DNA of 37,576 nucleotides. It comes from a virus. Position numbers and translations under genes: made by a program. The notes under the pieces are model-generated. The model saw only the letters and a program-made list of their open reading frames with translations. It made no database searches and had not been told where the DNA came from. Of this stretch, positions 1-37,576 are shown piece by piece. Each line of letters begins with the position of its first letter. The stretch's first letter is position 1. The stretch spans positions 1-37,576 of the IMG/VR virus record IMGVR_UViG_3300020165_000059; one strand, written 5' to 3'.

Positions 1-1174
1 AGCAGGTGGTTATGGTGGTAATGGCACATGGAAGTTTGAACAATTTGGTCAGGTAGTATTAGCTTGTAACGACAACAATAAAATTCAAGCATGGACTATT
101 GGTGTATCTACTGCATTTGCAGATGTAGCAGCATCAGCTCCTATAGCTAAAGATATTGCTGTAGTTCGTGACTTTGTTTTTGCAGGAAATATTAGTATAG
201 GCTCACAGCCAGACAAAGTTCAATGGTCAGATATTAATGATGAAACTGACTGGGTATCTGGTGCTACAAGTCAAAGTGATTTTCAAATAATTGCTGATGG
301 CGGTAATGTTCAAGCAATAACAGGTGGTGAGTTTGGTGTTGTGTTGTTAGAAAAATCTATAGTTAGATGTTCATATGTAGGTAGTCCTCTCTTTTGGCAA
401 TTTGATGCTATTTCTAATGGACTAGGTTGTTTGGAAGGTAATTCTGTTGCTAGGTATGGAAACATTACTTTCTTTTTAGCAGATGATGGATTTTACTCTA
501 CAGATGGACAAACAGTAACAAATATAGGATTAGAAAAATTAGATAGATGGTTTTTTGGTAGGGCTGATTTAACAAAACTTAATACTATGAGTGTTGCTAT
601 AGACCCTGTTAAAAATCTTGTCGTATGGAACTATGCTGATGTAGATGGTAACAGAAGAATACTTATTTATAATTGGCAGCTACAAAAATGGTCAAGAGCT
701 GAAACTACATCAGATGTCGTAGGTACTATTGCTACATTGGGAGAAACATTAGAAACTTTAGAATCTATTTTAGGTTATACAGACATAGATACTATGCCAG
801 TAATATCACTAGATTCCAGATTGTTTATTGGAGGTAAGTTTCTATTTGCAGGTGCAAGGGCAGATAAAATTGTAGTATTTACAGGTCAGTCTACAACACC
901 ACAACTAATCACTACAGACATAGAAGTTGGTTACAATTCTGTAGCTACACTAGCAAGACCACAAATAGACAATGGCACAGCACAAGTTGCAGTAGCTAGT
1001 CGCAGAGAATTAGATGACAACATTATTTTTGGTACATTTGTTCCTGCTACAACAGAAGGCAGATGCAGTTTAAGAAGTGCAGGTAGGTATCATAGATTTA
1101 ATGTACAACCTACAGGTAACTGGACAACAGCTATGGCAGTAGATGTAGATGTAAAACCACAAGGTAATAGATAA
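1..1174 (+). CDS. Tail nozzle / P22 gp10-like tail protein, 5' end missing
   Basis: The frame is open from the left edge (first full codon at base 2), so the N-terminus lies outside the window and at least 390 residues are present. The visible protein is beta-rich, with repeated W/F-G-aromatic blocks (WSDINDETDW, FGVVLLEKSIVRCSY, RYGNITFFLADDGFYST) and a C-terminal LARPQIDNGTAQVAVASRR segment. This is the look of the beta-propeller tail accessory proteins (P22 gp10 / phage stabilisation family) that extend the portal-adaptor channel. The family call is from memory of its pattern, not from a search. The stop overlaps the next start (TAATG), as in a translationally coupled tail operon. Confidence 0.6.
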   Translation, partial: AGGYGGNGTWKFEQFGQVVLACNDNNKIQAWTIGVSTAFADVAASAPIAKDIAVVRDFVFAGNISIGSQPDKVQWSDINDETDWVSGATSQSDFQIIADGGNVQAITGGEFGVVLLEKSIVRCSYVGSPLFWQFDAISNGLGCLEGNSVARYGNITFFLADDGFYSTDGQTVTNIGLEKLDRWFFGRADLTKLNTMSVAIDPVKNLVVWNYADVDGNRRILIYNWQLQKWSRAETTSDVVGTIATLGETLETLESILGYTDIDTMPVISLDSRLFIGGKFLFAGARADKIVVFTGQSTTPQLITTDIEVGYNSVATLARPQIDNGTAQVAVASRRELDDNIIFGTFVPATTEGRCSLRSAGRYHRFNVQPTGNWTTAMAVDVDVKPQGNR

Positions 1175-1488
1175 TGCCTAGAATGTATCGTACACTTCCC
1201 TATCAAGGTGGTGACCCTAGATTAGTGTCCGAAGTAGTTAATAACGCTATGAATGGTAAAACCAATAATAGTGGCACTTTTACTTTAGCAACATCAGTGA
1301 CAGAAACTACTGTTGCTAATGAAAGGGCAGGTTTTGATTCAGTAATTTTATTATCACCAAGAACTGTAAATGCAGCAGCAGAATCAGACTATACATATAT
1401 TAAAACAAAAGTTAAAGGTAGCTTTGTTGTAGGACATAGAAATACATCTAATACTGATGTAACATATGATTATATTATTGTTGGATAA
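1174..1488 (+). CDS. Small beta-structured tail protein
   Basis: 104 residues starting at a TAATG overlap with the upstream tail gene. The N-terminal MYRTLPYQGGDPRLVSEVVN followed by NAMNGKTNN is a pattern I recognise from many marine and freshwater podovirus genomes, where it sits between the gp10-like protein and the internal virion proteins. The remainder is Thr/Val-rich beta structure with no catalytic motif or membrane segment. It is probably a minor tail or decoration component. The exact role is unknown. Confidence 0.5.
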   Translation: MPRMYRTLPYQGGDPRLVSEVVNNAMNGKTNNSGTFTLATSVTETTVANERAGFDSVILLSPRTVNAAAESDYTYIKTKVKGSFVVGHRNTSNTDVTYDYIIVG

Positions 1489-1493
1489 ATTTT

Positions 1494-1901
1494 ATGAAAC
1501 TCTATGTAGTGCCTACGAATCAAGTGCAAAGATTTTGGTATCTTGCAGAACCTTTATTACAAAAAGCATTAGACAAAGGTAACAACGAATTTACTAGCGG
1601 TCAGTTAAAACTGCTAGTTACACAAGGTCAGCAACAATTACTATTAGTAATGAAAGACGAGATTTGTTATGTAGCACTCACTGTACAATGGATTAACTAT
1701 CCTAACGACAGAGTAGCTTATATAACTTATATAGGCGGTAAAAATACAAAAGCAGGAATGGAACAGTTTAAACAGTGGGTTAAAGAAAATGGTGGAACTT
1801 CAATACAGGGTTCTACTAAATTTGAAAGCATTACTAAACTGTGGAATAGGCTTTACGGATTCAATAAAAAATATCAATTAATGGAGTTGAAAATAGAATG
1901 A
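1494..1901 (+). CDS. Acetyltransferase-fold internal virion protein candidate
   Basis: 135 residues. The pattern of a helix-rich N-terminus, a LLLVMKDEICYVALTVQW strand pair, YITYIGG and a KAGMEQFKQWVKENG helix resembles the GNAT-like fold of T7 gp13-type (internal virion protein A) proteins. These are usually catalytically degenerate and encoded just before the large ejection proteins. That is the position here: the gene overlaps the next start by four bases (ATGA). No classical acetyl-CoA Q/RxxGxG/A loop is visible, so enzymatic activity is not claimed. The VFKQW-like stretch contains one GTTTAAAC (1766-1773). Confidence 0.45.
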   Translation: MKLYVVPTNQVQRFWYLAEPLLQKALDKGNNEFTSGQLKLLVTQGQQQLLLVMKDEICYVALTVQWINYPNDRVAYITYIGGKNTKAGMEQFKQWVKENGGTSIQGSTKFESITKLWNRLYGFNKKYQLMELKIE

Positions 1902-3013
1902 TTAAGTTAAAAATATGGTTATATAACTGGCTTGCTAAAGATTTAGGCAAATTAGGTAGAGAGGGAGATACTGAACTTGCTCATGTTAATACATGGGAAG
2001 CTAATCTTTTAAAAGCACATGGTGGTTCAGGTACAATTAATCCTGTTACTGGATTGCGTGAATACAAAGGTGGTGGTGGTGGTGGTAGTAGTCAAACACA
2101 AACAACCACACAAAATATTGACCCTGCTATCTTGCCATACATAACCTATGGTTTAGGACAAGCAAAAAATTTGTACCAAAGACAATCTCCAAGCTATTAT
2201 CCAAGAGCAACTTATGTTCCAGCATCCTCAACTACAAAAACAGCATTAAGTTTAGCAAGTGATAGAGCAAGAACTGGTAGTCCATTAGTACCAGAAGCTC
2301 AATCAACAATTAGTGATTTGCAATCATCAGTAAATCCTGCATTATCAAACTTTAGCTCATTAAGGGGAGGAATACCTAGTGGAGCTTTAGCAGGGACAGA
2401 AGCTACAGCAAGAGGAGATTACCTATCAGCAGGTAATCCATATTTTTCCAGTATGATGGCAAGTGCAGCAAAACCAGCAGTAGACCAATTTAATTCAGCT
2501 ATTAGAAACATTGGTAGTAGAACAGCAGCATCAGGTAGATATGGTTCAGGTGCTATGGGTGAAATGGAATCACAAGCATCAGAAAATCTAGCTAACGCTT
2601 TAACTGACAAAGCAGCTCAACTAGCTTACAGTAACTATGGCAATGAAAGAGGTATGCAAGAACAAGCAGTAGCTAGATTAGGTGATATTACTAATCAAAC
2701 ATTTAACCAAAGATTAGCAGCAGCTCAAGGTCTTGGTAGCTTATCAGAGCAACAAGCAGCAAGACAAATGAACGCAGCTCAATTAGCTCCAGAAATGGCT
2801 ATGGCAGATTATTCAGACATAAATCAATTAGCTAGAATAGGTCAGACACAAGAGGAGTATGCTAAAGACAAACTAAATGCAGATATAGCTAGATTTGAGT
2901 TTAACCAAAATAAACCATACAGTAAATTAACAAGTTATCTATCAGCGGCTTATGGTGCTCCAGCTCCAATTAATCAAACCACAACAGGTTCTTCTAGTGG
3001 AGGGGGTAAATAA
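1898..3013 (+). CDS. Internal virion / DNA ejection protein candidate
   Basis: 371 residues. There is a Gly-Ser-Gln-Thr-rich linker around residues 58-72 (a run of Gly followed by SSQTQTTTQ), then a long Ala/Gln/Ser-rich helical region (for example RNIGSRTAASGRYGSGAMGE). It ends in a flexible Gly/Ser tail. Ala-rich helical proteins of this size, placed after the tail nozzle and before two approximately 570-residue proteins, are typical of podovirus ejection (internal core) proteins. No enzyme motif is visible. The start overlaps the previous stop (ATGA). Function is inferred from position and composition only. Confidence 0.45.
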   Translation: MIKLKIWLYNWLAKDLGKLGREGDTELAHVNTWEANLLKAHGGSGTINPVTGLREYKGGGGGGSSQTQTTTQNIDPAILPYITYGLGQAKNLYQRQSPSYYPRATYVPASSTTKTALSLASDRARTGSPLVPEAQSTISDLQSSVNPALSNFSSLRGGIPSGALAGTEATARGDYLSAGNPYFSSMMASAAKPAVDQFNSAIRNIGSRTAASGRYGSGAMGEMESQASENLANALTDKAAQLAYSNYGNERGMQEQAVARLGDITNQTFNQRLAAAQGLGSLSEQQAARQMNAAQLAPEMAMADYSDINQLARIGQTQEEYAKDKLNADIARFEFNQNKPYSKLTSYLSAAYGAPAPINQTTTGSSSGGGK

Positions 3014-3675
3014 TGGGTGCTCCAGTATTAGGAGGAATGGGAATAGGTGCAGCATTAGCTTTAGCTCAAGGTAGAGACCCTTTTAAAGCAGCAGCTATTG
3101 GTGGTGTAACTGGCGGTATGTTTGGTGGTTCAGATGGTTTTGGCTCTGGATTTGAGTTTGACAAAATGGGATTTGATTTAGGTTCTGGTGCATTAGCAAA
3201 CACAAACAATCAAGGAGCAAATCTGTTAGGTGGTGCAAATACTTCTGTAGGCACAAATGGTTTAATAGGAACATCAAACAACCTACAAAATGTAACAGGT
3301 AGGGTCACAGGTCAAGGATTTAGCCCTTACAGCACAGACTATGTATTAAATACTGATGCTTTAATGAATGACAATGCAATAGCTAATACAGCACAAACAG
3401 CACCATATCCAGCATTTGATAAAATAACTAAATCTACACCAGAAGAAATAGCAAAGGCAAAGGGAGGCTATGAAAAACCTTTATATGAAAGGGCATTTGA
3501 TAGCGTAGTAGGTTTTGCAGAAAAAAATCCAATCGCAGTAGCTACATTAGGTATGACAGCATTAGGTGGCGGTAGTGATGCTAGCCCACAACAAATAACG
3601 CAATCAGTAGGTAAAGTTGCACAACAAGCATACAACCCAAGTCAGGGCAACATATTAAAAGTAAGGAGAGCGTAA
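3013..3675 (+). CDS. Gly/Ala-rich virion protein, possible membrane-active ejection protein
   Basis: 220 residues, starting at TAATG. The first 40 residues are strongly hydrophobic and Gly/Ala-rich (GGMGIGAALALAQG, FKAAAIGGVTGGMFGG). That would suit insertion into or across a membrane during DNA ejection. The middle is Asn/Gly-rich and low complexity. The C-terminus holds another short hydrophobic patch (NPIAVATLGMTALGGG). There is no recognised domain. It lies between ejection-protein candidates in the same operon. Confidence 0.4.
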   Translation: MGAPVLGGMGIGAALALAQGRDPFKAAAIGGVTGGMFGGSDGFGSGFEFDKMGFDLGSGALANTNNQGANLLGGANTSVGTNGLIGTSNNLQNVTGRVTGQGFSPYSTDYVLNTDALMNDNAIANTAQTAPYPAFDKITKSTPEEIAKAKGGYEKPLYERAFDSVVGFAEKNPIAVATLGMTALGGGSDASPQQITQSVGKVAQQAYNPSQGNILKVRRA

Positions 3676-3676
3676 C

Positions 3677-5377
3677 ATGGCAGATTCATTGCTAGATTTT
3701 GATTACAACACAATGATAGATAAAGCATTGGGAACAACTAATCAGCCATTTAAAGGGCTTATTAATGACCCTAACTATGAGGACTCTCTAAATATAAATA
3801 CATTATTAGGTGGAGGTCTTGGTTATGTTAATTCTTTATATAAAGGCAAAACACTTGCTGAAAAATTACTTGCAACTGCTACTGGGGCTAAAGCAGCAAG
3901 AACAAAAGGTATAAATGATGCTGTTACAAACCTATTTAACCAACAAAAATTTAACAAAAATCTTTTAGATATAAATAAAGCAAAACAAGATATTTTAATT
4001 AATCAAGACAAGATAGGTTCTTTTGGTGAAGAAGCACTAATAAGACAAAATAAAATAATTGATTTGCAAAATAAAAATTATTTAACTAGCTTACGAAATG
4101 TAGGTATTAAAGATAGGTTTAAACAGCTTCAAGATAAAGCAGATGGTGGTGATTTAGATGCCTTAAAACAATTACAACAGTTTGCTGTTGAACCACAAAA
4201 ATTCATGGAACTAGAGCAGTCAAAAGATATTAACAATTTAGATTACTCTCAAGGTGAATTGAGTGCTGCTAGATTATTTAACCTAGATGTTAGAAATAGA
4301 AAAAATTGGACAACAGAACAAGAAGCAAATTTTAATGCAGTAGTTAATGCTCCAAGTGTTCAAGAAGCAGCTAAAATAAATCGTGAAAATATGGCGGCTC
4401 ATAGAGATGACCCTATAAATGTTCCACTTGTAGAAGTTCTTAATGTAAACGAAGAAATTGCAAGAATAAGACAAAGTAATAAAAATACAGTTAATAACAA
4501 TGTTACTAAAGAAGTAATGGAAAAAGCAATGCCAATAGGAAAATTTGAACCTAATCAGCAATATCCTCAAGGTGGATTTAAAGCTAATGATGGAAAATTG
4601 TATTCTATGGATGATTGGAATAAGTTAGGTATTGAAAGGCAAAATGTAATGTCATTAGATACTAATAGAACTGAAACAAATGAAAATATTAAAAAAATAT
4701 TTACAGATGCAAGAACTGATGCTCAATCAGCACAATATGGTGCAAGAAATATAGATAGAACAAATAAAGCTGTTGAAAGAATATTAGATAATCCTGAAAA
4801 ATTTGCAAAATTATTTAGCACATTTGGTGGTCGTTTACCAATAGCTATAAACAAAGCTACAGGCAAATTTATTGCAACTGAATCTGATGCTCAAGACATT
4901 GCTAGTTTGTTAAATACTATTAAAGGGCAAACATTTACAAATGAAATTCAAGTTATGAGAAATAACAACAAAACTGGTGGTGCTGTTGGTAATGTTTCTG
5001 ATAGAGAGGTAGCAATGTTTCAAAACATGGCAGCTAACTTAACTTATGATGGTACTCCAGAAGAACTATGGTATCAATTAAACTTATTAAGAAGTCAAGG
5101 TGAAGCAACAGTTAAAATTTATACAGACAATTTTGCTAAATATTATGGTGATGACCAAGCTAATAGATACAAAATTCAAGACTTATCTGGAGACTACACT
5201 AAACAGTATAATAATAATTGGAAAGAAACAATAAATGCTGTTCGTGGTGATGCTGTTAGTAAGAAAATAAATGCTGCTAACCCACAAATTCCACAAGTTA
5301 ATACTAAAGAAGAAGCATTAGCATTGCCTAAAGGAACAATTTTTAAAACTCCTGATGGTAAAACAAGGAGAAGATAG
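3677..5377 (+). CDS. Large internal virion protein, unknown
   Basis: 566 residues, preceded by AAGGAGAGCGTAAC and ATG, a good ribosome-binding site. It is mostly charged, helical and Asn/Lys-rich, with a short GGAVGNVSDREVAMFQ block near residue 440. Related GxVSxxE blocks occur in P22 gp16-like ejection proteins and, twice, in the small protein at 22332-22739. No lytic transglycosylase or peptidase signature was found. Size and position suggest an ejectosome component. Confidence 0.45.
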   Translation: MADSLLDFDYNTMIDKALGTTNQPFKGLINDPNYEDSLNINTLLGGGLGYVNSLYKGKTLAEKLLATATGAKAARTKGINDAVTNLFNQQKFNKNLLDINKAKQDILINQDKIGSFGEEALIRQNKIIDLQNKNYLTSLRNVGIKDRFKQLQDKADGGDLDALKQLQQFAVEPQKFMELEQSKDINNLDYSQGELSAARLFNLDVRNRKNWTTEQEANFNAVVNAPSVQEAAKINRENMAAHRDDPINVPLVEVLNVNEEIARIRQSNKNTVNNNVTKEVMEKAMPIGKFEPNQQYPQGGFKANDGKLYSMDDWNKLGIERQNVMSLDTNRTETNENIKKIFTDARTDAQSAQYGARNIDRTNKAVERILDNPEKFAKLFSTFGGRLPIAINKATGKFIATESDAQDIASLLNTIKGQTFTNEIQVMRNNNKTGGAVGNVSDREVAMFQNMAANLTYDGTPEELWYQLNLLRSQGEATVKIYTDNFAKYYGDDQANRYKIQDLSGDYTKQYNNNWKETINAVRGDAVSKKINAANPQIPQVNTKEEALALPKGTIFKTPDGKTRRR

Positions 5378-7158
5378 TGGCAGAAGATTTTTCACAATTT
5401 GCAGAAGTTGAAGATTTTTCACAATTTCCAGAAGTAACTGAAGAAAAAACTTTATCTGGGCTTGGTGAAAACCTTGCAACTGATGCAACAAATTTAGGTG
5501 GGGCTGTTGCTGATATGGTCTTATCTCCACTTGATACAGCAGGAGCTGTTACTGATTTAGCTGTTACAGGAGCTACAAACTTACTTCCTGAATCTGTTGT
5601 TGATGATTTGTATTCTTATGAAGATGACCCAAGCTCAATGCAATACAAACTAAATGAATTTTTAAAAAGCAATAAAGCTACAGAATTTTTAGCTACACAA
5701 CCTAGAGAAAGCTATGAACAAATGGGTGATGTTATAGCTGAAGATGTTAAGTCTTTAATAAACGACCCTGTAGGTAGAGCTTATAAAAAACCATTAACTT
5801 CTTTATTAGAAGTAACTGGATTAGGTAGAGTTGGAACTACTGTAGCCAAAACTGGTAAGTTTGGAAACACAGCAGCTAATGTTGGAAATAAAGTAGATAA
5901 AGCATTAAATTATGTAGACCCAGTATCAGGAGCGGCAGGTCTTATTGGGAAAGGAGCTGATTTTGTAAAAGATTCTCAAATGGTAAAGTATTCTCAAAAC
6001 ATTATTAAAAACAAAGGCACAGAATTAGGAACAAAGTATGGCTTTAAAATATTACCATCTACATTAAAAGATAGTGGTGGCAATTTAATTAGTAGAGTAG
6101 GTGAAAAATTAGCAGGTGGAAAAAGAACATCAGAGGGAATTATTGATTTTAATATAAAACACGCAGATAAGCTATTAAGAAAACACGCAGGTGTTACTGA
6201 ATCTACAGCTTTAGGAAAGGTATATGATACTTTAGCTAAAAAATCTAAACCATTCTATGATGACATTGCAAAATTACAAGGAAAAACTAAACGAGTTCGT
6301 GATGACAAAGTTGTTATCAGTGATGTAAAACAAAAACAAAGAGGAGCTCCAGATAGAACTGTTCAAAGACAAGAAACAATAGAAGGTACAAAAACAGTTC
6401 AAGATATACAATCAGGTCAAAGCATTTTAAACAAAATAGAAAGCCAGAAGAAGCTTAACAAAAAAGCATATAAAGACTCAAGAAAAGAAAGCTCTAAAGT
6501 AACTCAAGAAGTGCTAGATGAAAATGCAGCTAAACTAGATAATCTTCATAATGAGTTAGATAGAACTATTGCTTATAACAAGTCACTTGCAGAGCAAAGA
6601 GGAGCTTCTGCTAAAGAGCTTGAAAAGTTTGACTCTATGGCAAGTAATCTTAAAAAAGCGAGAAAAAATTATGCTATAGGTCACAGTATAGAAAATGCAC
6701 TAAACCCAGATGGAACAATTAATCTTAAAAAGTATGCAAATGCAAACAGAAATAATGCATCCGTTACAGGTCAAGCTAGAGCAGTTATAGATTTTTACGA
6801 TACAAATCCAACACTGTTTAAACAGAAAAGTGATTTTGGGAAAACAACTGTTCAGTCAATTTTAGAAAATCCTGCTACTAAAGCATCTGCGGTTGGTGCT
6901 GCAACCCTTGCAACACCCTTCGCTCCACTTGCCCCTCTCGTTGGTGGTTCAGTATTCGCTGCTGATTTAGCTATTCCCTCTATATTAAGGTCTAATATTG
7001 CTCAAAAAGGATTACTTAATAAACCTAGAGGAAGTGATGTTTTAAATTTGTTGAGTAATAAAAAAGCATTAAGAACAGGAGTTCTTACACCTAGCTTATT
7101 AGATTCTTCTAATATGGAATATTTACCAGAACTACAATATATGCAAGGAAATCAATAA
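5377..7158 (+). CDS. Large internal virion protein with N-terminal DFSQF repeats
   Basis: 593 residues, starting at GTG that shares one base with the previous TAG stop. The N-terminus repeats EDFSQFAEV / EDFSQFPEV, a motif common at the start of internal virion proteins. It is followed by hydrophobic Gly/Ala segments (NLGGAVADMVLSPLDTAGAV; VSGAAGLIG), a Lys-rich coiled region (residues ~360-450) and a second hydrophobic stretch near residue 500. This architecture fits a membrane-interacting ejection protein. No catalytic site could be identified. Confidence 0.45.
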   Translation: MAEDFSQFAEVEDFSQFPEVTEEKTLSGLGENLATDATNLGGAVADMVLSPLDTAGAVTDLAVTGATNLLPESVVDDLYSYEDDPSSMQYKLNEFLKSNKATEFLATQPRESYEQMGDVIAEDVKSLINDPVGRAYKKPLTSLLEVTGLGRVGTTVAKTGKFGNTAANVGNKVDKALNYVDPVSGAAGLIGKGADFVKDSQMVKYSQNIIKNKGTELGTKYGFKILPSTLKDSGGNLISRVGEKLAGGKRTSEGIIDFNIKHADKLLRKHAGVTESTALGKVYDTLAKKSKPFYDDIAKLQGKTKRVRDDKVVISDVKQKQRGAPDRTVQRQETIEGTKTVQDIQSGQSILNKIESQKKLNKKAYKDSRKESSKVTQEVLDENAAKLDNLHNELDRTIAYNKSLAEQRGASAKELEKFDSMASNLKKARKNYAIGHSIENALNPDGTINLKKYANANRNNASVTGQARAVIDFYDTNPTLFKQKSDFGKTTVQSILENPATKASAVGAATLATPFAPLAPLVGGSVFAADLAIPSILRSNIAQKGLLNKPRGSDVLNLLSNKKALRTGVLTPSLLDSSNMEYLPELQYMQGNQ

Positions 7159-7361
7159 TGCCTGATATTAACCCACAAGAATTTGGAAGAATGAAAGAAC
7201 AGATAGAGCAATTACAGAAAAGCCAAGATGAACTTTCAAGAGACATGAAAGCAATGTTAGCACTAGCTAATCAATCTAAAGGTGGCTTTTGGGCAGGTAT
7301 GGCAATCGCTGCATTTATATCCTCAATAGTTACTATTGTGTTTAAACAATGGATAAACTAA
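7158..7361 (+). CDS. Small coiled-coil plus transmembrane protein (lysis region)
   Basis: 67 residues. The first 40 form an amphipathic helix (FGRMKEQIEQLQKSQDELSR), followed by a single membrane segment (GGFWAGMAIAAFISSIVTIV) and a short basic tail. The plan matches XhlA-like and other holin-associated proteins. It starts the lysis cassette with a TAATG overlap to the virion gene upstream. Its 3' end carries GTTTAAAC (7340-7347), immediately before the start of the overlapping next small gene. Confidence 0.5.
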   Translation: MPDINPQEFGRMKEQIEQLQKSQDELSRDMKAMLALANQSKGGFWAGMAIAAFISSIVTIVFKQWIN

Positions 7362-7462
7362 AAAAAATACTGTTTAAGCCTATTACTTTAGCTTTAACCT
7401 TATTAGCTGTATTACCTATTACACCTATCATTGCTTGTTTACTTTATGGATGGATATATTAA
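7349..7462 (+). CDS. 37-residue single-pass membrane peptide
   Basis: A short frame starts at ATG 7349, directly after GTTTAAACA, and overlaps the upstream gene by 13 bases. The product is a Lys-rich N-terminus (MDKLKKILFK) followed by one hydrophobic helix (LALTLLAVLPITPIIACLL). Its TAA overlaps the ATG of the next gene (TAATG), which supports it as a genuine coupled gene although no Shine-Dalgarno is seen. It could be a spanin-like, holin-accessory or antiholin peptide. Confidence 0.45.
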   Translation: MDKLKKILFKPITLALTLLAVLPITPIIACLLYGWIY

Positions 7463-7809
7463 TGGACAAACTAAACATTTTCCTAAAAAGATTATCTGAA
7501 AGCACTACCTCTTGTATGGTTATGATGACACAAGGCAATCTACTAGCTATTACTTTAGGTCATTGGGGTAAGGCATTACAGGTAGGTGTCATTGCAGCAG
7601 TAGCTACTTTAGCTGTTGTTATTTATGGTAACAAAGATTGGTCAGATAACAAGTTTGCTATGGCTGGAATCATAGGATTCTTTACAGCCGTTGCAGATAT
7701 AATGACTCATCCAACACACTTTGGTGGAGCATCTACAGAAGCAATTGTTACAGGAATAGGAGCAGGACTATTATGTCTTGCTATGTCAAATGTATGGAGT
7801 AAAAAATAA
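7462..7809 (+). CDS. Multi-pass membrane protein, holin candidate
   Basis: 115 residues from the TAATG start at 7462. An upstream TTG at 7435 would extend it but overlaps the preceding peptide. Three hydrophobic segments are visible (VGVIAAVATLAVVIYG, MAGIIGFFTAVADI, EAIVTGIGAGLLCLAMS). Position between the XhlA-like protein and the 3TM holin makes a role in lysis likely. I do not recognise the family. Confidence 0.5.
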   Translation: MDKLNIFLKRLSESTTSCMVMMTQGNLLAITLGHWGKALQVGVIAAVATLAVVIYGNKDWSDNKFAMAGIIGFFTAVADIMTHPTHFGGASTEAIVTGIGAGLLCLAMSNVWSKK

Positions 7810-8201
7810 TGATACAAGCATTATTACCATTGATTGGGAATGTTATAGATAAGGTTGTTCCTGACAAGAACGCTAACGCAAAAGCAAAAAGAGAGATAGA
7901 GAAGTCTCTTACTGATAACGCTAACAAAATATTACTAGCACAAACAGAAATTAATAAAGTAGAAGCAGCTCATAAAAATTTATTTGTTGCTGGATGGAGA
8001 CCTGCAATCGGATGGTCTTGTGCATTGGGAGTCTTTTGGTTATTTATTGGTCATCCTTTGGCTACATGGATAGACCATTTAGATGGAACAGCACAAACAT
8101 TACCAACAATAGATTCAGAAATATTACTTGAGCTTGTATTTGCTATGCTTGGAATTGCAGGATTAAGGACACTGGAAAAGATAAAAGGTCTAACTAAATG
8201 A
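7809..8201 (+). CDS. Holin, GTA_holin_3TM-like
   Basis: 130 residues starting at TAATG. After an amphipathic Lys/Asn-rich N-terminus comes FVAGWRPAIGWSCALGVFW, the hallmark of the holin of 3TMs family (PF11351). A Pro-spaced loop and a second helix LLELVFAMLGIAGLRTLEKI follow. In that family the protein permeabilises the inner membrane to release the endolysin. The endolysin gene follows directly with a four-base overlap. Confidence 0.7.
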   Translation: MIQALLPLIGNVIDKVVPDKNANAKAKREIEKSLTDNANKILLAQTEINKVEAAHKNLFVAGWRPAIGWSCALGVFWLFIGHPLATWIDHLDGTAQTLPTIDSEILLELVFAMLGIAGLRTLEKIKGLTK

Positions 8202-8641
8202 TAAAAGCATCTCCTAATTTTACTGTAGATGAATTAACTTTTAGCGAAACAGCAGCAAGAAAAGATATAGACAACACACCATCTCAAGAAGTGTTAGATA
8301 ATCTATTAATAACAGCATGGAGCATGGAAAATGTTAGAGAACTACTTAATAATAATCCTATACTTATTAGCAGTGGCTATCGTTGTTTGGAGCTTAATAC
8401 ATTACTCGGCAGTAAGCCAACTTCGGCACACATTAGAGGACTGGCTTGCGACTTTACTTGCCCAAAGTTCGGTGACCCTCATGACATTGTGGATGCTATT
8501 TTTAGGTCTGATATTCTTTATGACCAGATTATTCTGGAATTTGATAAATGGGTTCATTTGGCTTTTCCAGAAAATGGAAAGAGTGCTAGGAAAAAAGCGT
8601 TAATCATTAACAAGAAAGGAACAATGATATACTCTCAATAA
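8198..8641 (+). CDS. Endolysin, peptidase M15 family (D-Ala-D-Ala carboxypeptidase-like)
   Basis: 147 residues. Zinc-peptidase M15A motifs are clear: ISSGYRCLELNTLLGSK (residues 57-73), TSAHIRGLACDF (75-86, ligands His78 and Asp85) and WVHLAF (118-123, third ligand His120). Length is normal for a globular phage endolysin without a separate wall-binding domain. It would cleave peptidoglycan stem or cross-link peptides. The gene starts inside the holin stop (ATGA), and the stop overlaps the next start. Confidence 0.85.
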   Translation: MIKASPNFTVDELTFSETAARKDIDNTPSQEVLDNLLITAWSMENVRELLNNNPILISSGYRCLELNTLLGSKPTSAHIRGLACDFTCPKFGDPHDIVDAIFRSDILYDQIILEFDKWVHLAFPENGKSARKKALIINKKGTMIYSQ

Positions 8642-8802
8642 TGGATATATTACTTATAGCCAAGCACATGATGGACAAAACAATAGATGATATTGATATT
8701 GTTTATGGTGAAAACACAATGACTATATTTTTAGATGATGGCTCTAGTGTTGAACTGATTGTTGATTCTATACATTTAAACACAACAGAATATGACTCGT
8801 AA
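8641..8802 (+). CDS. Small acidic hypothetical protein after endolysin
   Basis: 53 residues, start overlapping the endolysin stop (TAATG). The product is acidic with alternating hydrophobic strands (TIDDIDIVYGENTMTIFLDD). There is no membrane segment or known motif. The tight coupling on both sides supports expression with the lysis cassette. Function unknown. Confidence 0.5.
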   Translation: MDILLIAKHMMDKTIDDIDIVYGENTMTIFLDDGSSVELIVDSIHLNTTEYDS

Positions 8803-8896
8803 ACAAAAAAACCTATTAAATACATTAGCATCTTTAGCAACAGTTATTTTGGTGTTATTGCTAATATACTTCATATTCTTACTATTTCTTGTTTAA
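8792..8896 (+). CDS. 34-residue membrane peptide at end of lysis operon
   Basis: ATG 8792 lies inside the end of the preceding frame. The product has a basic start (MTRKQKNLLN) and one long hydrophobic helix (SLATVILVLLLIYFIFLLFL). Its stop codon is the TAA within GTTTAAAC (8891-8898), a pattern shared by five other genes here. It might be a small holin or spanin component. No lipobox is present. Confidence 0.45.
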   Translation: MTRKQKNLLNTLASLATVILVLLLIYFIFLLFLV

Positions 8897-8931
8897 ACGC
8901 TATGTTTTGGCTTCGCCAGAGGCTCGTGGTG
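8891..8931 (-). repeat. Repeated gene-end element, copy A (inverted relative to copy at 17370)
   Basis: Read on the minus strand it is CACCACGAG, a CT, a variable centre, GAAGCC, a six-base variable stretch and TAGCGTTTAAACA. The same blocks in the same order occur on the plus strand at 17370-17410. Both copies lie just downstream of the last gene of a transcription unit. On the plus strand, CGCCA/TGGTG (one G-T pair) could form a weak hairpin before TTTTCTTT. It is probably a degenerate terminator between converging operons. Confidence 0.45.
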
Positions 8932-8944
8932 AGGTTTTCTTTAC

Positions 8945-9412
8945 TCATGTGATAGGTAACTTAAATAAATCTTTTTGCTTTAACATATAGCTAGGATGAC
9001 TTCCATTAACAAAAGTTGCTTTTTTAAATAAATTTTCAGAATCAATCCATCCTACAATATCTCCTCCATCATCATTCAATATTACCTGCACATAATAATC
9101 GCAAGGCTTTTTTTTATGATATTCGGTTATATAAATATTTCCATTAGGGTTTCTTGTTGATTTAACATCTATTGACTTATTATTCCAATGCAAATCTATA
9201 GGGTTCTTTTTTTCATTTATAGAAAAATCAGGCATAACATTTAAATATTGTGCCACTATATACTCCCCTTTAAACCCATCTATATCCATGTCGTATTTAT
9301 CTTGCTTACTTACTTGCCTGTCATAATTAAATTGCATTGCATTTTTCCTTCTAACTGTTCCAAAAATGTCGCACAACATTAACTCATGCCTATTTAATTT
9401 TATATTAAGCAT
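8945..9412 (-). CDS. Predicted PD-(D/E)XK-fold nuclease-like protein
   Basis: 155 residues from ATG 9412, chosen because GGGAG lies nine bases upstream. A TTG at 9430 would add six residues. The pattern GFKGEYIVAQYLN, NPIDLHWNNKSIDVKS and a following strand-rich segment (YITEYHKKKPCDYYVQVIL) matches the E / D / (D,E)xK core of restriction-endonuclease-like folds. The third motif here is DVK rather than ExK. Last gene of the leftward operon. Activity is inferred. Confidence 0.5.
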   Translation of the reverse strand: MLNIKLNRHELMLCDIFGTVRRKNAMQFNYDRQVSKQDKYDMDIDGFKGEYIVAQYLNVMPDFSINEKKNPIDLHWNNKSIDVKSTRNPNGNIYITEYHKKKPCDYYVQVILNDDGGDIVGWIDSENLFKKATFVNGSHPSYMLKQKDLFKLPIT

Positions 9413-9731
9413 ATATCTTTCTCCCAGCAATAGTTAAAAGATTGTCTATAGCTAACTCTAAATCTCTTTCATAGTACATAGGCTTGTTGCCACCTAGAAA
9501 ACGATAGTTAATGGCTTGTTTTTGTTGCTTTGGTAAGTCGTCTATAATAGAGTCAACAATCTTAACATTGTCTATATCAGATTCAGATACCATATCCTCA
9601 AACACTTCAGAAGTAGACTCACCTCCTGTTGAAAAATAAGATGTTTTGTTAGGGTAACCTAACCTATGGCTATCTTGTTTCATCCACCTTGCCCAATCTT
9701 CTAATATGTTCATGAGCCGAGCTATCCTCAT
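9405..9731 (-). CDS. Phage antitermination protein Q-like
   Basis: 108 residues, starting at ATG that overlaps the previous stop (ATGA). LEDWARWM, HRLGYPNKTSYF and the later VDSIIDDLPKQQKQAINYRF resemble the phage antiterminator Q family (PF06530). Members load onto RNA polymerase at a late promoter and let it read through terminators. Here the gene is in the leftward early operon while the late genes run rightward, so it would act in trans on another promoter. A small sigma-like regulator is the main alternative. Confidence 0.6.
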   Translation of the reverse strand: MRIARLMNILEDWARWMKQDSHRLGYPNKTSYFSTGGESTSEVFEDMVSESDIDNVKIVDSIIDDLPKQQKQAINYRFLGGNKPMYYERDLELAIDNLLTIAGRKIYA

Positions 9732-9964
9732 TTCTTGCTTAATCCACCCAGTATTGTTCCCCAGTTACTTGCTTTTCTTTTCTGTTGTGGTGTCATAGGT
9801 TTTGGCATTACAAAGCCGTATTCTTCTTGTATTCTATCTAATGTTCCTGCATAAACACCTGCATAAGCCGAAATTCTACTTCTACTAGCATCAGGATTTT
9901 TTTTTATAAACTCTTTTGCCCTTGTGCCAAACTCATCATACTTTTCTTTTGTGTATCTACTCAT
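9728..9964 (-). CDS. Small DNA-binding (HTH-like) protein
   Basis: 78 residues, start overlapping the upstream stop. ASRSRISAYAGVYAGTLDRI looks like a helix-turn-helix, flanked by basic segments (SRYTKEKYDEFGTRAKEFIK and QQKRKASNW). It directly precedes the Q-like gene, so a regulatory role is plausible. The family is not recognised. Confidence 0.45.
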   Translation of the reverse strand: MSRYTKEKYDEFGTRAKEFIKKNPDASRSRISAYAGVYAGTLDRIQEEYGFVMPKPMTPQQKRKASNWGTILGGLSKK

Positions 9965-10284
9965 GATATATCTACCTCTCTACAAACCCATTTGTTATTC
10001 TTCTTATGCCACCCTTGAACAAGTAGCACCCAATTTGCTTCTCTTAAATGGTGAATAGCATCACTATCCTCCATCTTCTTTACCCTTGCACTAATGTTAC
10101 TGTAGCTAGTAACTTGGATTCCTACTGTGTTGCCTTTAATATCTATTGCTAGTAAATCTATTATGCCAAACAAGTCTTGTCGTATCTTGGCAAATGCGTT
10201 CCATCTCTCTACGATAGCGACTAAAGGGTAATCACCACTATCCCGTAGCTTCTTCAGAGTCCTTTGCGTTGGGCTTATCGCCAT
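9961..10284 (-). CDS. Predicted nuclease-fold protein (VRR-NUC/resolvase-like)
   Basis: 107 residues from ATG 10284, which follows GAGGAGGATAAAAAAG. An upstream in-frame start at 10311 lacks a site. FGIIDLLAIDIKGNTVGIQV followed by TS, with SARVKKM downstream, gives the D / (G)xQxT pattern seen in small phage PD-(D/E)XK-like proteins. In these Gln replaces the second acidic residue. It overlaps the gene before it by 47 bases in another frame, typical of this compact operon. Confidence 0.45.
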   Translation of the reverse strand: MAISPTQRTLKKLRDSGDYPLVAIVERWNAFAKIRQDLFGIIDLLAIDIKGNTVGIQVTSYSNISARVKKMEDSDAIHHLREANWVLLVQGWHKKNNKWVCREVDIS

Positions 10285-10393
10285 CTTTTTTATCCTCCTC
10301 TCTGACAACATTGCCTTTAAATATTCTGTTCCAATTTTCTTCTAATTCTTCATCAGTAATATCTTGCTTTCTTTTTCCACTACCCTTACCCAT
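10238..10393 (-). CDS. Small charged hypothetical protein
   Basis: 51 residues from ATG 10393, preceded by AAGGAGGGATTGTG. The N-terminus is basic (MGKGSGKRKQD), the middle a charged helix (EELEENWNRIFKG) and the C-terminus acidic and disordered (EEDKKDGDKPNAKDSEEATG). It overlaps both neighbours. No function can be proposed. Confidence 0.5.
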   Translation of the reverse strand: MGKGSGKRKQDITDEELEENWNRIFKGNVVREEDKKDGDKPNAKDSEEATG

Positions 10394-10667
10394 CACAATC
10401 CCTCCTTGCTTTACATACTTTATGTTTATCATAATATCTTACGCTGTTGTTTTTCATGTCTATGTTTTTAATTTGTGTATCTTTTGGTAGGTGTATATAT
10501 TCTTTGTTTAAACACTTGTATTCCATTTCAACTTTGTTTGGGTCTGGATAGTGCAAGTCTACATATAAAACAGCTTCTTGACAGCTATTAAACGACCCAA
10601 CATATTGCCAATCAGTTAAAGGTTCTGGTGCTAAATTTATTATCATTACAAATGCAAACTCAATCAT
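10386..10667 (-). CDS. Hypothetical protein, possibly exported
   Basis: 93 residues, preceded by AAGGAGTAAATC. The first 12 residues are hydrophobic (MIEFAFVMIINL), followed by a Cys-containing domain (GSFNSCQEAVLYVDLHYPDP; YKCLNKEYIHLP). This resembles small periplasmic hypothetical proteins of marine phages, but there is no clear signal cleavage site. The C-terminus is basic. Contains one GTTTAAAC at 10506-10513, read as Leu-Asn. Confidence 0.45.
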   Translation of the reverse strand: MIEFAFVMIINLAPEPLTDWQYVGSFNSCQEAVLYVDLHYPDPNKVEMEYKCLNKEYIHLPKDTQIKNIDMKNNSVRYYDKHKVCKARRDCDG

Positions 10668-10670
10668 GAT

Positions 10671-10835
10671 TTACTCCTTAAAGTTTCCTTTAGTTATAAT
10701 CCTTCCTGTTAGTTCATGTGCAATATTAAAATCTTTTTTATTGTAAGTCATTGTAAATTTATATCCATCATATATAAACTGATGTTCTTTCCATTCATCT
10801 TTATTCTTTTTTAGTGCTTCTTTTCCCTTCGCCAT
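10671..10835 (-). CDS. Small basic hypothetical protein
   Basis: 54 residues from ATG 10835, chosen over 10856 because GGAGTGAGGAAG lies just upstream. It has a Lys-rich start (MAKGKEALKKNKDEWKEHQF) followed by a short beta-like segment (YDGYKFTMTYNKKDF). It overlaps the end of the zinc-ribbon gene upstream by 35 bases. Unknown role. Confidence 0.45.
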   Translation of the reverse strand: MAKGKEALKKNKDEWKEHQFIYDGYKFTMTYNKKDFNIAHELTGRIITKGNFKE

Positions 10836-10989
10836 CTTCCTCACTCCAATATACATTAACTATCGTTTCACACTTTGGGCAATTATACTGACTCCATATT
10901 AAATATTTACTATCCATATCATCATCATTATCCCAATCATTTCCCCATATCATTTTTACATCTTTACATTTAGGACAACTGATATTCAT
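10801..10989 (-). CDS. Zinc-ribbon protein
   Basis: 62 residues, with AAGGAGAAGAA before the ATG. Two CPKC knuckles (residues ~5-8 and ~37-40) separated by an acidic Trp/Asp-rich loop form a four-Cys zinc ribbon. Such small ribbons in phages often bind nucleic acid or an RNA polymerase or ribosome partner. The start overlaps the stop of another Cys-rich gene (ATGA). It is the third zinc-binding candidate in a row. Confidence 0.6.
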   Translation of the reverse strand: MNISCPKCKDVKMIWGNDWDNDDDMDSKYLIWSQYNCPKCETIVNVYWSEEDGEGKRSTKKE

Positions 10990-11141
10990 TTCTTCTCCTT
11001 ACAAAAACCTGATGAATTAAACTCTCCCATTTCTGTGTTTAAACAACACCACCATTTCCCATTAGAATATATTTTTGCTTTCTTTTTACATGAATGGCAA
11101 ACGGGATTATTTGGTATCTTTATCGGCTTTGCAGATTCCAT
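10986..11141 (-). CDS. Cys-rich zinc-finger protein, paralogue of its upstream neighbour
   Basis: 51 residues from ATG 11141, with AAAGGAAAATC just before it. VCHSCKKKAKIYSNGKWWCC and a later GFCKEKK align with VCHKCG...KWYC...GICKAD of the gene at 11107-11280. The shared plan is C-x2-C, a K-W-x-C, then G-x-C-K. It begins inside the end of that gene in another frame and ends in an ATGA overlap with the next ribbon gene. It probably binds one zinc ion. Function unknown. Confidence 0.55.
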   Translation of the reverse strand: MESAKPIKIPNNPVCHSCKKKAKIYSNGKWWCCLNTEMGEFNSSGFCKEKK

Positions 11142-11280
11142 GATTTTCCTTTATGTCATACCAATTAAAATAGCAATACCATTTCTTATCACTATCCATG
11201 AACATAGCATCACGACCACATTTATGGCAAACAAACTTATCGCCATATAAAAATACTTCTTGTTTATTAATCTTCATCAT
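11107..11280 (-). CDS. Cys-rich zinc-finger protein
   Basis: 57 residues if started at ATG 11280. An ATG at 11292 and the adjacent one at 11277 are alternatives, and none has a clear ribosome-binding site, so coupling to the overlapping DUF3310 gene is likely. Cysteines are arranged as VCHKCG, KWYCYF and GICKAD. This matches the next gene downstream and suggests a tandem duplication. Confidence 0.5.
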   Translation of the reverse strand: MMKINKQEVFLYGDKFVCHKCGRDAMFMDSDKKWYCYFNWYDIKENHGICKADKDTK

Positions 11281-11563
11281 GCAATTCGTCATCTATCCAT
11301 TCATCTTGCTTGGCTTTAACTTCTAAAAGTTTTAGTTCTGTTTGATGAACTTTAATCATTTGTTCAAGATACCATATTGCTTTCTTACAGTCATCTATCT
11401 TGTCAGTTAATTTTTCTGACTTCAATCCCTCTCTACTAATATACTTTAGTGCATTGCCTTTGATGTAGCCATAGAACTCATCTTTGCTCATCTTGGCTTG
11501 CATATATTCTATTGTTTCTATACCCCCTTTCTTGTAATGGTCAGGGTTTATCGTATCACTCAT
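11267..11563 (-). CDS. DUF3310 (SaV-like) protein
   Basis: 98 residues after a strong site (AAGGAGTAAAA). NPDHYKKGGIETIEYMQAK, GNALKYISREGLK and DDCKKAIWYLEQMI reproduce the DUF3310 signature (PDHY-GGIE-x-I, GN-x-IKYI, D-x-KKA-x-WYL). This family is widespread in phages and sometimes annotated as a nucleotide kinase-like protein without proof. It is the first gene of the leftward small-gene operon, beyond the terminator at 11739. Confidence 0.75.
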   Translation of the reverse strand: MSDTINPDHYKKGGIETIEYMQAKMSKDEFYGYIKGNALKYISREGLKSEKLTDKIDDCKKAIWYLEQMIKVHQTELKLLEVKAKQDEWIDDELHDED

Positions 11564-11668
11564 TTTTACTCCTTATAATCATTAGGTAAAACTCATACAT
11601 TGTTCACTCTGTTTAAACTTACTTTGCAATTAAAATTAAGGCTTGATTAACCAACAAGGAACTTAATT
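11564..11668. promoter_or_regulatory. Divergent leader between DUF3310 operon and pqqA-like gene
   Basis: This intergenic stretch must drive the leftward DUF3310 operon and the rightward pqqA-like gene. It contains GTTTAAAC at 11611-11618 and, rightward, a TAAAAT (11631-11636) that could serve as a -10 box. No good -35 accompanies it. Leftward, TTGCAA lies 17 bases before TGAACA. Neither is convincing, so activator dependence or read-through is possible. Confidence 0.3.
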
Positions 11669-11740
11669 ATGTGGACAAAACCATCAGCTACTGAAATGAG
11701 ATTTGGCTTTGAAGTTACAATGTATGTAATGAACAAGTAA
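11669..11740 (+). CDS. pqqA: PqqA-like pyrroloquinoline quinone precursor peptide
   Basis: 23 codons, with AAGGAA eight bases before the ATG. The peptide begins MWTKP and contains RFGFEVTMY at residues 11-19. Glu15 and Tyr19 of E-V-T-M-Y are the residues that PqqE cross-links and later enzymes turn into PQQ. Length and the Trp/Lys-Pro start match bacterial PqqA (22-24 residues). No pqqB-F genes lie in the window, so host enzymes would be needed. It is the only plus-strand gene within a leftward region, flanked by an intergenic GTTTAAAC and a terminator. A chance frame is unlikely given the full motif. Confidence 0.85.
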   Translation: MWTKPSATEMRFGFEVTMYVMNK

Positions 11741-11762
11741 AAAAAGGGGGCGGTCAGCCCCC
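11739..11762 (-). terminator. Intrinsic terminator of the replication operon
   Basis: On the minus strand GGGGGC-TGACC-GCCCCC is followed by seven T, immediately after the SSB-like gene. It is a textbook rho-independent terminator. On the plus strand the same hairpin closes the pqqA-like gene (its TAA overlaps) but lacks a T run, so it may only protect that 3' end. A nearby CCCCC at 11766-11770 could pair alternatively with the same G run. Confidence 0.85.
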
Positions 11763-11773
11763 AATCCCCCTAG

Positions 11774-12076
11774 TTAAAACGGCACATCTTCTGACACTTG
11801 GTCAAAACCTTCTTTAGCTTGTGGAGAAGTTGAATTACTACCTCCTTCATCCGTAAAAAATACCCTTGTATTACCCAATATAGCACCTCTAGTCCCAGCT
11901 TCTCTTTCTTCTGCTGTTACTGATTGAGTTACCATACCATTGTTGTCATATTGGTCTTTCTCATCTAAATTAACAAATGCTGTTAAGTTAAGATAAGTGC
12001 CTTTCTTACCATCAATAAGTTTAGACTTATCAATTTTTGTTACATCAATACTTGCTGAAATTCCTACTGTTGCCAT
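11774..12076 (-). CDS. Single-stranded DNA-binding protein-like
   Basis: 100 residues. A beta-rich body (GISASIDVTKI, GTYLNLTAFVNLDEKDQYDN) leads into a disordered region and ends SEDVPF. That is the acidic-aromatic tail by which SSBs recruit partners (compare DDDIPF). Its start overlaps the exonuclease stop by one base (TAATG). Together with the exonuclease and annealing genes it forms a recombination module. The OB fold is inferred, not shown. Confidence 0.65.
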   Translation of the reverse strand: MATVGISASIDVTKIDKSKLIDGKKGTYLNLTAFVNLDEKDQYDNNGMVTQSVTAEEREAGTRGAILGNTRVFFTDEGGSNSTSPQAKEGFDQVSEDVPF

Positions 12077-12693
12077 TAGTTATTCTCCTTAATAAATTTA
12101 ACTGAATCCATGACCTCTACTGCAAACTCATGAATATCTCTTTCTAGACGACCTATTAAATCATCATCTCTTTCTACTCTTTTGATAAAGAGTTTATAGT
12201 CACCAAAATCAGGGTGATAGCAAACAAAATCACACCACTTCCTACCTGTGCAAGCCATCTGCCATTGCATTTGATGAATATATCTTTTTGGAATTACTGC
12301 GTTTTGCAATATTTCCGTATGCGTTGTTGCTTGGGGGCATTTTATTTCTATTAAACCCTCATCTCCTACCATTCCATCAGGACTAGCCCCTGACATCATA
12401 ACTGTTGGGTGGTCTACAAAACCTTCCTCTTTAACATCTACATCTTTAAGTAGCCCTAGCTTTGCTATATAAGCGTTTCTAGCCTCATCTTCATACTCAA
12501 CCCCATGTCTCATAGCCTCATTCATAAATATCTTTACAGGCTTTCCTGTCAGTTGCTCGGTAATGAGTTGTGTTCTATACTTTCTTTTGTATTGGCTCTC
12601 ACCATTCTTAACTTTAACAATCACATTGTCTACATTACTAGCAGTGACTTTACCTACCCTCGCTGCAAACCATTCCTCTGTGCGTTGTTCCAT
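12076..12693 (-). CDS. YqaJ-family recombination exonuclease
   Basis: 205 residues. Motifs of the lambda-exonuclease/YqaJ family are present: RTEEWFAARVGKVTASN (4-20), GVEYEDEARNAY (64-75), GASPDGMVGDEGLIEIKCP (102-120, with Asp106, Glu116 and Lys118) and YIHQMQWQMACTG (138-150). It would degrade 5' ends to expose 3' single strands for the annealing protein encoded just upstream. The start is preceded by AAGGAT and then GTTTAAACA, the palindrome sitting directly between ribosome-binding site and ATG. Confidence 0.85.
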   Translation of the reverse strand: MEQRTEEWFAARVGKVTASNVDNVIVKVKNGESQYKRKYRTQLITEQLTGKPVKIFMNEAMRHGVEYEDEARNAYIAKLGLLKDVDVKEEGFVDHPTVMMSGASPDGMVGDEGLIEIKCPQATTHTEILQNAVIPKRYIHQMQWQMACTGRKWCDFVCYHPDFGDYKLFIKRVERDDDLIGRLERDIHEFAVEVMDSVKFIKENN

Positions 12694-12696
12694 TGT

Positions 12697-13194
12697 TTAA
12701 ACATCCTTTTTAATTTTTTCTATAAATGGCATACATAACTTTCTGTCTGCCTCGTTTAAACCATTAAAGTATTGTCTAGCCGTAGCTACACCTTGCTCTT
12801 TATATATGTTCTCTATACGCTCTAGAACATCTGCTTCAGGCAAATCCTCACCATAATAAAGGTGAAGCGAAATTCCAAAAAGAGCAATGCCTTTTGCTAG
12901 ACACCTTTGCATAGCCGTATTTAATTGCATTGTATTAGGATTCTTAATGGCTTGATTCTTAAAATCTAATACAGGTAGTTGAGATGTCATCTCTTTACCA
13001 AATGCTCTGACTGTGCAGAACACCATCATACTGCCATCAGGTAATGTATATGGCTCTCTGTAGTCCCATGTTGCTGAATCATCATGTTGCAATAAAGTAT
13101 CTACTGCCCATGCCCATGATAGATAAGTAAACTTACCTTTCTTTTCTGTGTATTTACTAACATCTATCTTTCTTAACTCTGCGTATTTACTCAT
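12697..13194 (-). CDS. Single-strand annealing protein, DUF1071 (Sak3-type)
   Basis: 165 residues. IDVSKYTEKKGKFTYLSWAW near the N-terminus, an IKNPNTMQLNTAMQRCLAKG block and LYYGEDLP match the DUF1071 family of phage ERF/Rad52-like annealing proteins. It would pair complementary strands produced by the adjacent exonuclease. It starts in an ATGA overlap and its TAA is the one inside GTTTAAAC (12695-12702), so the motif links the annealing and exonuclease genes. Confidence 0.75.
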   Translation of the reverse strand: MSKYAELRKIDVSKYTEKKGKFTYLSWAWAVDTLLQHDDSATWDYREPYTLPDGSMMVFCTVRAFGKEMTSQLPVLDFKNQAIKNPNTMQLNTAMQRCLAKGIALFGISLHLYYGEDLPEADVLERIENIYKEQGVATARQYFNGLNEADRKLCMPFIEKIKKDV

Positions 13195-13349
13195 GACTTA
13201 CCCCCAAATATTTCATTTATAATTTGTTGTTTGTAGGCAAGTTGAGACATCTGTTCCATCTCTTGATAGTCTTTAGCCATTTCTTGTTGTAATTGGTCTT
13301 GTGATTCTACTTGCTGAACTGCAAGTGCTAATTCTGTTGATTTACTCAT
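13191..13349 (-). CDS. Small Gln-rich coiled-coil protein
   Basis: 52 residues, with AAGGAG before ATG 13349. It is nearly all helix-forming and Gln/Glu-rich (LALAVQQVESQDQLQQEMAK, then DYQEMEQMSQLAYKQQIINE). The stop overlaps the DUF1071 start, so it is likely co-translated with the annealing protein and may be an accessory. Unknown family. Confidence 0.5.
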   Translation of the reverse strand: MSKSTELALAVQQVESQDQLQQEMAKDYQEMEQMSQLAYKQQIINEIFGGKS

Positions 13350-13374
13350 GGTATTTCTCCTTTCTTGTTAAAAG

Positions 13375-13533
13375 TTAATATACTTTACTACTGTTAATTT
13401 TATTTGTCAAACTCTTATTTACTTTATCCCAATTTTTAGATTTATAAACTTTTCCATCTCTACTTGTTGCTTTATATTCAACATCTTTAAAACTTTGTTT
13501 AAACGCTTTAATAAACTCATTAGCAGTTAGCAT
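13375..13533 (-). CDS. Small basic hypothetical protein
   Basis: 52 residues from ATG 13533, overlapping the end of the helicase gene by seven bases with GGAGAG upstream. It is Lys-rich with the pattern SRDGKVYKSKNWDKVNKSL. The 3' half of the gene contains the candidate promoter for the downstream recombination genes. Function unknown. Confidence 0.45.
   Translation of the reverse strand: MLTANEFIKAFKQSFKDVEYKATSRDGKVYKSKNWDKVNKSLTNKINSSKVY
13382..13410 (-). promoter_or_regulatory. Internal sigma-70-like promoter for recombination genes
   Basis: On the minus strand TTGACA (13405-13410) is followed by a 17-base spacer and TAAAGT (13382-13387). It lies at the end of the 13375 gene and about 35 bases before the next start. 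That would give the recombination genes their own promoter besides the one at 15250-15278. Confidence 0.5.
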
Positions 13534-14441
13534 GGTCTCTCCGAAAATCTCTGTTTAAACTTGTTAAACCAAAAAGAAAATGTCCCCTCAAACGGATGAT
13601 TTCTTTGTTTCTGAACCATTAAGTATGAAGTGCAAGGGTTATCACCTTCCTCTAATTCCCCTAACATCTTTGCCTGTTCTATATCTTTTCTTCTATGCAA
13701 ACAGAGAATATTGTCTGTTAGGTTTCTAATGTGGCTACTCCCTAAAATATGTGAAGCGTCAGGTATCACTGTTTCATCTGCTAATTTTTTAGTATGAGCA
13801 ACCAAGAACACATGAATGTTAAGGTCTCTAGCAAGGCAACTAATTTTGTTGATAAACTTTTTCTGACTTGCATAATCATCTTCTGCAATGCTATCTACTT
13901 TCATCAAACTGTCTATAACAAAAACATCACAATCATGCACATTTTTTCCAAAGTGTAGACTTGCTACCAAATCATCTTCAGATGTTGTTCCTTGTGCATT
14001 AAATAACCACAACTTATTTTTGTATTTTTCACAAAACTCCTCAATATGTTGGTCATTCGCTTCTCTAATTCCTGTCTGTTGAATCATTTTTGCTATCTGT
14101 ATAACAGGTCTCATCTCCATACTTGCTACTAAAACATTTGTATAGGTCATTAAGTTAAGTAATACCTGTGATAAAAAGGTAGTTTTTCCTGACCCTGAAC
14201 TGCCTGTCAAAATTGTTACCTCTCCTCGCCTTACAAGAAAATTACTATCCTCATCAGTTTTTTGAAAGCCTAAAGAAAACCCAGAGTTTTTCTCATTACG
14301 ATAATAATTTTTTACATCATCTACTAAATTATCTGTCGTCTTTACTTTAAAATCTGTTTCTTCTTCATAGAAACCACCCTCTTGCAAAGTTTTTCTGTTG
14401 ATAGTCAACTGCTCTACAATGCTACCGACATCAGTTTTCAT
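13527..14441 (-). CDS. DnaB-like replicative helicase (RecA fold)
   Basis: 304 residues. Walker A GSSGSGKT (80-87), a Glu-containing VLVASMEM strand (104-111), Walker B VFVIDSLM (173-180), then VFLVAHTKK and a GSSHIRNLTDNILCLHRRK arginine-finger/L-loop region are those of the DnaB/gp4 helicase C-domain. The usual N-terminal primase-binding domain is absent or very short, so it resembles single-domain phage helicases. Adjacent to the initiator-like gene with a four-base overlap, suggesting O/P-like loading. Confidence 0.75.
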   Translation of the reverse strand: MKTDVGSIVEQLTINRKTLQEGGFYEEETDFKVKTTDNLVDDVKNYYRNEKNSGFSLGFQKTDEDSNFLVRRGEVTILTGSSGSGKTTFLSQVLLNLMTYTNVLVASMEMRPVIQIAKMIQQTGIREANDQHIEEFCEKYKNKLWLFNAQGTTSEDDLVASLHFGKNVHDCDVFVIDSLMKVDSIAEDDYASQKKFINKISCLARDLNIHVFLVAHTKKLADETVIPDASHILGSSHIRNLTDNILCLHRRKDIEQAKMLGELEEGDNPCTSYLMVQKQRNHPFEGTFSFWFNKFKQRFSERPC

Positions 14442-15031
14442 AAAGCACCTCTGATTTGTGTTGGTGATTTAGGATTATCATTCCACCTTTCTTGATTAAT
14501 GATAACTTCAGGGCTAGGATTAAAACCCTCTAACCACTCTCTCGTTTTTTTCATAGTAGCAGTCCAAGAAATAATTTTTTTTGAAATGTCATCAAGTTTT
14601 TTTGATTTCCATTTTTCTAAACAACCTTTCTTGTTTACTTTTCTTTTGTCAGGTAATGACTCCCACCATTTTTCAAAATGTTCAGCAGTGCCTTTTACAA
14701 CTTCAGATTTTAAAACTGATAACATTGATTCTTTTTTTAGGTCTTGCTCTGTTACTTCATAGAACCAATTTTTTGCGTTTAAACTGTCATATATTTTTTT
14801 TAACTTTTCCTCATCTTGTCTTAAACGAAAAGCACAAGATTTCATGTCAGGTAATATACCATTAAACTGCGAAGCCAAATCCCACGCTTCTCTTAAAAAC
14901 AATCTCTCTGTTTCTGACAACTCCATGTAAGTTACATCATTTAAAATATCGCCACCATACATTTTATACCAACTCATTTTATTTTTATGTTTGTAATGTT
15001 GGAACTTGTCCCAATTTTTTATTTTAAACAT
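14438..15031 (-). CDS. Replication initiator / replisome organiser-like protein
   Basis: 197 residues, with AAGGAAAAAT before the ATG. The N-terminal half (KNKMSWYKMYGGDILND, LSETERLFLREAWDLASQFN, LRQDEEKLKKIYDSL) has the winged-helix pattern of phage replisome organisers and O-like proteins. The C-terminal half contains FEKWWESLPDKRKVNKKGCL, similar to basic motifs of phage initiators. Directly upstream of the helicase gene. It would bind the phage origin and load the helicase (inference). Confidence 0.6.
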   Translation of the reverse strand: MFKIKNWDKFQHYKHKNKMSWYKMYGGDILNDVTYMELSETERLFLREAWDLASQFNGILPDMKSCAFRLRQDEEKLKKIYDSLNAKNWFYEVTEQDLKKESMLSVLKSEVVKGTAEHFEKWWESLPDKRKVNKKGCLEKWKSKKLDDISKKIISWTATMKKTREWLEGFNPSPEVIINQERWNDNPKSPTQIRGAL

Positions 15032-15049
15032 TATTTTTCCTTTTTATGT

Positions 15050-15217
15050 TTAAACAGTTTTTGTTAAATACTCCTGAATTTCGTATTGTCTTAATTTTGG
15101 AATCTGCTTATTGATAAACCATTTTGAAACTGCTTGTCTACTGATTTGTAATTTGTCTGCAATGTCAGATTGATTTCTAAAATTTTCTAGCAGATATTCA
15201 AATGTAATTTTTTCCAT
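15050..15217 (-). CDS. Cro/YdaS-like helix-turn-helix regulator
   Basis: 55 residues, first gene of the leftward operon, with AAGGAG nine bases before ATG. NQSDIADKLQISRQAVSKWF is a clean helix-turn-helix (residues 15-34), followed by a short dimerising tail. Size matches Cro and YdaS antitoxin-like repressors. The stop codon is the TAA of GTTTAAAC (15048-15055). Sitting between two divergent promoters that carry inverted repeats, it is the obvious candidate for binding them. Confidence 0.75.
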   Translation of the reverse strand: MEKITFEYLLENFRNQSDIADKLQISRQAVSKWFINKQIPKLRQYEIQEYLTKTV

Positions 15218-15249
15218 TTCTTAACTCCTTGTTAATTGATTGAGATGTC

Positions 15250-15278
15250 ATCTTATGATGAACAAAAAAGATTGTCAA
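15250..15278 (-). promoter_or_regulatory. Leftward promoter for the replication operon, with operator-like repeat
   Basis: On the minus strand TTGACA (15273-15278), a 17-base spacer and TAAGAT (15250-15255). The -10 is covered by the inverted repeat TCATC-ATAA-GATGA, so a bound dimer would block polymerase. It stands about 35 bases upstream of the helix-turn-helix gene. Confidence 0.7.
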
Positions 15279-15310
15279 GTAAAGTCTGAAAAATAAACAT
15301 CATCATTACC

Positions 15311-15401
15311 CATATATATATTCTTTTCTAATCTTATCTTATCTGTTATATACATTGTCTAGAGGTTGTCTAGAGCCTCTCTAGAGTTTGTATGTTTAAA
15401 C
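15311..15401 (+). promoter_or_regulatory. Composite repeat element, copy A (TTATCTTATCTG + three TCTAGA)
   Basis: ATCTTATCTTATCTGTTATA starts at 15331, followed seven bases later by TCTAGA at 15358, 15369 and 15380, an exact 11-base period. GTTTAAAC follows at 15394-15401 and TATAAA at 15403. The same arrangement, with the same seven-base gap and period, recurs at 22247-22309. It is not coding. Phased repeats suggest a site for a multimeric protein: an activator-dependent promoter or replication iterons. Confidence 0.75.
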
Positions 15402-15439
15402 ATATAAATCAATAACTTAAAAATAATAAATAAAAAGGT

Positions 15440-15469
15440 TGACATTTATTTACATAGTATGTCATTATG
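15440..15469 (+). promoter_or_regulatory. Rightward early promoter with operator-like palindrome
   Basis: TTGACA at 15440-15445 and CATTAT at 15464-15469 (18-base spacer). The spacer holds ACATA-G-TATGT, a perfect 11-base inverted repeat (15453-15463). Drives the first rightward cassette, whose first gene begins 29 bases on. Confidence 0.55.
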
Positions 15470-15497
15470 TCTTTACATTAATAAAAGGAGAGCAAAA

Positions 15498-15677
15498 ATG
15501 AATTGTGACAAGGAGTATGAATACGAAGTGATTGGTTACTTACTAGCAAAAGTTGACCAAGAGACAGGTGAAGAAGTATTGAACAGGCATGGAGATGTAA
15601 AGTTGTTTAAACACCTAGACAATACGATTGATGTTCTAGGATTTTCAGAAGAATCAGTAGAGGAGATACCACAATGA
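15498..15677 (+). CDS. Small acidic hypothetical protein, first gene of cassette 1
   Basis: 59 residues from ATG 15498, which follows AAAAGGAGAGCAAAA. A TTG-type start at 15459 would overlap the promoter and is unlikely. The product is acidic with alternating strands (EYEYEVIGYLLAKVDQETGE; DNTIDVLGFSEESVEEIPQ). Overlaps the next start (ATGA). Contains GTTTAAAC at 15605-15612 as Leu-Phe-Lys-His. No known family. Confidence 0.6.
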   Translation: MNCDKEYEYEVIGYLLAKVDQETGEEVLNRHGDVKLFKHLDNTIDVLGFSEESVEEIPQ

Positions 15678-15970
15678 GTAAATTACCAATAGCAAAAATA
15701 GATAGAAGTCATTTTATTAATTGGCTTTATCACGATAACCATGAACTTGAAGATTTAGCGTGTGAAGTTATATGCTCTATAGACCAGAGTGGTTCTTATA
15801 GTTTAGATATAGATGACCTTTATGGTGGTCTAGGTGGATTCTATGCTAAAGACATGATTGAAAACTATGAAGAATTAAAGACATACATAGAATCTTGCGA
15901 GGGATATGATGATGGATGGTTGGATAATCCCTCTGCATTTATAGAAGTTAAATGGATAGAGGGGGAATAG
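15674..15970 (+). CDS. Acidic hypothetical protein
   Basis: 98 residues, strongly acidic with many Asp/Glu and Tyr residues (DQSGSYSLDIDDLYGGLGGF; NYEELKTYIESCEGYDDGWL). There is no basic patch and no enzyme motif. The charge resembles DNA-mimic anti-restriction proteins, but nothing specific supports that role. Coupled to the gene before it. Confidence 0.55.
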   Translation: MSKLPIAKIDRSHFINWLYHDNHELEDLACEVICSIDQSGSYSLDIDDLYGGLGGFYAKDMIENYEELKTYIESCEGYDDGWLDNPSAFIEVKWIEGE

Positions 15971-15972
15971 AT

Positions 15973-16140
15973 ATGAAAATAGATATAGATAGTTACATTG
16001 ATAGAGAAGAAGATGTAGAAACTTATGGTGAGCGAATATATTTAAGTGCTAGTCGTTTAATAGAAGATATTGTATTTAAGCTAAAGAACGACCCTGATAA
16101 TAAAGACATTATAATTGAAGTAGATATTTATAACGATTAA
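15973..16140 (+). CDS. Small acidic hypothetical protein
   Basis: 55 residues from ATG 15973, with GAGGGGG upstream. An alternative start at 15952 would overlap the previous gene. It has an acidic N-terminus (MKIDIDSYIDREEDVETYGE) and a beta C-terminus (KDIIIEVDIYND). Followed immediately by AGGAGT-GTTTAAAC-ATG of the next gene. Unknown function. Confidence 0.5.
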   Translation: MKIDIDSYIDREEDVETYGERIYLSASRLIEDIVFKLKNDPDNKDIIIEVDIYND

Positions 16141-16154
16141 AGGAGTGTTTAAAC

Positions 16155-16379
16155 ATGAAAATACAAGTCAATACAGAAGTTCGCTCTATTTATGAGTTAT
16201 CGGATAAAGAGTATGACCGAGTTACTAAAACAATGGAAAGTAAGGGTTACTCATGGAAAGATTTATCTGACTGTGAGATTGCTCAAGTTTATAAAAACAA
16301 TGGGAAATTGATACTAGAAGAAACTACATATCAAGAAAACCCTATTTCTAATAAGGAGAGTAAAAATGAATATAATTAA
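16155..16379 (+). CDS. Small hypothetical protein with GTTTAAAC start context
   Basis: 74 residues. The start context is AGGAGT, GTTTAAAC, ATG: the palindrome fills the spacer between ribosome-binding site and start. The protein opens with a beta strand (MKIQVNTEVRSIYELSD) and a helical section (EYDRVTKTMESKGYSWKDLS), ending disordered. Its 3' end overlaps the next gene by 14 bases in another frame. Confidence 0.55.
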   Translation: MKIQVNTEVRSIYELSDKEYDRVTKTMESKGYSWKDLSDCEIAQVYKNNGKLILEETTYQENPISNKESKNEYN

Positions 16380-16506
16380 TTATAAAGAAAAAGGTTGTCC
16401 ACAATGCAATACAGAATATCAATGTTTTGATTGTGAGTGTTTTGAAATGCAATGGCTAAAAGGTTACACCTTGCAAGATAATTTAACATGGGAAAAGGAG
16501 AATTAA
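16366..16506 (+). CDS. Small Cys-rich (zinc-binding?) protein
   Basis: 46 residues after AAGGAGAGTAAAA. Cysteines are arranged as GCPQCNTEYQCFDCECFEMQ (residues 10-29). Four or five of them could bind zinc in a compact knuckle. Followed two bases after its stop by the next ATG. Unknown family. Confidence 0.5.
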   Translation: MNIINYKEKGCPQCNTEYQCFDCECFEMQWLKGYTLQDNLTWEKEN

Positions 16507-16507
16507 G

Positions 16508-16645
16508 ATGAAAATAATAGCGTGGAAAATAGTTGGATATGATGAAGATAACAACGAGGTTGAAATAGATATACATAAAAGCCATGTAGCAAATGTTGTT
16601 GATGATTATATAACTGAAGAATATGAGGAGTATGAAGATGAGTAA
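16508..16645 (+). CDS. Small acidic hypothetical protein
   Basis: 45 residues, one base after the previous stop, with AAAAGGAGAATTAAG upstream. Begins MKIIAWKIVGYDEDNNEVEI and ends in a run of Glu, Tyr and Asp (ITEEYEEYEDE). The acidic end overlaps the start of the next gene by eight bases. Unknown function. Confidence 0.5.
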   Translation: MKIIAWKIVGYDEDNNEVEIDIHKSHVANVVDDYITEEYEEYEDE

Positions 16646-16814
16646 TTATGACTACGATATAGATATAAACATACCAACAACAGTTAGATTAGATAATGGC
16701 AATGTTTTAGATTTAAAGTTAGATGGCAGAGTTATCAGTGATTTAACATTAGATAGAATTTTTCAAGACATTGATGATTTTTTAGAAAATGAATTTCAAG
16801 GGGGGATTCAGTGA
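16638..16814 (+). CDS. Small acidic hypothetical protein
   Basis: 58 residues from ATG 16638, with GAGGAG at 16625. A start at 16623 would remove that site. The sequence is acidic with a beta pattern (TVRLDNGNVLDLKLDGRVIS) and a final helix (RIFQDIDDFLENEF). Its stop overlaps the following ATG (TGATG). Confidence 0.5.
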   Translation: MSNYDYDIDINIPTTVRLDNGNVLDLKLDGRVISDLTLDRIFQDIDDFLENEFQGGIQ

Positions 16815-17035
16815 TGATTAATTTTTTAATGGAAGATAAAGAAGTAGAAATTTTTTTGAGATTTAAGGCATGGAAAATGAACCTGATTGATAAGTGGGAA
16901 GTTTATCCATTTTGTTATGAGTATATAAAAAATAATTTAATATCAAAATCATTTGTTGTTGACACTGCAAAAGAAGTATGCGATATTAAATCTGAAGTCG
17001 TTGACATGAGATTAGACGACATATCTAAAATGTAA
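16814..17035 (+). CDS. Small hypothetical protein
   Basis: 73 residues from ATG 16814, with AAGGGGGGATTCAG upstream. It has helical segments (EVEIFLRFKAWKMNLIDKWE) and an acidic end (CDIKSEVVDMRLDDISKM). Followed by AAAAGGAGT-GTTTAAAC-ATG of the next gene. Not recognised. Confidence 0.5.
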   Translation: MINFLMEDKEVEIFLRFKAWKMNLIDKWEVYPFCYEYIKNNLISKSFVVDTAKEVCDIKSEVVDMRLDDISKM

Positions 17036-17051
17036 AAAGGAGTGTTTAAAC

Positions 17052-17177
17052 ATGGAAAGACGAGACGAAGATTGGATTAACCCTGATGAACCAAAGATGG
17101 GTTACAACGGATATTTTTTTGAATTAGATGATGATGATGAAATAGAAGTGGAAGTGGAGTTAGAAGATGATGAATAA
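17052..17177 (+). CDS. 41-residue very acidic protein with GTTTAAAC start context
   Basis: Start at 17052 directly after AAGGAGT and GTTTAAAC (17044-17051). A short basic N-terminus (MERRDEDW) leads to an extreme acidic tail (residues 25-41 almost all Asp/Glu). It overlaps the next gene by eight bases. A DNA-mimic or partner-binding role is conceivable, but not shown. Confidence 0.5.
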   Translation: MERRDEDWINPDEPKMGYNGYFFELDDDDEIEVEVELEDDE

Positions 17178-17346
17178 TAATGATGAAATTTTAGAAAGTT
17201 TATATGATGAAGCTTATCAGGAAATTTTAGATGATGAACATGAGAATAAAGAGAATCCTGATTATAAGGTCTTATCTTGTGAACAGAAATATGAGAAAGC
17301 CTATCAGATAACCATGATGAAATTCTTAAAAACGGGAATGGTATAG
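17170..17346 (+). CDS. Small acidic hypothetical protein, last gene of cassette 1
   Basis: 58 residues from ATG 17170. The adjacent ATG at 17167 would add one Met. It is helical and acidic (ILESLYDEAYQEILDDEHEN) with a more basic C-terminus (YEKAYQITMMKFLKTG). A terminator follows about 30 bases downstream. Unknown function. Confidence 0.5.
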   Translation: MNNNDEILESLYDEAYQEILDDEHENKENPDYKVLSCEQKYEKAYQITMMKFLKTGMV

Positions 17347-17369
17347 TGTCAACTACCTTATTTAAATCG

Positions 17370-17410
17370 CACCACGAGGCTTATATGAAGCCGTTTTTTA
17401 GCGTTTAAAC
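17370..17410 (+). terminator. Intrinsic terminator of cassette 1; repeated gene-end element, copy B
   Basis: GGCTT (17378-17382) pairs with AAGCC (17388-17392) across five bases, followed by G and six T. The whole element, CACCACGAG ... GAAGCC ... TAGCGTTTAAACA, matches the minus-strand copy at 8891-8931. It ends in GTTTAAAC (17403-17410). Confidence 0.7.
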
Positions 17411-17455
17411 AGAATATTACTAACATGAAGCTTTATAATTAATTGTAATTAATAG

Positions 17456-17484
17456 TTGACATTATTATTCAGCTATGTAACAAT
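17456..17484 (+). promoter_or_regulatory. Promoter of cassette 2 with leader hairpin
   Basis: TTGACA at 17456-17461 and AACAAT at 17479-17484 (17-base spacer; TAACAA at 16 is an alternative). The leader then holds GTGC-TAATT-GCAC, a small hairpin, and AAAAGGAAA before the first gene. The same promoter-hairpin-AAAGGAAA layout recurs at 18964 and 20315. Confidence 0.5.
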
Positions 17485-17525
17485 GTCTACATGGTGCTAA
17501 TTCGCACTTAACAAAAGGAAATAGC

Positions 17526-17684
17526 ATGGACTTGTTTAAACAAGCAATTACAAACAAAGTATGTTTTGGTAGGGAAGAAGAAGAAGTAAAAGCAATTAAA
17601 AGATTATCAAGAAAAGAAGTAAAAGATAATCCACACAATTTAGATTTGCAGATATTAATGCAATATGCAATTAACAATAATTAA
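17526..17684 (+). CDS. Small basic hypothetical protein
   Basis: 52 residues after AAAAGGAAATAGC. Starts MDLFKQAITNKVCFGREEEE and continues with a mixed charged helix (VKAIKRLSRKEVKDNP). GTTTAAAC at 17534-17541 encodes Leu-Phe-Lys-Gln. It is less acidic than its neighbours. Not recognised. Confidence 0.5.
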   Translation: MDLFKQAITNKVCFGREEEEVKAIKRLSRKEVKDNPHNLDLQILMQYAINNN

Positions 17685-17701
17685 TAAAAGGAAAATATAT
17701 T

Positions 17702-18088
17702 ATGAAAGCGACAAGAAAAGAATTATGCACAGATGTAATACAAAAATTGTTCTTTGCAAGTGAGTATCAAGATATTAATGATGATGATTCTATTAGAATT
17801 GTGATTGAAGGCACTCAAGATTACAATGGCTCTATGTATAAACATGAAAGTGTGCAAGGCATATTAAAGTTTAATCAAATTAAGGTAGATTGGTGGCAAT
17901 GGGAAATGGTTGTAGATTGGAAATACATTGTAGATTCACATGTTGATGATGGCTCTTTGATTATTAATTTATCTCAAGAAGTATTAAAAGATGGATTGAT
18001 AAATATTAATGACATGGCAAATGTAGGGCTTCGTCATAATTTCTTTAAATCACAATCTGCATATGACATTGCATTTGGCAACATTTAA
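17702..18088 (+). CDS. Acidic hypothetical protein
   Basis: 128 residues after AAAAGGAAAATATATT. N-terminal helix (TRKELCTDVIQKLFFASEYQ), then strand-rich, Trp-containing stretch (LKFNQIKVDWWQWEMVVDWK) and an acidic, Ile-rich C-terminus. The fold could be a compact beta sheet. There is no catalytic motif. Largest protein of cassette 2. Confidence 0.55.
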   Translation: MKATRKELCTDVIQKLFFASEYQDINDDDSIRIVIEGTQDYNGSMYKHESVQGILKFNQIKVDWWQWEMVVDWKYIVDSHVDDGSLIINLSQEVLKDGLININDMANVGLRHNFFKSQSAYDIAFGNI

Positions 18089-18100
18089 AAGGAGATGAAA

Positions 18101-18271
18101 ATGGACATTAAAAAAGATTTAAGAAAAAAACACAGATTATATTTAGAGTATTTAAATTTTTTAAATTGGGATTCAATTAATTATAACGCTTTTGAGGATA
18201 CTGATGATGATTTTTTTGAATGGGTTATGAGTTATGAAATTGATAGCGATTGGAAAAAGGAGACTGTTTAA
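18101..18271 (+). CDS. Small hypothetical protein ending in GTTTAAAC
   Basis: 56 residues after AAAAGGAGATGAAA. A basic, Leu/Tyr-rich helix (KKDLRKKHRLYLEYLNFLNW) is followed by an acidic aromatic region (DTDDDFFEWVMSYEIDSDW). The stop is the TAA inside GTTTAAAC (18266-18273), and the next ATG follows two bases later, so the motif is the whole gene junction. Confidence 0.5.
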   Translation: MDIKKDLRKKHRLYLEYLNFLNWDSINYNAFEDTDDDFFEWVMSYEIDSDWKKETV

Positions 18272-18273
18272 AC

Positions 18274-18624
18274 ATGAAAACATATACACTTAAAGAAGTT
18301 CTAGCATTGTATGAAGATAACAACGAGTCAGGCTATTACTACGGCTACAAGGGAATAGTTTTAAATGCCATAGAAAAAGGGTATTCTATCTCTGTAAACA
18401 ATGGCGAAGAATGGTCAACAGATAAGTCTACGGACTACATGGAAGTCATTAAGGATATTGAAACTGTTGATGATTGCGACCTGAATTTTTTTGACAAGTC
18501 AGACAAGTATGTCGGTTGGGCTAAAATTATTTTATACAATGATTACAACGAGTCGGTCAGTGATTATACGGCTAATGATGAGATGGAGTCATTGATAAAC
18601 ATAGGGGGGAAAGTGCCATGTTAA
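18274..18624 (+). CDS. Acidic Tyr-rich hypothetical protein
   Basis: 116 residues from ATG 18274, after AAAGGAGACT and GTTTAAAC. A longer frame to 18250 overlaps the upstream gene and lacks a site. N-terminal helix (TLKEVLALYEDNNESGYYYG), then acidic beta/loop sequence with many Asp, Tyr and Ser. The acidic surface suggests a protein- or DNA-mimic, unproven. Overlaps the next gene by seven bases. Confidence 0.55.
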   Translation: MKTYTLKEVLALYEDNNESGYYYGYKGIVLNAIEKGYSISVNNGEEWSTDKSTDYMEVIKDIETVDDCDLNFFDKSDKYVGWAKIILYNDYNESVSDYTANDEMESLINIGGKVPC

Positions 18625-18731
18625 ACAGATGGGATAGTTTTTTAACGGAAAAAAGGAAGAAAAGAAACTGTAGTATTTTATTTTTTTTAGTGGGAGTTTT
18701 TTCCACGATTATTTGTTATGAATTTTTTTAA
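18618..18731 (+). CDS. 37-residue single-pass membrane peptide
   Basis: ATG 18618 overlaps the previous stop, with GGGGGGAAAG upstream. Basic N-terminus (MLNRWDSFLTEKRKKRNC) and one hydrophobic helix (SILFFLVGVFSTIICYEFF). It would insert with the N-terminus in the cytoplasm. Possibly a superinfection-exclusion or membrane-signalling peptide. No evidence beyond topology. Confidence 0.45.
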   Translation: MLNRWDSFLTEKRKKRNCSILFFLVGVFSTIICYEFF

Positions 18732-18840
18732 TAGTTTTTTAGTTTTTTATTTTTTAGTTTCAATTTTTTCTTTTATTAGTTTTATTTTTTAAAAAATTAT
18801 TTTTTCCTTTAATTCCTTTTTGGATTAAATAGTTTTTTAG
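18732..18840. other. T-rich non-coding stretch before terminator
   Basis: About 110 bases composed mostly of T runs broken by AG (TTTTTTAG repeated several times from 18731). No coding frame with a start and ribosome-binding site was found on either strand. It may act as a pause or transcript-destabilising tract ahead of the terminator. Confidence 0.4.
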
Positions 18841-18869
18841 TAGGGAGTTTAAACACTCCCTATTTTTTT
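18841..18869 (+). terminator. Intrinsic terminator of cassette 2 with GTTTAAAC in the loop
   Basis: TAGGGAGT (18841-18848), loop TTAAAC, ACTCCCTA (18855-18862) and a run of seven T. The eight-pair stem is perfect. The palindrome GTTTAAAC (18847-18854) spans stem top and loop, so a protein bound to it as DNA, or a structure change in RNA, could affect termination. Confidence 0.85.
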
Positions 18870-18906
18870 ATTTAAAATCAACTTACTTTATCAAATACAT
18901 AATATT

Positions 18907-18981
18907 GTTTAAACGCTCTTTTAGTGATAAGTAAAATCAATCAATAAATACTATCAATTATTATTGACATGATGTTAAAAT
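18907..18981 (+). promoter_or_regulatory. Control region of cassette 3
   Basis: Contains GTTTAAACGCT (18907-18917), then TTGACA at 18964-18969 and TAAAAT at 18976-18981. The two boxes are only six bases apart, against 16 in the otherwise similar promoter at 20315. TTGACAT and TTAAAAT...AACTTTAAAAAGGAAA are shared by both. The missing ten bases include the GTTTAAAC. The true -35 here is unclear. The leader carries ACGC-GTGTAT-GCGT. Confidence 0.35.
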
Positions 18982-19031
18982 ACCCTTACGCGTGTATGCG
19001 TGTTTATTAACTTTAAAAAGGAAATTTAAAA

Positions 19032-19340
19032 ATGAATAACAAAAAATACGGCATGGATTATTTAACTAGCGACTTACCAAAGGACGAAGTAAACGAGGAC
19101 GAGTCATTATATACAGAGGGCGATTGCATTTTATACCAATTTTATTGCGGTAATTTTAGCGATACAGTCAAAAGGTGCTTTTATAACGGAGTGTATTGGA
19201 ACGACTTGGAAAATTACATTTCAAACAAAGCCCATGAATACGGCATGGATAGAAACGAGGGTGATTTTTTCTCATGGTTTGATGGTTCTTTTTTCGGTGA
19301 GTTTGGCTCTAAATTAGAGCGTATTAGAGGGGGTGTTTAA
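19032..19340 (+). CDS. Acidic aromatic hypothetical protein
   Basis: 102 residues after AAAAAGGAAATTTAAAA. Acidic start (SDLPKDEVNEDESLYTEGD), then a compact Cys/Tyr/Phe/Trp-rich domain (LYQFYCGNFSDTVKRCFYNG; GDFFSWFDGSFFGEF). The composition fits a small globular inhibitor. No relatives recognised. Its stop is the TAA of GTTTAAAC (19335-19342), directly before the next ATG. Confidence 0.55.
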   Translation: MNNKKYGMDYLTSDLPKDEVNEDESLYTEGDCILYQFYCGNFSDTVKRCFYNGVYWNDLENYISNKAHEYGMDRNEGDFFSWFDGSFFGEFGSKLERIRGGV

Positions 19341-19342
19341 AC

Positions 19343-19564
19343 ATGGCATTATTAAAAGCGACTAGTCAAGCCCTAGTATTGCAATATAAAGGCTATTTAA
19401 AAAATCTATCTAGCAATTATAAAAAAGCCATGCAAGACGCTCAAAATTATGATTATGATGTAGGAGATGTTTTTCATTATCGTTTTGAAGCTCTTATGGA
19501 TTCTATTCAATATGATATTGATGAAATTTATAAAGATTTTAACAATTACAAGAGAGGTGTTTAA
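19343..19564 (+). CDS. Small helical hypothetical protein
   Basis: 73 residues. Start context is GAGGGGGT-GTTTAAAC-ATG. Mostly helical (YLKNLSSNYKKAMQDAQNYD; FEALMDSIQYDIDEIYKDFN). It again ends in Gly-Val and GTTTAAAC (19559-19566), so both ends of this gene are bounded by the palindrome. Unknown function. Confidence 0.5.
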   Translation: MALLKATSQALVLQYKGYLKNLSSNYKKAMQDAQNYDYDVGDVFHYRFEALMDSIQYDIDEIYKDFNNYKRGV

Positions 19565-19566
19565 AC

Positions 19567-19746
19567 ATGACAAAAAGACAACGATTTAAAGATATGACAG
19601 AAGAAGAAAAAGAAATTTATAATTTTTTGTTAAGTGCTAACGAAAAAGATTATCCAAACATAAAAGATATGATTGATGATTTTTGGCAATCATATTTTTA
19701 TATGAGAAAATCACCGCTTGATGAATTTGGTTATTTAGGAAATTAA
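19567..19746 (+). CDS. Small acidic hypothetical protein
   Basis: 59 residues. Start two bases after the preceding stop, with AGAGAGGT upstream of GTTTAAAC. N-terminus basic (MTKRQRFKDM), rest acidic and helical (TEEEKEIYNFLLSANEKDYP; DMIDDFWQSYFYMRKS). Followed by AAAAGGAGT-GTTTAAAC-ATG. Not recognised. Confidence 0.5.
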   Translation: MTKRQRFKDMTEEEKEIYNFLLSANEKDYPNIKDMIDDFWQSYFYMRKSPLDEFGYLGN

Positions 19747-19761
19747 AAGGAGTGTTTAAAC

Positions 19762-19872
19762 ATGAATTATAAAAAACACAATCAGCATGTAATTGACTAT
19801 CTAAACAACAACGGATGGAACTTAAAAGCTTATGAAATTTATGAAAGGATAGAGCAAAAATTATTAAATTAA
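19762..19872 (+). CDS. 36-residue hypothetical peptide, last gene of cassette 3
   Basis: Starts directly after AGGAGT and GTTTAAAC (19754-19761). One helical peptide (HVIDYLNNNGWNLKAYEIYE), ending shortly before the terminator. The strong initiation context supports translation. Function unknown. Confidence 0.45.
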   Translation: MNYKKHNQHVIDYLNNNGWNLKAYEIYERIEQKLLN

Positions 19873-19893
19873 TTTTTTAGTTTTATTTTTTTG

Positions 19894-19922
19894 AAGCCCT
19901 GATTTTTTTAGGGCTTTTTTTT
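19894..19922 (+). terminator. Intrinsic terminator of cassette 3
   Basis: AAGCCCT (19894-19900) pairs with AGGGCTT (19910-19916) over a nine-base T-rich loop, followed by a T run. Seven perfect pairs. Located 20 bases after the last gene of the cassette. Confidence 0.85.
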
Positions 19923-20314
19923 ATTTTATTTTTTTGTTTAAACGCTTCTTATTTTTTTATTTTATTTTTCTGTTTAAACAGTGTTATTTTTTTGTGCCTA
20001 TTTTTTAAGCAATTTTATTTTTCTGTGAATAAGTTGTGGATTAAATCAATAAAAGTTATCCACAAGCAATATTGTATAAAAATTAAGCAGATGTTAAGCA
20101 AAATAGAGTAATGCTCTCAATCCCTCTCATATCAAGGGATTCAAGAGGGCTTTCAGAATGGCTCTCTGTGGGCTTTTTAGGGTTGACATAATACCATTAC
20201 ATCAAAGACAGCTTAAATTGTCATATGGGCTTAAAAAGGCTCTTTATGTTGATTTACTGATATTGATTAAAATCATGTAAAAAAGGGGTGATAAGTAATA
20301 TAAATCAATAATAA
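19923..20314. other. Non-coding region with DnaA boxes and alternative hairpins (origin candidate)
   Basis: No convincing gene in 390 bases. It contains GTTTAAAC at 19936 and 19972, two facing DnaA-like boxes (20035-20043, 20056-20064) and TTAAGCAGATGTT (20093), which is repeated at 21683. Two mutually exclusive helices follow: AATCCCT/AGGGATT (20119-20141) and CCCTCT/AGAGGG (20122-20149). Several GGGCTT repeats and a lone TTGACA (20183) complete it. AT-rich flanks fit an origin or a regulatory leader. Confidence 0.45.
20035..20064. promoter_or_regulatory. Pair of DnaA boxes
   Basis: TTATCCACA, the exact bacterial DnaA box consensus, at 20056-20064, faced by TAATCCACA on the opposite strand (20035-20043), 12 bases apart. 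Further boxes occur at 21387-21406, 21710-21718 and 21786-21794. Confidence 0.55.
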
Positions 20315-20342
20315 TTGACATGTTTAAACATTGCTATAAAAT
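20315..20342 (+). promoter_or_regulatory. Promoter of cassette 4 with GTTTAAAC in the spacer
   Basis: TTGACA (20315-20320), 16-base spacer, TAAAAT (20337-20342). GTTTAAAC (20322-20329) lies within the spacer, an ideal position for a repressor or spacer-binding activator. The leader has GAAAC/GTTTC as a small hairpin and AAAAAGGAAA before the first gene. Confidence 0.65.
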
Positions 20343-20397
20343 ACATTTCAGAAACAGCAAAATCGCGGTTTCATAACTTTAAAAAGGAAAGCAAAAA

Positions 20398-20694
20398 ATG
20401 AAAACATTAAGAAACGGATATAAATTAGTTCTAAATCATCAAGGCATTGAGAACGGCGTAGTTCTAGCAATGCGGATTGATGACAGCAAAAAAGAGTTCG
20501 TAACATGGATTGCTAATGGTAATAATTTAGACAATCTTTGTCATGGCAATTACTTCTTATTAGAACGCGGTGAAAAAGAATATATTGCATTAGATAACGC
20601 TTATCAAGAAGCCGTATCAGATTATTTAGCTAGAATTAAATTTTCACCTGATACCGACTTTATGAATATTGAAACTTTAAAAGGGGAAAAATAA
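20398..20694 (+). CDS. Hypothetical protein upstream of SprT-like gene
   Basis: 98 residues after AAAAAGGAAAGCAAAAA. Beta-rich start (GYKLVLNHQGIENGVVLAMR; SKKEFVTWIANGNNLDNLCH) and helical end (LDNAYQEAVSDYLARIKFSP). There is no known motif. Its stop overlaps the next ATG (TAATG), so it is coupled to the metallopeptidase gene. Confidence 0.55.
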   Translation: MKTLRNGYKLVLNHQGIENGVVLAMRIDDSKKEFVTWIANGNNLDNLCHGNYFLLERGEKEYIALDNAYQEAVSDYLARIKFSPDTDFMNIETLKGEK

Positions 20695-21307
20695 TGGAAA
20701 ATATAAACAGAGAAACTTGGTTAAATTTAATGATTGATAAGGCAGTTCCGCTTTTTGATAATGCTGGATTAAAATTTCAGATATCAGAGAAAAATTAAAA
20801 GTCTCATGTTCTTTTATTCAAGGTTCAAGGGGTAATAAATTAAAAGATGCAATTGGCGTTCATTACAATCCAACCATATCAGCAGAGGGTTTTCATGAAA
20901 TGATGATACAGCCTAGCTTATCAGATAGCGTTCAAGTAGTAGGCGTTCTTATTCATGAAATGGTGCATAGTATTCAGACTCATTTGCACCATGATAAGAA
21001 TGGCTTTTTATCTGTGAAGCCACATGGAAAAGAGTTTCGTAAAATGGCTTTGGCAGTGGGCTTAACTGGAAAAATGACAGCCACAACAGAAAGCCCTGAA
21101 TTAAAAATTCAGATTGAAAAATGGATTGCTGAAATTGGCAAATATCCACACGCTAAAATGACATTAAATGATAGCAGAGGGAAGCAAACAACTAGAATGA
21201 TAAAACTTGAATGTGAACATTGTGGTTTTATTTGCAGAGCTTCAAATGGTGCTATAAATAACTTCGGGCTTCCTACTCACTGCGGTGAGGATATGGAAAT
21301 CGCATAG
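20694..21307 (+). CDS. SprT-like zinc metallopeptidase, interrupted by a -1 frameshift
   Basis: The first frame (20694-20798) gives INRETWLNLMIDKAVPLFDN and AGLKF, the normal N-terminus of SprT-like phage/plasmid proteins, then stops. The continuation is one frame back (open from about 20747 to the TAG at 21307): DIREKLKVSC, then LIHEMVHSIQTH (HExxH zinc site), KPHGKEF, GLTGKMTA and a C-terminal zinc ribbon (CEHCGF...THCGEDM). So two frames make one known protein. Either a one-base indel broke it, or ribosomes shift near GGATTAAAATTTC or GAGAAAAATTAA. ATG 20900 could make a short form keeping HEMVH. Confidence 0.7.
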
Positions 21308-21329
21308 TTTAAACAGCCCCAAATAAATC

Positions 21330-21354
21330 AGCCCCTTTTTACAGGGGCTTTTTT
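21330..21354 (+). terminator. Intrinsic terminator of cassette 4
   Basis: AGCCCCT (21330-21336), loop TTTTAC, AGGGGCT (21343-21349) and six T. A second AGCCCC at 21315-21320, next to GTTTAAAC, could compete for the 3' arm. Follows the SprT-like gene. Confidence 0.85.
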
Positions 21355-21737
21355 ATGTCTGAAATTAACTGCTTAAAAATTAATCATGTGGATAGATTGT
21401 GGATAACTTAAAATGATGATATAATCCTATCAATTAAGCGTTAAACCTCTTTAATATCAATCTAATTAGACAATCTTAAACCCTTATAAATCAAGGCTTT
21501 TAAAGGCTTTGATATATTTAGCGGTGATATAAGCAGATAAAGGTATTAAAAAAGGCTTATAAAAGTATCTAGAAGCTCTCTCACAAGCTTTTATTTAATC
21601 AGGTAAGGGGTAACCTTGCCTTATGTTATTCAAACGCTTACAAGAGCTTAAAACAAGCCGTTTAAACATTGTGCTTAATATTTAAGCAGATGTTCACAAC
21701 TGCGAATAGTTATCCACAACCAATCAAACATAACAAT
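21355..21737. other. Non-coding region upstream of terminase (late promoter, DnaA boxes)
   Basis: No gene supported in 380 bases. It holds two minus-orientation DnaA boxes (21387-21395 with one mismatch, 21398-21406 exact) and one plus box (21710-21718). It also holds three AAGGCTT repeats, an isolated TCTAGA (21568), the hairpin GGTAAGG/CCTTGCC (one G-T pair; about 21602-21620), GTTTAAAC (21660) and a second TTAAGCAGATGTT (21683). Confidence 0.45.
21397..21425 (+). promoter_or_regulatory. Candidate promoter for packaging/structural genes
   Basis: TTGTGG (21397-21402), 17-base spacer and a perfect TATAAT (21420-21425). An exact DnaA box (21398-21406, minus orientation) overlaps the -35, so DnaA or a replication protein could repress it. 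Terminase small subunit starts about 310 bases downstream. Confidence 0.45.
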
Positions 21738-22187
21738 ATGAATAATACTAATGATATCAATGACTTACAGGTTATAGACCCAGAGTTATCCACAGGTGAT
21801 GAAGGCTCAAAGCCAGTGATAGCAAGGGATTCGAAGGAATTGCCTAAAAAAAAGGCAGGGAGACCCCGACACCAAGTTTTAGCGACCACCCGAAATGAGG
21901 TTTATGAATTATCTAAAGTAGGTACTAGGTATGAAGATATCGCGACAGTGTTAGGATTCTCTGAAGATACATTGACAAAGTATTATCGTGAAGAACTAGA
22001 CAAGGGTAGGATAGAAAGCAATGCAATCATTGCTGGAACATTGTTTGAGAAAGCTAAACAAGGTGATACTGCCTCTATGATGTTCTGGTTAAAGACAAGA
22101 GCACAGTGGTCTGAAAAAAATACCACAGAATTAACGGGAGAAGGGGGTGCACCCATTAATATCAAAGTAGTAACAGGAATAGATTAA
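21738..22187 (+). CDS. Terminase small subunit
   Basis: 149 residues from ATG 21738. Upstream in-frame starts (21690, 21669) overlap a DnaA box and none has a clear ribosome-binding site. After a disordered N-terminus comes a basic KKAGRPR hook, a helix-turn-helix (VGTRYEDIATVLGFSEDTL), and the C-terminal MFWLKTRAQWSEKNTTELTG followed by GGAPI, typical of small terminases. It recognises packaging sites and guides the large subunit. A fourth exact DnaA box (21786-21794) lies inside the gene. Confidence 0.75.
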   Translation: MNNTNDINDLQVIDPELSTGDEGSKPVIARDSKELPKKKAGRPRHQVLATTRNEVYELSKVGTRYEDIATVLGFSEDTLTKYYREELDKGRIESNAIIAGTLFEKAKQGDTASMMFWLKTRAQWSEKNTTELTGEGGAPINIKVVTGID

Positions 22188-22226
22188 AAAACCCCAGTAC
22201 CCAAAATTTTATTTTTTTAAAAACAC

Positions 22227-22311
22227 ACTATATATCTTATCTATTCTTATCTTATCTGTTATAGACACCCTCTAGACTACCTCTAGAGCACCTCTAGACA
22301 GTCTCTATAAT
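22227..22311 (+). promoter_or_regulatory. Composite repeat element, copy B, ending in a TATAAT box
   Basis: TTATCTTATCTGTTATA starts at 22247. After the same seven-base gap as in copy A come TCTAGA at 22271, 22282 and 22293 and TCTATA at 22304, a strict 11-base period. The last unit runs into TATAAT (22306-22311), and no -35 stands at the proper distance because the repeats occupy that place. It lies just before the first gene of the structural block, so an activator-dependent promoter is the simplest reading. Confidence 0.75.
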
Positions 22312-22331
22312 TAACTAAATTAGGAAGTATT

Positions 22332-22739
22332 ATGAATGAACAACTTTTAGCTCAAATCATCAACGGAATGAGGATGAATCAAGAACAAGGTGCGTTTGGC
22401 AATGTAACTGATAATGAAATGTCTATGTTTTCAGGCAATCCAATGAACGGAGCAGTAGCTGGAAGCAATATAGGTAATGTGAGTGACAATGAAGCAGCAG
22501 TGATGGCTCAAGCAGCAAATGAAATGAAAGCACTGCAAGCAAAAGGAGCTGCTGGTAATGGTATATTAACAACTGATGAACTAAATAGATTTGTCTATTT
22601 AAGAAATATGTTAAACCCCAATCTACCACAAGAAGAACCTGTAGATTACAACACTATGCCTGTGGACATAGATGGAGCATCTGCTGGAGATGCAATGACT
22701 CCAGAAGAATTAAACTTTATATTAAATAGGATGAGATAA
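22332..22739 (+). CDS. Hypothetical virion-block protein with duplicated GNVxDNE motif
   Basis: 135 residues after AGGAAGTATT. GNVTDNEMSMF (about residue 23) and GNVSDNEAAVM (about 48) are internal repeats, and GNVSDREVAMF occurs in the ejection-type protein at 3677-5377. The rest is Asn/Met-rich and helical, ending TPEELNFILNRMR. Function unknown. First gene after the composite element. Confidence 0.55.
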   Translation: MNEQLLAQIINGMRMNQEQGAFGNVTDNEMSMFSGNPMNGAVAGSNIGNVSDNEAAVMAQAANEMKALQAKGAAGNGILTTDELNRFVYLRNMLNPNLPQEEPVDYNTMPVDIDGASAGDAMTPEELNFILNRMR

Positions 22740-22741
22740 AT

Positions 22742-22900
22742 ATGTGGTCATGGCACTGGTTTGCAGGATGTCACTTTGGTTTTGAGTGGTATCAAGATAT
22801 GAAAATGGATGATTCTAAAAACAAAAGATATTTTGATTTTTTTATTATTGATGTAGGATGTTTACGCATACAAAAATGTGAACAAGTGGAAAATGTGTAA
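22742..22900 (+). CDS. Small aromatic hypothetical protein
   Basis: 52 residues starting two bases after the previous stop. Trp/His/Phe-rich start (MWSWHWFAGCHFGFEWYQDM), basic centre, hydrophobic FDFFIIDVGCL. The stop shares a base with the next ATG (TAATG). Not recognised. Weak initiation signal, so coupling is assumed. Confidence 0.4.
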   Translation: MWSWHWFAGCHFGFEWYQDMKMDDSKNKRYFDFFIIDVGCLRIQKCEQVENV

Positions 22901-22980
22901 TGAAACCAATGAAAAGACCAATGAGAAAAAGTCCAATGAAGAAAGGCAAGAAGAAATGCGTAGATGGTTTGAATCTATAG
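22900..22980 (+). CDS. 26-residue basic Met-Lys repeat peptide
   Basis: A TAATG-coupled short frame repeating KPM/RPM/SPM (MKPMKRPMRKSPMKKGKKKC). Similar K/R-P-M micro-proteins appear next to terminase genes in other marine phages as I recall. A DNA- or capsid-binding role is plausible. It might alternatively be a spurious frame. Confidence 0.35.
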   Translation: MKPMKRPMRKSPMKKGKKKCVDGLNL

Positions 22981-22990
22981 GAGACTGTGT

Positions 22991-23143
22991 ATGAGCTTAT
23001 ATGCCAATATAAACAAAAGAAAGAAAGCAGGCACTAGCAGAACTAAAAAGAAATCTACCATATCAGATAAAGCATATGCAAATATGAAAGCTGGCTTTCC
23101 TAAAAAGAAAAAGAAAGCTAAAAAGAAAGCTAAAAAGAAATAG
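22991..23143 (+). CDS. Small Lys-rich protein
   Basis: 50 residues, with AGGAGACTGTGT just upstream. C-terminus is a Lys/Ala repeat (FPKKKKKAKKKAKKK), histone-H1-like. The TAG stop shares one base with the GTG start of the next gene. Likely binds DNA, perhaps during packaging (inference). Confidence 0.5.
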   Translation: MSLYANINKRKKAGTSRTKKKSTISDKAYANMKAGFPKKKKKAKKKAKKK

Positions 23144-23394
23144 TGGTAGCAAAGAAGAAAGTAAACCTGTCTGTAGGTAGAGGTGAAAAACGCTCTGTTA
23201 AACAGGGTGCAGGACTAACGGCAAAAGGTAGAGCAAAATATAATCGTGCAACTGGCAGCAAGTTAAAAGCCCCAGTCACAGGTAAAGTTAAAGCAGGTAG
23301 TAAGGCAGCAAAAAGAAGAAAGTCTTTCTGTGCCAGAAGCAAGAGCTGGACAGGTGAACGCGGCAAGGCAGCACGAGCCAGATGGAAGTGTTAG
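23143..23394 (+). CDS. Conserved small basic phage protein (DUF6321-like)
   Basis: 83 residues from GTG. GAGLTAKGRAKYNRATGSKL, KAAKRRKSFCARSKSW and a terminal ARARWKC form a pattern conserved next to terminase genes in many marine phages, which I associate with DUF6321. Two Cys and many Lys/Arg suggest nucleic-acid binding. Overlaps the endonuclease gene by 13 bases. Confidence 0.6.
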   Translation: MVAKKKVNLSVGRGEKRSVKQGAGLTAKGRAKYNRATGSKLKAPVTGKVKAGSKAAKRRKSFCARSKSWTGERGKAARARWKC

Positions 23395-23708
23395 ACAAAG
23401 CAGCAAGAAATAAGATAGCCAGTAAAATCTGGAGGGCTAATAACCCCGACAAGATACGCAGCAAGAATTACAAAGATAGATACGGCATTACATTAGATGA
23501 TTACAATGCCATGCTAAAAAAACAAAAACATAGATGTTATTTATGTGGCAGCCATAATGATGACACCAAGTTATATGTAGACCACTGCCATACAAAAAAG
23601 ACAGTAAGAAAGTTATTATGTCAATACTGTAATACTGGATTAGGTCAGTTTAGAGACAATATAAAAGTAATGAAGAAAGCAGTGGAGTATTTAAAACAAT
23701 TTAAATAG
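23382..23708 (+). CDS. Recombination endonuclease VII-like (HNH)
   Basis: 108 residues. YGITLDDYNAMLKKQKHRCY, CxxC, LYVDHCHTKKTVRKLLCQYC and NTGLGQFRDN are the zinc-supported beta-beta-alpha nuclease of T4 gp49 (endonuclease VII) relatives. It cleaves branched DNA such as Holliday junctions, clearing structures before packaging. Placement immediately before the large terminase suits that. The start overlaps the previous gene and has no separate site. Confidence 0.8.
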   Translation: MEVLDKAARNKIASKIWRANNPDKIRSKNYKDRYGITLDDYNAMLKKQKHRCYLCGSHNDDTKLYVDHCHTKKTVRKLLCQYCNTGLGQFRDNIKVMKKAVEYLKQFK

Positions 23709-23739
23709 GGTAACGACCTCGTAAGAGAGTTACAATAAG

Positions 23740-25005
23740 ATGGCAAAACAAATAACAACAGGCTATAAGCCAAGAGCCCCACAAAAAGAAATACATGAAA
23801 TGGTTAAAGGTAATCGTTTTAGTGTTGTGGTTGCTCATAGACGAATGGGTAAAACAGTTTGTGCTATTAACCAACTGATACATAGTGCACTCAACTGTGA
23901 TAAACCTAATCCTAGATTTGCTTATGTAGCACCGACCTACAATCAAGCTAAAAGAATTGCATGGGACTACCTGCTAGAATATACAAGACCATTAGAAGCT
24001 AAAGCCAACATTGCTGAACTGCGTGTAGACTTTATGGGCAGAAGGATAAACTTGTATGGGGCAGATAACCCTGACAGTCTGCGTGGAATCTACCTAGATG
24101 GGTGCGTTCTTGATGAGATTGGGAACATTAATCCTACACTATTCACAGAGATTGTCAGACCTGCACTAGCAGACCGACTCGGCTACTGCGTAGCAATGGG
24201 TACACCGAAAGGACAGAATCACTTTAAAGACTTGAGAGATAGAGGGTCAAGAAGTGAGGGTTGGGAATTATTAGAATTTAAATCTTCTGAAACAGGTATT
24301 GTTGATAAGAATGAGTTACTCGCTGCTAAAGCAGAGATGGGTGATGATAAGTATGCTCAAGAATTTGAGTGTAGTTTTAACGCTCCAGTAGAAGGTGCTT
24401 ACTATTCCTCTATCATTAATGATATAGAAGAACAAAATCATATTATAGACATTCCTAAAGACGAACTAGCAAGGACATATACTGGCTGGGATTTAGGTAT
24501 GTCAGACTCTACTAGCATATGGGTAGCACAGGTAGTTAATAAAGAAATAAGACTCATAGATTTTGTAGAAAATCATGGTGTAGGTCTTGATTACTATGTA
24601 AATTGGCTGCGAGAACATGACTATATGTACGCAACACACATACTACCTCATGATGTCGCTGTAAGAGAATTAGGCACAGGCAAATCAAGAAAAGAGATGT
24701 TAGAAGAAGCAGGTTTAAACATTACAGTTGCAACCAAGCTATCAGTAATGGATGGCATTGCCGCAGCAAGAAAAATATTACCACGCTGCTGGTTTGATAA
24801 AGATAAAACAAAACAAGGATTAGATGCAATACGGAACTATCGTAGAGTATTTGATGAAAAAAGAAATGTATTTCATGATAGACCTTTCCATGATTGGGCA
24901 TCACACGCATCTGATGCGTTTAGATACCTAGCAGTTGGTATGGATGAGTCCCCTATGGAAGCATGGACAAAACCACTAGAGATAAACACTTCATGGATAG
25001 TATAA
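23740..25005 (+). CDS. terL: Terminase large subunit
   Basis: 421 residues. ATPase: Walker A AHRRMGKT (32-39), Walker B CVLDEIG (122-128), motif III GTPKG (154-158). Nuclease: first acidic site in TGWDLGMSDSTS (Asp251) and the late ASHASDAFRYLAVG. It pumps DNA through the portal and cuts it. Length is standard. Initiation site GAGAGTTACAATAAG is modest. The portal gene follows immediately. Confidence 0.92.
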   Translation: MAKQITTGYKPRAPQKEIHEMVKGNRFSVVVAHRRMGKTVCAINQLIHSALNCDKPNPRFAYVAPTYNQAKRIAWDYLLEYTRPLEAKANIAELRVDFMGRRINLYGADNPDSLRGIYLDGCVLDEIGNINPTLFTEIVRPALADRLGYCVAMGTPKGQNHFKDLRDRGSRSEGWELLEFKSSETGIVDKNELLAAKAEMGDDKYAQEFECSFNAPVEGAYYSSIINDIEEQNHIIDIPKDELARTYTGWDLGMSDSTSIWVAQVVNKEIRLIDFVENHGVGLDYYVNWLREHDYMYATHILPHDVAVRELGTGKSRKEMLEEAGLNITVATKLSVMDGIAAARKILPRCWFDKDKTKQGLDAIRNYRRVFDEKRNVFHDRPFHDWASHASDAFRYLAVGMDESPMEAWTKPLEINTSWIV

Positions 25006-27198
25006 ATGGCATACGATAAAGAAAATATGAATAGCAAGGAAGATAATGTAGAACTTGCTAACCTAATAGATTCGCATATTAACGACTCATTAGGTTTTAT
25101 AGAGACTGAAACATCTCAAGACAGACAGACAGCACTAGAGTATTATTTGCGTGAACCTTATGGTAACGAAGTAGAAGGTCGCTCACAAATAGTAACAGGT
25201 GAAGTGGCTGAAGTAGTAGATGGTGCACTGCCACAAATTATGAAAGTCTTTACTAGCAGTAATAAAGCTGTAGAGTTTGAGCCAGTTAATGAAGGTGATG
25301 GTGCTCTAGCAGAACAAATGACTGCCTATGCTAATCACATATTCTATAAAGACAACAATGGCTTTGAAATCATGCACGACTGGTTTAAAGATGCACTGTT
25401 GCAAAAAGTAGGTGTTGTAAAAGCCTATTGGAATGATAAGAAGAATACAACAACAGAAAAATATCAGAATCTGACAGAAGATGAATTAACAATGATTATG
25501 CAAGACGAGGAAGTAGAAATCGTTGAGCAAGAAGAAGTAGAAGAAGTAATAGAGCAAGACCCACAACCAGCAGTAGACCCAATGACAGGTCAGCCTATGA
25601 TGAACGAAGTAGGTGAGCCAGTGATGATGGATGTTCCACCTATTGTAAATGTTTACTACAATGTAAAATGCAAACGCACTAAAGACTATTCTAAAATTAA
25701 GATAGAGAATGTAGCTCCAGAAGAATTTTTAATTGATAAAAGAGCAACAACAATAGAAGATTCTGACTTTGTTGCACAAAGAAGTTTAGTAACTCGTTCA
25801 GATTTAGTAGCAATGGGGTATGACCCAAAAGTTGTTGAAACATTACCTATGGGTGATACATTAGATTTCACACCAGAGAGGGTAGCAAGATATGGTGCAG
25901 GTGAGCAACCTTTTAATACTAATGACTCTAATGATGAATCAATGGAATTGGTTGAGTATTACGAGTGTTATGTAAAAACAGATTTAGATAAAGATGGTAT
26001 AGCAGAGCTTCACAGAGTTTGCTACGCAGGCAATGAAGTGTTGATGAGTGAGGAATGTGATTATGTTCCTTTTCATAGTATCTGCCCTATTCCAATTCCA
26101 CACAAATTCTTTGGACAATCTTTAGCAGACAGAGCAATAGACCTACAGTTAATTAAGTCTACAGTTACCCGACAAATGCTAGACAACTTATACTTAACTA
26201 ACAACTATCGTGTAGGTGCAGTAGAAGGACAGGTTAATCTTGATGACTTACTAACATCTACCGCAGGTGGAGTTATTCGTATTAAGAATCCTAATGCGTT
26301 AGTGCCAATGACAGTGCAATCTAGTGCAGCACAATCATTTCCAATGTTGGAATACCTAGATGGTATTCAAGCAAAACGAAGTGGTGTGTCAGATGCACAA
26401 CAAGGTCTTGACCCTAACCTTCTACAAAATGTAACAGCTACAGCAGTCAGTGCTATGACATCTGCATCACAAGGTAAGCTAGAACTCATAGCTCGTGTAT
26501 TTGCAGACACAGGTGTAAGTACATTATTCAAAGGTATTATGGCATTGGTATGTAAATATCAAGACAAAGAAAGAATTATTAAAATTAACAACTCTTTTGT
26601 TCCTATGAATCCTAGAGAATGGGACACAGAATATAACATTACTGTTAATGTTGGATTAGGTACAGGCGGTAAACAAGAACAACTAGCAACTATGCAAATG
26701 ATTCTTGCTAAACAAGAAGAAGTTATTAAAGGATATGGTTTAAACAACCCGTTAGTTAATATTAAGCAATACAGAGACACGCTTGCAAGATTTGTAAACA
26801 TGGCTGGGTTTAAAGACGACAGTCAGTTCTTGATGGAGATATCAGAAGAACAAGCTATGCAAATGGCTCAAGCTGCTGCCCAAGCTCCTAAAGAAGAAGA
26901 TAGTAATACTAAAGCTGCAATGATTCTAGCAGAAGTAGAAAGAGAAAAAGCACAGATGAAGATGCAAGAGCAAATGGCTAAACTAGAATTAGAGAAACAG
27001 CAAACAGAACTTAAAATGCAAAAAGAAATGTTAGAGCTTCAGCAAGAAAAAATGGAGTTTGAAAAAGAAATGGCATTGCGTGAGCTAGAGCTTGCACAAA
27101 AATCAGCTAACGACAAACAAAAAACAGATATAAGCAAAACTTCAGAAATTATAAGTTCTTTAGAAAAAATACAAAATATAACAACACCTAAACTATGA
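25006..27198 (+). CDS. Portal protein, P22-like
   Basis: 730 residues. DVAQRSLVTRSDLVAMGYD-type features are present as FVAQRSLVTRSDLVAMGYD (~262-280), CPIPIPHKFFGQSLAD and the SGVSDAQQGLDPNLLQNVTA segment, typical of P22-type portals of podoviruses and relatives. The C-terminal 130 residues form a long Glu/Gln/Lys coiled coil, as in the P22 barrel. It is the dodecameric DNA gate of the head. The stop overlaps the next gene (ATGA). Confidence 0.88.
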   Translation: MAYDKENMNSKEDNVELANLIDSHINDSLGFIETETSQDRQTALEYYLREPYGNEVEGRSQIVTGEVAEVVDGALPQIMKVFTSSNKAVEFEPVNEGDGALAEQMTAYANHIFYKDNNGFEIMHDWFKDALLQKVGVVKAYWNDKKNTTTEKYQNLTEDELTMIMQDEEVEIVEQEEVEEVIEQDPQPAVDPMTGQPMMNEVGEPVMMDVPPIVNVYYNVKCKRTKDYSKIKIENVAPEEFLIDKRATTIEDSDFVAQRSLVTRSDLVAMGYDPKVVETLPMGDTLDFTPERVARYGAGEQPFNTNDSNDESMELVEYYECYVKTDLDKDGIAELHRVCYAGNEVLMSEECDYVPFHSICPIPIPHKFFGQSLADRAIDLQLIKSTVTRQMLDNLYLTNNYRVGAVEGQVNLDDLLTSTAGGVIRIKNPNALVPMTVQSSAAQSFPMLEYLDGIQAKRSGVSDAQQGLDPNLLQNVTATAVSAMTSASQGKLELIARVFADTGVSTLFKGIMALVCKYQDKERIIKINNSFVPMNPREWDTEYNITVNVGLGTGGKQEQLATMQMILAKQEEVIKGYGLNNPLVNIKQYRDTLARFVNMAGFKDDSQFLMEISEEQAMQMAQAAAQAPKEEDSNTKAAMILAEVEREKAQMKMQEQMAKLELEKQQTELKMQKEMLELQQEKMEFEKEMALRELELAQKSANDKQKTDISKTSEIISSLEKIQNITTPKL

Positions 27199-27425
27199 CC
27201 AAATCAGAAGCATTTAGAAATCTTCTACAAAGTCAAGAACTACATGACGAAGTAGAAATGATGAAAAAAGAATTAATGGATTTAATTGTTAATTCTGATG
27301 ATGATGAACCAAGCGTAAGAGAAGCAGCATATATCAGGATTAAAGTTATTAACGAACTCATGGCTCGTTTTGAATCTATATCAAAAGATGATGAGATTAA
27401 AGACAAGGCATGGAAAATAATATAG
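27195..27425 (+). CDS. Small acidic helical protein between portal and scaffold
   Basis: 76 residues, overlapping the portal stop. Helical and acidic (LLQSQELHDEVEMMKKELMD; NSDDDEPSVREAAYIRIKV). Its size and place suggest a head-assembly accessory. Family not recognised. Confidence 0.5.
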   Translation: MTKSEAFRNLLQSQELHDEVEMMKKELMDLIVNSDDDEPSVREAAYIRIKVINELMARFESISKDDEIKDKAWKII

Positions 27426-27476
27426 GCATATAGCCTGTATGGGAAAGCCACACCGAGATGGCACAAGGAAATAAAA

Positions 27477-28502
27477 ATGAGTGATGACACCATGACTTCC
27501 GATACAACGGAAAGTGGAAATCTAACAGTAACAGATGCAGCTTCAGCTATTGAAGGTATGTTATCTGCACCAGAGGACTCCACAGAGGAACAACCAGAAG
27601 TTGTAGAAGAACAAACCGAAGAAGTAGTAGAAGTAGAGGAAACTGAAGAAGAAGCTGAACCAGAGGTGGAAGAAGAAGTAGAAACCGAAGAAGAAGTAGA
27701 AGCTGAAGAAGAATCCGAAGTTGAAGAACCTGAAGTAATTGAGGAAGAACAAACTTTCACCATTAAAGCAGCAGGTGAGGAAAAAGAAGTTACCCTTGAT
27801 GAGCTAAAGAAATCTTATCAACTTGGCTCTGATTATACTAAAAAGACTCAAGAAGTAGCTGAACAGCGTAAAGTCATTGAGCAAGAAGCTAAAGCTATTA
27901 TTGAAGCTAGAAAAGTTAGAGATGATTATCAAACTAAATTGCAAGCAATAGAACAATTCTTAACTGGAACTAATGACAATCCAGAAGAATTAGCTGCAAT
28001 GAAAGAGAACGACCCAGTAGGATATGCAGTTAAGGTCGCAGAAATGACCGAAAAGAAAGAACAATTACAAACAGTGCAGGCTGAAAGAGCTCGTCTTGCC
28101 CAAGAGCAACAAACGGAATCTCAAGCACAAATGCAAAAGTTTGTAGAACAAGAACAAATAAAACTAGCAGAATCCTTACCAGAGTTTTCAGACAAAACGA
28201 AAGGCGAACAAGTCAGAAATGACATTCGTAGCTACGGAAAAAAGGTTGGTTTCACAGACGAGGAATTATCTCAAGTCTATGACTCTCGCCATGTATTGGT
28301 ATTACATAAAGCAGCACAGTACGACAAATTAATGGCAGGTAAAGCTGGTGTTAAGAAAAAAGTCGCTAAAGCACCCAAGACTGTAAAGTCTGGAGCTAAA
28401 GTAAAGCAGAATGTAACCGACATACAGAAAAAACAAATGAAACGGCTACAGCAAACTGGTGATGCCAGAGATGCCGCAGCTATTTTTGAAAACTTTATTT
28501 AA
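27477..28502 (+). CDS. Scaffolding protein
   Basis: 341 residues after AAGGAAATAAAA. Residues ~35-90 are extremely Glu-rich (repeats of EEVEVEE), followed by a FTIKAAGEEKEVTLDELKK motif common in phage scaffolds, long coiled-coil helices and a basic C-terminus (KKKVAKAPKTVKSG) that would bind the coat. Lies directly before the major capsid gene. It is used for procapsid assembly and then lost. Confidence 0.8.
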   Translation: MSDDTMTSDTTESGNLTVTDAASAIEGMLSAPEDSTEEQPEVVEEQTEEVVEVEETEEEAEPEVEEEVETEEEVEAEEESEVEEPEVIEEEQTFTIKAAGEEKEVTLDELKKSYQLGSDYTKKTQEVAEQRKVIEQEAKAIIEARKVRDDYQTKLQAIEQFLTGTNDNPEELAAMKENDPVGYAVKVAEMTEKKEQLQTVQAERARLAQEQQTESQAQMQKFVEQEQIKLAESLPEFSDKTKGEQVRNDIRSYGKKVGFTDEELSQVYDSRHVLVLHKAAQYDKLMAGKAGVKKKVAKAPKTVKSGAKVKQNVTDIQKKQMKRLQQTGDARDAAAIFENFI

Positions 28503-28511
28503 GGAAAAACA

Positions 28512-29474
28512 ATGGCAGAATTTAGAACTTATACAGCGATTGGTCAAAGAGAAGATTTAAGCAACACTATCTTCAACATTGCACCAACCGAAACACCAGT
28601 AGTTTCATCTATTGGTAAAACAAAGGCAACAGCAACATATCATGAATGGCAAACTGATGACCTAGCAGCAGCTAGTGCAGCAGGCTTAATTGAAGGTGCT
28701 GATGCTTCAGGTGCTTCTGATACTCCTACAACTCGTGTAGGTAACAGAACACAAATTCAAGGTAAAACAGTACATATCTCTGGAACTCTTGATGCAGTTG
28801 ATAAAGCTGGTCGTAAAACAGAAACAGCTTACCAACTAGCTAAAGCAGGACAAGAACTAAAACGAGACATGGAAAAAACTATTCTTGGTAATGTAGCTGC
28901 AAGTAATGGTACTGCTGGTTCAGCAGCTAGACTACTTGGCTCTATTCAATCATGGCTTGGTACTAACTTTGTAACAATGACAGATGGTGTTGCTCCTGTT
29001 GGTGCTAACGGCACAGCCGCTAGAACAGAAGGTGCTACTGCTTCTGCATTTACAGAAGCTAAACTAAAAGATGTTGTTAAATCATGTTTTGAAAATGGTG
29101 GTAACCCAACTCTATTAGTTGTACCGCCAACACAAAAACAAGTAGTATCTACTTTTACTGGTATTGCAGAGCAGCGTTATCAAGCTCCTGCTGCTAAAGC
29201 AACTACTATTATTGGTGCTGCTGATGTTTACTTATCAGACTTTGGTACTTTATCTGTTGTACCTGACAGATTTATGACTGCTGATACAACTCCAGATGCA
29301 GAGCAAGCATTAGTGCTTGACCCAACAATGGCATCTGTTGCTACACTACGACCATTTGAGTCAAATCTATTGGCTAAAACTGGTGACAGTGAGAAGCATC
29401 AAATGCTTGTTGAGTACACTCTACAAGTATCTAACGAGAAAGCACATGGTATCGTTGCTGACTTGGCAGTTTAA
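28512..29474 (+). CDS. Major capsid protein, DUF5309 type
   Basis: 320 residues after AAGGAAAAACA. FRTYTAIGQREDLSNTIFNI, PTETPVVSSIGKTKA and YHEWQTDDLAAASA match the DUF5309 capsid family (HK97 fold, as in SU10-like phages). The end LVEYTLQVSNEKAHGIVADL is also characteristic. It forms the icosahedral shell. Confidence 0.88.
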   Translation: MAEFRTYTAIGQREDLSNTIFNIAPTETPVVSSIGKTKATATYHEWQTDDLAAASAAGLIEGADASGASDTPTTRVGNRTQIQGKTVHISGTLDAVDKAGRKTETAYQLAKAGQELKRDMEKTILGNVAASNGTAGSAARLLGSIQSWLGTNFVTMTDGVAPVGANGTAARTEGATASAFTEAKLKDVVKSCFENGGNPTLLVVPPTQKQVVSTFTGIAEQRYQAPAAKATTIIGAADVYLSDFGTLSVVPDRFMTADTTPDAEQALVLDPTMASVATLRPFESNLLAKTGDSEKHQMLVEYTLQVSNEKAHGIVADLAV

Positions 29475-29493
29475 TTTAGGTTAAACATTATAT

Positions 29494-29509
29494 TGCCCCT
29501 TCGGGGGCA
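29494..29509 (+). terminator. UUCG-loop hairpin after capsid gene
   Basis: TGCCCC-TTCG-GGGGCA, a very stable tetraloop hairpin, about 20 bases beyond the capsid stop. It is followed by GTATTATTATT rather than a clean T run, so it probably attenuates or protects the capsid mRNA more than it terminates fully. Confidence 0.6.
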
Positions 29510-29529
29510 GTATTATTATTGAGAATAAA

Positions 29530-29817
29530 ATGAGAAAATTCAAAGAACATAATACAGATGATGGCAAGATTGTAGAGACCAATCAAGATGTAACTGACAT
29601 CATTGAAAAGAATAAACAAGAATACAATAACAGCTCAACAAAATGGGGTGAGGATGTCTTTGATAACAAGATAGCTTCTATACCTTTAACTGTTATTGAT
29701 AAGTTAAACCAACAAGGAATAATGAGAGGGTTTCATGTATTAGACCAAAAGAAATTCTTTGCATGGTTAAACGACCCAGACAATAGATTTTTTAGAACAA
29801 AACAGGGCAGAATCTAA
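29530..29817 (+). CDS. Small hypothetical head protein
   Basis: 95 residues. Charged N-terminus (EHNTDDGKIVETNQDVTDII), then MRGFHVLDQKKFFAWLNDPD and a basic end. It lies between capsid and adaptor genes, where head-completion or decoration proteins are common. No recognised domain. Confidence 0.5.
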   Translation: MRKFKEHNTDDGKIVETNQDVTDIIEKNKQEYNNSSTKWGEDVFDNKIASIPLTVIDKLNQQGIMRGFHVLDQKKFFAWLNDPDNRFFRTKQGRI

Positions 29818-30441
29818 ATGGCATTTTTTACAGATTACACAACGCTACAAGCGACTATAGCTGATTATTTAGCTCGTTCTGATTTAACAACCCAGATACC
29901 AGAGTTTATAAGATTAGCAGAAGATAGACTTGTCAGAGACTTACGAATTAGACAAATGCTTAAAGTTGCTACGGCAGATACAACAGCAGGTGATGCAACA
30001 GTATCTTTACCTTCTGATTTTATTGCTATGAAAGATTTGCATTTACAAGGCAACCCACCACAAACAATTAAATTTTTATCTACAAGTAATTTCTTTAGAA
30101 ATGCACATACCGCAGAATCTGGATTACCTAGTAGATATACACTGCTCGGTGCAGAGTTTCAATTTGCTCCTATCCCTGATAGTGTTTACACGCTACAAAT
30201 GGTTTACTTTTATAAACCAGAATATTTAAGCGGCACTAATTCATCTAACCTTTGGTTAGCAGATACACCTGATTTATTACTTTACGCTGCACTAGGTGAA
30301 GCAGAACCATATTTGATGAATGATGAAAGACTTAACACATGGGCAAGTATGTATGACAGAGGAGTAAACGCTCTACGCAAGAGTGATGACGAATCTGAAT
30401 ACCCTGCTCAACCACTTACTATTACTAACTCAACGAGGTAA
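29818..30441 (+). CDS. Head-tail adaptor protein
   Basis: 207 residues. IADYLARSDLTTQIPEFIRL, AEDRLVRDLRIRQML and LPSDFIAMKDLHL followed by YTLQMVYFYKPEYL are the pattern of podovirus adaptor (gp4/gp6-like connector) proteins found after the DUF5309 capsid. It docks under the portal ring and receives the tail nozzle. The C-terminal helix DERLNTWASMYDRGVNALRK supports this. Confidence 0.75.
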   Translation: MAFFTDYTTLQATIADYLARSDLTTQIPEFIRLAEDRLVRDLRIRQMLKVATADTTAGDATVSLPSDFIAMKDLHLQGNPPQTIKFLSTSNFFRNAHTAESGLPSRYTLLGAEFQFAPIPDSVYTLQMVYFYKPEYLSGTNSSNLWLADTPDLLLYAALGEAEPYLMNDERLNTWASMYDRGVNALRKSDDESEYPAQPLTITNSTR

Positions 30442-30447
30442 ATTATT

Positions 30448-30840
30448 ATGGCTGAAATGTCGGATTATTTAGAAGTCGCACTTCTAAACGCAACACTTAA
30501 CGGAACTGCTTTTACAGCAGTTAATGACCCTTATGTATCATTACACACAGCAGACCCAACAGATGCAGGAACTGGTACAGAAGTTTCTGGCGGTGCTTAT
30601 GCTAGAACTACTGCTTCTTTTGCTACAGCTTCAGGAACATCAGGTTTAGTTGCTACAGATGCAGATGTTACTTTTCCAACTTGCACAGCATCATGGGGAA
30701 CTGTAGGATGGATTGGTTTATGGGATTCTGCTAGTGGTGGTAATATGTTATACCACACAGCACTAGATGCTTCTAAAACTATTGATACAGGTGATATATT
30801 TAAAATCACTACAGGCAACTTAACTGTAGAATTAGCGTAA
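30448..30840 (+). CDS. Small beta-sandwich virion protein
   Basis: 130 residues. YVSLHTADPTDAGTGTEVSG, then GAYART, and WGTVGWIGLWDSASGGNMLY form a recurrent phage motif (LHTADP-x-EVSGGAYAR) in small virion or fibre-tip proteins. It has an aromatic, beta-rich fold and no enzyme site. First gene of the long receptor-binding locus. Confidence 0.55.
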   Translation: MAEMSDYLEVALLNATLNGTAFTAVNDPYVSLHTADPTDAGTGTEVSGGAYARTTASFATASGTSGLVATDADVTFPTCTASWGTVGWIGLWDSASGGNMLYHTALDASKTIDTGDIFKITTGNLTVELA

Positions 30841-30849
30841 GGATAAAAT

Positions 30850-31341
30850 ATGGCTCTTATCGTAAAAGATAGAGTAAAAGAAACCACTACGACAACAGGT
30901 ACAGGCACAGTTACATTAGCTGGAGCAAGTGCAGGTTTTCAATCTTTTGCTGCTATAGGTGATTACAATACAACTTACTATGCTATTACAAGTGATGGTA
31001 ACAGCTACGAAGTAGGTCTAGGTACTTATACAGCTTCAGGTACAACTTTAAGCAGAGATACTGTATTAGAGTCTAGCAATAGTGGTAATAAAATTACTTT
31101 AGCTGGTACAAGTGATGTATTTTGTACTTACCCTGCTGAAAAAGCTGTAGTTCAAGATGCAGACAACACAGGTATAGCACCACAGCTAGGTGCAACCAAT
31201 GGTATTTTTATAAATAATTCAATTATAGGAACTAACTACACAGTCCCTACAGGTTACAATGCAATGTCAGTATCTCCTGTAACTTTATCTAGTGGAGTAT
31301 CAGTCACAGTTCCTGCTTCTAGTAAATGGGTGGTTATATAA
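30850..31341 (+). CDS. Tail fibre-like virion protein
   Basis: 163 residues after AAGGATAAAAT. MALIVKDRVKETTTTTGTGT, VTLAGASAGFQSFAAIGDYN, YEVGLGTYTASGTTLSRDTV and DVFCTYPAEKA form a widespread phage module found in fibre or tail-associated proteins. The C-terminal third is a separate beta segment (YTVPTGYNAMSVSPVTLSSG). Stop overlaps the next start (TAATG). Confidence 0.65.
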   Translation: MALIVKDRVKETTTTTGTGTVTLAGASAGFQSFAAIGDYNTTYYAITSDGNSYEVGLGTYTASGTTLSRDTVLESSNSGNKITLAGTSDVFCTYPAEKAVVQDADNTGIAPQLGATNGIFINNSIIGTNYTVPTGYNAMSVSPVTLSSGVSVTVPASSKWVVI

Positions 31342-31943
31342 TGTCAAGTACAATAAATGCAGATACAACTAATGGTGTTGTAGTTACATCAGATACAAGT
31401 GGTGAGATAAAACTACAAAGTGCAGGAGCAGATATTGCTACAGTTAGTAGTGCGGGTATTGCAATGGCTAGTGGTAAAACTTTAACAGGTGATGCGGTTT
31501 TAAATGGTAAAATATTACAAACAGTTGAATTTACAAATAATAGTCAAGTAATAGTAAATACTACTGTAGTTGCACCAAGCACGCCTTATGATACATTTAC
31601 AAAAGCAACAATAACACCATCATCAACATCAAGTAAAATTTTAATATTTGTACAACAGTCTTGGTTTCAAAGTGCTACTACTAGTTCTCAAGGTATGGGG
31701 TTTAGAGTGCAGCGTGGTTCAACATACATAACAACTCCAGCTACATTTACTGCATCATATCAGGGAGTCGCTACTAGAAGTCATGCATATACTCCAATAA
31801 TTGCATATGATTCTCCAAATACCACAAGTAGCGTTACATATACTGTAATGGGGTATCATCATACTGCCAATGGTGAAGTTAGAATGCAATATGGGTCTAG
31901 TCAGAGTTCTTCTTCAATTATTCTTATGGAGGTAGCTGGATAA
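31341..31943 (+). CDS. Tail fibre / receptor-binding protein
   Basis: 200 residues from ATG 31341 (TAATG). A start at 31326 overlaps the previous gene. N-terminal repeat-like stalk (GVVVTSDTSGEIKLQSAGAD; GIAMASGKTLTGDAVL), followed by a beta-sandwich head (TFTKATITPSSTSSKILIFV). The stalk motif is common on phage fibre proteins and attaches to the virion. The head probably contacts the host surface. Confidence 0.65.
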   Translation: MSSTINADTTNGVVVTSDTSGEIKLQSAGADIATVSSAGIAMASGKTLTGDAVLNGKILQTVEFTNNSQVIVNTTVVAPSTPYDTFTKATITPSSTSSKILIFVQQSWFQSATTSSQGMGFRVQRGSTYITTPATFTASYQGVATRSHAYTPIIAYDSPNTTSSVTYTVMGYHHTANGEVRMQYGSSQSSSSIILMEVAG

Positions 31944-32227
31944 TGGATAAATACGAAGCTATATTAAAATTGTATCCTAATACAGCAATAATTCGTGATG
32001 ATATTGCGTATGATATTAATAATAACGAAGTTGTATATGATAAAGCTTTAGTTCAAGCTGAAATTGATGCTAATTCTTATATAGAAAAAAGACAAGCAGA
32101 ATATCCAAGTTTTATTGACTACCTAGATGGCATTGTAAAAGGTGACCAAGCACAAATAGATAAATACATAGCAGACTGCCAAGCAATTAAAGACAAATAT
32201 CCAAAAACATCAGAGGAAACAGAATGA
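31943..32227 (+). CDS. Tail-fibre chaperone-like protein
   Basis: 94 residues. EKRQAEYPSFIDYLDGIVKG and QIDKYIADCQAIKDKYPK match the YP-x-DxLDxxxKG ... K-x-KYP pattern of small proteins next to fibre genes (XkdW/assembly-chaperone-like). N-terminus LKLYPNTAIIRDDIAYDINN is beta. It may assist fibre folding. Overlaps both neighbours. Confidence 0.55.
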   Translation: MDKYEAILKLYPNTAIIRDDIAYDINNNEVVYDKALVQAEIDANSYIEKRQAEYPSFIDYLDGIVKGDQAQIDKYIADCQAIKDKYPKTSEETE

Positions 32228-32388
32228 GCGTAACAATTAACGGCATAGGTTTTGTAGAAAACAGCACAACGCTAGACACAAGCTACACACTAGCAGATAA
32301 TAGAAATGCTATGACAGCAGGTGCTATTACTGTAGCTGATGGTGTTACAATAACAGTAGGCGATGGTTCTACATGGACAGTGGTCTAA
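32224..32388 (+). CDS. Short fibre-stalk protein
   Basis: 54 residues starting in an ATGA overlap. MSVTINGIGFVENSTTLDTS, then AITVADGVTITVGDGSTWTVV: the VADGVTITVxDGSTWxVV end is a common phage fibre capping repeat. It is likely a stalk fragment separated from its head by gene splitting. Stop overlaps the next ATG (TAATG). Confidence 0.55.
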   Translation: MSVTINGIGFVENSTTLDTSYTLADNRNAMTAGAITVADGVTITVGDGSTWTVV

Positions 32389-32879
32389 TGGTAACTAAAG
32401 TAAACGGAAATAGCACAAGTACATTTGGCGGTGATGTAGATGTTACAGGTAATGTGATTACAGATGCACCAGCGTTTGGTGCTTGGCATGACACAGCACA
32501 AACAATAACAACTAGCACTTTTACAAAACTAACATTTACTACAGAAGAATTTGATACTAACTCTAATTTTGCTTTATCTAAATTTACACCTACAGTAAAA
32601 GGTTACTATCTTTTAACTGGTGCTTTTGCGATTAGTCAAATGAATGGAACTCAAATCCTTTCTATTTATAAAAATGGTAGTGAGTTTAAAAGAGGTTCAC
32701 TTCGAAGCGATAATGCTACTGCATCTTCTAGACATACGACAATATCTACAATAGTGTATGCTAATGGTAATACAGACTACTTTGAATTATATGGTTATCA
32801 AGGCAGGGGTTCTAATGCTACTACAAGAAATGACCAAAGATGGACTTATTTTAATGGTGTTTTAGTGAGGGCAGTATGA
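32388..32879 (+). CDS. C1q-like receptor-binding protein, paralogue 1
   Basis: 163 residues from ATG 32388 (the ATG at 32373 overlaps the preceding frame). Short stalk (TSTFGGDVDVTGNV) then a C1q/TNF-like jelly roll: PAFGAWHDTAQTITTSTFTK, FTPTVKGYYLLTGAF, ILSIYKNGSEFKRG and DYFELYGYQGR. Paralogous domains are in the genes at 32876 and 33866. Probably a trimeric tip that contacts the host. Confidence 0.65.
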   Translation: MVTKVNGNSTSTFGGDVDVTGNVITDAPAFGAWHDTAQTITTSTFTKLTFTTEEFDTNSNFALSKFTPTVKGYYLLTGAFAISQMNGTQILSIYKNGSEFKRGSLRSDNATASSRHTTISTIVYANGNTDYFELYGYQGRGSNATTRNDQRWTYFNGVLVRAV

Positions 32880-33454
32880 GTACAGTAAAATCAAAAAAAT
32901 TACAAGTCGGAACAGATGCTAGAGCAACTAATAACTTTACTATCTATCAACCATCTACACCTGATGGCACATTAAGGATTGGTGTAGGTAATGCAGATAG
33001 TCCTACAGAGGTAGGTAGGTTTGACAGTAATGGATATGTAGCAACTAATACACCAGCGTTTAGTGCTTATAAATCATCAGACCAAAGTTTGTCTGCAAAT
33101 ACTCAAGTAAAAATCACATTTGATACAGAATTACATGACAATCAATCAGCTTATAGCAGTAGTCGTTTTACTGTTCCGTCTGGTCAAGGCGGAATATATT
33201 TAATTGGATTTAATCTAGTTTATAGCAATGCTATAAATGTTAGATGTCAAGGAAGAATATATAAAAATGGGGTATCAATAGTAACAACTGAAAGCTATGC
33301 AAATGTAGCTGGTCAAGACCCAAATTGCACAACAACATTTCTATTACCTTTAATAGCTGGTGATTATATTGAAATATATGGATATGTTACTACAGTTCAT
33401 TCAGTAAGGTCAGTAGTCAATGAAACATTTTTTTGGGGATATAAATTAGCATAA
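32876..33454 (+). CDS. C1q-like receptor-binding protein, paralogue 2
   Basis: 192 residues, ATGA overlap. N-terminal stalk (NNFTIYQPSTPDGTLRIGVG) then PAFSAYKSSDQSLSANTQVK, GQGGIYLIGFNLVY, RIYKNGVSIV and DYIEIYGYVTTVHS, the same jelly-roll frame as paralogues 1 and 3. Divergence is highest in the loops, as expected for receptor contact. Confidence 0.65.
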   Translation: MSTVKSKKLQVGTDARATNNFTIYQPSTPDGTLRIGVGNADSPTEVGRFDSNGYVATNTPAFSAYKSSDQSLSANTQVKITFDTELHDNQSAYSSSRFTVPSGQGGIYLIGFNLVYSNAINVRCQGRIYKNGVSIVTTESYANVAGQDPNCTTTFLLPLIAGDYIEIYGYVTTVHSVRSVVNETFFWGYKLA

Positions 33455-33464
33455 GGAGAAAACA

Positions 33465-33668
33465 ATGGCAACATTATATGACAAGATTTTATTAGCAAAC
33501 ACAAACATAACAGCAGATGACTTTGCACCTGATACAGGCACAATCGTCTTGCAAAACGATGCAACTACACCACCATCTGGTAAGGTAGCAGTCGGTAACG
33601 ATTACATCAGAGAATGGAATCACGCAACAGAAACTCAACCAACACAGGCAGAAATTGACGGAGTGTAA
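33465..33668 (+). CDS. Small tail-associated protein
   Basis: 67 residues after AAGGAGAAAACA. TLYDKILLANTNITADDFAP, then NDYIREWNHATETQPTQAEI. The form suggests a small fibre-assembly or fibre-associated factor. Family not recognised. Good ribosome-binding site. Confidence 0.5.
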   Translation: MATLYDKILLANTNITADDFAPDTGTIVLQNDATTPPSGKVAVGNDYIREWNHATETQPTQAEIDGV

Positions 33669-33671
33669 TAA

Positions 33672-33866
33672 ATGACTATTAGGTATAAGAAAATAATGGA
33701 TATGAATGGCAATGATTATGCGTATGGTGTTGTTAGAACATCTGATAATGAGTTTGTACCATTTGACCCTTCTAGTCCTGATTATCAAGTATATTTACAA
33801 TGGGTAGCTGAAGGCAATACAACTGGTGAAGCAGACTTGCCACCAATATATGTGGAGACTAACTAA
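33672..33866 (+). CDS. Small tail-fibre-associated protein (DYQxYLxWVAEGNT family)
   Basis: 64 residues. NEFVPFDPSSPDYQVYLQWV and AEGNTTGEADLPP share the DYQ-x-YL-x-WVAEGNT signature with the gene at 36512-36679. Such small proteins commonly accompany phage fibre genes. Stop overlaps the next ATG (TAATG). Confidence 0.55.
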   Translation: MTIRYKKIMDMNGNDYAYGVVRTSDNEFVPFDPSSPDYQVYLQWVAEGNTTGEADLPPIYVETN

Positions 33867-35302
33867 TGACTATTAGTATAAAGCCTACCTCAACAGAAAC
33901 AATTATCCAACAAAATGGCACTGATTCTTTAGTATTTGATAATGATGGAAATGTTGAAAGCAGACAAAGTTTATACCCTACTGTTCCAGCGTTTTCTGCA
34001 ACATTAGGAACAACTCAAACAATATCAAATGCAACATGGACTAAAGTTCAGTTAGATACAGAAGAATTTGATACAACATCTGCTTTTGATTTGAGCAATT
34101 CTCGCTTTACCCCTCAAGTAGCAGGGTATTATGATGTACAAACTCATATTAGATTTGAATATAGCACAATGACACAACATAATGTTTCTGTGTATAAAAA
34201 TGGTGTTACTTATAAACAAACTGCGTTAGTTAGAGGGCAGACATCTCCATCTGAAGCTGGAGGTTCATCTTTAATATATATGAATGGCTCAACAGATTAC
34301 ATAGAATTATATGGATATCTTGGTGGAACTGGAACTATTAAATTTCAAACACCCAATGACGCTGCAAGACCACGCTTTTCAGCACAATTAGTAAGCTACA
34401 AATATATAGCTCCTCCATCAACACAGACACCTACTGAAAGTGATAATCTACAAGCATTTAGTGGTACTGGTTCAGATGCTACATGGACTGTTCCTAATGG
34501 AGTTAGTAGGGTACTTGTTAAAATATGGGGAGCTGGTGGTGGACATCCAACTTTTGGTGGTGCAGGTGGATTTACAAAAGGTTTATTGGTAGTTACAGCA
34601 GGTGAAACATTAACATTCCGAGTAGGTAAAACCCATACGGCAGAAGATAGTGGCACAGACTGTTCAGGTCAATGTTCAGGAAAAGACTTTATTGGTGGCT
34701 TTGGCGGTGGTGGTCGTGGTAGAGAAGGTAATGGTGGTGGCGGTGGTTCTTACATATTTAGAGGTGGCACTAATTTGGGTAATGTTTTAGCTGCCGCAGG
34801 TGGTGGCGGTGGAGCAGGTGCTCAAGGTAATATGGTTGGTGCTCCATATTATGGTGGTGCAGGTGGTGGAGATTCTGGTTTAGCAGGTAAAGGTTATGGT
34901 ACATACCCTACTGGCGGTGGTGGTGGAGGTACTCAATCATCTGGTGGTTTAGGTTCTCCTGCTGGTGCTAGTGGATATTCAACAACAGGCTCAACTTACA
35001 ATGGTGGTACATTACAAGGCGGTAGTATTGCAGGAGGTGGCGGCTATGGTGGTGGTGGAGGTGGCGGTTACTATGGTGGCGGCTCTGGTGCTAAATCATA
35101 TCCTACAGGGGTAAGTAATGGTTGGGTTCATGTAGGTGCAGGTGGTGGTTCTGGATATTCAGGTGGATTAACAGATGTAACTACCGAAGCAGGTTCTAAC
35201 TACAATGGTTCAGCAGGTTATGCAGGTGGGGATAATGAAGTTGATTGGGTAAATTATGGCATACCACAATCTGATGGCAGAATTAATGTTTACTACATAT
35301 AA
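33866..35302 (+). CDS. Fibre protein: C1q-like domain fused to glycine-rich domain
   Basis: 478 residues. N-terminal stalk, then a third C1q-like domain (PAFSATLGTTQTISNATWTK; SRFTPQVAGYYDVQ; SVYKNGVTYK; DYIELYGYLGG). After a linker comes a Gly-rich adhesin domain beginning WTVPNGVSRVLVKIWGAGGG (Gly_rich_2-like) with many GGGGG stretches between 34560 and 35160. Such Gly-rich folds (polyglycine sandwiches) present variable receptor loops. Probably the main host-recognition tip. Confidence 0.7.
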   Translation: MTISIKPTSTETIIQQNGTDSLVFDNDGNVESRQSLYPTVPAFSATLGTTQTISNATWTKVQLDTEEFDTTSAFDLSNSRFTPQVAGYYDVQTHIRFEYSTMTQHNVSVYKNGVTYKQTALVRGQTSPSEAGGSSLIYMNGSTDYIELYGYLGGTGTIKFQTPNDAARPRFSAQLVSYKYIAPPSTQTPTESDNLQAFSGTGSDATWTVPNGVSRVLVKIWGAGGGHPTFGGAGGFTKGLLVVTAGETLTFRVGKTHTAEDSGTDCSGQCSGKDFIGGFGGGGRGREGNGGGGGSYIFRGGTNLGNVLAAAGGGGGAGAQGNMVGAPYYGGAGGGDSGLAGKGYGTYPTGGGGGGTQSSGGLGSPAGASGYSTTGSTYNGGTLQGGSIAGGGGYGGGGGGGYYGGGSGAKSYPTGVSNGWVHVGAGGGSGYSGGLTDVTTEAGSNYNGSAGYAGGDNEVDWVNYGIPQSDGRINVYYI

Positions 35303-35320
35303 GGATAAGGAAATAAAATA

Positions 35321-36508
35321 ATGGCTAGTATAAAACTAAAGGGAGACACATCTGGTGAAGTTATCATATCAGCACCATCAGTTGCTGGAAATGCGACATT
35401 AGAGCTACAAGCCACAAGTGGTACATTAGCAACAACTGCACAAGCTAGTATAGGTTTAAAGAACCTTATCATTAATGGTAATATGCAGATAGCACAGAGG
35501 GGGACGAGTTTTACAGGTTTAACAGGAATATCTTACAATTTAGATAGATGGGAAACAACTGCTTATACTATGACTGGTGGGCAATATCAAGTTAACCAAA
35601 GCACTGATGCTCCTAAAGGATTTGCGTATAGCCAAAAAATAAGCTGCACAACAGCACACACACAAGATGTAAATAACCAATTTTATATTCAGCAACAAAT
35701 AGAAGGAGTAAATTCTTCACAATTAAATTATTTTGTAGCATCGCCTGATACAGTAACACTTTCTTTTTGGGTTAAAGCAAATTTAACAGGAAGCTACGCT
35801 TGTGCATTAAAATTAAGTGATAATGGTTCTTCTGAAAACAACACCTCAACAAAAGTTTATAATACAACATATAGTATATCTTCAGCAAACACTTGGGAAA
35901 AGAAAACAGTAACTATTGTATTGGACTCTGCTGTTGGCGATGTACAGGTTGTAGACAATAGATTTGCTGTGTCAGTTCAATGGTGGTTAGGTGCTGGAAC
36001 AAGTAGGGATGGTGCTGCGGCAAATTCTTGGATTAATTATGGAAATGTTTCAACGGATGCTGATAATTTAGATTTATTAGGTAGCACATCAAATGAATGG
36101 TACATCACAGGTGTACAACTAGAAGCAGGTACAACAGCAACACCTTTTGAAAACCTTATGTACTCACAACAGTTAGCTATGTGTCATAGGTATTATCAAA
36201 GGTTTCAAGGGGGAGCTGCTTTTACTTCAGGTATAGTTGGATGTTACAATGCTACCACATCAGTTAGAGCATTACATAATCATATAGTACCATTTAGAGC
36301 TAGTCCAACTTTTGGTTATTCAGCACTATCTCATTTTGATTTAGAACCTTTTGATGCACAACCAACTTCCTTGTCAGCACTTACAACTGGTAATTTATAT
36401 CAAGCAGATGTAGCTGCAGTTGACCCAACAGCAAGGGTTAGAGGTTATGCAGCAACTATTACTTGCGACAATTCAACAGGATATTTTGATTTTTCTGCGG
36501 AGCTATAA
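35321..36508 (+). CDS. Tail fibre protein with carbohydrate-binding-like domain
   Basis: 395 residues after AAGGAAATAAAATA. Stalk module SIKLKGDTSGEVIISAPSVA, then LKNLIINGNMQIAQRGTSFT, YNLDRWETT, the jelly-roll features FWVKANLTGSYACAL and WYITGVQLEAGTTATPFENL. This NLIINGNM...DRW...GVQLE plan is a common phage receptor-binding domain resembling carbohydrate-binding modules. The C-terminal 120 residues (after MCHRYYQRF) are a distinct beta domain. Confidence 0.75.
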   Translation: MASIKLKGDTSGEVIISAPSVAGNATLELQATSGTLATTAQASIGLKNLIINGNMQIAQRGTSFTGLTGISYNLDRWETTAYTMTGGQYQVNQSTDAPKGFAYSQKISCTTAHTQDVNNQFYIQQQIEGVNSSQLNYFVASPDTVTLSFWVKANLTGSYACALKLSDNGSSENNTSTKVYNTTYSISSANTWEKKTVTIVLDSAVGDVQVVDNRFAVSVQWWLGAGTSRDGAAANSWINYGNVSTDADNLDLLGSTSNEWYITGVQLEAGTTATPFENLMYSQQLAMCHRYYQRFQGGAAFTSGIVGCYNATTSVRALHNHIVPFRASPTFGYSALSHFDLEPFDAQPTSLSALTTGNLYQADVAAVDPTARVRGYAATITCDNSTGYFDFSAEL

Positions 36509-36511
36509 ATT

Positions 36512-36679
36512 ATGTATAAAATAATAAGATACAAAGGTGTAGAAGGACAAAATCAAACTATTCAATGTATTTTTAGAATACAAGATAATGCCTCTATTCC
36601 ATTGGATGAAAAAAACACAGACTATCAAGAATACCTAGAATGGGTAGCAGAAGGTAACACACCAGAAGAAGAAGAATAA
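36512..36679 (+). CDS. Small tail-fibre-associated protein, paralogue
   Basis: 55 residues. DYQEYLEWVAEGNTPEEEE repeats the signature of the gene at 33672-33866, and the N-terminal halves also look alike. Stop overlaps the next ATG (TAATG). Too short for an independent enzyme. Probably a fibre-assembly factor. Confidence 0.55.
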   Translation: MYKIIRYKGVEGQNQTIQCIFRIQDNASIPLDEKNTDYQEYLEWVAEGNTPEEEE

Positions 36680-37398
36680 TGTACGGCTTATCTGCATTTT
36701 CACAGAGTCCATATTCTGCATTAGGCACTATAACAAAAACAGGTGCTGCACAAATACAAGGTGTAGGCACTCTCACAGCTAGTGCATTAAGAGAAAGAAC
36801 TGCTGTTGCATCTATCAGTGCAACTGCTACTTTAACGGCAGATGGGTTAAGAATACAGCTTGCTAATGCAAGTATTAATGGTCAAGCGACTGTTACTGCA
36901 TTAGGTGGTCTGATTAATAATGCAACAGGTTCTATTACTGGCACTGCAACTGTTACTTCTAATGCTGTTTATGTAGCATTTGGTAGTGGTGATATAAGTG
37001 GTCGTGCAACACTGACTGTCGCTTTATCAGGTTCTATTATTTATGCTGATGCAAGTATTAGTGGTACAGCTACACTAACTGCTGATGGATTAAGAATACA
37101 ATTTGGTGATGCTAGTATTACAAGCACTGCTACTGTAACAGCGTTAGGTGGATTGATAGCAACAGGAAGTGCAAGTATAGAGGGAGTAGCAACATTAGAA
37201 TTACCATCAACCACTGTAATAAGACACGCAGATGCTTCTGTAAATGGTGTAAGTACAGTAGTATCATTAGGAACTTTACTTGGTGAAGAATGGACTGATG
37301 TTCCTGTAGAAAATAATACATGGTCAGCAGTATCAGCAGGTAGTAATGTATGGACAGATTCAACAACAGGAACTAATAAATGGAAACGACAAGGATAA
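36679..37398 (+). CDS. Repetitive beta-rich virion protein
   Basis: 239 residues made largely of tandem repeats of about 20-22 residues: ASISATATLTADGLRIQLAN, ASINGQATVTALGGLINN, GSITGTATVTSNAVYVAF and again ASISGTATLTADGLRIQFGD. The regular pattern suggests a beta-solenoid or string of beta hairpins. The end repeats short Trp units (EEWTDV, NTWSAV, NVWTDS, NKWKRQG). Probably a fibre or appendage. Confidence 0.6.
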   Translation: MYGLSAFSQSPYSALGTITKTGAAQIQGVGTLTASALRERTAVASISATATLTADGLRIQLANASINGQATVTALGGLINNATGSITGTATVTSNAVYVAFGSGDISGRATLTVALSGSIIYADASISGTATLTADGLRIQFGDASITSTATVTALGGLIATGSASIEGVATLELPSTTVIRHADASVNGVSTVVSLGTLLGEEWTDVPVENNTWSAVSAGSNVWTDSTTGTNKWKRQG

Positions 37399-37401
37399 AA
37401 C

Positions 37402-37576
37402 ATGGCAAAAACTAAAATATCAGAATGGGACAGTGTTGCAGCTAACAATACTGACATAAACAATATTAACATAAATGAAGGATGTCCTCCCAGTACCATT
37501 AACAACGCTATTCGTGAAACAATGGCACAAGTTAAAGATTACATAGATGGCTCTAGTGGTGATTATCTTGTTAATA
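37402..37576 (+). CDS. Tail fibre protein, 3' end outside window
   Basis: Starts at ATG 37402 and runs off the right edge (58 codons visible). KISEWDSVAANNTDINNINI, then NEGCPPSTINNAIRETMAQV: the virion-anchoring N-terminus common to marine and other podovirus fibres. The receptor-binding part is not visible. Confidence 0.8.
   Translation, partial: MAKTKISEWDSVAANNTDINNININEGCPPSTINNAIRETMAQVKDYIDGSSGDYLVN

What the first reader, a model, noticed from the sequence alone, without database searches (positions are those of the whole stretch)
15440..21354. Four consecutive promoter-to-terminator cassettes of tiny acidic genes
Cassettes at 15440-17399, 17456-18869, 18964-19922 and 20315-21354 each start with TTGACAT, have a short leader and an AAAAGGA(A/G) site, and end with an intrinsic terminator. 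They carry about 20 genes of 36-128 residues, most of them acidic and without relatives I recognise. Separate termination of each block in a phage early region is unusual and suggests independently acquired, individually tuned modules. The acidic products are candidates for anti-defence (DNA mimic) or host-takeover proteins.
Basis: partly seen in the sequence, partly recalled or inferred. Interest (0 to 1): 0.6.

Follow-up and report, generated by a model that had tools for sequence, protein, structure and literature searches.

The report
Phage-wide DNA tag with matching protease-like protein
The four gene cassettes are real, but the bigger find is that this virus of bacteria, and many unrelated ones, carries dozens of copies of one exact 8-letter DNA word, and viruses rich in that word tend to encode the same family of DNA-repair-protease-like proteins, whose zinc finger probably reads it.

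Summary
The four cassettes are real. Five TTGACAT boxes lie in 1,410 noncoding bases (0.11 expected), four terminators follow, and 15 of 20 small products have pI below 5. Promoters P1-P3 recur in OM43 phage Venkman. Anti-defence function has no support here.

It sits between ribosome site and ATG, in every gap between cassettes, in one terminator loop and in the promoter of cassette 4. Cassette 4 encodes a SPRTN-like metalloprotease with a C-terminal zinc ribbon (PHROG 6361, function unknown).

Protein and palindrome go together in both directions. Of 38 non-redundant loci picked by the protein alone, GTTTAAAC ranks first of 256 palindromes in 27 (220 copies, 10.3 expected). Of 29 long records picked by DNA alone, all 12 with at least 19 copies encode the protein, against 1 of 17 with 10 or fewer. 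Some of the densest phages have lost the protease motif or keep only the ribbon.

Best reading: the ribbon binds GTTTAAAC, placing the protein along the element's own DNA and on its own promoter. Binding and purpose are inferred. My paper searches found no description.

The parts
15439..17399 (+). Cassette 1: promoter TTGACAT 15439, ten small ORFs 15498-17346 (pI 4.05-4.93), terminator 17378-17392
17456..18869 (+). Cassette 2: promoter 17456, five ORFs 17526-18731, terminator 18839-18864 with GTTTAAAC in its loop
18964..19922 (+). Cassette 3: promoter 18964, four ORFs 19032-19872, terminator 19893-19917
20315..21354 (+). Cassette 4: promoter TTGACAT 20315 with GTTTAAAC between -35 and -10, ORF 20398-20694, SprT-like gene, terminator 21330-21349
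20694..21307 (+). SprT/SPRTN-like metalloprotease gene with C-terminal zinc ribbon (PHROG 6361); interrupted here by a one-base gap (20694-20798 in one frame, 20762-21304 in another); intact in L029 and Venkman
   Evidence: model
15394..15401 (.). GTTTAAAC upstream of promoter 1
15605..15612 (.). GTTTAAAC inside ORF 15498-15677
16147..16154 (.). GTTTAAAC between ribosome-binding site and ATG (16155)
17044..17051 (.). GTTTAAAC between ribosome-binding site and ATG (17052)
17403..17410 (.). GTTTAAAC in the 63-base gap between terminator 1 and promoter 2
17534..17541 (.). GTTTAAAC inside first ORF of cassette 2
18266..18273 (.). GTTTAAAC between ribosome-binding site and ATG (18274)
18847..18854 (.). 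GTTTAAAC in the loop of terminator 2
18907..18914 (.). GTTTAAAC in the gap between terminator 2 and promoter 3
19335..19342 (.). GTTTAAAC between ribosome-binding site and ATG (19343)
19559..19566 (.). GTTTAAAC between ribosome-binding site and ATG (19567)
19754..19761 (.). GTTTAAAC between ribosome-binding site and ATG (19762)
19936..19943 (.). GTTTAAAC in the gap between terminator 3 and promoter 4
19972..19979 (.). GTTTAAAC in the gap between terminator 3 and promoter 4
20322..20329 (.). GTTTAAAC in the spacer of promoter 4, which would transcribe the SprT-like gene: candidate autoregulatory site
21307..21314 (.). GTTTAAAC overlapping the stop codon of the SprT-like gene
21660..21667 (.). 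GTTTAAAC upstream of the ORF at 21669/21690
7340..15055 (.). Eleven further GTTTAAAC sites at 7340, 8891, 10506, 11037, 11611, 12695, 12754, 13497, 13553, 14777, 15048
1766..6823 (.). Three sites in structural genes: 1766, 4117, 6816
24713..26745 (.). Two sites in terminase and portal genes: 24713, 26738

Best explanation
GTTTAAAC is the dispersed recognition site of the phage's own SPRTN-like protein. SHOWN: the exact 8-bp palindrome is strongly over-represented, and its density tracks the presence of the PHROG 6361 SprT-like gene across largely unrelated phages, some plasmids and a few bacterial contigs. INFERRED: (1) the C-terminal zinc ribbon, usually carrying a KQ(T/S/G)TR loop, binds the palindrome, one ribbon per half-site; (2) this places the protein at many points on the element's own genome and on its own promoter, giving autoregulation; (3) where the metalloprotease is intact it clears proteins from, or acts on proteins near, the element's own DNA during replication and expression, a sequence-addressed version of SPRTN. 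In OM43 phages sites also fall in cassette boundaries and between ribosome site and ATG, so bound protein would additionally influence early expression. I put about 0.85 on the protein-site link being functional, about 0.7 on direct reading by the ribbon, and about 0.35-0.4 on step 3 rather than pure gene regulation.
For: (a) 33 sites in the window (1.2 expected), 34 in Venkman (1.67 expected). (b) Chosen by protein: one search kept the best 80 of 382 loci; these fall into 38 clusters at 80% protein identity; GTTTAAAC ranks 1 of 256 palindromes in 27 of 38, pooled 220 vs 10.3 (z 65; next palindrome z 3.5), GC 0.30-0.70. (c) Chosen by DNA: 29 records of 20 kb or more; 12 of 12 with 19-54 sites have PHROG 6361, 1 of 17 with 2-10 sites (the cut lies in a natural gap but was set afterwards; Fisher P 2.5e-7; densities do not overlap, 0.24-1.27 vs 0.02-0.18 per kb). 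(d): 14 of 27 loci with >=5 sites vs 0 of 50 with <=3. (e) Named phages: Dinoroseobacter R5C 17 vs 0.04, Pseudanabaena Pan1 16 vs 0.02, Burkholderia Mica 7 vs 0.10; top palindrome in 8 of 8 non-actinobacterial phages examined with an intact ribbon. (f) Ribbon rather than protease: L144, L147, L161, L181, L215, L249 lack HExxH, and L146, L210, L244 keep essentially only the ribbon, with 24, 39 and 23 sites. (g) Exactness: 455 sites vs 15.2 expected; no one-mismatch variant above 1.7x; outer flank C/T in 82%. (h) 22 sites vs 5.6 expected within 200 bp upstream of the SprT start over 45 records; all six of ep3, Bas97, Arya, MQ-4, Persinger and Mica have one 23-28 bp before the ATG. (i) AlphaFold2 model pLDDT 94; best structural match human SPRTN 6mdw, Z 8.8, rmsd 3.3, 107 aligned; ribbon 168-204 on desulforedoxin, Z 4.2. 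(j) Neighbours: ssb in Bas97, Arya, MQ-4 and Persinger, parA and repA on Sphingobium plasmids.
Against: No binding or cleavage was measured. 9 of 38 protein-selected clusters have no site, all at GC 0.55 or more, several with a normal-looking ribbon; Arthrobacter, Microbacterium and Streptomyces phages with KQ.TR ribbons have 0 sites in 3 of 5 examined, 1-2 in the others; one of four plasmids has none. G012 has 16 sites although its ribbon lacks KQ.TR. In some searches, 13 of 22 records with >=5 sites showed no PHROG 6361; most are fragments, one (G008) breaks off where related contigs carry the gene, but G006 (37 sites, 30 kb) and G009 (17 sites, 23 kb) stay unexplained. Loss of the protease motif in dense phages argues that proteolysis is not the selected function there. 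Foldseek itself gave no match below E 0.001. Z 8.8 is only just above what this aligner gives for common arrangements (note).
Confidence: 0.5

Rival explanations
1. The ribbon protein is a plain transcription regulator and GTTTAAAC its operator: dispersed operators and elongation roadblocks, in the manner of the stoperators of mycobacteriophage L5 (recalled), repressing early cassettes and its own gene. The protease part is vestigial or only structural.
For: Site in the spacer of promoter 4 and in each gap before promoters 1-4; enrichment upstream of the SprT gene, 22 vs 5.6; noncoding sites 181 vs 40.7 expected of 615 over 19 records, 21 of 34 in Venkman vs 9% expected; protease motif lost in several dense phages.
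Against: 434 of 615 sites are inside called ORFs, including structural genes; spacing is more even than random in R5C, Pan1, G006 and G009; operators usually tolerate mismatches, this site does not.
Confidence: 0.35
2. GTTTAAAC is the operator of the 55-aa P22-Cro-like repressor at 15050-15217 (-).
For: The gene is divergent from cassette 1; loci carrying near-identical Cro proteins all have many sites.
Against: Eight loci (L122-L128, L131) with 59-65% identical Cro and the same recognition helix have 0 sites; the Cro family is not among the most shared proteins of dense loci. The divergent region has its own 11-bp-spaced TCTAGA repeats that are better operator candidates.
Confidence: 0.04
3. 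GTTTAAAC is a restriction or methylation target (it is the PmeI word, recalled) and its abundance reflects a modification system.
For: Exact palindrome without degeneracy; Venkman is annotated with a DNA methyltransferase.
Against: No methyltransferase was recognised among the most shared families of the dense loci; the SprT-like family was first, in 14 of 28 loci plus the window. Restriction sites are usually avoided in phages, not accumulated (established knowledge).
Confidence: 0.06
4. Sites are boundary sequences for exchange of genes between phages (linker recombination), and the protein link is secondary.
For: Ends of aligned blocks between window and Venkman lie nearer to sites than random shifts (median 64 vs 171 bp, P 0.017; within 25 bp 4 of 16, P 0.066).
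Against: Intergenic position confounds the test; most sites in other phages are inside genes; it does not explain the link to one protein family.
Confidence: 0.05
5. One reading: the cassettes are anti-defence or host-takeover modules of acidic DNA mimics. This concerns the small genes and does not exclude the tag reading.
For: 15 of 20 products have pI < 5, net charge down to -16.5; early position and turnover of genes between relatives.
Against: No informative family hit; acidity alone is weak evidence; no structure was predicted for them here.
Confidence: 0.2

Closest known systems
SPRTN / SprT metalloproteases (Pfam PF10263; human SPRTN)
   Same: Zincin core with HExxH followed by a zinc-binding subdomain; best structural match 6mdw, Z 8.8. 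SPRTN's zinc-binding subdomain takes part in DNA binding (PMC9240642, passages read).
   Different: SPRTN recognises DNA structure (junctions, frayed ends; same passages), not a sequence. Here an exact 8-bp word tracks the protein, and the protease core can be lost.
Mycobacteriophage L5 stoperators with repressor gp71 (recalled)
   Same: Many copies of one short site spread over a phage genome, many in short intergenic gaps, tied to one phage protein.
   Different: L5 sites are asymmetric 13-mers aligned with transcription and bound by a helix-turn-helix repressor; here an exact palindrome, mostly inside genes outside the OM43 group, tied to a zinc-ribbon/zincin protein in many phage groups and plasmids.
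Chi, KOPS and DNA-uptake sequences (recalled)
   Same: Exact short words over-represented through whole genomes, in genes and between them, read by one protein machine.
   Different: Those are bacterial and mostly polar; this is palindromic, carried by phages and plasmids, and linked to a SPRTN-like protein.
P2 Ogr/Delta zinc-finger activators
   Same: Small phage zinc-finger DNA-binding proteins; one of 22 family members gives a weak Ogr_Delta hit (E 0.0012).
   Different: Only 1 of 22; no fixed promoter position of the sites overall.
Venkman EXVC282S (MT375522) and PHROG 6361
   Same: Nearest isolate, 90.6% identical DNA over 52% of the 7.2-kb query, same cassettes, 34 sites, annotated SprT-like protease; PHROG 6361 matches 22 of 22 family members.
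   Different: Neither the PHROG entry (unknown function) nor the passages of the Venkman papers that I read mention the palindrome.

Membership tests
SprT/SPRTN metalloprotease family | Profile match to PF10263 above the gathering score | tested here: met
   Window protein 30.5 bits, cut-off 25.6; 12 of 22 family members match at E <= 0.01
SprT/SPRTN metalloprotease family | HExxH zinc motif plus further histidine | tested here: met
   Window and L029 carry HEMVH; H88, E89, H92 and H111 nearly invariant in 36 aligned proteins. Not met in L144, L147, L161, L181, L215, L249
SprT/SPRTN metalloprotease family | SPRTN-like fold of the core | tested here: met
   Z 8.8, rmsd 3.3, 107 residues to 6mdw, top of 550 chains re-aligned; Foldseek alone found nothing at E < 0.001
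SprT/SPRTN metalloprotease family | C-terminal zinc-binding subdomain | tested here: met
   Two ribbon cysteines invariant in 22 members; residues 168-204 on desulforedoxin, Z 4.2
SprT/SPRTN metalloprotease family | DNA-dependent proteolysis, crosslink repair | not testable with these tools
   needs biochemistry
L5-type stoperator system | Many copies of a short site over the phage genome tied to one phage protein | tested here: met
L5-type stoperator system | Sites asymmetric and oriented with transcription | tested here: not met
   Perfect palindrome
L5-type stoperator system | Sites mostly in short intergenic regions | tested here: inconclusive
   21 of 34 in Venkman, but 181 of 615 over 19 records
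L5-type stoperator system | Bound protein silences transcription, gives immunity | not testable with these tools
   needs transcript and binding data
Restriction-modification target | Cognate methyltransferase or endonuclease shared by carriers | tested here: inconclusive
   None recognised among the most shared proteins of the dense loci; not searched family by family
Anti-defence DNA mimics | Strongly acidic small protein | tested here: met
   15 of 20 with pI < 5
Anti-defence DNA mimics | DNA-like charge surface; inhibits a defence enzyme | not tested
   No structures of these proteins predicted; no profile hit that helps

The most novel reading that the evidence does not exclude
Phages and some plasmids mark their own DNA with an exact 8-bp tag, GTTTAAAC, read by the zinc ribbon of a SPRTN-like metalloprotease. 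The protein is thereby addressed to the element's own genome, where it removes host or crosslinked proteins: a sequence-guided relative of DNA-protein-crosslink repair, with its own autoregulatory site and derived ribbon-only versions.
Probability: 0.35. Interest if true: 0.9.

Novelty: categorically new. Interest (0 to 1): 0.78.

Why it matters
A protein family that is common in phages, is annotated only as 'SprT-like protease' or 'transcription elongation protein', and has no assigned function (PHROG 6361), gets a specific DNA partner that can be tested at the bench. SPRTN-type proteases are known to recognise DNA structure, so a sequence-reading branch would be new biology. The exact tag would also be a marker for phages and plasmids that carry the protein. 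Relatives exist in laboratory E. coli phages (ep3, Bas97), so the test is cheap. I rate it categorically new because I know of no system that pairs an exact genome-wide tag with a SPRTN-like protein; if it proves to be a repressor with dispersed operators, 'new variant of a known kind' would be the fair label.

Tried and rejected
Cro-like repressor as reader of GTTTAAAC: rejected as main reading, because eight loci with the same recognition helix have no site. Search for another enriched palindrome in those loci gave only GTATATAC-type repeats near the promoter. Host-derived motif: the host genome was not examined; the spread over GC 0.29-0.66 elements makes it unlikely. Boundary-recombination reading: weak, confounded. 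Even spacing as a general rule: true in R5C, Pan1, G006, G009, not in OM43 phages, G014 or G015. Ribbon-less SprT as negative control: Bordetella CN2 and Pseudomonas Epa43 have 0 sites, but I did not compute how many chance would give there. PDB sequence search with A1: nothing useful. Rfam over 14800-22000: no match. Second structure job on the 86-aa L210 frame: pLDDT 72 overall, about 90 in the ribbon; not searched further. Paper searches for a description: 'GTTTAAAC'+'phage' (14 papers, none relevant by title), 'SprT-like'+'phage'+'zinc', 'SprT'/'bacteriophage'/'zinc ribbon', 'overrepresented palindrom'/'phage genomes'/'intergenic', 'SPRTN'/'bacteriophage'/'SprT family', 'TTTAAAC'+'palindrom'+'phage' (60 papers, 15 listed; two opened by passages, a primer and a CRISPR repeat).

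Papers: PMC8163748, PMC9004378, PMC7824862, PMC9240642, PMC6293099, PMC4916379 seen as passages only; all others as search listings only. L5 stoperators, PmeI, Chi, KOPS and uptake sequences are recalled.

Correction: a notebook entry says 16 of 20 small proteins have pI < 5; recounted it is 15.

Dropped rows: one locus with 4 sites (L187, carrying a SprT fragment) fell between the classes; searches used the 78 new listed loci L133-L210 of the 120 stretches; one search used 111 new loci; searches used 29 records, chosen for a contig length of 20 kb or more from the listed rows; the 41 records were picked by hand. One search used 45 records, the 29 protein-selected clusters that have a site plus 16 others, so clusters without sites were left out.

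Full report
WHAT THE WINDOW IS. A 37.6-kb virus record from IMG/VR whose nearest isolate is Methylophilales (OM43) phage Venkman. The finding covers the early region.

THE CASSETTES. The four promoter-to-terminator units are there. TTGACAT is not enriched in the whole window, but 5 copies stand in 1,410 noncoding bases where 0.11 are expected. P1, P2, P3 and a fifth box at 20183 recur in Venkman; P4 does not. The products are mostly acidic (15 of 20 with pI < 5) and mostly without family (18 of 20).

THE PALINDROME. GTTTAAAC occurs 33 times against 1.2 expected, with no shuffle of 100 above 5. 28 of the 33 lie between 7.3 and 21.7 kb. Six stand exactly between a ribosome-binding site and an ATG, at least one in each gap between cassettes, one in the terminator-2 loop, one in the promoter-4 spacer and one over the SprT stop codon. 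Venkman has 34, 21 of them not fully inside genes where 9% would be expected.

WHO READS IT. The neighbouring Cro-like repressor was the first suspect, but relatives with the same recognition helix lack the palindrome. A scan for AGGA-N1-4-GTTTAAACATG over IMG/VR then brought up unrelated phages with up to 39 copies in 9.3 kb, the dense ones (at least 5 sites) at GC from 0.32 to 0.59. The most widely shared protein family among 28 dense loci was the window's own SprT-like protein (14 of 28, plus the window): 14 of 27 loci with at least 5 sites carry it, 0 of 50 with at most 3.

TWO-WAY TEST. (1) Loci chosen only by protein similarity (best 80 of 382) reduce to 38 clusters. GTTTAAAC is the most significant of 256 palindromes in 27, absent in 9, present but lower-ranked in 2; pooled 220 copies against 10.3 expected, z 65, the runner-up 3.5. 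(2) Records chosen only by DNA (two sites 35-65 bp apart) and at least 20 kb long: 13 of 29 have PHROG 6361; all 12 with 19 or more sites have it, and 1 of 17 with 2-10 sites (Fisher P 2.5e-7, densities not overlapping; the cut was set after seeing the gap between 10 and 19). At locus level the same scan gives 29 of 56 dense and 5 of 55 sparse loci. (3) An earlier hand-picked set of 41 records is less clean: 9 of 22 with at least 5 sites and 1 of 19 with fewer have the family; many are fragments, G008 ends where the gene is expected, and G006 and G009 remain unexplained. (4) Relatedness: among 16 carriers, 92 of 120 pairs share no protein besides SprT at E < 1e-10, so common descent of whole genomes does not explain the link.

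NAMED CARRIERS. R5C 17 sites against 0.04 expected and Pan1 16 against 0.02, both at GC above 0.61; Mica 7 against 0.10; Persinger 4 against 0.10; Arya 7 against 0.98; Bas97 6 against 0.66; MQ-4 6 against 0.69; ep3 4 against 0.90; it is the top palindrome in all eight. Actinobacterial phages are different: Tweety19, DrManhattan and Honk 0, Araceli 1, Caron 2, though even 1-2 exceed the expected <0.01. Of the 18 named phages counted, six have none: CN2, Bernstein, Tweety19, DrManhattan, Epa43 and Honk; the first two and Epa43 have no KQ.TR ribbon. Plasmids: 2, 5 and 3 sites in three Sphingobium plasmids, 0 in a P. viciae plasmid, backwards control 0 in all. In GTDB contigs the word is top in two Streptomyces loci at GC 0.64-0.66, 5 and 4 sites against 0.01; five Planctomycetota loci had 0, 0, 0, 3 and 1, and the other two loci 2 and 3.

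WHICH PART OF THE PROTEIN. Across 22 members only Q and R of the KQ.TR stretch and two ribbon cysteines are invariant. Several of the densest phages lack HExxH, and L146, L210 and L244 encode little more than the ribbon, with 24, 39 and 23 sites. That points to the ribbon. G012, with 16 sites and a ribbon without KQ.TR, is a counter-example to that exact motif. The AlphaFold2 model is confident (pLDDT 94) and its core is best matched by human SPRTN (Z 8.8); the ribbon aligns with desulforedoxin (Z 4.2).

HOW IT MIGHT WORK. The word is exact: 455 copies against 15.2 expected, no single-change variant above 1.7-fold, outer base a pyrimidine in 82% of flanks. About 70% of 615 sites in 19 records lie inside called ORFs, yet noncoding sites are 4.4 times over-represented. 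Sites are concentrated within 200 bp upstream of the SprT gene (22 against 5.6 over 45 records, chosen among carriers with sites; at -23 to -28 in all six of ep3, Bas97, Arya, MQ-4, Persinger and Mica). The gene sits by ssb or by parA and repA. I read this as a self-tag that brings a SPRTN-like protein to the element's own DNA, with autoregulation; a pure repressor with dispersed operators is the main rival. The choice between them is inference.

NOVELTY. In the open-access library my seven searches found no report of the palindrome or its link to this protein; subscription papers and preprints outside PMC were not searchable.

Noticed in passing
window 15358-15385: Three TCTAGA repeats at 11-bp spacing between the Cro-like gene and promoter 1, conserved in Venkman; relatives have TTGTATAGAC or GTATATAC repeats at the same place. 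Candidate operators of the Cro-like repressor.
   Followed up: partly
window 19868-20285 and 21386-21794: Noncoding stretch 92.8% identical to Venkman while the next block is 74.5%; four exact DnaA-box words TTATCCACA at 20056, 21398, 21710, 21786 (0.44 expected in the window). Possible replication origin around the SprT cassette.
   Followed up: partly
window 20183-20300: Fifth conserved TTGACAT box followed by no convincing ORF and a terminator-like stem at 20227-20242; possible small RNA. No Rfam match.
   Followed up: no
window 20694-21307: SprT-like gene split by a one-base gap in this contig; intact copies exist. Could be an assembly error.
   Followed up: yes
L151 491, 1167, 2732: In this GC-rich phage several GTTTAAAC copies stand about seven bases upstream of TTGACA, as if part of a promoter.
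   Followed up: no
Caron (L371-L373), DrManhattan (L362-L364): CTTGCGCAAG 4 and 3 copies against 0.02 expected in two actinobacterial carriers of the SprT-like protein that have few or no GTTTAAAC: possibly a different tag.
   Followed up: no
L425, L426: TACTAGTA 4 and 2 copies against 0.02 expected next to enriched GTTTAAAC in Streptomyces contigs with the SprT-like gene.
   Followed up: no
L420 (Dinoroseobacter phage R5C): Carrier phage also encodes QueC, QueD, QueE, GTP cyclohydrolase and a queuine transferase, suggesting modified guanine in its DNA.
   Followed up: no
L431-L433 (Sphingobium plasmids): SprT-like gene beside parA-type and ribbon-helix-helix genes and toxin-antitoxin genes, repA close by in two; one GTTTAAAC lies inside the SprT gene in all three.
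   Followed up: partly
window early region versus Venkman: Ends of conserved blocks lie nearer to GTTTAAAC than random shifts (P 0.017); may only reflect gene boundaries.
   Followed up: partly
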